Made by a program: the position numbers and the translations under genes. The notes under the pieces are model-generated. The model saw nothing but the letters and a program-made list of their open reading frames with translations. It made no database searches and was not told the origin of the DNA. A stretch of 64,000 nucleotides of DNA from Geosiphon pyriformis (taxonomy: Eukaryota; Glomeromycota; Glomeromycetes; Archaeosporales; Geosiphonaceae): the NCBI GenBank assembly GCA_016748015.1, contig JAAOMT010000566.1, positions 293,579 through 357,578 on the forward strand, written 5' to 3'. This document shows positions 1 to 64,000 of the stretch, one piece after another; positions within the stretch are counted from its first letter, which is position 1, and the number at the start of each line of letters is the position of its first letter.

Positions 1-391
1 GTTCGTTGTTAAATTACATCATGCTAAAGTATGGTTGTCTAGAGCCAGCCACCAGGTGGTAATGGAGAAAGCTGGTTTGGTCTGTGATGTTGGTATTGTT
101 TCTGGGCTCCCTTGTGGTGTGTCTTCGGTTTTGTCTGATGGTATTGTGAGATTGCTTGGTTTGGCCAATTCCTTTGCTGTTAGCTTTGGTCATCAGAAGT
201 CTTATTGTTTCTTTTCTGGTCTGGGTGGCAGTGTGTGGATAGTTATAGATGTGTAGTGTTGCCTTGTCTGGCCTGAATGGCTAGCCACATGTAGAAAGTG
301 TGTGAGTCACGTTTAGTTTGAGCCTTTTAGTTTGGTTCTATGTACTAGATAGCAATTGGGCTACACTTATTAAATGGGTTAATAAAAAAAA
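1..391 (+). mobile_element. LINE 3' terminus (ORF2 C-terminus, 3' UTR, A-tail)
   Basis: An open frame enters from the left edge (from position 2) and stops at 254-256. It encodes the extreme C-terminus of a non-LTR retrotransposon ORF2, matching LIN-A at 27130-27387 and LIN-B at 39620-39850: a basic stretch with 'MEK', then a GIVRLLGLANSF-like segment, an FG pair and CFFSG just before the stop. The 3' UTR (257-380) shares the blocks 'ctggttacatgtagaaa' and 'gggctacacttattaaa' (small variations) with the other LINE tails here and ends in an A-rich tail. The rest of the element lies outside the window. Confidence 0.75.
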
Positions 392-778
392 AATAATTTT
401 TAATTAAATAACTTGATACTTAATATAATTTTAATATTATAATATGAAAATTATAATTTTAGATAAAAAAAATTCAAATTTATGTTTTTATATTAAAAAT
501 TATAATTTTAACAAGTTAATTAACTGTTTTATTAATTATTTTTTAAAATTTATTTATTATATAAAAAAACAAATATAACATAATAAAATTATATTTTTAA
601 CTTAACATAATTTTTAAATATTACAAAAACAATATTTTAAAAATAATAATTTAATTAAATAAATAAAAAATATTATAATTGAAAAATCAATTAAAAAATA
701 TTATTATTATTTAAAATAATACTAATATAATTGAAAACAACAATAATATAATTAAAAAATATAAATTTAAAAATTCCA

Positions 779-810
<32 letters not shown>

Positions 811-869
811 GCTTTTTTTTTTAATTTTATAATTATAACTGGTATTTTTTCTTTGGTATTTTACAAAAT
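392..869. other. AT-rich spacer, no gene seen
   Basis: This stretch is almost entirely A and T, with no open frame or recognisable domain. It lies between one LINE tail and the next LINE-derived block, like the AT-rich blocks at 20155-20765, 39991-40625 and 40991-42175. It may be an extremely decayed repeat; nothing in it can be aligned by eye. Confidence 0.6.
779..808. repeat. (AAT)n microsatellite
   Basis: About nine tandem AAT units, embedded in AT-rich DNA. Confidence 0.9.
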
Positions 870-3021
870 ATTAACCAAAAAAGTTTTTTTTATTGTAAAA
901 ACAATTAAACAGAATGTTTTAGAAGCTTTTTTTTAATTAATAATAGCAAAAAACTATTTTTGAAGACTATTGTATTATTATTTTTTCTTTAACTAATTTT
1001 TTACTGATTAAAGTTTTCTTAAAGAGATATACTTAAGTTAATTTTAATATAGTTTCTACTTTTTTTAAAGCCCAAAAGTGTTTAACAATAAGCCAATTAA
1101 CAAATTAGTTTTTTTTATTATAATTTTTATATCTAATACTATTAATATTATCTCTTTAAAAAATAATCAAAAAAATTAAAGATTCAAAAAAATAGAAGCA
1201 GTTACTTATTTTACTATTATTATACTGAACTTTTTTGTAATTTCTAATAAAATCTTAAATAAGATTTCTATTATATCATCTAATTTATTATTTAAATAAA
1301 CCAAAAATTAATCATTAATTGTGTTGTCAAAATATAATATCTTTTAGCAAATTATCACTAGTTTTAAAAGCAAAATAATAGTTTTTTATTAAATTATCTG
1401 TTTTTGGAAATTGAATTGACCAGATAAAAATTGAATTAAATTCTTTACTGGTTTTTGGTTCTATTATTAATAGTGTTTAAGAAATTATTACAAATTGTTA
1501 AAAACTTTCTAAGTAAATAGTCTTTATTTTAATACTTAATATTACTTTTAAGATTAAATTAACTTATATTAAAGCTGTTTTTCGATCTGTACATGGTTTT
1601 TTAGATGCAAAATTAGTATTAAAAGACAATATAAAGCTTTTTTGTATAGAATTTGCTTCTTAAAAGTCTTTAAAAACTGCTTTTTTAGTTGAGCTTATAA
1701 GCTTTATTTGTTTAGTTATTTTTAAAATTGCCAAGTTTTTGGTGGTTTTTAAGACTGATTTTTTTTTGTTGCTATTATAATACATAATGTGTCTTTAAGT
1801 GTATTTGCTGCTAATATTAAAACAATACTTAGTAAATTTAATAAGATTACTTATATTATGTTAAAGTTTATTAATGTTTGGCAATATATTATTGTTTATT
1901 TTAAAGAGTTAAATATTACTATATTTGTTTTGAATTATTAATTAATATTAGTGAGTAAAAATAGTATTAGAATTTTTTTTTTGATAAATCAAAATAAGAT
2001 TATTTTATTTTGTAATAGATTTAAGACCAAGTTAGTTAATCTTTCTTTTGATTATACTGTCTTTAAAATCAATAATATAATCTCTTAGATTAATAATCAG
2101 ACATGTTTTATTTTTTGTTCTTTTAATTTTGGTTATTGTTTCTGATTTGTTTTGGTTATGTTTAAATTTTAGACTGATTTAAATATAACAATAATCAAAA
2201 CTGGTACATTATAAAAGTGTTATATTTGGTAAAAAACTTCTAATTGTTAATGCTGTTTTAAGTATTAAAAATAGATTATTTAATTGTAGACTGTAAAATG
2301 TTCTTACCTTTTCCTTTCAAAATTCCCAAAATATTTACATTACATTTTGTAAATGCTAAGCCTTATGTTAAAGCTTCTGTTTATTTGAGCTTTTCCAAAT
2401 TTTTACCTTTAATGATTCTTGTTTTTCCTTTTGTGATTGTTGGAAATCCTTTGGTTTCTTTGTAATTAACCTTTTTAAAAGCTGATTTGGCCAAATTAAC
2501 TATATTAATTGGATCTATTATTGAATCTGTTGATTTTTTGTTATTGTTTTTGAACAATTTATTAAAAAAAACCTCATTTCGAGCAGTGTTCTTAGTCTTA
2601 AGATCAATAAGATTCTGGTATATATAGAAGTCTTTAACAAGACTGTTGATAAGTTGAAATGCATTAAAAGCTGAATGTGATTATGATAATATTGACATGT
2701 TTGGTCTTTACATGAGTTTGTCTGCTGTTGATGATGATATGTTCTATCACTTTGGAAACATGAATCTGCTGATATTAAAGCTAATGTCTTTAAGACTGCC
2801 ATTCTGTTTGAAATTGTTCAAAGGATGTCTTTTTTGGATAAGTTTTCTTCTAAAGTTGCAACGTAGTATAGCCTAAACTGGCTCGAATAGCTGGTTACAT
2901 GTAGAAATCGCATGAACCACATTTAGCAATGGAACACTTAGTTTGTTCCTAATTTCTAAATAGTGGTTGGACCGTACTCGTTAAACATATAATAAAATAA
3001 TAATAATAATAATAATAATAC
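870..3021 (+). mobile_element. AT-decayed half-LINE (ORF1 joined to LINE 3' end)
   Basis: Positions 870-2130 align by eye with the better preserved ORF1 at 52895-54217 over the whole length, but with many C-to-T and G-to-A changes. For example 'cacaaaagtgtttaata'-type blocks near 1070-1110 match 53150-53190. The ORF1 frame seems to end near 2865 and is followed directly by a LINE 3' UTR (2866-2990, with 'agctggttacatgtagaaa') and an A/AAT-rich tail at 2990-3021. No endonuclease, reverse transcriptase or RNase H lies between. It is therefore either a non-autonomous LINE carrying only ORF1 or an internal deletion of ORF2. The product would be an RNA-binding ORF1p; the RRM region falls at about 1790-1960. 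Confidence 0.6.
880..2865 (+). pseudogene. LINE ORF1 relic (RRM-type ORF1p), AT-decayed
   Basis: The frame is broken by many stops, but its order follows the ORF1 at 52893-54217: a lysine-rich N-terminus, a middle segment, then an RRM-like stretch. Beyond the part preserved in the other copy, 2540-2690 reads as an alternating hydrophobic segment, perhaps the coiled coil found near the end of ORF1 in LIN-C. The relic ends in 'gcaacgtag' at about 2858-2866. ORF1 proteins of this LINE type bind element RNA; this copy cannot be functional. Confidence 0.5.
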
Positions 3022-4379
3022 TTTCTTAATCAAAACAAAATATATTTTCATTTTTATAATTAAATTAATGTAATCTAATTTAGTTGTTTCAAAATCTTCA
3101 CATTTCTTGCATGACTTCTAATTCTATTCTCTCAAGTTTAATATTTATCTCAAGACCAACGTGGTAAGAAATTCAAGAATGCTTTTGCATGTCAAAATGA
3201 AAAAAAAGCCAGATATAATAAGCCTAAATTTAACTATTCGAGAGATCTTCTGATTTGCTTACCTGGTTTACAGACTCTTTTCCTATGAAATTATTATCAT
3301 CCCAGTTGATGGTGTAATACTCCTTGTATTATTGGTAACAAGTGAAAGGGAACAATAGTTTTGAGCTAGATTGACTTTCCAAAGGAATGTTAAAAAATCT
3401 GATATTTGGCACATGTTTTTTAATTGTCAATGATGAACGATAGTAGTAAATACTACCAGAAATTCTCAATAAAAGAATTGTGAACTTAAATGATTGAATA
3501 CTCGTAAGCCAATTTATAATTGTAAAGAAAAATGCCAACGCGTGAAATAATGCGTACGTAGACAAGGGAATGAAAAAGTAGAAATTTTTAGGGTGTCGAA
3601 TACCTAGATCTTTGATTCCTGAATCAACATAAAATGAGAAATCAGTTTATTATCGAGTTCAAAAAAAAGCTGCTAGGAATTCAATGAAAAAATGGAGAAA
3701 CACCTCGCCTTGAAGTTTTTGTTGCAGATTAGTATCTGCTACAAATAGAATAAATCTTTTAGAAACTTTGCATTTGATCAAAACTTTGTGAAAATCTTGC
3801 TAATCACTCAGAGACTTGAATTGGTGATCACTTTTGGTCACTTGGTTTGCAAAAGGGTTATCATCCTCGTTAAATTAAGTACGCAGCTTAAAGTGACTGA
3901 AGAAAAAATTACCTCTGTTTTTTTCGCAATGGCCTTCGTTCCTAGCATGATTATATTTTTGTTTAAAAGACAAACTTTCTAGACTTTATTGGCACCAGTT
4001 GTAAACTAAAAAATTTTCATGCAGAAACTCGGCGATCATGACGTATAGTGTTAGGATCATGATGACTAATTTACTCCCAAAAAGATTTTCGAAAAATTAA
4101 ATTAATATACATGCTCTATTGAAAGCATTTAATAATAAATTCTAGCGGTGAAGTGCAACCTTCTCTACTTTGATGAATTGTCTATCTGTTCATATTAAAC
4201 GCTAATTTATAAATCATTAACAGTCCTTCAAAAAAGTGAACAGCCTTTGTATTGCTTCAAGGTGATAGCATTATTAAAATAAAAGTTTTCTTCAATGAAA
4301 TAGCGGCCGAATAGGTAATACCTCAAATAAATCGTCTATGCCTTCTAAAATCTGGCAATTCCTCACTTGTAATGAATCC
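3022..4379. other. Unassigned intergenic region
   Basis: Base composition is more balanced than in the AT blocks, and no repeat shared with the rest of the window was found. Short open frames exist (3329-3565 on -, 3788-3982 on +) with no recognisable domain. The stretch 3590-3720 reads coding-like in one + frame but contains stops. It probably holds the 3' flank of the phosphatase gene, and possibly an old gene relic, between a LINE tail and that gene. Confidence 0.4.
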
Positions 4380-7300
4380 CTATTCGGCACCAAAGTTATC
4401 TTCAAACTCTTCTTCATCTAGGGTTTCATCAGTCAAAAAGTGCAACAAAAAGTTCTTTTTTCTTTGTGCATGTGAATCTAACACACGCTCAGTAGACTTT
4501 GAACGCAGCAAAACCGACCCAAGAACTATTGCTAAATAAATAATCCAGTTATTTTCATATGAGAATAAAACCAGATTGGTCAAAATAATCGTTAATAATG
4601 TGATCATGAGTTAAAAATTACAGGCAATTACTTTTAGAAATTTGGCCTACCAAGCATTTCAATACGAGCAAAATCTTTTTTCTTATTTTGACAAATTACC
4701 TCTCGTAAAAACGAGGTCACGTATATGAACACGTTTGCATGAACGCTTGGTATTAACTCAATTACCTGTAAAATGTATATAATAAACATTGTAAATGAGA
4801 TGAGAAAATGTAATAGGATTCTTCAATGTAAGTTTTTGATACCTCATGAGCGGCCAGTCGATTAGTCACATTTAAGCATTGATCGTACAAATGGTATGGG
4901 ATCACAGGTTCTGGTAAGGACTCGAGAAATCGAATCAGCGATTCAGCCATTGAATGAACCCCAATATTTTCACCAAGCCCATCTTGCGGAGGTGTTGTTA
5001 AGTTCTCGGAATAGGCGGTCAATATGGAGATATCAGTCAAATGCTTTCCATGTTCATTAGGTGTAGCCTCGTCATCTTCATATCCGATAGGTGGGGGTGA
5101 TGGTGCCTTCGGTGGCTGCTGAAGAAGCAGTTTGAGATCAAACTCCTCCCCAGTGTCCAAGCATTCCCGAATGTGTTTCATCATTGGTTGATGACCAGAT
5201 ACCAAAAATAAATCGTCCTGTGGTGGTTTTTCAAAAAATTAGTAACTTTCGAGATGAGTTTAGATTGATTTGAGAAATGAAGCCTACCAAATTTAGGCCA
5301 TAGCGGCTGATAAAATCCAACATTCGCCATATTTCTCTTGGGACACTTATCTGATGTTCAATGGGATATAAAGGCAGATGCTCCTGGTGAGTCCGCTTTA
5401 TGGGCTTTGGCAGCCGCACTAGTCGTTCAAGGTTATTGGCAAAACATGTCGGCGTATAATTCCCATGTACTGATATGAAAAAGTCTTTGCCGTTTTCCAA
5501 ATGCATAATTAAGATATCCTCCACTTTGCTACCGGCATTAAGAGCTGGTGCTGATATGTTATCAATTGCGACAATCAATTTTATTGCCTCTTTCTCTCCT
5601 ATATGAATATAAGAAATCATTTTGAGAACATTAGGCCAAAAATTTGGCTATAAATTTAAGGTTTGTTTGATAGATTACCAGGAATGATGTATCCTTGTGC
5701 AGGCTCAATACTTAACCAAGGTTGACAAATGTGTCGTTCATCCATTTTAGGAACAAATTTGAACTTTAAAATTACCTGCCCAGTATTTTCTATTGTGACA
5801 ATTTTTGTCTGCGGTTCTCCAAAATATTGAAGGTCACCATAGTCAAATACCGAGCAAGAAATTTTTGCATCTGGCATATTATCATTTTCGAATTTATCTA
5901 GCTCCCGAACAATGCTACTATGGACCTCATTATACTTGTAGGGTATAATTTTTTTAATCTATAATTGAGGGAATCAATTAATAATTAATTTTGGTGCGAA
6001 TGCTTTTGTAATATAATCGGAAATTAAACTAATGTTGGCTAACCTTCATATTGAAGACAGCACTAACAGGTTTATGATCACTTTGTGTGATTTCCATGTG
6101 ACTTCGATATGCGAGTTGTTGAATGCCGTTATTTTCTTTACTTCGCCATAATATTCGGTCTGTCCATGCAGGAGCCCTGTTCTTCTCACTTGAGTAGAAG
6201 TACATGTAGAAATATTTAGAATGGCTGAAAAATATGACCTTTTCACTTTTTACATAGCTAAATTACCTTGAATCCCAATTATTTGTTCTAACATCATATT
6301 TATATGTTGGAGCAAAAGTAATTTGACCCTCTTCAAATTCATCAAAGGCCCATTTATTTTTCCTTTGAATCCCAAGCTATGTTAAGCCCAGAGTGAATTA
6401 AGATTTAGATCAATCTTAGAGTGGATAATCGAATTTGAGCAAAAAATTTACTCATAAAACACCTAGACATACCTGATCGAATTTGAGCAACACATCTATC
6501 TCTTTCTTTGACCAAAGATCCTTAATTTCATATTCAGGCAAAGCTTCAATACGATAATTCAAGTCACCCATCCAAATCAGATGGCTAATATTTACAGTTT
6601 GTTTTAGCTCACTTAATCAAATAAAATAGCGTATAATATTAAAAGTCAGTTTTGCGCATACTCTGAATCGAAAATCGAGAAAGCCTTTCCCTGAACAGCT
6701 CCATATGATCCACTCATGCCAACCATCCCTCCTATATTATTGACAGCTGCGGATAAGACACCCGGTGTTGAAGGTAAACCACCGGTCAGCCCAATATTTG
6801 AAGAGGTTGTTGAAGTTGAAGATATCGGTATTGGGTTTATGGGTGAGATTGGAGACGAAGGTAATGGATATAGAGGATTGATTGGAAAAGAAATTCGTCG
6901 ACAAATCTCAAGATAGTCTTGATTCCGTCGCTGAACTTGATTATCATCGGCTGCCAGATGACAATTAACAAAACATATCGTCGTATCATGAAATCTCATT
7001 CGAATTGAGACACCACCTTTATTTCCCTATAATTTGTTGAATTAATTAGTAATTTTATGACTGGTTAAAGTTAAGAGAAATTTGGCTTAACGGTAAATTG
7101 TCAAATACAGGCTAATCAGATTCAATAACGTAACTAATCCGTCAAATAAGGAGGGGTAACGCTTAAGGATGCTGATTCAACTTTCATAATCTTACCAAAA
7201 ATCATCATACCATCATGCCCATTATCCCAACTCCAGCAGAATCAGTTTGGATATCTTTGACAATAGTAAAATGTTCTTTCTTCACAAAAATCATAAGTAA

Positions 7301-7846
7301 CATTCCAATTAATTGTTTGGACATTATCTGTTAAAATATTTTATTAAAATTCATATATATAAAATTTCAAACCCCATTTTTCTTAAATAAATCTTGCCTT
7401 CCAATAATTATTCGCTCTACCTCCCAATCCATGAGCTACGGCGCTAGTCCAATCCTCCTCTCTTGTACTATCATAGAGGAGAAATGCCTCGGCACTTAAA
7501 TCTAACTCTTGAAAACTTTGTTCGTAAAATTTTATATGATCAGCGCCATGGAGAGAATTCACCAAAAAAAAAATTAAAGAAAATGTCTCTTATTCTCACC
7601 CTATTGCATAAATGTCTGGCTCTGTTTCACACGCAAGCCAGGTGTCAAGTATGTCTGATGCAAACTTGCCATTTACGTTCCAAGTCGCAGCAAATACACT
7701 TCGGGATATTATTTGATATGTTTTTGGAAAAGAAATTCTAAATGCAACTTTCAAACAAAAAGGATTTAAATTTCTTACGATATTGTTTGCTGTTCGATGA
7801 ACTCTGCTTCTCGCTCCAGCATACGCTTAGCCACATAGTCACTCAT
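4380..7846 (-). CDS. OCRL: OCRL/INPP5B-type inositol polyphosphate 5-phosphatase (INPP5c-ASH-RhoGAP)
   Basis: Family role: removes the 5-phosphate of PI(4,5)P2 and PI(3,4,5)P3 on endosomal, Golgi and plasma membranes; ASH-RhoGAP binds Rab/Rho GTPases and adaptors. Exons (- strand): 7846-7779, 7737-7600, 7515-7398, 7327-7211, 7026-6662, 6611-6473, 6376-6267, 6188-6044, 5958-5679, 5598-5288, 5217-4843, 4765-4700, about 4571-4380; introns 41-184 nt. The first 12 exons sum to 2232 nt (744 codons, phase 0) and the protein is about 807 aa. Seen: TWNVNG near residue 45, GFQELDLS near 70, [10 protein letters not shown] near 147, GDLNYRI near 284, [25 protein letters not shown] ending near 400; ASH 405-590; RhoGAP about 590-800 with LPEPVIPY. 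Oddities: a Pro/Ser/Gly-rich insert of about 70 residues (near 195-265) inside the catalytic domain; no arginine finger (DLFLVSG), as in animal OCRL; a GC-AG intron at 7397; no AG acceptor visible for the last intron. Start: the Met of MSDYVAKRM. Confidence 0.88.
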
Positions 7847-9084
7847 AGTTGAAAATGGAAGGCTTAATGAAGTACTAGTCCACGGCAGCGAGAGGTAAAT
7901 ATCATAGTTTGATCATTTGGCTTATTGTACAGTTACATTAAAGAATTTCCTTTTTGCGATAAATCTTTCTGAGTGTGACGAAAATGTGGTACAATAATTT
8001 TGGGAAATTTATTAAAATTTAAAAATAAATATTTTATGTCAAGGTTTTATTAATTAATACTTAATAATTCAATTTGCTTTTGTTGTTAAAATTTTTGCTT
8101 CTGAAAATATTTAAAGATTATAACTATTTTTTCTTGGAAGTAAAATTTGTTCCAAAGCTATCCGAATTTTAATAATGACAGTTCTAATTTTGAAATCAAC
8201 CAATTTTAATAATATTGTTGGTCTTTAAATTAATTTCGGAAATTATTTTAAAAGAATTAATTCTGAACCTGACAAGATTATAATGATAAATTAGTTTCAA
8301 CTCGTAAAATTATTAATTTTAAACAAAAAATTAATTTCAAAAGTGATTTTGTTTTTTTTTATTTATAGTTTGAATAAAATAAATTTGAATAATTGCATTT
8401 ATTTTAAGTGTTAAAACTTTTCAACCATTAATTAATACATTTTTTGAAAAACGCCTTTTTTTATACTTTTTTAAAAAATATTGTTAAAGTTTAATATCAT
8501 TATTTTGACAAATTTTCAATTATTAAAGAAAGTATAATTTAATTATTATATTTAATTATGTAAATTATTACAAATTTGATTACCAATAAAGAAACAATTA
8601 ATAAAAAATTTGAAATAATATTATAATCCAAAGTTAATAGTAGAGATTAAGCATAATTTTATGATAATTTTTGGTTTAAATTTCAATTAATCACAGCATT
8701 TTAAGTCTAGATTTCTATTGAAAAAGAAGATAAATAAAAATACCCAAAATAAACAAATATAATTTATTTCCGTTTTTTGTTAATAATAATTTGGCTTCAA
8801 AGTGATTTTATGAGATTTTTTATTATAATTTTTTGTTTTGATTTACCAAAAAAATTTTCACTTGGTTATAAGTAAATAATTTTAAATTTATTATCAAATA
8901 TACAACCTAATTAAAATACTTAAATACTTTATTTTTTATATTTAACTTCTATTTAAAAAAATATAATAAAAAAATTTTTAATTTTATGTTTTAAATAATT
9001 ATTTAATATTGTTAAAAAAAATTTTTTTATGTTAATTGAATTATTTTTATTTTTTATTGTATTATCTATGTGTTTTGATTATTT
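7847..9084. other. Upstream flank of the phosphatase gene, then AT-rich DNA
   Basis: The first 150 bases (7847-8000) carry the 5' flank of the phosphatase gene. No clear TATA box or motif stands out. From about 8000 the A+T content rises sharply and no open frame or alignable repeat is seen. Confidence 0.5.
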
Positions 9085-9150
9085 TATTTTATTTTTATTT
9101 ATGCAATTGGACTACACTTTGTTAAAGCATAAAGAAAAAAATTTACATTA
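9085..9150 (+). mobile_element. LINE 3' end scrap
   Basis: The block 'gcaattggactacacttt' followed by 'gttaaagcataaagaaaaaaa' matches the last part of the LINE 3' UTR and A-tail seen at 350-390, 2945-2990 and 40960-40985. Any upstream part has decayed beyond recognition. Confidence 0.55.
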
Positions 9151-10051
9151 AAAGTTAAAAAAAATTTTATTTGTCTTAACTAAATATAGTTTTATTAAAA
9201 TCTATAACTTATGTTTTTCAGCAACATATAACTAACTTAAATCAATTTACTTATTTATTTTTTAAATTAATATTTAATACTTTAATCTTATCAAAATATT
9301 TGGTTTATTCTTTACAAGTTTTAATAATTATTTTTTAATTGTTTTTTTATTTAATTTTATTTTATTTTTATAATTAATAACAAATAATTTATAATTTTTA
9401 AAGTATTTTTAAGTCTTTTATTTGTTTTTAAATTGGTTAAAATTCTTAAGCATAATAGTACTAAATTAATAATATATTCAATTTAAATTTTTAAAGAAAC
9501 AAAACAATATTTAAATATTTATAGCAAAATTAACTTAAACAACCAAAAAAAAGCAACCAAATTTATAAAAAATTTAATTTTTGTAATTATAAATTTAATA
9601 ACAACAAATAAATTTTGCAACTTAAATTTAAAAAAACTAATTTAAATTTATAAGTTTTATTGGCAAAACAGCTAAAAAACTAGAATAAAACATTATTAAA
9701 AAAACAAAAATTAGCATAAAATATGAATTTAATAAAAAAAATTTAAATACAACAGAAAACTTGAAAATTTTTTAATAAAAACAACAAAAATAGTTTTACA
9801 AACAAAAATCAAATAATTTAGTATTAATATTAAAAGTTTTTTATCAAATATATCTTTTATATAAAGTATTAATATTATTAATAATTTTTTTATTTTAAAC
9901 TTTTTTAAAATTTAAAATAAAAATTATAAATTATTAATAATAATAAATATTAAAAAATTAAAAAATAAATCAAGTTTAATTACCAACTTAAAACATTAAA
10001 TTATTAATTTAAAAAACTATACAACCAAAAAAAATTAATTAATTTAGTCAT
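9151..10051. other. AT-rich spacer
   Basis: Extremely A+T-rich DNA without open frames, next to the 3' LTR of Gyp1. Nothing can be assigned. Confidence 0.55.
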
Positions 10052-10849
10052 TGTTACAAGTAACTATTTCTGGTGTTGGATTAAGTAACAAATCCGTAAC
10101 TTGGTACTCAAATCTAGTTGTAGTTAATAGTAATCTGAAGGTTTGTGTCTGAAGGATTTGTATCCAAAGAGTTTGGTTGAGTTCTTTGTATAATAAACAG
10201 AGATTCAATGGTAATAGTTTTATCCATAGCTTCTCAAAACTGCAGTTTCATCAATTTCTTTCTCAGCTTAATGGCCGGTATTTCTCTTGATAAGCTATTC
10301 TCAATTAAGTGTTCTACTCTTATTTCTGGGTCTTTTACCAGTCACGTTTATCCTGATGTCAGTACCTCATGTGTTAATTCTCAATAGAATTAGTAAACAA
10401 CAATAAAATCAAAGCAAGAAATAAAAAAAATAAAAAAAAATAAAAAAAGAAAGAAATAAGCCAAGACAATTTGCAAGTTAGTATTCTGTTAATAGCCATG
10501 ATCAAGAGCTATTGTTCCAGTATAGTTAAGTATCAATTACTATCAACATGAAGTGTTGATAGTGGCAGCAGGTTTGAGATAACAAACAGTTATTTATTTG
10601 TGGTTTGGAAAGTTGTCTAGATGAAATTTAAATTGAGAGGTCTGTCTTTTTAGCTTCTAATCCTACTGCTATATATACATAATTGAGATTCCTCAATTCC
10701 TCAATTTTTTACAACAGGAATCCTGAGATTTCTGAAATTTTGCAATTTCTTTGAGAAAAATCCTGAAATTCTACATTTTACTATGTTTACTTCTGATTGG
10801 TTAATAACTATGCTAATATATATTCCCTATATTTCTATGAGTAATATTA
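10052..10849 (-). repeat. Gyp1 3' LTR
   Basis: A 798-bp copy of the LTR at 19281-20154. The + strand starts with tgttac. On the - strand the LTR begins TAATATTACTCAT, a G-to-A form of TGATGTTATTCAT in the other LTR. It is shorter than its partner by 76 bp because part of the GGAATTCCT-type repeat array upstream of the TATA box is missing. The tatatatac block (TATA region) lies near 10670. Confidence 0.9.
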
Positions 10850-10862
10850 TTCCCTCCTTTTA
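10850..10862 (-). other. Gyp1 polypurine tract
   Basis: On the - strand AAAAGGAGGGAA directly precedes the 3' LTR, the expected place for the plus-strand primer. The ORF3 stop codon (10862-10860) abuts it. Confidence 0.8.
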
Positions 10863-11540
10863 ATATTGAGCTCTGTCAAAATCTAACTCTGTTAATTCCC
10901 CTTCTTGAAGTATTTCCTGAATTTTATTTTCGAGAATTACTTATGTTATTTGAGTCTGTAATTCTTCAAATTGAGTGTTGGTAATCTTTCCTAATTGATT
11001 ACTGGTAATTGTATCCATTACTTTGTTGAGTAAGATTTCTGGTCGATCCTAAAATGCTGTGTGTATTCAGTATATGGCTCGGGCCTGTGTGAATAAGTTG
11101 TTCTTTTCCACAAAATGTTCTAATTGTTGTAGTATTCTTGTGTTGAATAATCGCTTTGTTTTATCTATATATAGATTCTGGATATTCACGTGTTGTCCCA
11201 AGTAAAAATAACAATAGTTTCTTGGAAATTGTTGTATCCACCAATTCCAAGTTTTTTTAGTCAACTCTTGGTATAGTGACTCTTTTGTCAACTCTTTTAT
11301 TGCTAATTTTACTTTTGCAATGATTTTGTTAATAGTATTTTCTGTTTTCTTCTGTGTTTTATGTGGTGATGTCTTTCTAGTGTCTTGATATCAGATGGTT
11401 TGTTAATTAATTGTAATTTCCATCTCTTGGTGTTGAATTAATTAAAAGAGTTGTTATGCTAGTAAGTAGATGTTGTCTGTAATTTCCATTTTTCTGATAT
11501 TTCTTGTCGCGTCTATCATGTCTTTATATATTTTTTGATG
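10860..11540 (-). pseudogene. Gyp1 ORF3, unknown protein between integrase and LTR
   Basis: The downstream part (11291-10860) is coding-like and matches the second half of ORF3 of Gyp2 (35913-36632). Shared features are an A-R-x-x-Y…HT segment with P-E-I-L, then G-K-[IL]-T…F…Q-I…IL before the end. It ends exactly at the polypurine tract. The longest unbroken part is 11291-11067, and in-frame stops follow at two places. The start is unclear; 11540 is a guess from the end of the integrase region. No transmembrane segment or known domain was recognised, so this is not an obvious envelope gene. Confidence 0.5.
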
Positions 11541-11639
11541 GATTAATTTAACGTGTTGTTGTTAATGATGATGATTGGTTCCAGATCTCATGGAATTTTC
11601 TCTGGTTGGGCTAGTATCTTCTGTACTCCTAATTGTGGA

Positions 11640-12950
11640 ATATTATTGGTGGATGTTGGTATAATGTTGTGGTATGGTTTTAGTCGATCTCTATGTGCTG
11701 TTTTGGTTAAGATTTTGTTATCCAGTCTTAATTTATAAGCTCTATTCTTTAGAATTTTTTCTATGTGAAATGGTCCATTCTATTTGGGGTCAAATTTTCC
11801 ACTCCATTGTTTTTTTGCTTTGGTATAATATAAGAGTACTTTGTCTTCAATCTTGAATTCAACTGGTTTGTCTGGTAGTTGATTATCATGTCTTTCTTTT
11901 TGTTTCTCTTGTGACTTTTGTATATTATCAGCTGCTCTTTTTCATTTGTTTTCCAATGTTTCCATTAAGTCATATGTCTTCTTAACAATGTTTCTTGAAA
12001 ATTTTCTTCTGTTATTGGTTCAGTTGGATATGTGTTAACCTTTATCTCAACTGGTAATATTGCTGTTCTACTATATATTAATTCAAATAATGTTGCTTGT
12101 ATGGTGTCTTACTTTATTGTCCGATAAGCAAATAATACTGATGGTATGAACAAATTCTATTCATTCTGGTTTTCTTGGCTGAGTTTTACTATTGCTTTAC
12201 ACAATATTCTATTAAATCTTTCAACTAATCCATTGGTTTGTGGATGGTATGGTGATGATAATAGTCTCTTAATTCCGAATTTTTGGCTTAGTTCTCCTAA
12301 TGTTCTATTCACAAAATAGGTTCCTTGGTCTAATAATAGTTCTTTTGAACATCCATGTCAACAAATCAGATCTTGATGGACAAATTCGGCAATGGATTCT
12401 ACATCCGCTCTTTGAATTGCTTTGGCTTCTGGTCTTTTAGTAAGATAGTCTATGGCTACTGCAATATATATGTTGCCTCTGCTAGTAATTGTCAATGGTC
12501 TAACTAAATCGATTTCAATATGGTCAAATGGTTGTCCCACTTTGATTGGTTTCAATGGTTCGCTGGGTCTTGTTCCTCTTCTTCTTTGACAAGCATCACA
12601 ATTTTGCACATATTAAATAATATCTGGATACATTAATGGCCAATAGTATCTCTTTCTGGTTCTTTCCATGGTTGCTTCTTTATGAAAATGTCCTGCAGTT
12701 GGATTTGAGTGTATGTTAAACAGTATTGTCTTCTTTTCTGGTTCTGTAATTACTCTGGTTGGTTGATCTGAATCTTTTCTATTTTTCCAATAAAGTATAT
12801 TTTGGTAAGTGATAAAATATTTGGATTGTTGTTTGATTCTCTTTTGTTCCAGTTGAGATAATTTCTTCTTGAACTGTTAAGTATCTATATAATGTTAAAG
12901 TTGTTGATATTTTTGTGTGTTCATCTTTTGTTATATTTTCATGAGTATTG
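11640..12950 (-). pseudogene. Gyp1 integrase (zinc-binding, core, GPY/F)
   Basis: Integrase inserts the reverse-transcribed DNA into the host genome. The longest fragment (12609-12358) carries the end of the HHCC zinc finger (CDACQRR), the first catalytic aspartate in IEIDLVRPL, and the AVAIDYLTKRPEAKAI segment typical of Ty3/gypsy. The rest of the core and a GPY/F-type C-terminal module (11900-11700, KKQWSGKF…NGPFHIEKIL) are readable around stops and frame changes. It lies directly upstream of ORF3. It is inactive in this copy. Confidence 0.75.
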
Positions 12951-12959
12951 TTTTGGTTT

Positions 12960-14300
12960 TGTTATATTTTTGGGTTGAAATGTTCTTAAATTTGTTTCAT
13001 TCGTGACAAACTGTCAGCATTTCCATTGTCTTTTCCTTTTTTATAATGTATGATATAAATATATGACGCAAGTGCTATTTTCTATCTTGACTGTCTTCTG
13101 TCTCCAAATTCTTGTTTTTGGAATGATGTCAATCCTTTGTGATTTGTGTATACCTCAAACTTTTGGCTCAAGTATTCTTTCCATTTCATAACTGCCCAAT
13201 AGATTGCTAAATATTCTAATTCTGGTGTTCCATAGTTCTTTTTGGCTGGTGTTAAACCTCAGCTGACATATGTGACTGAATGTTCTCTTCTATCCAATCC
13301 TCTCTAAGATAGTACTGCTCCCAATGCTTGACCTGATGCATCAGTGGTAATAATAAATGGTTTACTATGATCTGAATAGATCAATACTGAAGCTTAAATA
13401 AGCTTTCTTCTTAAGATGTCCAATGCTTCTTGCTGGGTTTTAGTCTATTCATACTTTGTATTTTTGGTTTGAAGATCATTGAGTGGTTGTGCTATCTTTG
13501 AAAAGTTCTTTATGAAACATCTATAATAGTTTGCAAATCCCAAGAATGATTTCAGCTCAGTTATATTGGTTGGTATTGGAAAGTTTTTTACTATTTCTAT
13601 TTTCTCCAGATCTGTTTTTATGCTGTCTTTGCTAACTATGTGTTCTAAGAATTTTAGTTCTGTTTTGCCAAAAAAAACACTTTGTTGCATTCAATTTTAA
13701 TCCTGTTCATTGTAGTCTTTTGAACACTTGTTGGAGATGATGTAGATGATTATCAAATGTTTTTAAGAACACATTGGTGTCATCCAAGTATACAACTACT
13801 GATTTCCACAATAAGCCAGTGTACACGATTTCCATTAACTATTAAAATATAGCTGGAGTATTGGTTAAGCCGAATGGCATAACTTCAAACTCAAAGTTTC
13901 CCTCTCTTGAGGTAAACACCATTTTTTCTTTGTCAGCTGGATTCATGGCTACTTGCTAGTAACCACTATCCAAGTCTAACGTTGAGAACCATTTGTTTCC
14001 ACCGAAAGCATCAAATAGTTCTTGTATTCATGGAGTTAGATAGCTGTCTCCATAAGTTATATCATTGAGTTTCCTATAGTCTACACAAAATTGGATTTTT
14101 CCATTTTTCTTATAAATGAATACTACTGATAATGACCATGGGCTCATTGATGGCTGAATTAATTCATTGTCAAACATTTGGTTGATCTCTTGACAGATGA
14201 TTTCATGGCTGGCTGGTAGTACCCTATATGCTTGCTGTTTGATTGGTATTGTATCTCCAGTCTTGATCTGATGCTGGATAATATCAGTTCTGCCAAATTC
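12960..14300 (-). pseudogene. Gyp1 reverse transcriptase and RNase H
   Basis: Copies element RNA into DNA and degrades the RNA strand. The RT start is in 14888-14028 (LIQPSMSPWS, KNGKIQFCVDYRKLND). The catalytic motif VVVYLDDTN is intact near 13795-13765, and the thumb segment at 13690-13445 has the typical FLGFANYYRCFIKNFS. RNase H follows with TTDASGQALG near 13350. Stops at several CAA/CGA/TGG positions and a frame change break it. Arrangement and motifs are those of Ty3/gypsy. Confidence 0.8.
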
Positions 14301-14799
14301 ATTTTCACTGGTGAAGATGTCATTGAAATTATTGAGTAACATCTTTAATTGCATTTGTTGAAGTGAGTCTAGATTTCTCATGTTCATCTGTTCCAATTGT
14401 TTTGGCTGTAACAAATAACATTTGTTTCGTCTGTAGATGGTTTGTGATGTAATGTCCACATATCCACAAAGCTGTGGAAAATCTGGAATGCTGCTTGGTG
14501 CTTGATCTTCAATTTCCATGGTTAAATATCCAAGAGTGGTTCCTTCCAGTATTTCTACAATATTTCTGGTGTTGTTGTAAATGGGAATTTTGATATGGTT
14601 ATGGCTCTTGGCTGGTATATATAGATTGATAAGTCCAATTTCTCCTGATTCACAAAGGGTTGCTTCTGCTTCAAAAATCTGTTCTTGCTCCTTTTTTCTT
14701 CTTTTTATTGCTAACATGTATTGGCTATATGGTGGAATGAAAACTGTTTGACCAGTTGAGATAATTTCTCCTTGGCTAATAATTTTTTCCTCTACCATA

Positions 14800-15195
14800 T
14801 TGACTGGTACATCTATTCTACTTGTTGATCCAAATCTTTGTATCCCTTTTGCTGTTATCCTTAATTCTTCCCTATTTCCCACTGACATTAACTGAGCTAT
14901 TTTAACCAGAGGCAGGAATATTGTCTATGTTATCCTTTCATTTGGCTTTATAACATAAGCTTTTTCTGAGTTATTTTGTAGCATAACAATGATATTTCCT
15001 ACATATCCTGTATTAATTATTCCTCCTCTGATGTTTATCCCTCTTTTCACTAAACTACTTTTTGAAGTTAGTTGAACCATTGTTGTTGCTGGAATTCCCA
15101 AAGCTATTTTGAGATCTATGCAGGTATGCAAATGTGGTTCCAATTTAATAGCATTTTTTCCTGAATACCTTAGATCAAATCTGGTATTAGTATCA
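14800..15195 (-). pseudogene. Gyp1 dUTPase domain in pol
   Basis: dUTPase hydrolyses dUTP to dUMP and pyrophosphate and limits uracil incorporation during reverse transcription. The five family motifs are visible in order: 1 as TRFDLR, 2 as TSKSSLV, 3 as GGIINTGYVGNI, 4 as ERIT(stop)TIFLPLVKI, 5 as KGIQRFGSTSR. The catalytic aspartate expected in motif 3 is asparagine here, and the motif-4 region holds a stop. The domain lies between the acidic spacer and RT, as in Gyp2. The trimeric all-beta fold is assumed from the family. Confidence 0.8.
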
Positions 15196-15229
15196 TGTAT
15201 GCATTCTGGATTTTAGTTCCAATTTTCTG

Positions 15230-15480
15230 GTCAGATTAGGGATTGTAATATATTGTTCATATTTTAAATCAGAGTTTGAATCTGAGCTTGAATCATCGTC
15301 ATTGTTATTGCTATTTTGAATAGAGCTGGAACTGGTGTTTTTATCATTATCATTGTCGGAGTTTGAATCAAGATCAAATGGTGATTCTGATTCTGATGCA
15401 CAGCTGCTGATTGGTTCCTCTTTCTCTAGGATCGTGTGGATTATGCAGATTGGTGGATTGTAAATAAGGTCATACTCATT
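15230..15480 (-). other. Gyp1 acidic Ser/Asp/Asn spacer
   Basis: On the - strand this encodes a low-complexity acidic stretch (EKEEPISS then SESES and repeated D/N/S) between the cysteine-rich domain and dUTPase. The same spacer in Gyp4 (51262-50963) has expanded into a 27-bp tandem repeat, and in Gyp2 it is Glu-rich. Confidence 0.65.
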
Positions 15481-15486
15481 ACAATA

Positions 15487-16150
15487 TTAAAAGTCACATA
15501 AAATTAAACAGTAGTTACATAATTGAGTGTTTAGCTGTGCTAACTGCTCTTCCTGTTTCTTTTTGGTTGGTGCTAAATTTTGATAATGTTCATAGAAGTC
15601 TTTTGGGTTGGTCTCAATGTCAAAGAAAGCATCTGGGTTGGGAACTAAGATAATATTGACTGGTTCTGGAGGATTGTTCTTGATTTTCAAGATTTTACTG
15701 GACATGGTGCCTTCTACTTTGGTATTTGCCATCTGCCAGATTTTGTCTTCATTGTGTGGATATCCGTTTAAGCAAGAGATTGCTCAGTGCCAAGTGGCAG
15801 TTATTGGCATACCATGACTTACCCAGTCACTGATGAGAATCATGTACTAACACGAAGTGTCACACATTCTTTTTTGACCAGGAATATTGTTCCACATTCC
15901 TTTGTCGAGCAACTGTTTACTGCAAGTGAGACATGGTTTGTTGTTCTACTTGCTTTGTCTTTTTGAGTAGCCATATCATTTGCAGTGGCAAGACTTGCAA
16001 TAATAGTGGGTTTGCATCCAGTAATCTTCGTTTGGTGTGATCCAAGCTCCCATGAAAGAAAGTTTCTTTTCACAATCTTTACATTTGAGCAGTATGTGTG
16101 GTGGTTGTGGCAATGGTTCATAGATGGAGTACAAACTTGTCCAGCCACTG
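15487..16150 (-). pseudogene. Gyp1 cysteine-rich domain (function unknown)
   Basis: Between protease and dUTPase the frame contains paired cysteines in a fixed order: LKCKDCEKKL, then THYYCKSCH, then KPCLTCSKQLL, then CDTSC, followed by a hydrophilic segment (15732-15487) ending LCNYCLILCDF and a TAA. The same order occurs in Gyp2a (31340-31640) and in truncated form in Gyp3 (50750-50858). The spacing suggests two zinc sites, as in a cross-brace or treble clef, but I cannot name a family. Three internal stops (TGA, TAG, TAG) break this copy. Confidence 0.6.
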
Positions 16151-16491
16151 GTTACTTGAGGTGTGTTGGTGGTTTGTTCAGGTGACTTGTCTTTCTTTTT
16201 TTCTTTCCTCTTTTCTTCCCAGCTAGTTGTCAGTATGAATTCACTTTCGTCATCTTTATTTCAAGCATCAATAGTGGTTTTCCAAGTAGATTCTTCTCCC
16301 TGTTTCTTCTTTTCATTGTTGTTGTTATCCCAAATGAGTATTGGCAGCAATTTGTTGTGGTCAATATTGGCCCACAAGACTTGGTATGCTTCCTAAATAG
16401 GTTTCACTTTTTCATTCTCAAATTCAATAAGTGGTGTTGATGACATGGTAATGGGCTTGAAGTGGCCACATGTGGCTGGTACCCATATGTG

Positions 16492-17424
16492 TTAACTATT
16501 CTGGCTAAGCTGGAGCTTTTGGGTGTTCCAATCTAGTGTTGCGTTGGTTTTGGACAGCCATTCATTTCCAATGAGTGCTTGGTATTGAGTGGCTTTCATG
16601 ACGAGTACTTTAATTGGTACTATGATGCCATTGACTTCTATGGGGAAATCCTCAATCTTTCCAATAGGTGTTTTGGTCGCTCCATCAGCTGTAATAATCC
16701 TGGTGCTGGCAGCGCAATCAATTCGGTAACCTAATTGATCCATGAATTGTCTTGTGATGATACTGCCAGCTGATCTACTATTTAGGATCAGTTTGATAGA
16801 GTGACCATCAACTTTTGCATCAGTGTACATCATAGTGATGGGTTTCTCCTTGAGTGCTGCTCCACTGAACAAAGGTGGATTGATGGTTTCCTCCAATTTG
16901 AAAGAAAAGATGGCTGCGAGAAATTTGTTTTCAGTGACCATTACTGGTGGAATATTGTTAGGGAGTGTTGTTTGGGGTGGGTTGAATTCTGAGTTGTTGG
17001 TGATGGCATCTTCTGGGATAACCAGGAGACTTAAATAGTTCTGAGAATTCGGGTTTTGGGTGAAACCAGTACCCGGATTCCACTGTCGAGAGCCTGATAA
17101 TTGGTGAGAAGAGCTGGGGATCAGTTGATAAACAACCATTGCCGATCTCCAGTTTTGAGTGATTCTAGGTCTTGGGTTTCCTGATGTTATTTGAGTGGAG
17201 TTTTGGAGTGGTGTTTGAATTGGTTGTTGGGGCTGATAAATTATTTGGGGCTGTGACTGATAAATTACTGGTGGCTGTGATTGATAAATTGGAGGTTGAT
17301 ATATTGGTGGTGGATAAATTGGTTTCTGTGTTATTGGCAGGTAAGTGTTTTGATATTGGTCTTGATTTGGATAGTGATTCTGAGTCTGAAATCTGTAATC
17401 GGGGTTTCTATATTGATTTCCCAA
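16492..17424 (-). CDS. Gyp1 Q/P/Y-rich linker and aspartic protease
   Basis: A 310-codon unbroken part of the gag-pol frame. Its first 75 residues are a repetitive Tyr/Gln/Pro linker (PIYQPPIYQSQPP type). A spacer follows, then a retropepsin-like domain. The active-site motif reads LILNSRSAGSI where the other families have LILDSGS(A/T)GSI, so the catalytic aspartate and the following glycine are lost (both explained by G-to-A). The IGNEWLSK segment near the end is shared with Gyp2 and Gyp3. The protease would cleave Gag-Pol; this copy is inactive. Confidence 0.8.
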   Translation of the reverse strand: MGNQYRNPDYRFQTQNHYPNQDQYQNTYLPITQKPIYPPPIYQPPIYQSQPPVIYQSQPQIIYQPQQPIQTPLQNSTQITSGNPRPRITQNWRSAMVVYQLIPSSSHQLSGSRQWNPGTGFTQNPNSQNYLSLLVIPEDAITNNSEFNPPQTTLPNNIPPVMVTENKFLAAIFSFKLEETINPPLFSGAALKEKPITMMYTDAKVDGHSIKLILNSRSAGSIITRQFMDQLGYRIDCAASTRIITADGATKTPIGKIEDFPIEVNGIIVPIKVLVMKATQYQALIGNEWLSKTNATLDWNTQKLQLSQNS

Positions 17425-17448
17425 TCATGAATTGTTGCTATAAAATCA

Positions 17449-17490
17449 ACAGTCAGCTCTAATATGACCTTGTTTACCACAATTGTGGCA
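17449..17490 (-). other. Gyp1 Gag zinc knuckle
   Basis: CHNCGKQGHIRADC, an intact C-x2-C-x4-H-x4-C motif of the nucleocapsid type, expected to bind genomic RNA during packaging. It sits just upstream of the Q/P/Y-rich linker. Confidence 0.9.
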
Positions 17491-17592
17491 AACACACATT
17501 TCTGGCTGCCACGGCTAATTGGTGGAGGATGATAGATGTAATTGATTTGGGAAACAATTTACATTTCTTGAATTATTGTGTCATTGAGATGG

Positions 17593-18228
17593 TTAATAGA
17601 TTGCATGATTGTTCACTAAGTATTTTTTTATTTTCTGATTGATTGTATCACTAAATTGTTTTAGTTTGAAATCCAAGTCAGATGATTCTTTCATTACTAA
17701 ATTAATGGCTTGAACATGGTTGGCTTCAGACTCAGCAGATTTGAAATCTCTGGCATGTGTAACTGTGTCTTGAAGGGTGTCTGGATGTGACAGACATATA
17801 TGTTGCAAGATGTTGCTGTGCAGACCACAGATAAACTGGTTGAGGATTTGTGGTGCTGTAAAATAGTTGGCATCAATTGCTTGGATTTGGCACAGATTTT
17901 GATAGAAACGTCTCAAGTAAGTAGTAACTGCTTCTGTTTCTCCTTGTTTCATAGTGCTAAATGTATTGGCTAACCAGTTGATACTGTTATTGTTGCTAAA
18001 GTATCTTAAAAATCCCACTTTGAAGGCATTGAAGTCTTGTGGTTTATTAATCAAGCTCTGATACTATGAATTGGCAGTATTCTTAAGAAAGTAGAGAATG
18101 ACTTGCATTGCTCAGACGTCATTCCATCCATTAGCTGCGATAGCTTTTTCTATGTCATTCAGCCATACCTGAGCATAGTTCTCTTCGCCAGTAAAATTGT
18201 CAAGTTTTGTGATTGGTGCATAAGCCAT
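17593..18228 (-). pseudogene. Gyp1 Gag capsid-like region
   Basis: From a conserved Met codon at 18228 (MAYAPITKLDNF) the frame encodes the retrotransposon Gag core: WLNDIEKAI…NGW, a hydrophobic ILYFLKNTA segment, then an intact 153-codon part (18054-17593) with FLRYF, TYLRRFYQ, QFICGL and a helical tail. A TAG replaces a conserved Trp near 18090. It would form the particle shell. The Met aligns with Met codons at the same boundary in Gyp2 (29476; 62359) and Gyp3 (48915). Confidence 0.75.
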
Positions 18229-18726
18229 TGGATCTAAGTTGAGTTGTTGTGGTGGCTGTTGAAGCAGTTGTTGTTACATGAGTTGTTGAGATGGTAGTTG
18301 AAGTGGCTGCTGTATGGGTTTGGCTATTGGATTAATCAGTGGTTGATCAATAATGATTACTGGAGGTAAGTTTTGTTGATTTATTAAATCAGGGTTTCGA
18401 TTATCCTGAGTTGGCAGTGTCTGAATATTTGAAGTTTTGATTTCCAGATTTTTTGGATTTAGATTTTACTGTGTTTGAGAATTCAGAGTTTCAAATTCCA
18501 GATTTTCAGCAATCAGGTTCTGGTAAGTGAATTCTTGATCCTCAGCTTTTTCTTCTTCCTCTTCTTCTGATTCTGTTACTTTTTACAGATCAGAAATTCT
18601 GAAATCTGGGGGAGGTGGTGGCGATCAGAGTCCTGATAGCGTTGATGATCACGAATTAAATCCTTCAAAATACGTGCCATATGGTCCTAATAACTCTGCT
18701 TTCCTTTGCTTACTTTGAAATAAGAA

Positions 18727-19221
18727 TCATCCAAATGCTGATGTCGTGTTTGATGTGGTCACACCAGTAGATGTAATATTAATGGCACTTCTGGGTGTAT
18801 AGTGATATGATGGATTAGTTGGGGACTCAACTTTTGTTTTCTTCCATGTAGGTGGTTGTATTTTTTTGGGTATTACTGCTGGTGTTTGCAGTTTTCCTTT
18901 GCCTTTGCTTGCATAAGTAATGGGGTATCTTTGTTGTGTATGATGTTTAATTTCTTTGTTGATTTTTGTGATGATGGAGGCCAAATTGTGATTTGTTAAC
19001 AGGTTGGTATTTAGAATTAATTCACTGTAAAAGGCTTTTCTTGCCAATTTAATATTTATTGGTGTTCCTAACAGATAGACAATTCTTTCATTGACATAGA
19101 AATTAAAAGCTGATTCCACTGATATGTGGTTGTGATTTAATCCCAAATGTTGACAGTAGTGTTGAAATAAGAATTTTGCAAATCCTAGATGGTTTGCTCC
19201 TATGTTTTCTGATTCTGCCAC
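18727..19221 (-). CDS. Gyp1 Gag N-terminal domain, GUG-opened
   Basis: 164 codons open from GTG (19221-19219). The only in-frame codons back to the upstream TGA contain no ATG, and no methionine codon follows inside this stretch. The signature FYVNERIVYLLG…YSEL aligns with the equivalent domains of Gyp2 and Gyp3. It is followed by a basic Pro/Thr-rich tail. The function is unknown, and I recognise no named domain. The GTG has A at -3 and G at +4, a strong initiation context. Confidence 0.65.
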   Translation of the reverse strand: MAESENIGANHLGFAKFLFQHYCQHLGLNHNHISVESAFNFYVNERIVYLLGTPINIKLARKAFYSELILNTNLLTNHNLASIITKINKEIKHHTQQRYPITYASKGKGKLQTPAVIPKKIQPPTWKKTKVESPTNPSYHYTPRSAINITSTGVTTSNTTSAFG

Positions 19222-19254
19222 TTTTAGATTTGTGTTGGTGCTGGTTCTCTGTAA

Positions 19255-19280
19255 AATTATATCTCACAGAGAGCACCAAA
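19255..19280 (-). other. Gyp1 primer binding site
   Basis: Two bases after the 5' LTR the - strand reads TGGTGCTCTCTGTGAGAT, beginning TGG as expected for pairing with a tRNA 3' CCA end. Gyp2 has TGGTGCTCT at the same place. I cannot name the primer tRNA. Confidence 0.7.
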
Positions 19281-20154
19281 TGTTACAGGTAACTATTTCT
19301 GGTGTTGGATTAAGTAACAAACCCATAACTTGGTGCTCAAATCTAGTTGCAATTGATAGTGATCTGAAGGTTTGTGTCTGAAGAGTTTGTATCTGAAGGG
19401 TTTGGTTGAGTTCTTTGTATAATGGACAGAAATTTAATGGTAATAGTTTTATCTGTAGCTTCCCGAAACCACAGTTTCATCAATTTCTTTCTCAGCTTGA
19501 TGGCTGGTATTCCTCCTGGTAAGCTATTCTTAATCGAGTGTTCTACTCTTATTTCTGGGTCTTTTACCAGTTATGTTTATCTTGACATCAGTACCCCATG
19601 CATTAATCCTTAATAGAGTTAGTAAACAACAATAAAATCAAAGCAAAAAATAAAGAAAAAAAAAGAAAATAAAGAAAGAAAAGAAATAAGCCAAGGCAAT
19701 TTGCAAGTTAGTATTCTGTTAATAGCCATGATCAAGAGCTATTGTTCCAGTATAGTTAAGTATCAATTACTATCAACATGAAATGTTGATAGTGGCAGCA
19801 GATTTGAGATAATAAACAGTTATTTATTTGTGGTTTGGAAAGTTGTTTAGATGAAATCTAAACTGAGAGATCTGTCTTTTTAGCTTCTAATCCTACTGCT
19901 ATATATACATAATTGAGATTCCTCAATTCCTCAATTCTTCACAACAGAAATTCTGGGATTCCTGGAATCTTGCAATTCCTTTGAGAAGAATCCTGAAATT
20001 CTGGAATCCTGTGATTCCTTGTGAGAATCCTGTAATTCCTGGAATCCTGCAATTCCTGAGAGGAATCCTGGAATTCCACATTTTACTACGTTTACTTTTG
20101 ATTGGTTAATAACTATGCTAATATATATTCCCTATATTTTTATGAATAACATCA
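19281..20154 (-). repeat. Gyp1 5' LTR
   Basis: An 874-bp LTR, TGATGTTATTC…GTAACA on the - strand (TG…CA). A TATA-like TATATATAG lies near 19905-19915. Upstream of it in U3, at 19930-20085, is an array of short near-palindromic units (GGAATCCTG and AATTCCT alternations) that is longer than in the 3' LTR. Confidence 0.9.
19930..20085. repeat. Palindromic short-repeat array in Gyp1 U3
   Basis: Repeated units of the form (G)GAATYCTG / AATTCCT, each near-palindromic, just upstream of the TATA region in transcription direction. The partner LTR at 10690-10785 holds a shorter version, so copy number changed after insertion or during copying. Confidence 0.7.
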
Positions 20155-20645
20155 TAAATATATTTTAAAAAACAATAATTTTTCTTTAATTAACAAAAAA
20201 AAGAATTTTAAAATTATTTTTTATTATATATAATTAAATTTAAATTAAACACTATAATTAATATAATTATAACAAAAATAATATAAATATTAATAAAAAC
20301 AATTAAACAAATATCTTATTTTTAACAAAAAAAACAAGTCTTAAACCAAAAATAATGCTTTAAAAAATACCAAAAAAATATTTTTTTCTAATATTTTAAA
20401 AAATTAATATAAATAATAATAATAATAATAATAATAATTTACTTTTTGGTTTTCTTATTTATTTATTTAATAAAAAATCATAAAAAAAAGTAGCTTTATT
20501 ATTGATTTGCTAAAAAAAATTTTGGGTTTTTTTATAATAATAATAATTATATTAAAATTAATTTTAATTAATTACTTAAAAAACTTTAAATAAAAAATAA
20601 TTTTTATTTAAAGCCAAAAATAATAGTTTAATAATAATTAAAAAC

Positions 20646-20680
<35 letters not shown>

Positions 20681-20765
20681 AAAACATAACTTTTTTGGTT
20701 TTTATAATAAATAATAATTAATTAAAAATAATCATATTATTAAATATAATTAAATATAAAACTTT
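20155..20765. other. AT-rich spacer with AAT/ATT microsatellites
   Basis: No open frame. It contains (AAT)n near 20414-20438 and (ATT)n near 20650-20678. It lies between Gyp1 and the 5' end of LIN-A. Confidence 0.6.
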
Positions 20766-20907
20766 TTTTTCTCTCTTTTATCCCAAATTCCTGAAAAAGA
20801 GTCAAAAAGTTTTTTGAAAGAAGTTTTTTACAATTCAGTATAATAAATCTAAACTCTTTATTCTTGACTATAAGACCACTATTGACTGTAGTATTGCTGT
20901 CATAAAA

Positions 20908-22696
20908 ATGGTTGCTAAAATTTCTAGTTCTAATGATAACTTCAGGCCTGTTCTTCCAAAAAAAAGAGAAGAGGTGGCATTTTAGAAGATGGTTCTGGTG
21001 GTAAAAAAATTGGCCTTAAAGTTTAGAGTAGTTACTCATGGAATTTAGAGACTGGTGACACTACAGAATCTAATAGTATTAATATAAAGGAGGAGTGTTT
21101 AGTAGAGAAGACCAGCTTCAATTATGGTGAAAGCAGTGTTTTTGCTGGTAATAATCCTAATCAAATGCTCATAAGCTCAAAAGTCAAAACTAAAAAGACA
21201 TTGGATAAACCATTAAGAAAATTTAATTTTTCATTATGTAGTGATAATAGTAATGTTTTTTTGAATGGTTCTGTGGTTTTTCCCCCTTTCTCCTTTGAAA
21301 AACTTGGTCAATATTCTTGTCAGAAAGTTTTTTACTCTGAATATTGGTCTAGATAAAGTGATTGGCAAAACATTTCAAGAAAAATATGCTGTTATTAAGA
21401 AGTTATTTTCTGAAATCAATGGTTTTAGGGGGGGTCTCTACCTTCTCAAAATTTGCTGAGATAATTAGAGCAATGTTTACCTCCAAATTGGGCTTAATAA
21501 AAACCACTGAAAAGGCTACTAGTGTAAAAATTGTGGTAAATACCAATCTCAAAAAATTTACTGGATGTTCAGATTGGGCTGTGGTGTTGAAAAAAATTCC
21601 AATTGGAATATTGGCTAAGGCTGTACATGCCACACTATCCAAGTTTGATATAATTAAGTCGATCAAAATACAATTGGTAAGACTGTGACAAAAAGCATTG
21701 GTTGAGTTTAAACATTCAAATTATGCTAATTTGGTCACAGCAAAATAGTTTATCCTAATTGAAAAAGATGCAGTGCATGTTGCTAGATCTAATATGAACA
21801 AAGAATCTTGGGATGTGAGAAATATATATAAGGCTCTTTTATATACTCTGTAAATAGAAACCAATGCACATAATATTTGGAACTATGTTACTTTAGTGAG
21901 TGAAAAAATCTGTGTTATTGACTGTCATCCAGTTTCTTATGCTCAGACCAGGTGTACTGCTGTTTGTTTTGACTTGGCTGAATCATTAAATGCTATTATG
22001 GGAACCACACCAGTTCTAAGGAGTGTTAATTTGCACTGGTCTTGTCTCATCTTGGCTAAGTGTTTAAAGTGTAAGAACTTTGGCCATATATCTTTAAACT
22101 ATATGGCTGGTGAGAAGAGTGTTTCTTCTGGTGCCTCAACTTATAGAATTTTTTCGAACACAGATAAAAGCAGACTGTTCATCATTTATGCCAAACATTT
22201 AGCACCAGTTGCTCATCCAATTTCTTTTAGTGGTATCTCTTGGGTGAAAATAGTTGATGAATCTTCTTTCTCTCTTTTTCTTGTTTATAGTAGTTCTGCT
22301 TATTCTAGTTCTTTTTTGGAGATGAAACCTCTCTCACCTGTGTTTTTAGATTTGAATGTTAGGTTTGCTGTTCTTGAGTGTAGTCTTGCCAGCCTTGCAA
22401 AATATATTGATCAGTTGGTTAAGAGGTTGAATACATCTGGGCCAATAGTTTCCCAGTCTAGCCCTGAATGTCAGCCATTGATAATTTCTTCATCACAGAA
22501 TCAAGGAGCAAATATAGTGATGAGTGAGAGTTTAGATGTGGCCACTAGGGGTGAGACTATTGCAAAAGTGATGGTTTTTGATCTCTCAGCTATCTCAAAA
22601 ATAGAAAAAACTTTAAACAATCTGTCAATCACAGTTATGAATCTTTTGGCTAAAATAAACAATGCTGATTTGGTTCCTATTATTTTTTTTTCTTAA
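20908..22696 (+). pseudogene. LIN-A ORF1 (RRM-like, zinc-knuckle remnant)
   Basis: Homologous to the better preserved LIN-C ORF1 (42315-44114). It starts at ATG 20908. Readable parts are a lysine-rich N-terminus, an RRM-like region near 21580-21780, a knuckle near 22067-22105 with the last cysteine replaced (CLKCKNFGHISLNY), and a long unbroken C-terminal part (21896-22696, 266 codons) with coiled-coil character. The TAA stop (22694-22696) overlaps the ATG of ORF2 as TAATG. It would bind element RNA. Confidence 0.7.
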
Positions 22697-25600
22697 TGAC
22701 TAATTTGATCTGAAAAATTGCTACATGCAATGTTAGAGGCATAAACAATCCTGCAAAGCAAGACAATATTGTGCATTGGCATAAGGACATGAACAATCTG
22801 ATTTCGATTTTTATGGAAACTAAGCTGAAAGAGAAAATACATTCATAGATTGTTAACAAATTTGGTGGTGTCTGTGTATTTACTTCTGGTTTGAACTCTA
22901 GTTACTTGGGGTCAGGTGTTGTTGTGGTCATGAACAATTTTTTGGCAAGGCATGTGTGTAAGATTTCTGAAGTACTTGGTTGGCTTCTTTTTATCAAGTT
23001 GTTTTTTAAAAATAAGCTTTCTGTTTTGATTTTGGGGCTTTACACTAGAGCTTCTCTTATAATCCATCTTTTTCAGGCTGATGAAATCAATTCACTCATG
23101 GCTAGAGCTGTGAATGAATCTTTTTTTATTGTTTTTGGTGGCAATTTCAATAAAAATGATTCTCATAGATGTACCAGCTTTAAAAAATGTCTTGATCTGG
23201 AGTTAGTTAATTCTTTGGTTGAGAGTTTGGCAGTGTGAGCATTTACTTGAACAAATTCTCAAAGAGTTGTAAAAATAATTGATTATGTGTTTGTTTCTTC
23301 AAATTTGGTCAGTGCATTGGTATATTATAATATTCTGAATGTTAGTAAACATTTTAACACTAATCATCAGACTGTTTCTGTGTCTGTGAGTTTGAGTAGA
23401 TTATTAAACACACAGTTGAACTCTCTTCACAAACAGGCAAATATGAATTGTTGAAAGTTTGATATCAAGAGTGTTGATGAGGTTAAGTAGTGTGAATTCA
23501 AAGTGTCAACAGCAGCAAATGCTGTTATGTTTTCTGATGAATTTGTTTCCTCTATGGTGTTTTCTAATCTGGATTCTATGTGGAATATTGTTTATAAGAT
23601 AATGGTTTTTTTGGCTAATGAAATGTTTAAAAAGAAATAGTTTAAGAGCTTTAATAGTGTCTTCACCAAGAGTTCTTTTAGGTTTCACAAATTGGAAATT
23701 TTGATTTCAAGAATTGTTAAGACATCTTGTAAAAAAGACTTTGTTAGACTTATATCTTTGATGGATCATTGGGCTTCTTTGGACTCTGATAAAGCCTTGG
23801 CAGTACAGGTTCTTTTGGATTCTGGTGTAAGTTTTGATTGTGTTAAATCTGCTTTTTTTGGTGTATGAAAGTCTTATTATGCTTCTAAACTTGCTGAATT
23901 TTTGAGAGCTCAAGAGTTAAATATTAAGTCTGCTATTAATAGGTGTATAGAGAGTTTTGCTTTTGATAAAAGTCATACTATCAGAAGTGTTTTGAAATAT
24001 TCTTTCCATAAAATAGAATTGGACTATCTGGTTGTTGGTAATAAATTAATTCTGGAGCCTAGTTTGGTTAAGACTAAGGTGAATGTGATTATGGAAGAAT
24101 GGACTAGGAGATACAAGGTAGTTGCTGATATCTTTAGTGAATGGTCTCATTAATACCAGTCTTTGGAGTATGTTTTTGATAGTGCATTCTCAGATGTGAT
24201 GCATTCAATTGATTTTAATGAATTGTTTGGTGTGATTTCTGATCTGCCTAATGACAAAGCTGCTGGTCTTTTCAGTATTCCCAATGAACTCTGAAAGCAC
24301 TGTAACAAGTCCATTTTGGGTATGCTTTTGGAGCTTTTGAACACTTGTTTGTTTTATGAATCAGTGCTTAGTTTTTGGAGAAAGGCTTGGGTCTCAATAA
24401 TCACTAAACCATATGAATAAGAGAGCATTTTCACAAACACCTATTCTATTGCTTTGATTGAAATGACTCATAAAATTCTCTCCAAGATTCTGTCTGATAG
24501 GATTTCTCTAATATGTAGCACCTTTGATGTTCTTTGTGGTAACAACTTCTCTGTTCTAAAAGGAATGACTACACAATCACCCATTTTTGCAGTTGGTTTG
24601 GTAATAGAGGATGCTTTGGAGAAGAACTGTAAACTCTAACTGGTTTTACAGAACATGCAAAAGGTATATGATTCTGTTGATTAAGAGCATCTTAAGAATA
24701 GTTTAATTAGGATTAAAATGTGTAGCAAGTTCATATGTTTTTTTGGTAGTATTCATTGCAATTGTGTTAACAAAGTTATGACTGACTTTAACTTAACTGA
24801 TGGTTATTATATTCATGATAGTTTAAATTAAAGAAAGATCTTCTTACCACTTTTCTGGCACATATTCTATGATTCTCTCCTTTGTGAAGTCAAAAAACAG
24901 GAAAGTATGTATGAGTACAAGTTAAATTCTTATTTCATCTCAAAAAATAGTCATCTAAAATCTAGTGCTAAGTTGTTTTCTTTCTTTGTTACTGGAGCTT
25001 TTGTCAATGATACAATTTGGGTTAACAGTAGTCAGAATATTATCCAGCATATTTTCAATATTGCCAGTAAATTTTTCCAGGTCAATAACATTTTCATTAA
25101 TACAGACAAGACTGTTGTTATCCCTATTAATTATAGAGTTAGTAATTCTTTTTTGTTTATTAGTGGTTCACTTATTGCTATTACCAAAAAAAGGAAATCG
25201 TATCATTATCTAAGCATTTTTTTTACAACTAAAAGTCTTTCAAAGCCTAGCTTGGCCAAAGCACAGTCTAATGTTCAGTTTTTCTCTAATCTTGTACTAA
25301 GAAAAGCCATTTCAGATAAGCAATTTTTGTATCTTGTTTCAGTAGTTTTCCATCTTATTGTAAGCTATAAAACTCAGTTCAGCTTCATTTCTCTCAATAT
25401 ATACAACAAATAGGATGCTCTAATTTAAAAAAGTTTTAAGTTGAAATCTGGTCTTTCTCTTAACTTCTTGAGTGATATGATCTATTACTCTTCCTTTTAT
25501 GGTTTGAAATCTTTCAAACAGATGCAAACTGAAGGTAAAATAGTGTTGTTTGTGAATTTTGTGAACTCTGGTGAGATTTTGGGTCATGTGTTCTTTCATA

Positions 25601-27387
25601 AATTTTATAATTTGCAGGTTTTGTGTTAGCATCCCATTTACTCTTTGAGTTTCTCAATTCGTATTCACATTAATCTTTTAAATAACTTTTTAGCTGGTGT
25701 GATTCATATTTTTTCAAAATACAATCTGTTTTTAAGTGGCTCTTCAAGCAATCTTTTTTGTCATCAGGGTGGGATCCCTATGTCAATAGTTTTTGGTGAA
25801 TCTAAATTCTGTATGTGTTCTTTTTCTCTCTATCATTATGGCATTGTCCACATAAATTAGCTTTGTAATTATTATGGTGCTATTTTTAATTAAAAAACTT
25901 TTAAGTACTGGAAGAGATTGAATCCTCATGGTCTGGTTTTTGATTGGTTCAGTCTTTCTGTTGTCTTCCTCAATAGTGTGGCTTTTATTTCTATTTATTC
26001 TTCTTTTCTTAAGGGTATTAATAGTTCTTTAAGCATTTTTGAGTCTCAGAAGTTTAAATTGGTATGTGATTGGTTGTTTTGTGTTAGTGTTGGTAGTCTG
26101 TTTGTCTATACAGATGGTTTTCTAAAGGATTTGAGCACCATACATAAGAAGGCTGGTGCTGCTGTCTTTTTTAAAGACATTGGTTTGTGTTTAAATGTAA
26201 AGATTTCTGGTTTATTGTCCTCTACTTTGATAGAGCTACAGGCCATAGCTCTAGCATTTGAGTGTGTTCCTTCTTTTAGCTCAGTATGTTTATATTTTGA
26301 TAGTCAGACTGCTTTGGATGTGTGCAAGTCGGAACTATATTTAGTTTGTTCAGATTTTTACAATTGGTGCTGGATGAAATGTTAGCATGTTGTGGACATT
26401 ATTTGTCACAAAAATTTAAGAATAAAGTGGCTTAAAGTGAAAGATTACTCAGATGTTGTGGAGAATGATTGTGTGGATGCTTTTGCTGTTATTGCTTCCC
26501 TTTCTGATTGGTTCCTTCCACCCTGTTTGAAAAAACATTGCCTTTTGGCTAATGGTAATCTTGTTTCTGGTAATTCTAGGCATTTTATTTGTGATATTTT
26601 TAGATTTGTTCATCATGCACATTAGAAGGTTGGTTTTGGTTCTAAGGTTTTAGTGAGTGATTTATTATCAGACATTGATTGGCTGAGTTTTTTCTTGGTG
26701 TGGCATTCTGATTTACATATGGCTGCAGATTTTATAAGCAAATCTTCTGTCAGCTTGTATATATATTTTATGAAGGCCTTATATTATTGGCTACCTGTTG
26801 CTGTTTAGAAGTGTTTCTATTCCAGACATTACCCTAGTATATTGTGTTTGTTCTGTAATAATGTAAAGGTTTTGGATCATGTTTTTTCTTGTAAAATTGA
26901 TTTTTTTATCTATTGTCAATTGTTAAATACCCATGTAGTTTTCTGAGAGCTAATTTTTGGTTTTTTTCATTCTTTTTCTTGTGTGTTTTAGCTTTTGTCA
27001 TTTTGTGCTTGTAATATCTCTGTATTTACAGTCCTTTACAAAGATTTTGTTTTTAAAGATTGGTTTCAAGAGACTGTGTTCATTTTTCATAATCCCAAAA
27101 TTGCAAGTCAGAGAATTGTGGATTTTATGTATGCTTTTAGTCTTACTTTCAAGAATTGCATCTGGTTAGTTCATGCTAAATATCATGCCTTTATAGAAAA
27201 AAATTGGCTAATTCCACTTGATAGTTCAATTCTTATTTCAATTTTTGGGATGTTTTCAGAGTTGTTTGCTAGTATTATCAGGTTGCTTGGTATTGCTGAT
27301 GCTTTTGGTGTTTGCTTTGGTTTTTGTAAATCATATTCATTCTTTTCAGGTGTTGGCAAAGATGTTTCAGTTCACATAGTTGCTTAG
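22696..27387 (+). pseudogene. LIN-A ORF2 (endonuclease, RT, RNase H)
   Basis: Carries out target-primed reverse transcription when intact. The endonuclease begins KIATCNVRG near 22715 and has GGNFNKND (from GDFN) near 23140. RT stretches over about 24200-25400, with FVNDTIWV at the catalytic site where one aspartate is changed. RNase H (26100-26400) shows YTDG, ELQAIALA and FDSQTALD. A CLFCNNVKVLDHVFSC finger lies near 26845-26890. The C-terminal part 26995-27387 is open. Stops interrupt it throughout. Confidence 0.8.
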
Positions 27388-27525
27388 TGTTGTTCTGGTT
27401 AGTCTGAGTGACTGGTTACATATAGAAAAAGCATGATTTGTGTCTAGTTTAAATCATTTATTTGATGTATTATATTAGATAGTATTTGAATCTCACTCAT
27501 AAAGCATTAATAAAAAAAAAATTAT
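27388..27525 (+). other. LIN-A 3' UTR and A-tail
   Basis: Contains the shared block 'gtgactggttacatatagaaa' region and ends 'cattaataaaaaaaaaa'. This end sequence recurs at every LINE 3' terminus in the window and is the likely recognition site of the LINE RT. Confidence 0.75.
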
Positions 27526-27935
27526 TAACAATAAAATCTAATTATTATGTATTATAATATAATTTGATCTCATTTTTTGCTGCTGGTACTTTTGTTGATG
27601 ATATAATTTGGGTTGGTAATAGCCAAACTACTATACAACACATTCTTAATGTTGCAAATAAATTTTTTAGGTTTAATGACATTTCCATCAATAATGACAA
27701 AACTGTGGCCATTATTACCAGACAAAATTAGAGATATTATTTAGCATGAAATTATCTTATAATTCCTATCATTAATTAGCATATATTATCGTTTCAAATG
27801 ATCACTTATTACATTAGCAAAAAAAAAAATGTCCGAAATTATCATTTAATTAATAACCCAAATTGTACACAACACAAATGTAACCTAATTGCAATGATCA
27901 ATTATGCAATATCCCAAACTATGTAACATTCAAAA

Positions 27936-28048
27936 GTTCACCGAAATTTGTAGAAATTCACCGAAATAATTGATAGTTTACCGAAAAATTTAATAGTTCG
28001 CCGAAATAATTTGTAGTTCGCCGAAATGTATCTTTAGTTCAGTAAAAT
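27936..28048 (+). repeat. 20-bp-phased GTTCGCCGAAAT array in Gyp2 U3
   Basis: Units start at 27936, 27956, 27976, 27996, 28016 and 28037. Comparison of both LTRs suggests the ancestral unit GTTCGCCGAAAT. It lies 50-165 bp upstream of the TATA box, so it may be an activator or repressor binding array. Confidence 0.75.
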
Positions 28049-28098
28049 TGTAGAAAATAGCAAAGTTCAAGTTCATAAAATAGTGTTACGACAAGTTG

Positions 28099-28105
28099 TA
28101 TAAAA
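28099..28105 (+). promoter_or_regulatory. Gyp2a TATA box
   Basis: TATAAAA, conserved at 36987-36993 in the 3' LTR and at 54811-54817 (reverse strand) in Gyp2b. It presumably sets the transcription start a short distance downstream. Confidence 0.65.
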
Positions 28106-28700
28106 GAAGAGCTTTTCTCTTCGAGAAAATGTATTTTACTTTAGATTTATCTCTTAAAACCGTTCCTATACACACAAAAAGAAATAAATATCAAATAATT
28201 CAAAAAAACCAAATTCTTTAATTATTGTACTTGGAAAATCTCCAAAACCCAACTAATGTTTTGAAATTGATTAGCTACCAATTTCAGTAAACTGTTAGTG
28301 ACTCCAGGCCTGGATAGAAAACGTTTCCCTTAACAGAATTCTATTTCTTTTATATTTCTTTTATTTTCTTTTCTTTTTTTATTACAATTATTAGGGTAGC
28401 CTACAGACAAGATTCCTGTAGAAGAGTCGACTTTCACAGCAAAGTAACTACACATTTTTAGTGAGCTTCCAGATGAGCAATTCCTGGGAAAGAGTTGACA
28501 TTTACTACAACATAACTACATAAAGCAACTGGCATGGAATTGGCCATTCCACTTATAAGCCCAGCAAGTTCAAATTATAGGAGATAATTTGAAGATAAAT
28601 TCAGTTACTGAAGGTTCAACTACTTCCTGGAAACGTGAATTCACAACAAATCAACATTAACAACATTTAAGAAAAGAGACCAAAAACCTCTGGTAACATT

Positions 28701-28720
28701 TGGTGCTCTTCCACGGAAAT
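28701..28720 (+). other. Gyp2a primer binding site
   Basis: TGGTGCTCTTCCACGG, two bases after the LTR. The first nine bases are identical to the Gyp1 site. Confidence 0.7.
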
Positions 28721-28743
28721 AACACAGCAACAACAAATTCAAA

Positions 28744-30237
28744 GTGACGACCACATCAGACACAGCAACTCTAGAGTATTACCAGTCAATTTACACCCAC
28801 TGCAAACAAAGATTCAACATTCCAGACGGAATTGAAGTTGTCAAGAAATCAGTATATCAATACATTGAAAACCACATCAACAATTATCTTTTTGGAAATT
28901 ACAATATCTCAAAAGTTAGAAGCAACCTTTACAATAATTTAGCACACTATTCACAGTTGGGAACTGAAGACCTTAACAGTAAAACACTTGCCATTTACTT
29001 TCACAAACTTAATTTTAACATTATCAAGTACTGTAAAGAAACATATCTAGTGCAGTCTTAATACACTATTGATTTTGAATTGAAAACAGAAACAAGCAAC
29101 AAAGGCAAAAACAAATTGAAACAATATTCACAAACCACCCCAAATACTCTAATACTACCAAAAACAACTGCCATACATTTACAAACACCTGAACAAGGAA
29201 CCAGTTCAAAATTTCCACTTACTATCACATCTTTTCCAGCTTTACTTGCACAAGCACAAACACCTAATTTACCCTTAAATCAATTTACAAGACCAGAAGA
29301 TTTTACATCACTCAGAAGTCCCATTAGACAATGAAAACCCCTTCAAACTAGTTCCAATCTTCTTGACTTTCTAGCTGAAGATCAAAGTGAAAACTCTGAG
29401 ACAGCAGCAAACGAAGAAAACGAACCTGAAATATCTGAAGAAGAATCAATAGACAGTGAAAACGAAGAAGACGAAATGATAACATACATCACAAAAATCC
29501 CTAAATTTAATGGAGAAGACATTAAGACCAGTCCTCAAGAATGGCTCAACCAAGTTACTAAAGCCAGAGATGCAAATGGGTGGAATGCCACCAGAATGTT
29601 AAGAACAATTCCCTACTTTCTCAAAAGAACAGCAGGAGAATGGTTTGAAAACCTGGCCATCTCATTCAATGATTGGAATGCTTTTAAAGCAGCCTTCCTT
29701 GAACAGTTCACTGACAATAATACTTCTATCACCCTTCGTAATCGTTTTCAAAATATCAAACAAGAACCCTCCGAATTTGTTATGATTTATATTGGGAAAT
29801 TCAACAAACTTCTCAGACAAATTCGCCAACTCAAAACAAATGATTATTATTCCAATGCTCAAATCCTGGATCAATTTATCACTGATCTAAAAGATAAACT
29901 AATTAAAAAGATTCATCCACATGCTCCAGAAGATTTGAACTCTGCCATCCAACATGCAAAAAGATACGAAATGGCTATGGAAGAAGCCAATCATACAAAA
30001 CTTGTAAATTTGGCAATTGGAGAAACCAGCTCAGCAGCTGAGGAAAAAATTGACCAACTCACAAAGAAGGTCGAAAACTATTTTACCAACCAACAACAAC
30101 AACAATCCCAAAGATATCAACCACTCCAAAGACGAAATCAAAATAACTTTGCACTACTTTCCAATAACCAGCCCCAGAATTGCCATTACTGTGGAATCTC
30201 TGGCCACTGGAAAAGAGATTGCAGAAAGCTACAATGA
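28744..30237 (+). pseudogene. Gyp2a Gag (N-terminal domain, core, zinc knuckle)
   Basis: Opens at GTG 28744 in the context AAAGTGA, with no in-frame ATG before it. The N-terminal domain (YIENHINNYLFG…YNNL) is followed by a Thr/Pro-rich linker and acidic stretch. Met 29476 (MITYITKI) starts the Gag core (WLNQVTKA, YFLKRTAGEWFE, FLEQFTDN, YIGKFNKLL, QFITDL). The zinc knuckle CHYCGISGHWKRDC (30181-30222) ends it. Stops at 29059 (TAA) and 29332 (TGA) are sense codons in Gyp2b. The unbroken core ORF spans 253 codons. It forms the particle and packages RNA. Confidence 0.8.
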
Positions 30238-30735
30238 GACCAACAAAATAGGAGTAATCAATGTTACTCTCCACCACAGCAATCTTATTATCAACCATCA
30301 CCACCAGCTTACTATCCACCAAGACCCCAATACCAAAATAACTATTATCAGTCTGCTCCACAGCCAATCCAACAGCAATACCAATAACCACCCACACAAC
30401 ATTATCAAGTGCCTGTTCGAAGACTAATTACACAAAATCAATTCATACCACAAAACTGATACCAAGTAAATAACAGTAGAATTAGTTCGAACAACCAATT
30501 GGTTCTCCAAAATTCCACTCAACCAAGACCCAACCACTATTATACTCAACCCAGTTATTTAACAATGTCAGAAGAACAGGATTTTTACTATACTGCACCC
30601 TTGGAAGATAGAGCTGCAGCACAATAACAAAACCCTTCTCATAACCACACCACTATTTCACCAGCCTGAATTGCTGAAAACGCCAATCTCTCTGATATCT
30701 TTCCTTTCGAATTTGAAGCAAATGAATCATCATTC
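30238..30735 (+). other. Gyp2a Q/Y/P-rich linker
   Basis: The gag-pol frame continues as Tyr/Gln/Pro-rich sequence (PPAYYPPRPQYQ-like) with three or four stops from Gln/Arg codons. The same linker lies between knuckle and protease in Gyp1 and Gyp3. Confidence 0.65.
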
Positions 30736-31893
30736 TTGCTTAGCAATGTAGCAGTTAATGAGCAAAAAGCCATCACTGTAATGTACACAGAAGCTGAAGT
30801 AGAAAGAAAGCCAATTTGTTTGATCCTAGACAGTGGATCCACTGGAAGCATTGTCACACATCAATTGATGCAGCAGCTAAAGAAAAACATTGACCGACCA
30901 GCTCAGACAATTATTGTCACTGCTGATAGCATAAAAAAGACTCCAGTAGGAGAAATTGACAATTTTCCATTCACTCTTAATGGAATCACTATTCCAACCG
31001 AAATTCTTGTAATGGATGCTCCCCAATATCAAGCCCTTGTCAGAAATGACTGGCTTCAAAAAGCCAATGCAAAATTAGACTGGGAAACCCAAGAACTACA
31101 AATCTCTTACCAAGGACAACATGCCCAAGTACCTACCACTTGTGGTATATTTAACAAACACTCTGAAAAAGCCCTGGCTTTTGAATTTGAACCAGAAGAA
31201 GAAAAACCAATAATCGAAACATTTATGGCTCTTGGATCAATGTCCAACTGGGCCGATGAAACAGAACAAGAACATTTTACACCACACTCTAAACCCGAAA
31301 CCTCTGGATGGAATATCCCTTACTCAAAATCCGAACCAAGGAAACAATGCCCCTATATTCCCCTTAAATATAAGGACTGCCACAAGAAACTATTGTCAAT
31401 AGGAGCCTGCATTTCAACTGAAGAAGAATATGAAAATCATACTTGTTATTACTGCAAGGCTTGCCACAGAGAACAATGGAGCCATCTAATAAAAAGGAGT
31501 GGAAAATGGGACAACACCCCTTGTTTGACTTGTGGAGATATGCTACCGGAAAAATGCAATTGGATTGATGTAACAATGAGAGGAGGAGTCTGCGATCAGA
31601 CCTGCCAATATGCTTTATCAATTTCAAAAAAAGTAAAAAGAGGAACACCCTTTAATGCAGCATATAACAGTGCTCTCAACAAACTTTATCACTACCTTCA
31701 TGATGCCAAGATGATTTTCGACTTAGCAATAGCATTAATTAATGGAGCTACCAAAAAAAATGTTCGTCAAATGAAGGAAGCAGAATACATTGAATACATT
31801 ATGGAATTAGCTGGATTCGATTATGAAGATGAAGTAGAAGTCTACCACCAAATTGCAAGTCACACCTACCCGACCCAAGAAGCTCAAATTTAA
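30736..31893 (+). CDS. Gyp2a protease and cysteine-rich domain
   Basis: 385 unbroken codons. The N-terminal part is a retropepsin-type aspartic protease with an intact LILDSGSTGSIVT active site (about 30817-30855) and the conserved QYQALVRNDWLQKAN near its end. After an acidic spacer comes the cysteine-rich domain: KYKDCHKKL, HTCYYCKACHRE, TPCLTCGDML, GVCDQTCQYA, then a helical stretch (NSALNKLYHYLHD). The first cysteine of the first pair is Tyr in both Gyp2 copies. The protease should process the fused Gag-Pol. The second domain has no function I can name. Confidence 0.85.
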   Translation: MLSNVAVNEQKAITVMYTEAEVERKPICLILDSGSTGSIVTHQLMQQLKKNIDRPAQTIIVTADSIKKTPVGEIDNFPFTLNGITIPTEILVMDAPQYQALVRNDWLQKANAKLDWETQELQISYQGQHAQVPTTCGIFNKHSEKALAFEFEPEEEKPIIETFMALGSMSNWADETEQEHFTPHSKPETSGWNIPYSKSEPRKQCPYIPLKYKDCHKKLLSIGACISTEEEYENHTCYYCKACHREQWSHLIKRSGKWDNTPCLTCGDMLPEKCNWIDVTMRGGVCDQTCQYALSISKKVKRGTPFNAAYNSALNKLYHYLHDAKMIFDLAIALINGATKKNVRQMKEAEYIEYIMELAGFDYEDEVEVYHQIASHTYPTQEAQI

Positions 31894-32080
31894 CAATTAG
31901 AGCAAATGAACATTAGGCTATGTGAAGAATGCATTATGCCTTGCAATAAACAGTAGTGTCCTGAATGCTATGCTCTTAATATCTCCTTGCCCAGCGAAAA
32001 TGATGAGAATGAAATTGAATTTGAAGAACTTGAAGAAACGGAAGAAATTGAAATAACACCCATCTATCTTATTAAAAATC
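31894..32080 (+). other. Gyp2a second Cys cluster, shared TAG and acidic spacer
   Basis: Reads LEQMNIRLCEECIMPC, then after CAG a TAG stop (31954-31956), then CPECYAL and a Glu-rich spacer. The TAG is present at the same codon in Gyp2b (59881-59879), and Gyp1 has a TAA one codon earlier. Confidence 0.7.
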
Positions 32081-32084
32081 AGCC

Positions 32085-32530
32085 TGCCTTACAACTTAAA
32101 TACTTCAACAACAATGGACAAGGAATAAAATCCAAAAAAACACACGAAATTGATGCTGGATATGACCTAAGATATCCAGACAAGGATACTCTTGTTCTCA
32201 AACTCAAATCTCTCACAAAAATCAACCTCAAAATTGCACTCGAAATCCCACCAGAAGCAATGGTTCAAATTGCCTCCCGGTCCTCTCTGGCAAGCAAAGG
32301 AATCAATGTTAGAGGAGGAATAATCAATGCTGGATATACTGGAGACATAACAGTGATGCTTTAAAATGAAACTGACAAACCATTCAAGATTGAACATGCT
32401 AAAAAAATTGCCCAAGCTATTTACCTACCCCTAATCAACATTTTGGGTTTGCAACTAGTCAATCAAAAAGAGCAATTAGGAAAAAGTGATAGAGGAACCC
32501 AAGGTTTTGGTTCAACTGGACGATTCACAG
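32085..32530 (+). pseudogene. Gyp2a dUTPase domain
   Basis: All five dUTPase motifs are present in order: DAGYDLR, ASRSSLA, GGIINAGYTGDI, KKIAQAIYLPLI, DRGTQGFGSTGRF. A single TAA (32362-32364) lies just after motif 3 where Gyp2b has CAA. The motif-3 catalytic aspartate is Asn here but Asp in Gyp2b. The domain lies between the acidic spacer and RT. In retroviruses with dUTPase the enzyme helps replication in cells with high dUTP; a similar role here is inference. Confidence 0.88.
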
Positions 32531-33960
32531 TTCCAGTTAATATAGCTCTTAACACACAGAATGAATTTCACCAGATTCTCAGACTTTCACAACCGATTAC
32601 TATCTCACCCTTTGGAGAACATCCAGAAATCTACACCTGTCCAAAGCCAACAACCACACAACAAATTTTTGAGTCCAATAAACAAGTCTGCTTGGAACAC
32701 AATATTTTGATCCCAAACATTTATATTCCAGAAGGAACAAAGAAAGTTCGAGTTACTTTTTACAACCCCAATAATTACTCCATAATTTTATTAAATAATT
32801 TAAAAATTGGAGTTATTCATAGTAATATATTTCAAAAAGAATTACCCCAAACAGTTCCTGATTTCTCTGAAATTATTAGACATTCACTACCAAAAATCAA
32901 TCCAAATCCCAGCTTTGAAAACTACCATATTGTTATGGAAAAACTATCTCGAATCAACATGGGACAACTTGAACCACAACAACAGACCCAGCTCAAAGAG
33001 CTAATTGCAGAATTTGCTGATATCTTTGCCGAAAACAACAATGACTTAGGAAGAACTGATTTGGTTCAACACCAAATCTATATAGGAGATGCCAAACCAA
33101 GGCGACAACAAGCCTACTGAGTTGCCCCAGAAAGTCACCAATTTATCCGAGAAGAAGTACAATAGATGCTTAACAATGGGCTTATTCAACCATCGATGAG
33201 CCCATGGGCTTCACTTGTGGTCCTAGTTAAAAAAAAATGGAAAAATATGATTTTGTGTTGATTATCGACAACTTAACAGTGTCACTATTGGAGATGCCTA
33301 CTCTCTTCTCTGAATTGATAACATGTTGGATGCCCTTGGAAAGTCCAAATACTTTTTGACATTAGATTTAGAGAGTGGATACTGGCAAGTTGCTATGGAT
33401 CCCAAAGACCGCCCCAAAACAGCATTCACCACTCAAGGAGGAAATTATGAGTTCAATGTAATGCCTTTCAGATTATGCAATACACCAGCAATATTCCAAA
33501 GACTCATGGATGTTGTTTACAAAGACCTCCTTTGAAAATCAGTAGTAGTTTATCTTGATGACATTGATGTTTATTTACCATCTTTCGAGTTATATTTAAT
33601 TCACCTGCAAGAAGTTTTTCAACAATTATGAAAAACAGGATTGAAACTGAACATTGAAAAATGCTACTTCGGAAAAACAAGTTTAGCTTTTCTTGGTCAC
33701 ATTGTTAGCAAAGATGGAATTAAACCAGACCCCAGAAAAATTAGTACTGTCAAGAACTTCAAGACTCCACAAAATACCACAGAATTAAGAGGATTCATTG
33801 GATTAGCATCCTATTACCGAAAATTCATTAAAGGATTCTCAGAAATTGCAAAACCCCTCAACCAGTTTACTACTAAAAATGTCAAATACAAATGGACAGA
33901 AGAACATCAAAATGTCTTTGAGATACTTAAGGAAAAACTCACAATAGCTCCAATTCTCAC
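32531..33960 (+). pseudogene. Gyp2a linker and reverse transcriptase
   Basis: The linker (32531-33000) is unbroken. The RT start reads QHQIYIGDAKPRRQQAY, then TGA, then LIQPSMSPWASLVV. An indel in an A-run near 33235 changes frame, and a TGA (33248-33250) replaces the Arg before FCVDYR; Gyp2b has the same TGA. Motif A region TLDLESGYWQVAM and the catalytic VVVYLDDIDV (near 33540-33570) are intact. The thumb segment GFIGLASYYRKFIKGFS is in the ORF 33641-34240. Confidence 0.85.
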
Positions 33961-34240
33961 CTACCCAGATTTCAGTAACCAATTCCAGTTAGCAACTGAC
34001 GCCTCTTATACTGTCTTTGGTGCCATCCTATCACAGTTAGATGACAATGGAAATGAGCGAGTAATCACTTATACTAGTAGAACATTGAAGCCAGCCAAAA
34101 AGAACTACCCCACAACAGAATTAGAAACTGCAGCAGTAATCTGGGCCCTACATCACTTCAACCTTTACCTCAGACCCAAAGAATTCGATATTATCACTGA
34201 TAATATTAGACTTAAATGGCTTCAGAACAAAAACACCTAG
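33641..34240 (+). CDS. Gyp2a RT thumb and RNase H
   Basis: 199 unbroken codons. After the RT connection comes RNase H with catalytic residues in LATDASYTVFGAIL (Asp), PTTELETAAVIWAL (Glu) and IITDNIRLKWL (Asp). It removes the RNA strand from the RNA-DNA hybrid. The next codons are lost to a TAG that corresponds to a Gln codon in Gyp2b. Confidence 0.85.
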   Translation: MKLNIEKCYFGKTSLAFLGHIVSKDGIKPDPRKISTVKNFKTPQNTTELRGFIGLASYYRKFIKGFSEIAKPLNQFTTKNVKYKWTEEHQNVFEILKEKLTIAPILTYPDFSNQFQLATDASYTVFGAILSQLDDNGNERVITYTSRTLKPAKKNYPTTELETAAVIWALHHFNLYLRPKEFDIITDNIRLKWLQNKNT

Positions 34241-34329
34241 CTAAATGCAAAACAAACCCGATGGACAAGATTTTTAGCTAACTACTGATACATTGTACAC
34301 CACAAACCAGGAAAACTCCATACCAATGT

Positions 34330-35797
34330 CAATTGTCTCTCAAGAATAAGGCAAGATTAGAAAACAAAAACCAACACCTATTTGAATCAACAGTATCAAA
34401 ACAACAAACAATGAACCCCGAAAACTACAACAATCTTAGACAATATCTGAAGACATTAACAATCCCAACAGATTGGTCTTCAGATGAAAAACATCAGTTA
34501 CAACAACAAGCCAAACAATACTTCTTACACAACAACATTATCTACTATCGAAACTTTAGAAACCCAGACAGTCCACTCAGATTAATACAAGAACATGAAA
34601 AAAAAACTATTTTATACAACATGCACTCAGACCTTTCATCAGCACACTTCGGAAAAGACAGCACCACCCAAAGAACACTAGAATACTACTTTTGGCCTCG
34701 AATGAAGAAGGACATTCACGAATATGTCGAATTTTGTGATAGTTGTCAAAGAAGAGGAAAAACTTGCCCTACAGAACCTTTAAATTCAATCAAAGTTGGA
34801 CAGCTTTTTGACAGAGTTGGTATCAATTTAGTCGGACCACTACCTATCACAAACCAAGGAAACCATTATATTGCAGTAGCTGTAGATTATCTCACCAAAT
34901 GGCCCGAAACCAGAGCCATCCAGTGAGCAGATGTGAAATCAGTAGCAAATTTCATCTACAAAGACATCATTTGTAGACATGAATGTCCAATTGAACTTTT
35001 ATCCGATCAAGGAACACATTTTGTGAACAATCTAATTCAAGAAATTTGTGAACAATTCAATGTCAAGAGACCTTTATCTTCACCCTACCATCCACAAACA
35101 AACAGACTTGTGGAACGTTTTAACAGAACATTGTGTGAGTCATTGGCCAAAGTTTCAACCAATTTTGAGCAAGAATGGGATATTTTTATTCTATCAGTGT
35201 TACTAGCATACAGAACACTAAAACAAGATACCACAAAATACACACCATTTGACTTAGCCTATGAAAGGACAGCAACATTACCAATCAATTTTACTGTAGA
35301 ACCATATCCAGTGCAATCAATCAACAAAGAAAACTTTCAGGAAACACTTCAACAAAGAGCTTACACTCTTCTCAGCACATTGGAAGAAAAATGACAAATA
35401 GCAACCACCCATATTAGACACTCCCAAACTCAACAAAAAGAATGGCATGACAACAAACTGCCACCAGTTACCAATGAATTTAAAGTTGGAAACAAAGTTC
35501 TCTTACACAGAACTAAAGCTGAAAAACAATGGAGTGGAAAATTTGAAAATAAATAGGATGGACCATTCTTTATCCATGAAGTCCTAGGCAATGGATCATA
35601 CAAGCTAAGACTTGATGACAAAATCCTAGCAAAAGTTGCACATGGAGATCGTTTGAAACACTATCATTTCAGAAACAATCCTAAACCATTAATTTCACAA
35701 ATTGGTACATATTCCCCTTTAGTCAACTCTGAAGATATTCCCCAAAACTTAGAACCAATAGTTTTCATTGAACAACCTTCCAACCTGAACACTTAAT
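34330..35797 (+). pseudogene. Gyp2a integrase
   Basis: Zinc-binding HHCC domain (HSDLSSAHFG…CDSCQRR), then the core. The first catalytic Asp is replaced by Asn (VGINLVGPL), while the second (LSDQGTHF) and the Glu (NRLVERFNRTL) remain. Two long parts, 34333-34926 and 34933-35394, are separated by one TGA. A GPY/F module (WSGKFENK-stop-DGPFFIHEVLG) follows. No chromodomain is apparent after it. It would insert the DNA copy; inactive here. Confidence 0.85.
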
Positions 35798-35912
35798 TTA
35801 ATTTTACTAGTTATTCTCTTATAATTTAGAAACAATCTCACAAAAACAAAACAAAAATAACATAAAAACTCATACACCAAAAATAATTTTTTTTTATTTT
35901 AAATCGCTTATA

Positions 35913-36632
35913 ATGACTATTCCTCAAAACATTTAACAATTATCCCAAAAACTAATGTTAGCTTTAAAAACAATACCCGAATTATCCATTACTGTTACTG
36001 GAAACCACATTAATTATACCCAAACAGAAGTAATTACAAATTTAGCCCCAAATTCACGAAAATATCATCCGTATAAGAAGAACACAAGAAGTTATACTGG
36101 AATTCACCTGCCAGAACTTTTAAAGCTTGCTTTAAGAGAAAACCTAATGCTCATCCCAATTAGTATTCTACCAAATACTACAATTTAACAAAGACTTCAA
36201 TTGTGTCTCAATAAAGAAAACACTGAATATCCTCCAATCTATAGATATTTTCACATTGGAAAAACACTCTACGAATAGAAACTGGAACTTACAACAGCAA
36301 ATCTTACAAAAGAAGCTATCCAGAAACAACTCCACAACAAATTCAAGACAACAGCGGGATCAACAAACAGTTATTACAGGCTCAGAGCTGCTCTTAGACT
36401 TTATGATCTATTCTACACCTGTGAAAACATACTACAAAACCCAATTTTTCAACCTTTGAAGATTCAATACATTGGAAAGCTCACAGAACTAAAATTTCAA
36501 CAATTTTCAGACCAAATTTCTTCAATAATTTTGGATTATTATCTGAAAATGACAGACAGTACTTGGACTTTGATGGAGCTTAGTCTTGAGGAGGAAGTTA
36601 TATTACCAAATGAAATTAGAGATATTATTTAG
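35913..36632 (+). pseudogene. Gyp2a ORF3, unknown 239-codon protein overlapping the 3' LTR
   Basis: From ATG 35913 the frame runs exactly 720 bp to a TAG at 36630-36632, 30 bp inside the 3' LTR. Three in-frame stops (near 35932, 36187 and 36277) all correspond to sense codons in Gyp2b, whose ORF3 has the same length and start. The sequence has short hydrophobic helices (ELLKLALRENLMLIPI), YRYFHIGKTLYE, YRLRAALRLYDLF and an acidic end (LEEEVILPNEI). No signal peptide, clear membrane span or known domain. It occupies the env position but does not look like an envelope protein. Confidence 0.7.
36589..36598 (+). other. Gyp2a polypurine tract
   Basis: GAGGAGGAAG immediately upstream of the 3' LTR. 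It lies within ORF3 and encodes its Glu-rich end. Confidence 0.7.
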
Positions 36633-37586
36633 CATGAAATTATCTTATAATTCCTATCATTAATTAGCATATATTATTGTTTCAAATGATCACTTATTAC
36701 ATTAGCAAAAAAAAAAATGTCTGAAATTATCATTTAATTAATAACCCAAATTGTACACAACACAAATGTAACCTAATTGCAATGATTAATTATGCAATAC
36801 CCCGAACTATGTAACATTCAAAAGTTTGCTGAAATTTGTAGAAATTTGCCAAAATAATTAATAGTTCACCAAAAAATTTAATAGTTCGCCAAAATAATTT
36901 GTAGTTCACCAAAATGTATCTTTAGTTCAGCGAAATTGTAGAAAATAGCAAAGTTCAAGTTCATAAAATAGTGTTATGACAAGTTGTATAAAAGAAGAGC
37001 TTCTTTCTTCGAGAAAATGTATCTTACTTTAGATTTATCTCTTAAAACCGTTCCTATATACACAAAAAGAAATAAATATCAAATAATTTGAAAAAACCAA
37101 ATTCTTTAATTATTGTACTTAGAAAATCCCCAAAACCCAACTAACGTTTTGAAATTGATTAGCTACCAATTTCAGTAAACTGTTAGTAACTTTAGGCCTA
37201 AATAGAAAACGTTTCCCTTGACAGAATTCTATTTCTTTTACATTTCTTTTATTTTCTTTTCTTTTTTTATTACAATTATTAGGGTAGCCTACAGACGAGA
37301 TTCCTGTAGAAGAGTTGACTTTCACAGCAAAGTAACTACACATTTTTAGTGAGCTTCCAGATGAGCAATTCCTGGGAAAGAGTTGATGTTTACTACAACA
37401 TAATTACATAAAGCAACTGGCACAGAATTGGCCATTCCACTCATAAGCCCAGCAAGTTCAAATTATAGGAGATAATTTGAAGATAAATTCAGTTACTGGA
37501 GGTCCAACTACTTCTTGGAAACATGAATTCACAACAAATCAACATTAACAACATTTAAGAAAAGAGACCAAAAACCTATGGTAACA
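36601..37586 (+). repeat. Gyp2a 3' LTR
   Basis: 986 bp, the partner of 27713-28698. Many of the differences are CG in one copy against TG or CA in the other, or CA against TG, which implies an ancestral CG at those positions. Confidence 0.95.
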
Positions 37587-39850
37587 CCATCCCTATTAAC
37601 TGTCAAGTCAAGAACTCTTATCTAACTATTAGTAGTCTGCATATTTTTGTTGCCAAAAAAGAAAAATTACACTGCTATTTGGATATTTTTTTATCTTTTG
37701 AGAGTTTGTTAAAACTTAGCTTGACTAAGGTGCATTCGGATGTTCAAATTTTTGTCAACCTAGTTTTAAGGAAAGCAATCTCTAATAAATAGTTTGTGTA
37801 TTTGGTGTTTGCAGTTTTTTATCTGATTATTAGTTACAAAACCCAATGTAGTTTTATTTCTATCAGCATATATAATAAATGGGATGCTCTCATTTATAGA
37901 AGTTTGAAGTTTAAGTCTGGTCTGCTGCTTGATTTTTCCAATAATGTAATTCATCATTCTTCTCTGTATAGTTTGAAAATGTTTAAACAGATTTAAGTTA
38001 AAAGCAAATCGGCTTCAGCTGTTTCTTTTGCAAATTCAGTTAGTATCTTAAACAAGTTATTTTCTTACAGGTTACATAATCTTCAGATTTTTAGCTAGCA
38101 TCCTCTTTACTTTCTACAGTTTCCAGTTCATGTCAAAGTCAATTTTTCAAATAACTTTTTGGCAGGTATAGTGTGCATATTTTCTGAATATGATTTGTCT
38201 TTGGACAACTCTTTGGCCAGTGCTTTTTGTCTTTAAAAAAATACTCTTATGTCTTTTGTCCTTGATAAGTCAGTTTATCTTAAGTGTGTCTCTTCTTTTC
38301 AACATTATAAAATTGCTTTTATAAACCAGCTGCATGATCAGAATGGTGCTGTTTTTAATTGAATAATCTTCAAACAGTGGAAGTGGTTAGACTTCTGTGG
38401 CTCTGTTCCTATTTGGTTCAAGCTTTCTGTTTGATTTCTTGGTAATATTGTTCTTCTTTCTGTTAGTCTTTCATATTTGGGTGGTTATAATTCTTTGGAT
38501 ATATTTCAATCTTATAAGTTTGGTATTGTTAGAAACAATTTGTTGTGTGCTGATGCTGGCCACTTTTTTGCCTATACAGATGGATCTTTGAATGGTCTGG
38601 GAACTCTCAGTATAAAGACTAGTGCAGCTGTTTTTTTGAGAACATTAATTTGGATTTAAGTATGCAGGTTTCTGGTTTGTTGTCTTCCACCATAGTAGAA
38701 CTACAGGTTATTGCTTTGGCTCTTGAGTGTGTTCCCTTTTTTTGTTCTGTGGATCTGTTTATGGACAGCCAGGCTGCTTTAAATGCATGCAAGTCGAATT
38801 TGAAATTAGTTGATCCAGATTTCAGGAATCAGTATTGGATCAAATGTTACCACATTGTAAATGTTATTCATTGTAAAAATTTAGATGTCAGTTGGCATAA
38901 GATTAGGAGTTATGCTGGTGTTTCAGACAATGAACATGCTAATATGTTTGCCAAAGTGGCTGTTGTCTTCAATTGGCATCTACCTCATTTGGTCAGTAAA
39001 TATTACCTTAAGGCTGATAGTATTGCTGTTTTTGGTAATTCTAGACATTTTGTTTAAGGGGTTTTTCAGTCTATTTATCATACATATTGGAAAACTGGTT
39101 TTGGTTCTTAAGTGGTGACAGACAGTATGTTTGTCAATATTGATTAGTTCAGATTATTTTTGGTGTGGCATCTTGACTTCTACTTAGTGGCTGGTTTTAC
39201 TAGTAAACAGACTACTGGTTCCTAAACATATTTTATAAAAGCTCTTTATTATTGGCTTCCTGTTGTTGTACATAAGTGACTATATGATAGATGGTATTTC
39301 AATGTGGTTTATTTGTTCTATAGTGATGTTGAGGTCTCAGACCATGCCTTTTCTTGCCTGTTTAATACTGCTGGTCATGCTTAGTTGTTAAACATTTATG
39401 TGTCTGCTTGGGGTGTATGCTCTAATTTATTTTGTTCTTTTTCTTGTGTTTTGCAGTTGTCATCCACTTGTGTTTCTAATATTGTAGTTAATATGGCTTT
39501 GTTTAAAGGTTTTGTTTTTAATAATTGGTATTGTGAATCTGTTTTAGTTTTCAAAGATTCTAAGATTGCAAGTTAGTGTATTGTGGATTTTGTGCATAAG
39601 TTTTGCCTTGTATTCTGAAAAGATATCTGGTTGGTTTGTGTCAAGCACCAGGCTTTTATGGAAAAGAATAGTTTGATTTCATGTAATGGTTTTATTTCTG
39701 CTCAATTTTGGATTTTTCTTTGTTGTTTTTGGCTGGCATAGTTAAATTGTTGGGCATTGTTGAAACAGTAGGTGTGAGTTTTGGGTTTTGTAAACCTTGT
39801 TTGTTTTTTTCAAGTATAAAGGACACAGTTTCTGTTTATATAGATGTTTA
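37587..39850 (+). pseudogene. LIN-B ORF2 3' part (RT end, RNase H, C-terminus)
   Basis: Continues the RT frame broken at 27712. RNase H shows FAYTDGSLNGLG (about 38570), ELQVIALALE and MDSQAALNACK. The C-terminus (39385-39850) matches the LINE C-terminal region at 26995-27387. The frame is interrupted by stops such as 38000 and 38095. It is moderately decayed and GC-richer than the AT spacers. Confidence 0.8.
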
Positions 39851-39990
39851 ATATTGTTCTGATTAGCCTAAATAACTAGTTACATGTAGGAATTGCATGA
39901 TTCACACCTAGTTTAGATCATTTGTATGATGTATTGTACTAAGCAGTATTTGAATTTTACTTATTAAACATTAAAAAAAAATATATAATA
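39851..39990 (+). other. LIN-B 3' UTR and A-tail
   Basis: Contains 'aactagttacatgtagga', the LINE end block, and a tail 'cattaaaaaaaaatat'. AT-rich DNA begins directly after it. Confidence 0.75.
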
Positions 39991-40625
39991 ATAAATATTT
40001 TAAAATAAACATAATTTATATAATAATTATATATTATTAATTATTTAAATCAGTCAAAATTATATTATGTTTTTATAATTACAAAATTATTTTTATATAT
40101 ATTTTAAAAAACAAATGTCTTTTTTTAAGATTAAAAACAATTAATAAATTATTTTAAATATCTAATAATTAAACAATACTTTTAAATAAAAAGCTAATAA
40201 ATTTATTTATAATATTAAATAAATATTATTATTAATTAACAAATTATGTTTTTTTTTAATTTAATCTAAATTTAATATATAATAATCACATATGTTTTTA
40301 ATAAATAATAATCAAATTTTAAACAAAAATTAACAATAATAATACATATATGTTTAATATTATTAAAAATTTTTAAAGTTTTCTTATATTAATTTTTAAA
40401 AATAATATTTTTATATAGAATTATATAAAGTTTATTATTAATAAAACAATATAAAAATTGTAAAAATTATAAAAAAATTAACAAAAACATTAAATAATAT
40501 TTTTTAATAATTAAAATAATTAAATATAATAGTATGTTTAATATATAAATACTATTACAAAAAAACACATAATTAAAATTTTTTATTTTATTATATTAAA
40601 TATATTTAATACTTAAATATAAAGA
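39991..40625. other. AT-rich spacer
   Basis: Nearly pure A+T, with no open frames or recognisable repeat. Confidence 0.6.
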
Positions 40626-40990
40626 GACATTAAAGTGAATTGTGGTTGTTTAAAGTAAAGTACAAGGTAAATATAAAGAAGATTGGTCTGATTAATAATA
40701 TAAAAAAAATCTCTGGTTTTTCTTATAGTAAATTTGGTCATTTGTCAGTAAAAATTACTTATTTGTTAGATATTAATAAAATGTTTGCTATAAGTTTTGG
40801 TTTGCATAAGGCCTGTTTTTTTTTTTGGTATTTGTAATAGTATAAGAGTATGTGTAAATACATAGTATTACTTTGATTAACTTGTATATATAGTAAGTAT
40901 ATGAGTCATATTTGGTCAGATTTACTTAATTTGTCTCTGTATTTTAAATAGTAGTTGGGCTGTATTTGTTAAATTGAATAATAAAATTAT
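40626..40990 (+). mobile_element. LINE 3' scrap
   Basis: The frame 40640-40837 encodes the LINE ORF2 C-terminus (MFAISFGLHKACFFF matches the AFGVCFG…YSFFSG end of LIN-A). The shared 3' UTR pieces and the 'gggctgtatttgttaaa' tail follow. It is AT-decayed and severely 5'-truncated. Confidence 0.65.
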
Positions 40991-42175
40991 ATATAAAAAA
41001 TTATAAAACTGTTTACAAATAATAACTATTAATTTTTTATTAACTATATTTATAATATATTTAATCAATATATATAAATTAAAATATTATATTATAAATA
41101 TTAATTTTTAGTTAATGTTTTTAATAATTAATATATTAACAAATCTGGTTTTTAAAACAATTTTCTAAAAAACATAATTAATAAATTTATAATTAAAAAT
41201 AATATAAAATAAAAAAAATAAAAACTTTGTAGTTTTATTAGTTATAATATTAATAATTTTATTATAAAAACATTAAAATGTCTTTTTATCTTAATAGAAT
41301 TAACAAATAATTTCTTTTTTTTAATTATTAAAACAATATAATAATATTTTAATTAGTATTTATAATAAAAATAAACTTAAATTATCTAATTTAGACTTAT
41401 ATATCTTAATAATAATCTAATTATTTATATATATATTAATATAATAAGATATAAAAATTATTTTTAATATAAAAATAATAATCTAAAATTTAATTAACTT
41501 ATTAGTAAAAATATTATAATTTAATACAAAAACAATTATTAAAATAGAAAATAATATAAAAAATTCATTAAATAATCTAATATTTGTAAAAAAAATAAAT
41601 GTTTTAATATCTTATAAAATATAAAAGATAAAATCAGAAGTTTAAAAACTTAATATAAGACAAAAACTAAAAACTTAGTTTTTTTTATTTTTTAGAAATT
41701 ATTTATTTTAAAATACTAATAGATTTATTTAATAATTATTAAGTTTTAATGATTATAATAAACAGATTAATAATTTTTAAATAATAAATTTTATTTAATA
41801 TAAAAAATACAAAAATATTTAACATAAATTAAAAAAATTTAAAACTCAAAATTAACAAAAAATATTAGTGTTTAAAAGATTATAAATAATGTTTATTAAA
41901 AAACTAAAAATATTTAATTTTTTAATAAAAAATATTATATTTTATAAAAATATAGATTAATTAATAATTTAAAAACTAATTATAATTAATTTAAATAGTA
42001 TTATTTACAAAAACATTGGCAAAAAAATACAATAAAAAATAATATTATATTTAATTTTATTAATGTTATAATTAATTTATTTTAGCTTTATATAAGAAAA
42101 GTTATAAAAAATACATTACAGCAAAAAAAACTTTATTTTAATTTAAATTATAAATTTTATAACTACCAAAATATG
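40991..42175. other. AT-rich spacer
   Basis: About 1.2 kb of extremely AT-rich DNA without open frames, upstream of the LIN-C 5' end. No motif or repeat unit larger than simple A/T runs is seen. Confidence 0.6.
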
Positions 42176-42314
42176 TAAACTTCTTTCTCTTCTTCATTCA
42201 AAATTCTCGAAAAAGAGTCTATAGTTTTTTCGAAAGAAGTTTTTTACCATTCAATACAATAAATCAAAACTGTTTTTTGATTACAAGACCACTGTTGGTT
42301 CTGTTATTGCTGTT

Positions 42315-44114
42315 ATGAAGAAGACCATTAAAGCTTCTGGTTCTGAGGGTGGTTTCAAGACTGTTGTATCAAGGAGGAAGAAGAAGAAGGGTGGTGTGTT
42401 GGAAAAGAGTATTGATAATAAAAAGATTACTGCCAAAGTTCTTGGCACTCGTTCATGGGGTTCTAAGACTGGTAACACTACAGAATCTGAAAGTATAGAC
42501 ATAGAGGAAAAATGCTTGGTTGAAAAAACCAGTGTAGACTATGATGATAATAGTACTTTTGCAGGAAGAAATCCTGATCAAACACCAAAGAGTTTGTATG
42601 TGAAGACCAAAAAAGTATTAGGGAAGCCACTGGGTGTGATTGATTATGATACTGTCAATGCAGAAGATGATGTGTTGGATGATTCTCTTCTTTTCCCACC
42701 TCCTCTTCCAGCCAAACTGTCCATTCAAGTACCTGTTCACAAATCTTTCACTTTAGATATTGATCTGGTAGTGGTGGCTGGAAAATCCTCTTATAAGAAA
42801 GTCAATTTTGTCAGAAGAATCTTTTTAGGAGTAAATGGTTTTGGGGGGGCCTCTACTCCCTCAAAATTTGGTGGAATCATCCAGGCATCTTTCACTTCTG
42901 AAAAGGCGATGATGGCAGTTGTACAATTGGCAAATAATCATGGTGTTGTGATAAACACCAATCTTAAGCGCCCCATCAACAATCGTATGAATCGGGCAAT
43001 TGTGTTAAAAGAAATTCCTGTGGGAACTTCTATTGAGACAGTGTATGCAGCCATTTCTGAATTTGGGGTTATTAAGTCGATCAAGATGCAGTTGGTGGGT
43101 CTATGGCAAAAGGCGATCATCAAATTAGAAGATCAAATTCAGGCTGATCTCTTGGCAGCTGAGTGGTCCATCCTTATTGGGAAAGATACAGTGCGTGTGG
43201 CCCAGGCCAATGTTGACAAACAAATGTGGGATGCCAGAGATGAGTTTAGGGCTTTACTTTATATTCTTTCCATGGACACCAATGCTTATGATCTTTGGGA
43301 CTTCATTGGTTTAGTTGGTTGGAAAACATGTGTTATTGAGTGCAGTTCTGTCAGTTATGTCCGAGCATGCTGTGCTACTGTGTGCTTTAATTCTGAGAGT
43401 AGTCTTATTCAGGCAATGGCAAACATTCCTGTTATAAAAAGTGTTGGTCTCCAATAGTCTCATTTAACCATTGCACTGTGCTCAATTTGCAAAACTTTCA
43501 GTCATACTTCTCTCGCTTGTTGTACTGCTGGTGTGTCTTCAAGTCCTAGGAGCAAGAAAGCTTCTTTCTCAGTTCAGGATTAGTTCCATTTGGCAAAGAT
43601 ATATGAAAAAAAGTCTGCCCCTGTTTCTTGTCTTTTGGCTTTCAGTGGAAAAACTTGGGCTTCCATGGTTGGTAAACCACTCCCAATAGTGTCTTTTGGT
43701 GGTTCAGCTCAATCTGGTTCCATATCTTATGGTAAATCTCTCCCGACTGTTAATGGTAAATCGGAAAATTGTTTGAAGAATATTGAAAGCAGTCTTGTCA
43801 GTCTTGCGAGACAAATTAATGAGTTGGCTAAGAGGTTGGACTCATTCATGTCAGCAGTTTTCCAGCCTAGCCCTGGATGTCAGCTGTCGGTGACCCCCCC
43901 ATCACAGAATCAAGAGGAGGATATAGTAATGGGAGTGAGTTTGGGTGATGCCACTAGTGACAAGACTGCTGCCATTTTTGGTTCAACTGCCTCACCTGAG
44001 GTTGTGAAATTGGAAAACATGTTGGAAGGTCTCTCTGCTTTGGTCATAAGCCTATCAGCGCGCTTGGATGGTTTGGCTTTGGCAGGTGGTGCTCTTCCTT
44101 TCCCTCTTTCTTAA
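42315..44114 (+). pseudogene. LIN-C ORF1 (RRM-like, zinc knuckle, coiled coil)
   Basis: One frame of 600 codons from ATG 42315 to TAA 44114. It is unbroken to 43457, where a TAG stands in place of a conserved Trp. The N-terminus is lysine-rich (SRRKKKKGG). An RRM-like fold region lies around residues 215-290 (VLKEIPVGTSIETVYAAISEFG then SIKMQLVG). The zinc knuckle CSICKTFSHTSLAC (about 43483-43524) is an intact C-x2-C-x4-H-x4-C. Near the end, leucine-heptad stretches (SLVSLARQINELAKRL) suggest oligomerisation. Role: binds LINE RNA in the RNP. Confidence 0.8.
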
Positions 44115-44129
44115 TAAATGGTCTAATAT

Positions 44130-47076
44130 AGAAAATTGCTACATGTAATGTTCATGGGTTGAACAATCTTGTGAAGCAAGATGATGTTATTCATAGGCAT
44201 AAGGATATGGACAATTTGGTTTCTATTTTTATGAAGTCAAAGCTTAAAGGGAAAGTTTGCCCATGGTTGGCTGACAAATTTAATGGTGTTCGGGTTTTTA
44301 CTTCTGGTCTGAATTTTGGTTCTTCAGATGCTGAGGTGTTAATCATCGTGAATTCTTTTTTAGCAAAGCATGTTTACAAGATTTCTAAGGTGCCTGGTCG
44401 GCTCTTATCTATTAAGTTGCTTTTCAAAAATAAACTTTTGGTGTCTATTTTGGGGCTCTATGCTGGTGCCTCATCAGTGGCTTGATTTTCTTAGGCTGGT
44501 GAGATCAACTTTCTCATTGCTAAAGCCATTAATGAGTCTTCTTTTGTTATTCTTGGTGGTGATTTTAATGAGGATGATTCATACAAATATGCCAGCTTCA
44601 AAAAATATTTTAATTTGGGTTTGATTAACTCTCTGGAGGGGAGTTCTTTTGTAAAGTTACCTACTTGATAAAATTTTTGTGGTATCACTAAAACAATCAA
44701 CTATGTGTTTGTTTCTTCTAATTTGGTTGGTACAGTCATGGATCATGGTGTGGATGGTATTGTAAAATATTTTGATACCAATCACAAGGCCATTTATGTT
44801 TTTGTGGAACTGGGTGGCCTGTTCAATGTCTAGCTGAATTCACTGTGCAAACAAGCTAATAGAGATTGTTAGAAATATAATATCAAAAATGCCAGTGAGA
44901 TTAAGTAATTGGAATTCAGGAATGCTACAGCTGCTAATACTGTTATGTTTTCAGATGAGTTTGTTGCGGCTAAGCAGTTTTCTGATCTGGATGCAATGTG
45001 GAATATTGTTTGTAAGATTATAGTTCTTTCGGCTGGTAAAATGTTCAAGAAAAAATGGTTTAAGAGTTTTGATTGTGTTTTTAATAAGATATCTTCTTGG
45101 TTTCATAGACTGGAGCTACTTGTATTTAAACTGGTGAAGGCTTCTCGGTTGGTTTCTGGTGGAGATTTTGCCTTGTTGTGGGATACTTAGAACAGGCTTG
45201 ATTTTGTGAGTGCTTCATCAATAAAAGCTCTGTTTCTTTCTGGTGCCAGTTTTGATGCGATCTGTTCTGGGCTGGCTAAGGCAAGGAAGTCTTACTGCTC
45301 TTCTAAGTTATTGGAATCTAAGCATGCTGAAGAATCTCATATAAGGCAGGCTATTAAGAGGAGAATGGAGAGTTTTGAGGTGAATAAGGGTCACACCATT
45401 AGAAGTGTTTTGAAGTGTCCTTTTCATAAAGTGGTGTTAGATCATTTGGTAGATAATAGGGAGTTGGTCTTGGAGCCTGATTTGGTTAAATCTAAGGTGG
45501 ATGGGATCATAGAGGGTTGGACTAAGAAATATGTAGTGGCTTCTGATATCTTTGGTAATTGGGCAAGGCAGTTTTGGCCTTTGAATCATGTTTTCGATGA
45601 TGCCTTCTCTGATGTAATGCATTCAATCAGTTTTGATGAAATGTTTGGTGTTATTTCAAATTTGCCTAATAGGAAAGCGGCTGGTCTTTCTGGTATCACT
45701 AATGAACTTTGGAAACACTGTGACAAGTCAGTCTTGGATATGCTTTTGGTGCTCTTGAATTTTTGTTTAGATTGTGAGTTAGTGCCTGGACCTTGGAGGG
45801 AAGCCTGGGTCTCAATGATTCCTAAACCTTATGAGTGGGAAGGGGTTCTTACAAATACCTGCCCTATTGCTTTGATTGAAACAGCTCACAAGATCTTTTC
45901 CAAGATTCTTTCAGATCGGATCTCTTTGGCTTGTAGCACTTTTGATGTTCTCTGTGGGGACAATTTCTCTGTTCTGAAAGGTACGTCTACTCATTCACTT
46001 ATCTTTGCTATTGGTTCAGTGATTAAAGATGCTTTGGAAAAGGACTGAAAGTTGTGGCTGGTTTTACAGGATATGCACAAAGTCTATGATTCTGTTAGTT
46101 GAGAGCATTTCAAGAGGAGTTTGATCAGGGTCAAAATGTGTGACAAATTTATCAGATTTTTTAGTAGCATTCATAATGGTCACACTAACAGAGTGATGAC
46201 AGATTTTGGTTTAACTAATGAATATCATGTTCATAATGGATTGGATCAGGGAGAGGTTTTTTCACCACTTCTCTGGCACATATTTTATGACTTGCTTTTG
46301 TGTGAGGTTAAGAAACAGGAAAGCATTTGTGGTTACAAGTTGATTTCTTATTTCGTTTCTAAGACTGGCCAGGTAGAATCTCAAGTTGAGTTGACATTGT
46401 TTCTAGCCGCTAGTGCTTTTGTTGATAATACTATCTGGGTCAGTAGCAGCCAAGCTGCTACACAACACATCCTCAATGTTGCTAGTAAGTTCTTTTGTTT
46501 AAATGACATTTCGATAAACAATGACAAAACTGTGGTCATTCCTATCAACTGTCAGGTCACTGCTCCTTACCTAACTATCAGTGATATGCCAATTTCCATC
46601 ATTAAAAGAGGTGAATTTTATTATTATCTGGGTATTTTTTTATCTTCTGATAGTTTTTCGAAGTTTAGCTTGGTTAAGACGCATTTGAATGTTTGGTTTT
46701 TTGTCAATCTCATTTTGAGAAAAGTTATTTCGGATAAACAGTTTGCTTATTTGGTGTCTTTAGTTCTCTTTCTTATCGTCAGCTACAGAATTCAATTCAG
46801 TTTTATTCCTTTTAGTGTGTGTAATAAATGGGATGCTTTGATTCATAAGAGCCTGAAATCCAAATCTGAGTTGCCTTTGGACTTTCCCAATGATGTACTT
46901 TATCATTCTTCCTTGTACAATTTAAAGACTTTTGAGCAAATTCAGGCTGAAAGCAAGTTGGCTTCTGTTATTGCTTTTGCGAATTCGGTTGGTGTTTTGA
47001 GTTGCTTGTTTTCTCATAGGTCTCACAATCTTCAGGTTCTCAGCTGGCGTCCTTGTTATTCTTTGTTGTTTCCTGT
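44130..47076 (+). pseudogene. LIN-C ORF2 (endonuclease, RT), truncated
   Basis: APE-type endonuclease begins KIATCNVHGLNN and carries LGGDFNEDD (near 44555-44580) and TNHKAI. RT shows LSGITNELWKH, the catalytic DMHKVYDSVS region (near 46075), GLDQGEVFSPLLWHIFYD and FVDNTIWVSSS, where one of the two catalytic aspartates is Asn. Long open parts are 45206-46048 and 46121-47089; the last 13 bases of the second already belong to the Gyp3 LTR. RNase H is missing because of the Gyp3 junction. Confidence 0.85.
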
Positions 47077-47952
47077 TGTTACGGTTTAAGAATTTAGCAA
47101 AAAAAAGAATCATAAAAATAATACAAACTATTTAATCATAATATAGCACAGTAATAATCTTAGAAAGGTAATGATTAACATAGTAGCAAACACCATCTTG
47201 CAATAGTGGTAAGCACCAGTTCACAATAGCAGCCAATACCAACTGGTGATAGCAGCAAACACCAGGTTGAAATATCAAAAAAAAAGTATTACAATGTGTT
47301 TTTTCGTAGAACTACAAACATGTATATATACAGTAGTTTTAATATTGAGAAATAATCAATCAAGTAATAAAAATCATAACTTATTAAGTAATAGATCCAA
47401 TTTTATCCAACAAACTCTACTTTAAATCATACTTTCAAATTAAATATCCCAAAAAACCTTTAAAATCAAAAAAAAATGAAAAAGAATATTTAAAACTGAA
47501 CTATCACAACCCAAAGTATTAAGAAACTTATTTGTATTATTTATTGAATGAAACTATCATTCATCAACTGAATCCCTTGGAAGAATAATCTTTGATCAAG
47601 ATTATTCACGTTGTTACTAATTGATAAAAGCTTTATTGTAAGAATTAGAAAAGCGCTAAAGACCATTAACATTCTGTGTTTCTAGATTAGAGAAACATAC
47701 CAGGCAATTGCAAGGATAGCCTCAGAAAAGACCCCAAACAGTGAGTAGATTTCAGTTCAGCCTTTGAGAAAGAGTACATAAACACACACAACAATCAAAA
47801 ATTGAAGAATAACTTACATCGCAACAAAAAAAAAGCCTTTAGTATAACAGTGACATTATCACACAAATAGAATTGAGGAACTCACAAAAGACTGATTGCA
47901 ATTAAAATGGGATATCAGCAATTAAATATAACAAGAAAACCAGCCCATAACA
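47077..47952 (+). repeat. Gyp3 5' LTR
   Basis: 876 bp, TGTTACGG…CCCATAACA. The left boundary is set by the break in LIN-C ORF2, the right by the PBS (TGGTGAACCCTACG at 47955). A TATATATA lies at 47323-47330. Upstream, 47190-47280 holds about three imperfect units ending 'caccag' (tagcagcaaacaccag type). Confidence 0.8.
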
Positions 47953-48035
47953 TTTGGTGAACCCTACGAAGAAAGAAAATCAAAAAAAAAAATAATAATT
48001 AACAATAATTCATTGCTAAAAAGGAAGAGACAAAA

Positions 48036-49720
48036 GTGGCAACAAAAACCCCTAATCTTACTGTTCTTGAATTTTGCTGTGCTATTTACACACAAAATCA
48101 AAGTGATCTTGGATTATCAGAAGGGTGTTGTCCAGCAGAATCTGTCCTTACTTATTATATTAACGCCAGAATAAATTATTATATAGGAAAGGAAAAAGAA
48201 CCACACGACGCAAAACTTGGATTGTATAGAGAATTATCACAATACACTACAAAAGAAGTAGCAGTAATAGCCACAACTATTGTCAAAATCCATCGAGAAA
48301 TTGAGCAATACACTAACAAAAATTTTCTAATATCCACAGGAAACACTAGGGAATGTGCCAACAAAACCAAAGAAAATTTAGAAACTAATCAGGAAAGTAA
48401 CCAGCAAAAACTAGAAACACCAGCTCAAACACCAAAGAAAACTGTCATTCAATCAATAAAGAAACAACGTATTTATTCACCAGAAGATAAATCATACCAT
48501 TTTTCACCAGAAAATAAGATACAAATTCCATTAGGAGCTGCATCATCATCAACATCAACTCCACAAACGCCAAGAACTCCTAGTTATACTGATAAAATTA
48601 AACAATGTAACTGGGGAGACATACCAATTACAAGAGGATATTCATTACTATTCGAAAACCCTCTTTTTCAGCCAAAATTTAGAATGGGGTTTGAAAACCA
48701 TGAAGAGGAGTCTGAATCGGAATCCGAAAAAGAGACCAGCAAAAAAACAATCACAAGACCAGTCACTAGAACAAGCAGCCAATCCAAAAACCAAGAAACT
48801 CGTGATCAAGAGGAAGAACCAGATATAAGGGAAGCCACCTTTAGGAACACTTAAGGAAATATCATCCCACCTCCTCTTAGACCAATAAACCCACCAGCAG
48901 AAAACGGCAACAAAATGACTACACCATACATTGCAAGACTAACAGATTTCTCAAGAGAGGAAGAAGAAACGGACATGTACATATGGCTCAGAGAAGCACA
49001 AAAAGCCATCCAGGCAAATAACTGGAATGACCAAAGAGCAATTCAAACATTACCTTTCTTCCTGAAAGGCACAGCTGACTCGTGGTATCAAAGCCTAGAA
49101 ACAAAACCCACGAGCTTCACCAAATTTAAAAATGCACTCCTGGAATATTTTAGCGACCCAAACGCCGTAATCCAATTACAGAACGAATTCAATACTATCA
49201 AGCAAAATACCAGTGAAACTGTCACCCAATATCTTGCTCGATTCAATCGAATTTGCCGTTAGATTGAAGCAATTGAACAAGGATACTACACTGATCCTTA
49301 GGTTTTAAATCAGTTTATTAGAGAATTAAAAAGCAGCATTTTAGGAAAAGTATGTCCTGCCCACCCTAATTCCTTATCAGAAGCTGTTACGCTTGCCAGA
49401 GCCCTTGAATTGGCTAAGAAAGAAGCTAACCATAGTTAAATGGTTAACATAGTAATGGAGGAAAATAAGACAGAAACATTAGAGAAAAGAGTAATGCAAT
49501 TAGGAGAGGAACTCTCTAAAAAAATAGAAAGTTACCTCATCCCGGATCCAAGAAAAAATACATACCAACCACCCCAAAGACGCAGCCAGGAAGTCAGTGA
49601 CAGTCGAAATAATTGCTCATTGCACCAGGAATTCAGAACAGAAACACGCGCCTGCCATTTTTGCAAATGCATAGGACATTTGATTAGTCAATGTCGAACA
49701 CGAATGATGCAGAAAGCACG
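48036..49720 (+). pseudogene. Gyp3 Gag (N-terminal domain, core, zinc knuckle)
   Basis: Opens at GTG 48036 (AAAGTGGC). The upstream in-frame TAA is ten codons before and there is no ATG between. The N-terminal domain YYINARINYYIG…YREL aligns with Gyp1 and Gyp2. The frame is unbroken to 48854. Met 48915 (MTTPYIARLTDF) starts the Gag core: WLREAQKAI, LPFFLKGTADSWYQ, LLEYFSD, TQYLARFNRICR. Stops at 49261, 49300 and 49437 look like Gln/Trp losses. The knuckle CHFCKCIGHLISQC (about 49651-49692) is intact. Confidence 0.8.
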
Positions 49721-50423
49721 TGAAAATAATTACTATGCACCACCCCAAATGCCCAGAAACCAGTACATGCCAATACCACGCCAATATCCCACCACATATC
49801 AAAATCAAAGAGCTTACCAGCAACAGCCCATGATAGCCAACCCAAATTGGCGTCCCGAGGCCCGAAATCAGCCCATGTGGAACCAGAATGCGTTGGTCCA
49901 GAGGAATCCAAACCATGCTGGAACCAATCAGCAAACCAATCCAAACTACCAAAATTATCAACAAACTTACTTTAATATACCAGAAAACCTGATTATCGGA
50001 AACAATGACAATAGAAACATAAACAGAACCAAGAATTCCTCCAAATTGAGCCAGACAATACCACCAGCAGTTGCCACTGAAGATAGCAGCCTCGCAGCTA
50101 TTTTTCCTTTTGAATTAGAGGAAAACGAGGCTATGTTCAGTGGAACAGCATTGAACAAAAAATGCCCAATCACTGCTATGTATACGGAAGCCACTGTAAA
50201 CAATACTCCAATCAAACTTATCTTAGACAGCGGATCCGCTGGAAGCATCGTAACACTTCAACTAGTAAACCAACTGGGTTTCAAAGTTGATCGTGCTGCG
50301 ACATCCCAAATCATAACAGCCAATGGAAGTACAAAGCTGCCTCATGGTGAAATTGACTCATTTCCTTTCAAAATTAATGGCATAATAATACCTACAAAAG
50401 TATTAATAATGGACGCTACATAA
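49440..50423 (+). CDS. Gyp3 Gag end, linker and aspartic protease
   Basis: 327 unbroken codons. After the zinc knuckle comes a linker rich in Gln, Asn, Pro and Tyr. The protease begins near residue 230, with MYTEATVNNTPIKLI and an intact LILDSGSAGSIVT site (about 50218-50256). The next codon after ATQ-equivalent is TAA (Gln in the other families), and the frame then continues YQALVRNDWLTKAN. It would process Gag-Pol. Confidence 0.82.
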   Translation: MVNIVMEENKTETLEKRVMQLGEELSKKIESYLIPDPRKNTYQPPQRRSQEVSDSRNNCSLHQEFRTETRACHFCKCIGHLISQCRTRMMQKARENNYYAPPQMPRNQYMPIPRQYPTTYQNQRAYQQQPMIANPNWRPEARNQPMWNQNALVQRNPNHAGTNQQTNPNYQNYQQTYFNIPENLIIGNNDNRNINRTKNSSKLSQTIPPAVATEDSSLAAIFPFELEENEAMFSGTALNKKCPITAMYTEATVNNTPIKLILDSGSAGSIVTLQLVNQLGFKVDRAATSQIITANGSTKLPHGEIDSFPFKINGIIIPTKVLIMDAT

Positions 50424-50739
50424 TATCAAGCATTAGTAAGGAATGACTGGCTAACAAAAGCCAATACCACCTTAGACTGGACCACCCAAGAGCTTCTGAT
50501 CAATTATAATGGCCACCAGGCCAAAATTCCAGCCACCTGTGGCCACTTCCAAAAACCCAGCGCCAACCAAAGACCTACCTTTAAATTTGAAAAAAATCCA
50601 GCACTACCAGCCATTGAAACCTATTAGCTCTCTTGGGCTGATGACCAAAGAACAGGACTACCAGCCATACCAATGTGGACCAACGAAGAAAGATCTGAAT
50701 AAAACCAGGTAAGTTCACGAAGAAACCACCAGTAATGTA

Positions 50740-50858
50740 GACCAAAGCTAGAATGCTCGGTTTGTAAGAAGAAACTCTCGTCTATGACTACATGCAGTGC
50801 ACCAGATGAAGACCTAAGAAATCCCACCCACTACTATTGTAACCATTGTAACAAAGAA
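50740..50858 (+). pseudogene. Gyp3 cysteine-rich domain, truncated
   Basis: The same frame encodes LECSVCKKKLSSM then THYYCNHCNKEKW before the element breaks off. These are the first two cysteine pairs of the domain found between protease and dUTPase in Gyp1 and Gyp2. Confidence 0.7.
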
Positions 50859-51039
50859 AAATGGTTTTTAACTATAGTGATCTATCCAGAATATCAATTT
50901 CAAATCTTGCATCTGTATTATGTGTATGTTCAGACATAATGCTCTCATTATTATCACTGAATTTAGTTAATTCCTGCTCTATTGTAAGATCTAGAAGCGT
51001 AATATATTGTTTGGTGTTTGAAGCGGCATTTGAATTTGT

Positions 51040-51205
51040 TGTTAATGGAGTTTAAATTGTCATTGTCATTAGTGGAGTTTGAATCATTGTTGTCATCAGC
51101 AGAGTTTGAATTGTTGTTATCATCAGTGGAGTTTGAATCATTGCTGTCATTAATAGAGTTTGAATTATTGCTGTCATCAGTAGAGTTTGAATCAGGATTA
51201 AGTTC
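51040..51205. repeat. 27-bp tandem repeat in Gyp4 acidic spacer
   Basis: About six units beginning GAGTTTGAAT…, e.g. at 51066, 51093 and 51120 onward. The 27-bp length keeps frame; on the - strand it encodes a nine-residue Ser/Asn/Asp repeat (SNSTDDNN-like). Confidence 0.85.
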
Positions 51206-51399
51206 CGATTCTGATTCCGATTTGTTTTTGCTTATTGGTTCTTCTTCGAATATATGATGCATGGAAGTGAATTGTGACTACATTCCAATATTCTGACTCA
51301 GGGCCGTCAAGTAAGTTTTGCTAATTTATTGGTACTGTGAGAATTAAGTTTTATTGGGCTATTGAAGCTAAGTTTCCTTGTATGATAGTAGAGTTTGGA

Positions 51400-51840
51400 A
51401 TTTATCGGACTTCAAATGTTCAGGTTTTTGGATAATTTCCAGAGTTTGCTAGAGATTTAACAAGTTTTATTGATGGTAAGTTTCTTTGTATAATAGTAGA
51501 GTTAGAATTATTGGGTTTCGAATGTTTAGGTTTTTGAATGATCAGGTCTTTAATAATCAGAGTTTTAACAAGTTTTAATGAATTTATCAAAGATAGGTTT
51601 CGAATGTTTGGGGTTTTAATGATCGAATTTTGAATAAACAGAGTTTTAATTTAACAAGTTTTAATGAATTTATCAATGGTAATTTTCGAATGTTCAGGGT
51701 TTTAATGATCGGGTCTTGAATAATCAGAGTTTTTAATTTAATGAGTTTTAACGAATTTATTAATGGTACATTTCAAATAGTCAGGGTTTTAATGATCAGA
51801 TCTTGAATAATCGGAGTTTTAATTTAACAAGGTTTTCAAA
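51400..51840. repeat. About 87-bp tandem repeat in Gyp4
   Basis: Four to five imperfect units, each holding TTTCGAATGTTCAGG, then TTTTAATGATCGGGTCTTG, then AATCAGAGTTTTAATTTAAC and TTTTAATGAATTTATC. Units are clearest at about 51596, 51683 and 51770. The related Gyp1 region (18380-18560) shows only loose traces. Confidence 0.75.
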
Positions 51841-51971
51841 GGTAATAATAAAATAAGAATTTCGCAAATTCTAAGTGATTTTCCCATGTTTTTTCTTGGT
51901 CTGTCACTTTCTTGCATGATTGTTGTTGGTACTGGTTCTCTGTTGGATTATACTTCACAGAGAGCACCAAA

Positions 51972-52887
51972 TGTTACAGATGATTATTTGGGATCTTAAG
52001 TTAAATAACAAACCCATAACTTGGTGCTCAAAGGGCTGTACGCATTTGATATAATGTTGTTAGTAATATCTAAAGGTTTTGTAGTTTGAAAATTTTGTTA
52101 GAGTTCTTTGTATAATAGACAAAGATTCAATGGTTGTTCTATCCGTAGCTTCCCAGAATCACAATTCTGTCAATTTTTTTCTTGACATAGTGGCCGGCAA
52201 TCCTCTAATAAGTAATCCGTAATTTGCTTTATGTGTTCTACCCACTCACAGAGGTCTTTTACCAGGCAATCCTTGATGTCAGTAATCTAGCGCTTTTAAT
52301 CAATTAGTACACAACAATAAAATCAAAGAAAGAAATAAAGCAAAAATAGAAAAATAAAGAAAATAAAAAAATAAAAAAATAAGCCAAGACAATGTGCAGA
52401 TTAGTATTCGTTAATAGCCATAATTAAGAGCTATTGTTCTAGTGTGATTAAGTATTGATTGCTATCAACATGGAGTGTTGATAGTGAAAAGTAGATTTGG
52501 ATGGTAAATAATTTATTTATTTAATATTTTTGTGAAGGGAAGATTTCTAACTAAAAGATTCTTTTTTTTTTTGTATTTTTAATAATTATGATTTACAAGT
52601 CTAATTGATTTTATGAGTCTAATTGACTCCACAAATCAATTGATTTTGAGTCTTCTTGACTAATTTTATAACTTCTAATACTACTGCTATATATACATAA
52701 TTTGAGTTTTATGAGATTGCTCACATTTTCGAACAATATTCTATAATTTTTCAAGCAATGCTCACATTGCTGAGCAATGTGCCATGATTTCTGACATTGC
52801 TCCACATTGCTGAGCAATGTGCTTACATGCTAACTACTGCTCCCTTATTGGTCTACTGTTTTCCTATATTTGTTTTCTTTTTATGAA
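51972..52887 (-). repeat. Gyp4 LTR
   Basis: Starts tgttac on the + strand and shares blocks with the Gyp1 LTR (aataagccaagacaatttgc-like and atagccat…aagagctattgtt). A tatatatac TATA block lies near 52690. U3 carries two copies of the near-perfect palindrome CACATTGCTGAGCAATGTG instead of the Gyp1 GGAATTCCT array. The right end is uncertain by a few bases. Confidence 0.75.
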
Positions 52888-52892
52888 TAAAA

Positions 52893-54217
52893 ATGACCAA
52901 AGCAAAGAGTAAAAAAGTTGCACTTAATATTTTTTCTGAAATATCTAATAAAATTTCAATCAGAGGAGCTGTTGTAAAAGCAACTAAGCAAAATGTTTTA
53001 AAAGCCTTCTTTTTATTTAGTAATCGTGAAAAGCTGCCTTTAGTAGCCACTGAAGCAACTTTTTCTTCTTTGGCTGGTTTTTTATCAGTCAAAGTTCCTT
53101 CAAAGAAACACACTTGGGTTAGTTCCAGTGTTGTTTTCACTTCTACTAAGAGTTCAAAAGTGTTTAATAATAGACCAGTTAACAAGCTAGTATTTACCTC
53201 TATTGCTTTAATGTCTAATGCTTCTGGCACTTTCTTTTTAAAGAAAATAGTTAAAAAAACTAAAAGTTCAAAAAAGTGAGGGCAGTTACTTGCCTTTGCT
53301 ATTGTTACACTGAACCCCTTTGTGGTTCCAAATAAGATTTCAAATAAGATCTCTGTCATATCATCCAGTACATCATTCAAAATGGGCCAAGATTAACTAC
53401 TGGCTGTGTTGCCAAATGTGGTGTCTTTTAACAGATTATTGCCAGTCTTAGAAGCAAAACAATTATTTTTTGTGATGTCACCTGTTTTTGAGAACTGGGC
53501 TAACCAAATGGAAACTGAATTATCTCCTTCTCTGGTTTTTGGTACTGTTACTGGTAGTGCTTGGAAAACTATTATTAGTTGTCAAAGATTTGCTGGGTAG
53601 GTGGCCTCTACTTTAGTGTCTGGTGCTACTTTTAAGATCAAATTGGCTTATGTTAAAGCTGTTTTTCAGTCAGTATATGGTTTTTTGGATGCGAAGTTAG
53701 TATCAAAGAACAATGTGAAGCTGTTTTGTGTGGAGTTTGCTTCTTAAGTGTTTTTGAAAGCTGCATTTTTGGTTAAGCTTACAAGCTTTATACATTTAAT
53801 CACTCTTAAAATTGCCAAGTCTTTGGTGGTTTCTAAGTCTGGTTCCCTTTCTGCTGCTGTTGTGCTGCATAATATGCTCTTGGGTGTGTCTGTTGCTGAT
53901 ATTAAAACAGCTCTTAGTGTGTTTGGTAATGTCACTCATGTTATGCTAAAGCCTGTTGGCATTTGGCAATATGTAGTAGTTTATTTTGAGAAGTTGAACT
54001 CTGCTGTATCTGCTTTGAATTATTGATTAGTCTTAATAGGTAAGAATAGTATTAGAATTTTCCCTTTGGTAAATTAAAATGAGACTATTTTGTCTCATAA
54101 TAAGTTTAAGACCAAGTTGGTCAATCTTTTTTTTAAATGTACAGCTTTTGAAATTAGTAATATGATTTCTCAAGTTAATAGTAGAACATGTTTTATTCCT
54201 TGTTTTCTTGAGTCTGG
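52893..54217 (+). pseudogene. LIN-D ORF1 (RRM-type), cut by Gyp2b
   Basis: Starts at ATG 52893 (MTKAKSKKVAL), immediately after the Gyp4 LTR. The first 128 codons are unbroken (52893-53279); further open parts are 53406-53600 and 53748-54026. The RRM-like segment near 53870-54030 reads MLLGVSVADIKTALSVFGNV then VMLKPVGIWQYVVVYFE and aligns with the LIN-C ORF1 RRM. The Gyp2b LTR interrupts the frame at 54218. It is the less decayed relative of 870-2130. Confidence 0.75.
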
Positions 54218-55203
54218 TATTACTGAAGGTTTTTGGTCTTTTTTTTTTAATGTTGTTAATGTCTGTTTGCTGTGAATTCACGTTTTTTGGATGTAGTTGA
54301 ACCTCCAGCAACTGAATTTATCTTCAAATTATCTCCTATAATTTGAACTGCTGGACTTATAAGTGGAATGGCCAATTCCATACCAGTTACTTTATGTAGT
54401 TACGTTGTAGTAAACGTCAACTCTTTCCCAGAAATTGCTCATCTGGAAGCTCACTAAAAATGTGTAGTTACTTTGCTGTGAAAGTCAACTCTTCTACAGG
54501 AATCTTGTCTGTAGGCTACCCTAATGATTATAATAAGAAAAATAAAAAAAAATAAAAAAAATGTAAAAGAAATAGGATTTTATCAAAGGAAGCATTTTCT
54601 ATTCAGGCCTGAAGTCACTAACAGATTATTGAAATTGGTAGCTAATCAATTTCAAAACTTTAGTTGGGTTTTGAGGATTTTCCAAGTGCAATAATTAAGG
54701 AATTTGGTTTTTTTGAATTATTTAATATTTATTTCTTTTTGTGTGTGTAGGAATGGTTCTAAGTGATAAATCTAAAGTAAGATACATTTTTTCGAAGAGA
54801 GAAGCTCTTCTTTTATACAACTTGTCATAACACTATTCTATGAACTTGAACTTTGCTATTTTCTACAATTTCGCTGAACTAAAGATACATTTTGGCAAAC
54901 TACAAGTTATTTCTGTGAACTATTAGATATTTCAGTGAACTATCAATTATTTCTACAAATTTCTACAAATTTCAGCAAACTTTTAAATGTTACATAGTTC
55001 GGAGTATTGCATGATTAATCATTGCAATTAGGTTACATTTGTGTTGTGTATAATTTGGGTTATTAATTAAATGATAATTTCAGACATTTTTTTTTTTGCT
55101 AATGTAATAAGTGATCATTTGAAACAATAATATATGCTAATTAATGATAGGAATTATAAGATAATTTCATGCTAAATAATATCTCTAATTTCATTTGGTA
55201 ATA
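54218..55203 (-). repeat. Gyp2b 3' LTR
   Basis: 986 bp, the same length as both Gyp2a LTRs. TATA box TATAAAA (reverse strand) at 54811-54817. The 20-bp phased array is present at about 54870-54985 in decayed form. Confidence 0.92.
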
Positions 55204-55891
55204 TAACTTCCTCCTTAAGACTGAGCTCCGTCAAAATCCAAGTACTATCTATCATTTCCAGATAATAATCCAAAATTATTGAAGAAATTTGGTCTGAAAA
55301 TTGTTGAAATTTCAGTTCTGTGAGCTTTCCAATGTATTGAATCTTCAAAGATTGAAAAATTGGGTTTTGTAGTATGTTTTCACAGGTGTGGAATAGGTCA
55401 TAAAGTCTAAGAGCAGCTCTGAGCCTGTAGCGACTGTTTGTTGATTCCACTGTTGTCTTGAATTTGTTGTGGAGTTGTTTCTAGATAGCTTCTTTTGTAA
55501 AATTTGCTGTTGTAAGTTCCAGTTTCCATTCGTAGAGTGTTTTTCCAATGTGAAAATATCTATAGATTGGAGGATATTCAGTGTTTTCTTCATTGAGACA
55601 CAATTGAAGTCTTTGTTGAATTGTAGCATTTAGTGGAATACTAATCGGGATGAGCATTAGGTTTTCTCTTAAAGCAAGCTTTAAAAGTTCTGGCAGGTAA
55701 ATTCCAGTATAACTTCTTGTGTTCTTCTTATACGAGTAATATTTTCATGAATTTGGGACTAAATTTGTAACTACTTCTGTTTGGGTATAATTAATGTGGT
55801 TTCCAGTAACAGTAATAGATAATTCGGGTATTGTTTTTAAAGCTAACATTAGTTTTTGGGATAATTGTTGAATGTTTTGAGGAATAGTCAT
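55172..55891 (-). pseudogene. Gyp2b ORF3
   Basis: Starts ATG (55891-55889), stops TAG (55174-55172) inside the LTR, 720 bp, identical in length to Gyp2a ORF3. Two in-frame stops: a TGA in the segment after LVPNS, and a TAG before KQLHNK where Gyp2a has CAG. None of the five stops in the two copies is shared, so the parental ORF was intact. The last 92 codons (55450-55172) are open. Function unknown. Confidence 0.7.
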
Positions 55892-55999
55892 TATAAGCAA
55901 TTTGAAATAAAAGAAAATTATTATTATTATTATTATTTTTTTTGTGTATGGGTTTTTATGTTATTTTTGTTTTGTTTTTGTGAGATTGTTTCTAAATTA

Positions 56000-57440
56000 T
56001 AAGAAGATAACTATAATAATAATTTTAAATTAAGTGTTCAAGTTGGAAGACTGTTTAATGACAACTATTGGTTCTAAATTTCGGAGAATGTCTTCAGGAT
56101 TGATTAAAGGGGAATGTGTACCAATTTGTGGAATTAATGGTTCAGGATTGTTTCTGGAATTGTAGTGTTTCAAACGATCTTCATGTGCAACTTTTGTTAG
56201 AATTTTGTCATCAAGTTTTAGCTTGTATGATCCGTTGCCTAAAACTTCATGGATAAAGAATAGTTCATTCCATTTATTTTCAAATTTTCTACTCCATTGT
56301 TTTTCAGCTTTAGTTCTGTGTAAGAGAACTTTGTTTCCAATTTTAAATTCATTGGTGACTGGAGACAATTTGTCATCATGCCATTCTTTTTGTTTAGCTT
56401 GGGAGTGTTCAATATGGGTGACTGCTATTCATCATTTTTCTTCTAATGTGCTAAGCAGAGTGTAGGCTCTTTGTTGAAGCATTTCTTAGAAATTGTTTTC
56501 ATCAATTGGTTGTGCTGGGTATGTTTCCACTGTGAAACTAATTGGTAACATTGCCATCCTTCCGTAAGTTAAATCAAATGGTATGTGTTTTGTGGTATCT
56601 TGTTTTAGTGTCCTATATGCTAGTAACACTGATGGAATAAAGAGATCCCATTCTTGCTCAAAATTGGTTGAAACTTTGGCTAATGATTCACACAATGTTC
56701 TGTTGAACCGTTCTATCAGTCTATTTGTTTGTGGATGGTAAGGTGAAGATAATGGTCTTTTGACATTAAATCGTCCACAAATTTCCTGGATTAAATTGTT
56801 CACAAAATGTGTTCCTTGATCAGATAAAAGTTCTATTGGGCATCTATGTCTACAAATAATGTCTTCATAGATGAAGTTTGCTACTGATTTTGCATCTGCC
56901 CGTTGAATGGCTCTGGCTTCAGACTATTTGGTGAGATAGTTTACAGCTACTGCAATATAGTGGTTTTCTTGGTTTGTGATAGGTAGTGGTCTGACTAAAT
57001 CGATACCAACTCTGTCAAAAGGCTGTCCAACTTTGATTGGATTTAAAGGTTCTGTAAAGCGAGTTCTTTCTCTTCTTTGACAACTATCACAAGATTCGAC
57101 ATATTCGTAAATATCTTTTCTTATTTGAGGCCAAAAGTAGTATTCTAGTGTTCTTTAGGTGGTGCTGTTTTTTTTGAAGTGGGCTGATGAAGGATCTGAG
57201 TGTATGTTGTATAATATAGTCTCTTTTTTTTGTTCTTGTATTAATCTGAGTGGTTTGTCTGGGTTTTTGAAATTTTGATGATAGATAATGTTGTTGTGTA
57301 GAAAATATTGTTTGGCTTGTTGTTGTAGTCAATGTTTTTCATCTAGAGACCAATCTGTTGGGATTGTTAATGTTTCCAAATATTGTTTGAGACCATTGTA
57401 GTTTTCTGAATTCATTGTTTGTTGGCTCTTTTGGTTGGTT
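56000..57440 (-). pseudogene. Gyp2b integrase
   Basis: Core motifs: first Asp retained (VGIDLVRPL), catalytic Glu in NRLIERFNRTL within the open part 56803-56486, and the GPY/F module in 56368-56030 (WSRKFENKWNELFFIHEVLG, where the GP of the module is changed). Frame changes lie upstream of 56803. Together with Gyp2a every catalytic position is represented. Confidence 0.8.
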
Positions 57441-57489
57441 AATTTAAGTGTTGGTTTTTGTGTTTTTTTTTTTCTAATTTTGTCTCATT

Positions 57490-58901
57490 CTAAAGAGACA
57501 GTCAACATTGGTGTAGAGTTTTCCTGGTTTGTGATGTACTATGTATTGATAGTTTGCTAAAAATTCTGTCCATCAAGTTTGTTTTGCATTCAGCTGAGTA
57601 TTTTTGTTTTGAAGCCATTTGAGTCCAATATTATCAGTGATAATATCAAATTTTTTAGGCTTGAGATAAAGGTTGAAGTGGTGTAGAGCCCAAATTACAG
57701 CTGCTGTTTCTAGTTTTGTGGCAGGGTAGTTTCTCTCAGCTGGTTTTAATGTTCTGCTAGCATAAGCAATTATTTGCTCATTTCCATTGTCATCTAATTG
57801 TGATAAGATGGCACCAAAAGCAGTATACGAAGCATCTGTAGCTAGTCGAAATCAGTTGCTGAAATCCAAGTAGGCGAGAATTGGAGCTGTTGTCAGTTTT
57901 TCCTTGAGAATTTCAAAAGCTTTTTGGTGTTCGGTAGTCTATTCGTATTTGATGTTTTTGATGGTGAGCTGGTTGAAGGGTTTTGCAATTTCTGAGAATC
58001 CTTTGATAAACTTCTGATAGTAGGATGCTAATTCTATGAATCCTCTTAGTTCTGTAGTGTTTCGAAGAGTTTTGAAATTTTTGACAATGCTGATTTTTCC
58101 AGAGTCTGGTTTGATTCTATCTTTACTAACAATATGACCAAGGAAGATTAGGCTTGTTTTTCCAAAGTAGCATTTTTCGATATTGAGTTTTAGTCCTGCT
58201 TTTTGTAATCGTTGAAAAACTTCTTGCAAGTGTTTTAAGTGTAATTCGAATGATGGAGAATAAACATCAGTATTGTCAAGATAAACAACTACTGACTTCC
58301 AAAGAAGTCTTTGGTACACAACATCCATTAATTTCTGAAACATTGCTAGTGCATTGCATAATCCAAAAGGCATTACATTGAACTCGTAATTTCCGCCTTG
58401 GGTGGTGAATACTGTTTTGGGGCAATTTTTGAGATTCATAGCAACTTGCCAGTAACTGCTTTCTAAATCTAGTGTTGAAAAGTATTTGGATTTTCCAAGG
58501 GCATCTAACATGGCATCAATCCGAGGAAAAGGGTAGACGTCTCCAATTGTAATACTGTTAAGTTGTCGATAGTCAACACAAAATCAGATCTTTCCATTTT
58601 TCTTTTTAACTAATACTACAGGTAAAGCCCAAGAACTCATGGAGGGTTGGATAAGCCCATTGTTAAGCATTTGTTGTACTTCTTTTCAAATGAATTGGTG
58701 GCTTTCTGGAGCAACTTGATATGCTTGTTGTCTTCTTGGTTTGGCATCTCCTGTATAAATTTGGTGTTGGACCAAATTGGTTCTTCCTAAGTTATTGTTG
58801 TTTTCAGCAAAGATGTTGGCAAATTCTGCAATTAGCTCTTTGAGCTGAGTCTGTTGTTGTGGTTCAAATTGTCCCATGTTGATTCGAGATAGTTTTTCCA
58901 T
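57490..58901 (-). pseudogene. Gyp2b reverse transcriptase and RNase H
   Basis: Open parts 58901-58686 (RT entry) and 58511-57939 (RT core). The catalytic box reads VVVYLDNTDV, so one aspartate is Asn, while Gyp2a keeps YLDD. The TGA before FCVDYR (58586-58584) is shared with Gyp2a. RNase H follows, with TDASYTAFGAIL-like sequence near 57810. The RT frame is offset from gag by an indel between 59333 and 58901. Confidence 0.8.
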
Positions 58902-59284
58902 GATAACATAGTAGTTTTTGGAGCTGGGGTTTGAGTTGGTTTTTGGTATTAAATGTCCAATAATTTCAGAGAAATTGGGAACTGTTTGGGGTAATTCTTG
59001 TTGAAATATATTACTGTGAATAACTCCAATTTCTAAATTATTTAATAAAATATGGGGTAATTATTGGGGTTGTAAAAAGTAACTCAGACTTTCTTTGTTC
59101 CTTCTGGAATATAAATGTTTGGGATCAAAATATTATGTTCCAAGCAGACTTGTTCATTGAACTCAAAAATTTGTTGTGTGGTTGTTGGCTTTGGGCAGGT
59201 GTAGATTTCCGAATGTTCTCCAAAGGGTAAGATAGTAATCGGTTGTGGAAGTCTGAAAATCTAGTGGGATTTGTTCTGTGTGTT

Positions 59285-59848
59285 AAGAACTATATTAACT
59301 GGAACTGTGAATCGTCCAGTTGAACCAAAACCTTAGGTTTCTCTATCACTTTTTTCTAATTGTTCTCTTTGATTGACTAGTTGCAAACCCGAAATGTTGA
59401 TTAAGGGTAGGTAAATAGCTTGGACAATTTTTTCAGCATGTTCAATCTTGAATAGTTTGTCAGTTTCATTTTGAAGCATTACTGTAATGTCTCTAGTATA
59501 TCCAGCATCAATTATTCCTCCTCTGACATTGATTCCTTTGCTTGTCAGAGAGGACTGGGAGGTGATTTGAACCATTGCTCCTGGTGGGATTTCGAGTGCA
59601 ATTTTGAGGTTAATTTTTGTGAGAGATTTGGGTTTGAGAACAAGAGTATCCTTGCCTGGATATCTTAGATTATATTCAGCATCAATTTCGTGTGCTTTTT
59701 CAGGTTTTATTCCTTGTCCATTGTTGTTGAAGTATTTAAGTTGTAAGACAGGCTGATTTTCGATAAGGTAGATAGGTGTTGTTTCAATTTTTTCCATTGC
59801 TTCAGGTTCTCCAAATTCAATTTTGTTCTCATCATTTTCATTGGGCAA
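59285..59848 (-). pseudogene. Gyp2b dUTPase domain
   Basis: 171 codons open (59848-59333). Motif 1 reads DAEYNLR, motif 2 TSQSSLT, motif 3 GGIIDAGYTRDI, motif 4 EKIVQAIYLPLI. Motif 5 (GFGSTGRF) follows a TAA that replaces a Gln codon. The catalytic motif-3 Asp is present here but lost in Gyp2a and Gyp1. Other motif residues are changed (Gly-to-Arg in motif 3). Confidence 0.85.
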
Positions 59849-59878
59849 GGGGATACTAAGAGCATAGCATTCAGGACA

Positions 59879-60904
59879 CTACTGTTCATCGCAAGGCATA
59901 ATGCATTCTTTACATAGCCTAATGTTCATTTGTTCTAATTGTTGAATTTGAGCTTCTTGAGTTGGGTAGATGTGACTTGCAATTTGGTGGTAAACTTCTA
60001 CTTCGTCTTCGTAATTGAATCCAGCTAATTCCATGGTGTATTCAATGTATTTTGCTTCCTTCATTTGGCAAACATCTTCTTTGGTAGCTCCATTAATTAA
60101 TGCCATTGCTAGGTCGAAAATCATCTCAGCATCATGGAGGTAGTGATAAAGTTTGTTGAGAGCACTGTTGTATGCCACATTAAAGGGTGTTTCTCTTTTT
60201 ACTTTTTCTGAAATTGATAAAGCATATTGGCAGGTCTGATCACAGACTTCTCCTTTCATGGTTACATCAATCCAATTGCATTCTTCTGGTAGCATATCTT
60301 CACAAGTCAAACAAGGGGTGTTGTTTCATTTGCCGCTCCTTTTTATTAGATGGCCCCATCATTCTCTGTGGCAAGTCTTGCAGTAATAACAAGTATGATT
60401 TTCATATTCTTCTTCAGGTGAAATGCAGACTCCCATTGACGATAGTTTTTTGTGGCAGTTGTTATATTTAAGGGGAATATAGGGGCATTGTTTTCTTGGT
60501 TCAGGTTTTGAGTAAGGAATATTCCATCCAGAGGTTTCAGGTTCAGAGTGTGGGGTAAAATGTTCTTGTTCTGTTTCATTGGCCCAGTTGGACGTTGATC
60601 CAAGAGCCATAAATGTTTCAATGAGGGGTTTTTCCTTTTTCAGTTCGAATTTAAAAGCTGGGGTTTTTTCAGAGTGTTTGTTGAATATACCACAAGTGCC
60701 AGGTATCCGGGCATGTTGTTCTTGGTAAGAGATTGTTAACTTTTGTGTTTCCCAATTCAGATTAGCATTGGCTTTTTGAAGCCAATCATTTCCGATGAGA
60801 GCTTGGTACTGGGGTGTGTTCATTACAAGAACTTTGACTGAAATAGTAATTCTATCAAGAGTGAATGGAAAATTGTCAATTTCTCCTACTGGGGTCTTTT
60901 TCAT
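59879..60904 (-). pseudogene. Gyp2b protease end and cysteine-rich domain
   Basis: Open parts are 60904-60359 and 60310-59879, in the same frame. They contain QYQALIGNDWLQKAN, then YNNCHKKLSSMG, HTCYYCKTCHRE, TPCLTCEDML and CDQTCQYA, a helical segment, and LCKECIMPCDEQ before the TAG shared with Gyp2a. The cysteine order is the same as in Gyp1 and Gyp2a. Confidence 0.75.
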
Positions 60905-61270
60905 GCCATCGGTAGTGACGATTATTATTTGAGCTGGTCAGTCGACATTTCTTTTCAACTGTTGCATTAACTGGTAGGTAATAATGCTTCTGGTGGATCC
61001 ACTGTCTAGGATCAATCAAATTGTCTTTTCTTCAACTTTTGCTTTGGTGTACATAGCCATAATTGCTTTTTGTTCATTGGCGGCTGCATTGCTAAGCAGG
61101 AATAGTAACTTATTTGCTTCGAACTCAAAAGGGAATATATCTAAAAGGTTAGTGTTTTCAGCAATTCTAGCTGGTGAGATTGTAGTAAGAGTATAGGAAG
61201 GGTTTTGTTGTTGTGCTGCAGCTCTACCTTTCGAGAGTGCAGTATGGTAAAAATCCTGTTCTTCTGGCAT
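60905..61270 (-). pseudogene. Gyp2b protease N-terminal part
   Basis: Open from 61270 to the TGA near 61018. The active-site LILDSGSTRSI follows this stop and keeps Asp-Ser-Gly. The linker upstream is Tyr/Gln/Pro-rich, as in Gyp2a. Confidence 0.7.
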
Positions 61271-61599
61271 TGTTAAATAACTGGGTTGAGTGTGGTAGTG
61301 ATTGGGTCTTAGTTGAGTGGAATTTCAGGGAACCAATTGGTTATTCGAACTGATTCTATTGTTGTTTACTTGGTATCGGTTTTGTGGTGTGAATTGATTT
61401 TGTGTAAGCAGTCTTCGAACAGATACTGGATAATGTTGTGTGAGCAGTTGTTGGTATTGCTGTTGGATTGGCTGTGGGGCGGACTGATAATAGTTATTTT
61501 GGTATTGGGGTCTTGGTGGATAGTAAGCTGGTGGTGGCAGTTGATAATAAGATTGCTGTGGTGGAGGGTAACGTTGATTACTCCTATTTTATTGGTCTT

Positions 61600-63091
61600 G
61601 TTGTAGCTTTCTGCAATTTCTTTTCCAGTGGCCAAAGATTCCACAGTAATGGCAATTTTAAGACTGGTTATTGGAAAGTGGTGCAAAGTTATTTTGATTT
61701 CATCTTTGGGGTGGTTGATATCTTTGGGGTTGCTGTTGTTGTTAATTGGTGAAATAGTTTTCAACCTTTTTTGTGAGTTGGTCAATTTTTTCCTCAGCTG
61801 CTGAGCTGGTTTTTCCAATTGCCAAATTTACAAGTTTTGTGCAATTGGCTTCTTCCATGGCCATTTCGTATCTTTTCGCATGCTGTATAGCAGAGTTTAA
61901 ATCTTCTGGTGCATGTGGACAAATCTTTTTAATTAATTTATCTTTTAGACCAGCGATAAATTGATCCAAGATTTGAGCATCGGAATAATAATCATTTGTT
62001 TCAAGTTGGCGAATTCATCTGAGAAGTTTGTTGAATTTCCCAATATAAGTCATAACAAATTCAGAGGGTTCTTGTTTGATATTTCGAAAACAATTACAAA
62101 GAATGATAGAGGTATTATTGTCAGTGAACTGTTCAAGAAAGGCTGCTTTGAAAGCGTTCCAATCATTGAATGGGGCAGCCAAGTTTTCAAACCATTCTTC
62201 TGCTGTTCCTTTGAAAAAGTAGGAAATTGTTCTTAACATTCTGGCAGCATTCCATCTATTTGCATCTCCAACTTTAGTAACTTGGTTGAGCCATTCTTGG
62301 AGACTGGTCTCAATATCTTCTCCATTGAATTCAGAGATTTTTGCAATGTATGTTGTCATTTTGTCTTCTTCGTTTTCACTGTCTATTGATTTTTCTTCAG
62401 TTATTTCAGAGTTGTTTTCTTCATTTGCTGCTGTCTTAGAGTGTTTACTTTGATTTTCAGCTAGAAAATCAAGGAGATTGGAACTAGTTTGAAGGAGTTC
62501 TTGTTGTCTGGTAGGACTTCTGAGTGATGTAAAATCTTCTGGTCTTGCAAATTGATTCAAAGGTAAATTAGATGTTTGTGCCTGTATAAGTGAAGCTGGA
62601 AAAGGTGTGATAGTAAGTGAAAGTTTTGAACTGATTCCTTGTTCAGGTATTTGTAAATGATTGGCAGTTGTTTTTGGTAGTGTTGGAGTATTTGGGATGG
62701 TTCTTGAGTATTGCTTCAATTTGTTTTTGCCTTTGTTGCTTGTTTCTGTTTCCGATTCAAAATCAATAGTGTATTGAGACTGCACTGGATATGTTTTTTC
62801 ACAGTATTTGATAATGTTAAAATTAAGTTCGTGAAAGTAAGTGACAAGTGTTTTACTGTTAAGGTCTTCAGTTTCCAACTGTGAATAGTATGCTAAATTA
62901 TTGTAAAGGTTGCTTCTAACTTCTGAAATATTATAATTTCCAAAAAGATAATTGTTGATGCGGTTTTCAATATATTGGTATACTGATTTCTTAACAACTT
63001 CAATTCCGTCTGGAATGTTGAATCTTTGCTTGCAGTGGATGTAAATTGACTGGTAATACTCTAGAGTTGTTGTGTCTGGTGTGGTCGCCAC
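61600..63091 (-). pseudogene. Gyp2b Gag
   Basis: GTG 63091 opens 358 unbroken codons (63091-62015). They hold the N-terminal domain (YIENRINNYLFG…YNNL), a Thr/Pro-rich linker, an acidic patch, the conserved Met 62359 (MTTYIAKISEF) and the start of the Gag core (YFFKGTAEEWFE). A TGA after NKLLR separates it from 61969-61742 (QFIAGLKDKL…). The zinc knuckle CHYCGIFGHWKRNC lies near 61640-61600. GTG-to-Met distance is 244 codons, the same as in Gyp2a. Confidence 0.8.
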
Positions 63092-63136
63092 TTTGAAGTT
63101 GTTTTTGCTGTGTTGTTTCTGTGGAAGAGCACCAAA

Positions 63137-64000
63137 TGTTACTGGAGGTTTTTGGTCTCTTTTCTTTAATGTTGTTAATGTCTGTTTGCTGTGAATTCAC
63201 ATTTTCTAGATGTGGTTGAACCTCCAGCAACTGAATTTATCTTCAAATTATCTCCTATAATTTGAACTGCTGGGCTTATAAGTGGAATGACCAATTCTGT
63301 GCCAGTTACTTTATGTAGTTATGTTGTAGTAAATGTCAACTCTTTCCCAAGAATTACTTGTCTGGAAGCTCACTAAAAATGTGTAGTTACTTTGCTGTGA
63401 AAGTCAACTCTTCTACAGGAATCCCGTCTATAGGCTACCCTAATGATTATAATAAGAAAAATAAAAGAAAATAAAAGAAATGTAAAAGAAATAAGATTTT
63501 ATCAAGGGAAGCATTTTCTATCCAGGCCTGGAATCACTAACAGATTATTGAAATTGGTAGCTAATCAATTTCAAAACTTTAGTTGGGTTTTAAGGATTTT
63601 CCAAGTGCAATAATTAAGGAATTTGGTTTTTTTAAATTATTTAATATTTATTTTTTTTTGTGTGTGTAGGAATGGTTCTAAGTGATAAATCTAAAGTAAG
63701 ATACATTTTCTCGAAGAGAGAAGCTCTTCTTTTATACAACTTGTCATAACACTATTCTATGAACTTGAACTTTGCTATTTTCTACAATTTTGCTGAACTA
63801 AAAATACATTTCGGCAAACTACAAGTTATTTCTGCAAACTATTAGATATTTCGGTGAACTATCAATTATTTTGGCAAATTTCTATAAATTTCGGCAAACT
63901 TTTAAATGTTACATAGTTTGGGGTATTGCATAATTGATCATTGCAATTAGGTTACATTTGTGTTGTGTACAATTTGGGTTATTAATTAAATGATAATTTC
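63137..64000 (-). repeat. Gyp2b 5' LTR, cut by window edge
   Basis: Begins TGTTACTGG on the + strand (- strand end …CCAGTAACA). Its first 864 bp match 54218-55081. About 122 bp should lie beyond the window if the length is 986. Confidence 0.9.

Follow-up and report, generated by a model that had tools for sequence, protein, structure and literature searches.

Gag proteins extended from a start codon other than AUG are seen, in the sources cited here, for retroviruses and domesticated gag genes only. In MLV, a CUG starts the extended Gag known as glyco-Gag (PMC5778647, PMC3542737), and gammaretroviruses, like the elements described below, are reported generally to lack AUG in the extension (PMC5778647). 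Two mammalian genes derived from Ty3/gypsy (Metaviridae) gag use comparable starts: PEG10 uses an upstream CUG as well as an AUG (PMC2800197), and CCDC8 starts at an upstream CTG, which restores an N-terminal domain (PMC11011659). Elsewhere, ORF I of RTBV starts at an AUU that is used by about 10% of ribosomes (PMC5902531, PMC3542737), and GUG starts are recorded for human parainfluenza virus 1 and Panicum mosaic virus (PMC3542737). Among fungi, cpc-1 of Neurospora crassa has a conserved non-AUG, in-frame N-terminal extension in which one codon shows a conserved A at -3 and G at +4 (PMC5487733). Full and short (p22) forms of Gag, as we propose here for Geosiphon elements, are described for Ty1 (PMC5408680).

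As judged from titles and abstract openings in the open-licence literature, no GUG-started Gag with dual start use is named for LTR retrotransposons. We analyzed a window of 64,000 nt of Geosiphon pyriformis DNA, for which it had been predicted that the gag genes of several gypsy elements open at a conserved GUG and hold a conserved AUG further in, so that two forms of Gag would be made. The window lies in a genome of 124.7 Mb, which was searched for further copies of these elements.

Elements and families in the window

The five gag starts belong to three Ty3/gypsy families of G. pyriformis, Gyp1, Gyp2 and Gyp3, in agreement with the original prediction of at least three. Gyp2 is present as two copies, 89% alike over 4.2 kb, with candidate GUG start codons at 28744..28746 (+; TTCAAAGTGAC) and 63089..63091 (-). 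The gag frame of the second copy is open for 358 codons from the GUG (62018..63091, -) and takes in the N-terminal domain, the linker and the start of the Retrotrans_gag core. The Gyp1 codon lies at 19219..19221 (-; CTAAAAGTGGC). A Gyp1-related element, 74% alike over 0.7 kb, has its GUG at 51905..51907 (-; GAAAGTGAC) and stops soon afterwards in that copy. In Gyp3, the third family, the codon lies at 48036..48038 (+; AAAAGTGGC), and the window copy carries an in-frame stop at 48852..48854 (+), which interrupts its gag frame ahead of the core.

Gyp2 elements are Ty3/gypsy (Metaviridae) LTR retrotransposons. Their Gag combines a Retrotrans_gag/Ty3 capsid domain with a CCHC zinc knuckle (Pfam matches in 29335-30234: PF03732, E 1e-10; PF19259, E 8e-7; PF00098, E 2e-4). 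The order of pol, from the two copies combined, is protease (30670-31890, first copy), RT (57942-58583 in the second copy, aligning to about 33251-33892 of the first), RNase H (33632-34237) and integrase (34282-35391); the pol genes of Gyp1 and Gyp3 were checked for protease only. The 5' LTR of Gyp2 (27713..28698, +) is 94.7% identical to the 3' LTR at 36601-37586. Further paired LTRs lie at 10052-10772 and 19281-20002, and at 54220-55081 and 63139-64000, the last member touching the window edge; pairs were delimited for Gyp1 and Gyp2 elements. Directly 3' of the 5' LTR is a sequence beginning TGGTG, a putative tRNA primer binding site. The sequences TGGTGCTCTTCC... (28701..28718, +) in Gyp2 and TGGTGAACCC... 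(47955..47972, +, about 80 nt 5' of the GTG) in Gyp3 resemble primer binding sites.

Several other features of the window were recorded. Past the Gyp2 protease there is a dUTPase-like match (PF00692, E 2e-5), and beyond it another match resembling a protease (Spuma_A9PTase, E 6e-4, slightly short of the cut-off); this latter match is found in Gyp1 too (E 4e-5). The stretches concerned are 32365-33117 (+) and 14031-14924 (-). A RhoGAP domain fragment at 4765-5238 (-; PF00620, E 9e-9) may mark a host gene amid the repeats. The stretches 21854-26385 and 42225-47089 (+) are related to each other, sharing two blocks, each about 1 kb long, with 71-73% DNA identity. One ORF there, at 46103-47086, matches RT weakly (E 2e-6, slightly short of the cut-off), and five other ORFs scanned in these stretches had no Pfam match.

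A conserved GTG at the head of gag

The motif AAAGTG[GA]C occurs nine times in the window, counting both strands, and five of these occurrences are the gag starts. All five starts read AAAGTG followed by GC or AC, as had been stated, and at each of them the stretch from the preceding stop to the GTG is free of in-frame ATG. The codon also has the favourable context claimed for it, with A at -3 and usually G at +4.

The constancy of the GTG, on which the prediction depended, extends to copies throughout the genome. We fetched 82 gag starts (8 Gyp3, 30 Gyp2, 30 Gyp1 and 14 Gyp2 variants) and located the start codon in 79, where it was GTG in 74, GTA in two, ATG in two and GTC in one; of the remaining three, L078 reads GTA, L074 is masked and L053 is altered around the site. 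The first three sets comprise 68 copies, and in these no in-frame ATG was seen after the last upstream stop and before the start position; L053 and L055, both of Gyp1, were out of register in the alignment. Exact sequence patterns searched genome-wide gave GTG in 503 of 528 matches for all families and ATG in 25, with no CTG or TTG; copies that depart from the pattern in any other way, for example by GTA, fall outside these counts. By family, there were 397 GTG and 23 ATG in Gyp2 (no CTG or TTG), 49 GTG of 50 in Gyp3 and 57 of 58 in Gyp1, the single exception being ATG in each of the latter two. GTG is a minor choice among the other valine codons of the same frames (1/24, 8/64 and 6/31 in 18 chosen copies), so its conservation at this position is not due to chance, and its third base has been kept though synonymous sites are near saturation.

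The rare ATG codons at the start position fit ordinary G-to-A decay. In Gyp2, a control G-to-A change at a nearby non-CpG G gave 56 matches, compared with 23 for ATG, so that the 23 need no special explanation. The copies bearing ATG are also spread over several local haplotypes. ATG in younger copies, which would have spoken against a GUG start, was therefore rejected as an account of them, on grounds of haplotype and frequency and not of measured age.

Selection and a shared domain downstream of the GTG

The frame from GTG is under purifying selection, as judged from the pattern of codon substitution. Over the first 105 codons, dN/dS among six Gyp2 variants was 0.08-0.21 in 12 of 15 pairs, the other three not being computable because synonymous sites were saturated; when this DNA was translated in either of the remaining frames, the values were 0.54-3.27. 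In Gyp3, the N-terminal domain of the long Gag takes up about 105 codons (48036..48350, +) and has profile matches to both other families. Profiles were made from the first 115 residues (28 Gyp1, 42 Gyp2-type and 8 Gyp3 rows, one Gyp1 row having been dropped for stops). Gyp1 matched Gyp3 with E 8e-9 and Gyp2 matched Gyp3 with E 8e-6; the match between Gyp1 and Gyp2 (E 0.006, probability 6%) would, taken alone, make a weak case for a link. The matched stretches begin at residues 12/11 (Gyp1-Gyp3), 4/5 (Gyp2-Gyp3) and 12/10 (Gyp1-Gyp2), which puts a related domain at nearly the same short distance from the GTG in otherwise distant families. The profile E values and dN/dS together uphold the view that the domain is conserved across families and its frame translated.

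AlphaFold predicted four helices for the N-terminal domain (mean pLDDT 65); the extension as a whole was modelled as helices together with a linker of low predicted order. Both models are of low confidence (mean pLDDT 65 and 47). A Foldseek search of PDB and BFVD with these low-confidence models of the domain gave a best E of 3.2 and nothing at E <= 0.001, and no matrix protein was named among the matches listed; Pfam searches with the domain gave sub-threshold matches only. At the protein level, all 105 of 105 Gyp3 matches were to Geosiphon, as were all of the best 120 of 371 Gyp2 matches. The best match of the window Gyp2 Gag frame was 88% to a Geosiphon pyriformis protein, and that of the L004 frame 100%.

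An AUG-free region ending at the Gag core

The inner methionine codons singled out at 48915, 29476, 62359 and 18228 are all ATG and in frame with the GTG, and this core AUG is conserved in the copies of each family. In Gyp3 it lies at 48915..48917 (+), at +879 from the GTG; it is ATG in 8/8 copies, and no other ancestral ATG, whatever its frame, comes between it and the GTG. The Gyp2 codon (29476..29478, +; +732) is ATG in 28/30 copies and ATA in 2/30, and its counterpart in the second window copy lies at 62357..62359 (-). In Gyp1 (18226..18228, -; +993) it is ATG in 25/29 and ATA in 4/29, and stands in a weak context with C at -3. We scored an ATG as ancestral when the triplet was ATG in 50% or more of the copies and either ATG or ATA in 85% or more. 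By this measure, the first ancestral ATG after the GTG is in frame 0 at the Gag core in all three families.

The absence of AUG begins well before the GTG. From -450 in the leader to the core AUG, a region covering 47586..48914 (+) in Gyp3, 28294..29475 (+) in Gyp2 and 18229..19671 (-) in Gyp1, there was no ancestral ATG in any frame in a total of 3,939 nt for the three families. The 3,750 nt downstream of this region held 38, the three core AUGs included, and the Gyp2 core AUG is followed by seven further ATG within 120 nt, counting all frames. Under the same scoring, the control triplet CAT occurred 59 times in the region and 43 times downstream (Fisher P 9e-12 against CAT), and the anagrams TGA, GAT, TAG, AGT and GTA occurred 219 and 168 times (Fisher P 2e-13); neighbouring sites are not strictly independent and both P values serve as guides.

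Some Gyp1 copies do contain ATG in this region, and we judge these to be born of decay. Excluding CpG sites kept in fewer than 20% of copies, CG was lost in 35, 60 and 70% of alignment cells in Gyp3, Gyp2 and Gyp1, compared with C-to-T changes of 3, 9 and 13% at other C and changes of 0.6, 2 and 4% at A or T. Such fast CpG decay turns ACG into ATG or ACA, while an original ATG becomes mainly ATA, and in the alignments these two kinds of site are readily told apart. Four Gyp1 positions, +252, +541, +579 and -105, read ATG more often than any other triplet (19, 19, 17 and 20 of 29 copies); we judge all four to be decayed ACG, from the ACA or ACG found in other copies, although at -105 (20 ATG, 9 ACA) no ACG copy is left to prove this origin. 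The fast decay at CpG, seen in copies L001-L068, is as expected from DNA methylation, and ATG born from ACG may also disturb the translation of decayed copies.

Synonymous shuffles of single copies gave a mixed result. In four Gyp3 copies, out-of-frame ATG was short: of 300 shuffles, between 2 and 19 gave an equally low count. There was no clear out-of-frame shortage in ten Gyp2-type copies, where only 1.0-3.3 were expected, or in four decayed Gyp1 copies. The absence of AUG before the GTG means that ribosomes can reach the GUG. Its absence in all frames after the GTG is what would be expected if ribosomes also scan past the GUG to the core AUG, as leaky scanning to a second start predicts.

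Leader structure and alternative explanations

Further upstream, the leaders contain AUGs that open uORFs of mostly 5-44 codons. The transcription start was placed from TATA-like motifs only. In Gyp2, an AUG at -615 lies near the start expected from TATAAAA at about -650 (26 matches in 30 copies). Gyp1 has uAUGs at -558 and -508, 3' of a TATA-like stretch that lies near -690 (21 matches in 29 copies). The uAUGs of Gyp3 at -560 and -488 are 3' of TATATATA, near 47323 in the window copy, a sequence not found at one consistent place across Gyp3 copies; the most upstream uAUG of this family, at -716, is at a TATA-like run. With short uORFs in the Gyp1 and Gyp3 leaders, scanning needs reinitiation or a later transcription start. 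The LTRs also contain long pyrimidine tracts, at 19590-19720 (-) in Gyp1, where a TACTAAC-like motif follows, and at 28345-28425 (+) in Gyp2; they look intron-like or may be part of 3' end signals. We considered and rejected the leader as a shunt structure, since R-U5 folding gave z of 0.16 to -1.96 in eight copies (a ninth held N), with no strong stem. A general stimulating hairpin at +12 to +60 was likewise rejected, as it reached -6.6 to -8.6 kcal/mol in three Gyp1 copies only and -2.6 kcal/mol or weaker in five Gyp2 and Gyp3 copies.

In GenBank, the models for these loci (G9A89_..., Geosiphon) have 5' exons that are not the same in different copies, and it is from the GTG residue onwards that most of them coincide. 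At that residue, the 93 recognised Gyp2-type models among the best 120 of 371 matches have V in 76, M in 13, L in 3 and I in 1, and the 47 recognised among the 105 Gyp3 matches have V in 41, L in 4 and M in 2. Among the matches listed (P0001-P0225), 117 of 140 recognised gag models thus carry Val at the start position. With Val there, each model carries an added 5' part in which an ATG is found, and these parts differ between copies; they look like attempts to find a missing ATG.

Other near-cognate codons occur in the open stretch upstream of the GTG in 25/42 Gyp2-type, 8/8 Gyp3 and 25/29 Gyp1 copies. The commonest in Gyp2 are GTG and TTG, 14-15 codons upstream and within the primer binding site; those of Gyp3 are ATT and AAG, and those of Gyp1 are ATA, ATC and ATT. 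Between the stop and the GTG there was none in 14/14 of the Gyp2-type copies with seven or fewer open codons upstream (14 of 42), and the GTG at the head of gag is the only start candidate common to all families.

The GTG would be an ordinary internal valine codon if a spliced subgenomic RNA brought in an AUG from the LTR leader. For an exon within the element to do so, its donor would have to fall inside a uORF, and the acceptor would have to come after the last in-frame stop but before the GTG. Gyp1 offers candidates for both: a donor-like GTAATT stands 9 nt past the conserved uAUG at -558 in 19 of the 24 copies with this uAUG, and is also seen in the window copy, and a YAG acceptor-like site ending at -28, present in 25/29 copies, would join it in frame. 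In Gyp3, AG (not YAG) stands at -12 and -6 in 8/8 copies and the -716 uORF contains GTR in 4/4 copies where found, but YAG is absent from the acceptor interval in 8/8, and GTR occurs in the -560 and -488 uORFs in only 1/5 and 0/4. The -615 uORF of Gyp2 lacks GTR in 21/27 copies. A spliced AUG is thus unlikely as a common explanation; the spliced 5' exon that had been named as a threat to the GUG start seems unlikely on this anatomy in Gyp2 and Gyp3, and possible in Gyp1. The pyrimidine-rich tracts of the LTRs and the use of 5' exons in GenBank models would favour splicing, but the variation of those exons, with agreement from the GTG residue on, does not. Splicing also leaves unexplained the conservation of AAAGTG, the lack of AUG in the putative intron and the further lack of AUG after the GTG. 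Overall we consider it unlikely, if the foremost of the alternatives.

Slightly less credit is due to a single long Gag made from the GUG, with the core Met internal and the lack of AUG a matter of composition. The small out-of-frame shortage in Gyp2 and Gyp1 shuffles agrees with it, but a composition effect sits poorly with ancestral ATG counts of 0 and 38 over all frames, with anagrams at normal density, and with the return of ATG immediately past the Gyp2 core AUG (8 in 120 nt). A little further down in probability is a long Gag that starts at another near-cognate (AUU or AAG in Gyp3, AUA or AUC in Gyp1, GUG or UUG in some Gyp2 primer binding sites) or by internal or shunted entry. Such codons are present upstream in many copies, and short uORFs in a long leader resemble the arrangement described for RTBV (PMC5902531); against this stand the Gyp2-type copies that have no such codon, the fact that the GTG at the head of gag alone is common to all families, and the unremarkable folding of the leader. 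Least credible, and in our view very improbable, is that the short AUG-started Gag is made alone and everything upstream is untranslated leader. The lack of AUG by itself would suit a long leader, but purifying selection specific to one frame from the GTG on, and a protein domain common to the families, would not be expected of one.

Proposed translation of two Gag forms

We propose instead, with a probability of a little under 0.8, that the genomic RNA of Geosiphon Ty3/gypsy elements gives rise to a long Gag from GUG and a short Gag from AUG by leaky scanning. Scanning ribosomes would enter at the 5' end and pass along the R-U5 leader and primer binding site, the last 450 nt or more of which are free of AUG, and reinitiation after the leader uORFs may be part of this path. 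Some would initiate at the GUG in its strong context and produce a long Gag consisting of the conserved N-terminal domain of about 100 residues, predicted to be helical, and a long linker before the capsid core. The remainder would cross 730-990 nt without AUG to the in-frame core AUG and there begin a short capsid-nucleocapsid Gag. We infer both the use of the GUG and the leak past it, and by analogy with described systems the long Gag would be the minority product. Our best guess is that it is perhaps a minor matrix-like or assembly-controlling subunit. The original suggestion of two Gag forms is supported in that a selected frame without AUG opens at the GUG, a conserved AUG stands at the core, and ATG is absent from all frames between them.

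Comparison with known systems

MLV glyco-Gag resembles Gyp1-3 in that a non-AUG, in-frame upstream start yields an N-terminally extended Gag. The MLV codon is CUG, however, and the extension has a signal peptide and its product is glycosylated. Whereas the MLV extension is about 90 residues long, those of the Geosiphon Gags are 244-331 residues. The likeness drawn here is one of start-site use only and does not extend to a membrane-targeted long Gag. PEG10 and CCDC8 share the virus family of the Geosiphon elements by origin; they differ in being single domesticated mammalian genes with described extensions of 34 and 70 residues, and the cited passages on them mention no long AUG-free stretch such as that found here. 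RTBV, as described, has about 900 nt without AUG inside its ORFs and leaky scanning to later AUGs, similar to the arrangement in Geosiphon, but its downstream ORFs encode separate proteins and entry is by shunting, whereas the Geosiphon elements have one frame with two starts. cpc-1 is likewise a fungal case of a non-AUG, in-frame N-terminal extension, but in the account cited it is a host regulator with several alternative near-cognates and uORF control. Ty1 is a copia-type element whose long Gag starts at AUG; an RNA with an internal start gives rise to its p22, which restricts transposition. What appears to be new is that a conserved GUG, a long N-terminal domain and a lack of AUG in all frames are combined, and this in several Ty3/gypsy families within a single fungus.

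A broader interpretation, which we offer as speculation and regard as rather doubtful, is that a ratio of two Gags coded by start codons is basal and long conserved in these fungal Ty3/gypsy lineages. The weak GUG would then yield a minority of long Gag, with a minor, matrix-like or RNA- or membrane-tethering role, and selection would have kept more than 1.1 kb of the RNA clear of AUG in every frame, allowing most ribosomes to get to the capsid AUG; the CUG starts of PEG10 and CCDC8 would be relics of a strategy common in Metaviridae.

If the proposed reading is true, a GUG start would explain why automatic Geosiphon gene models have differing 5' exons. An absence of AUG in all frames that ends at an in-frame AUG may provide a simple signature for hidden N-terminal Gag domains in other genomes. 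Several families of LTR retrotransposons in a fungus would then share a conserved Gag that begins at GUG and makes use of two start sites.
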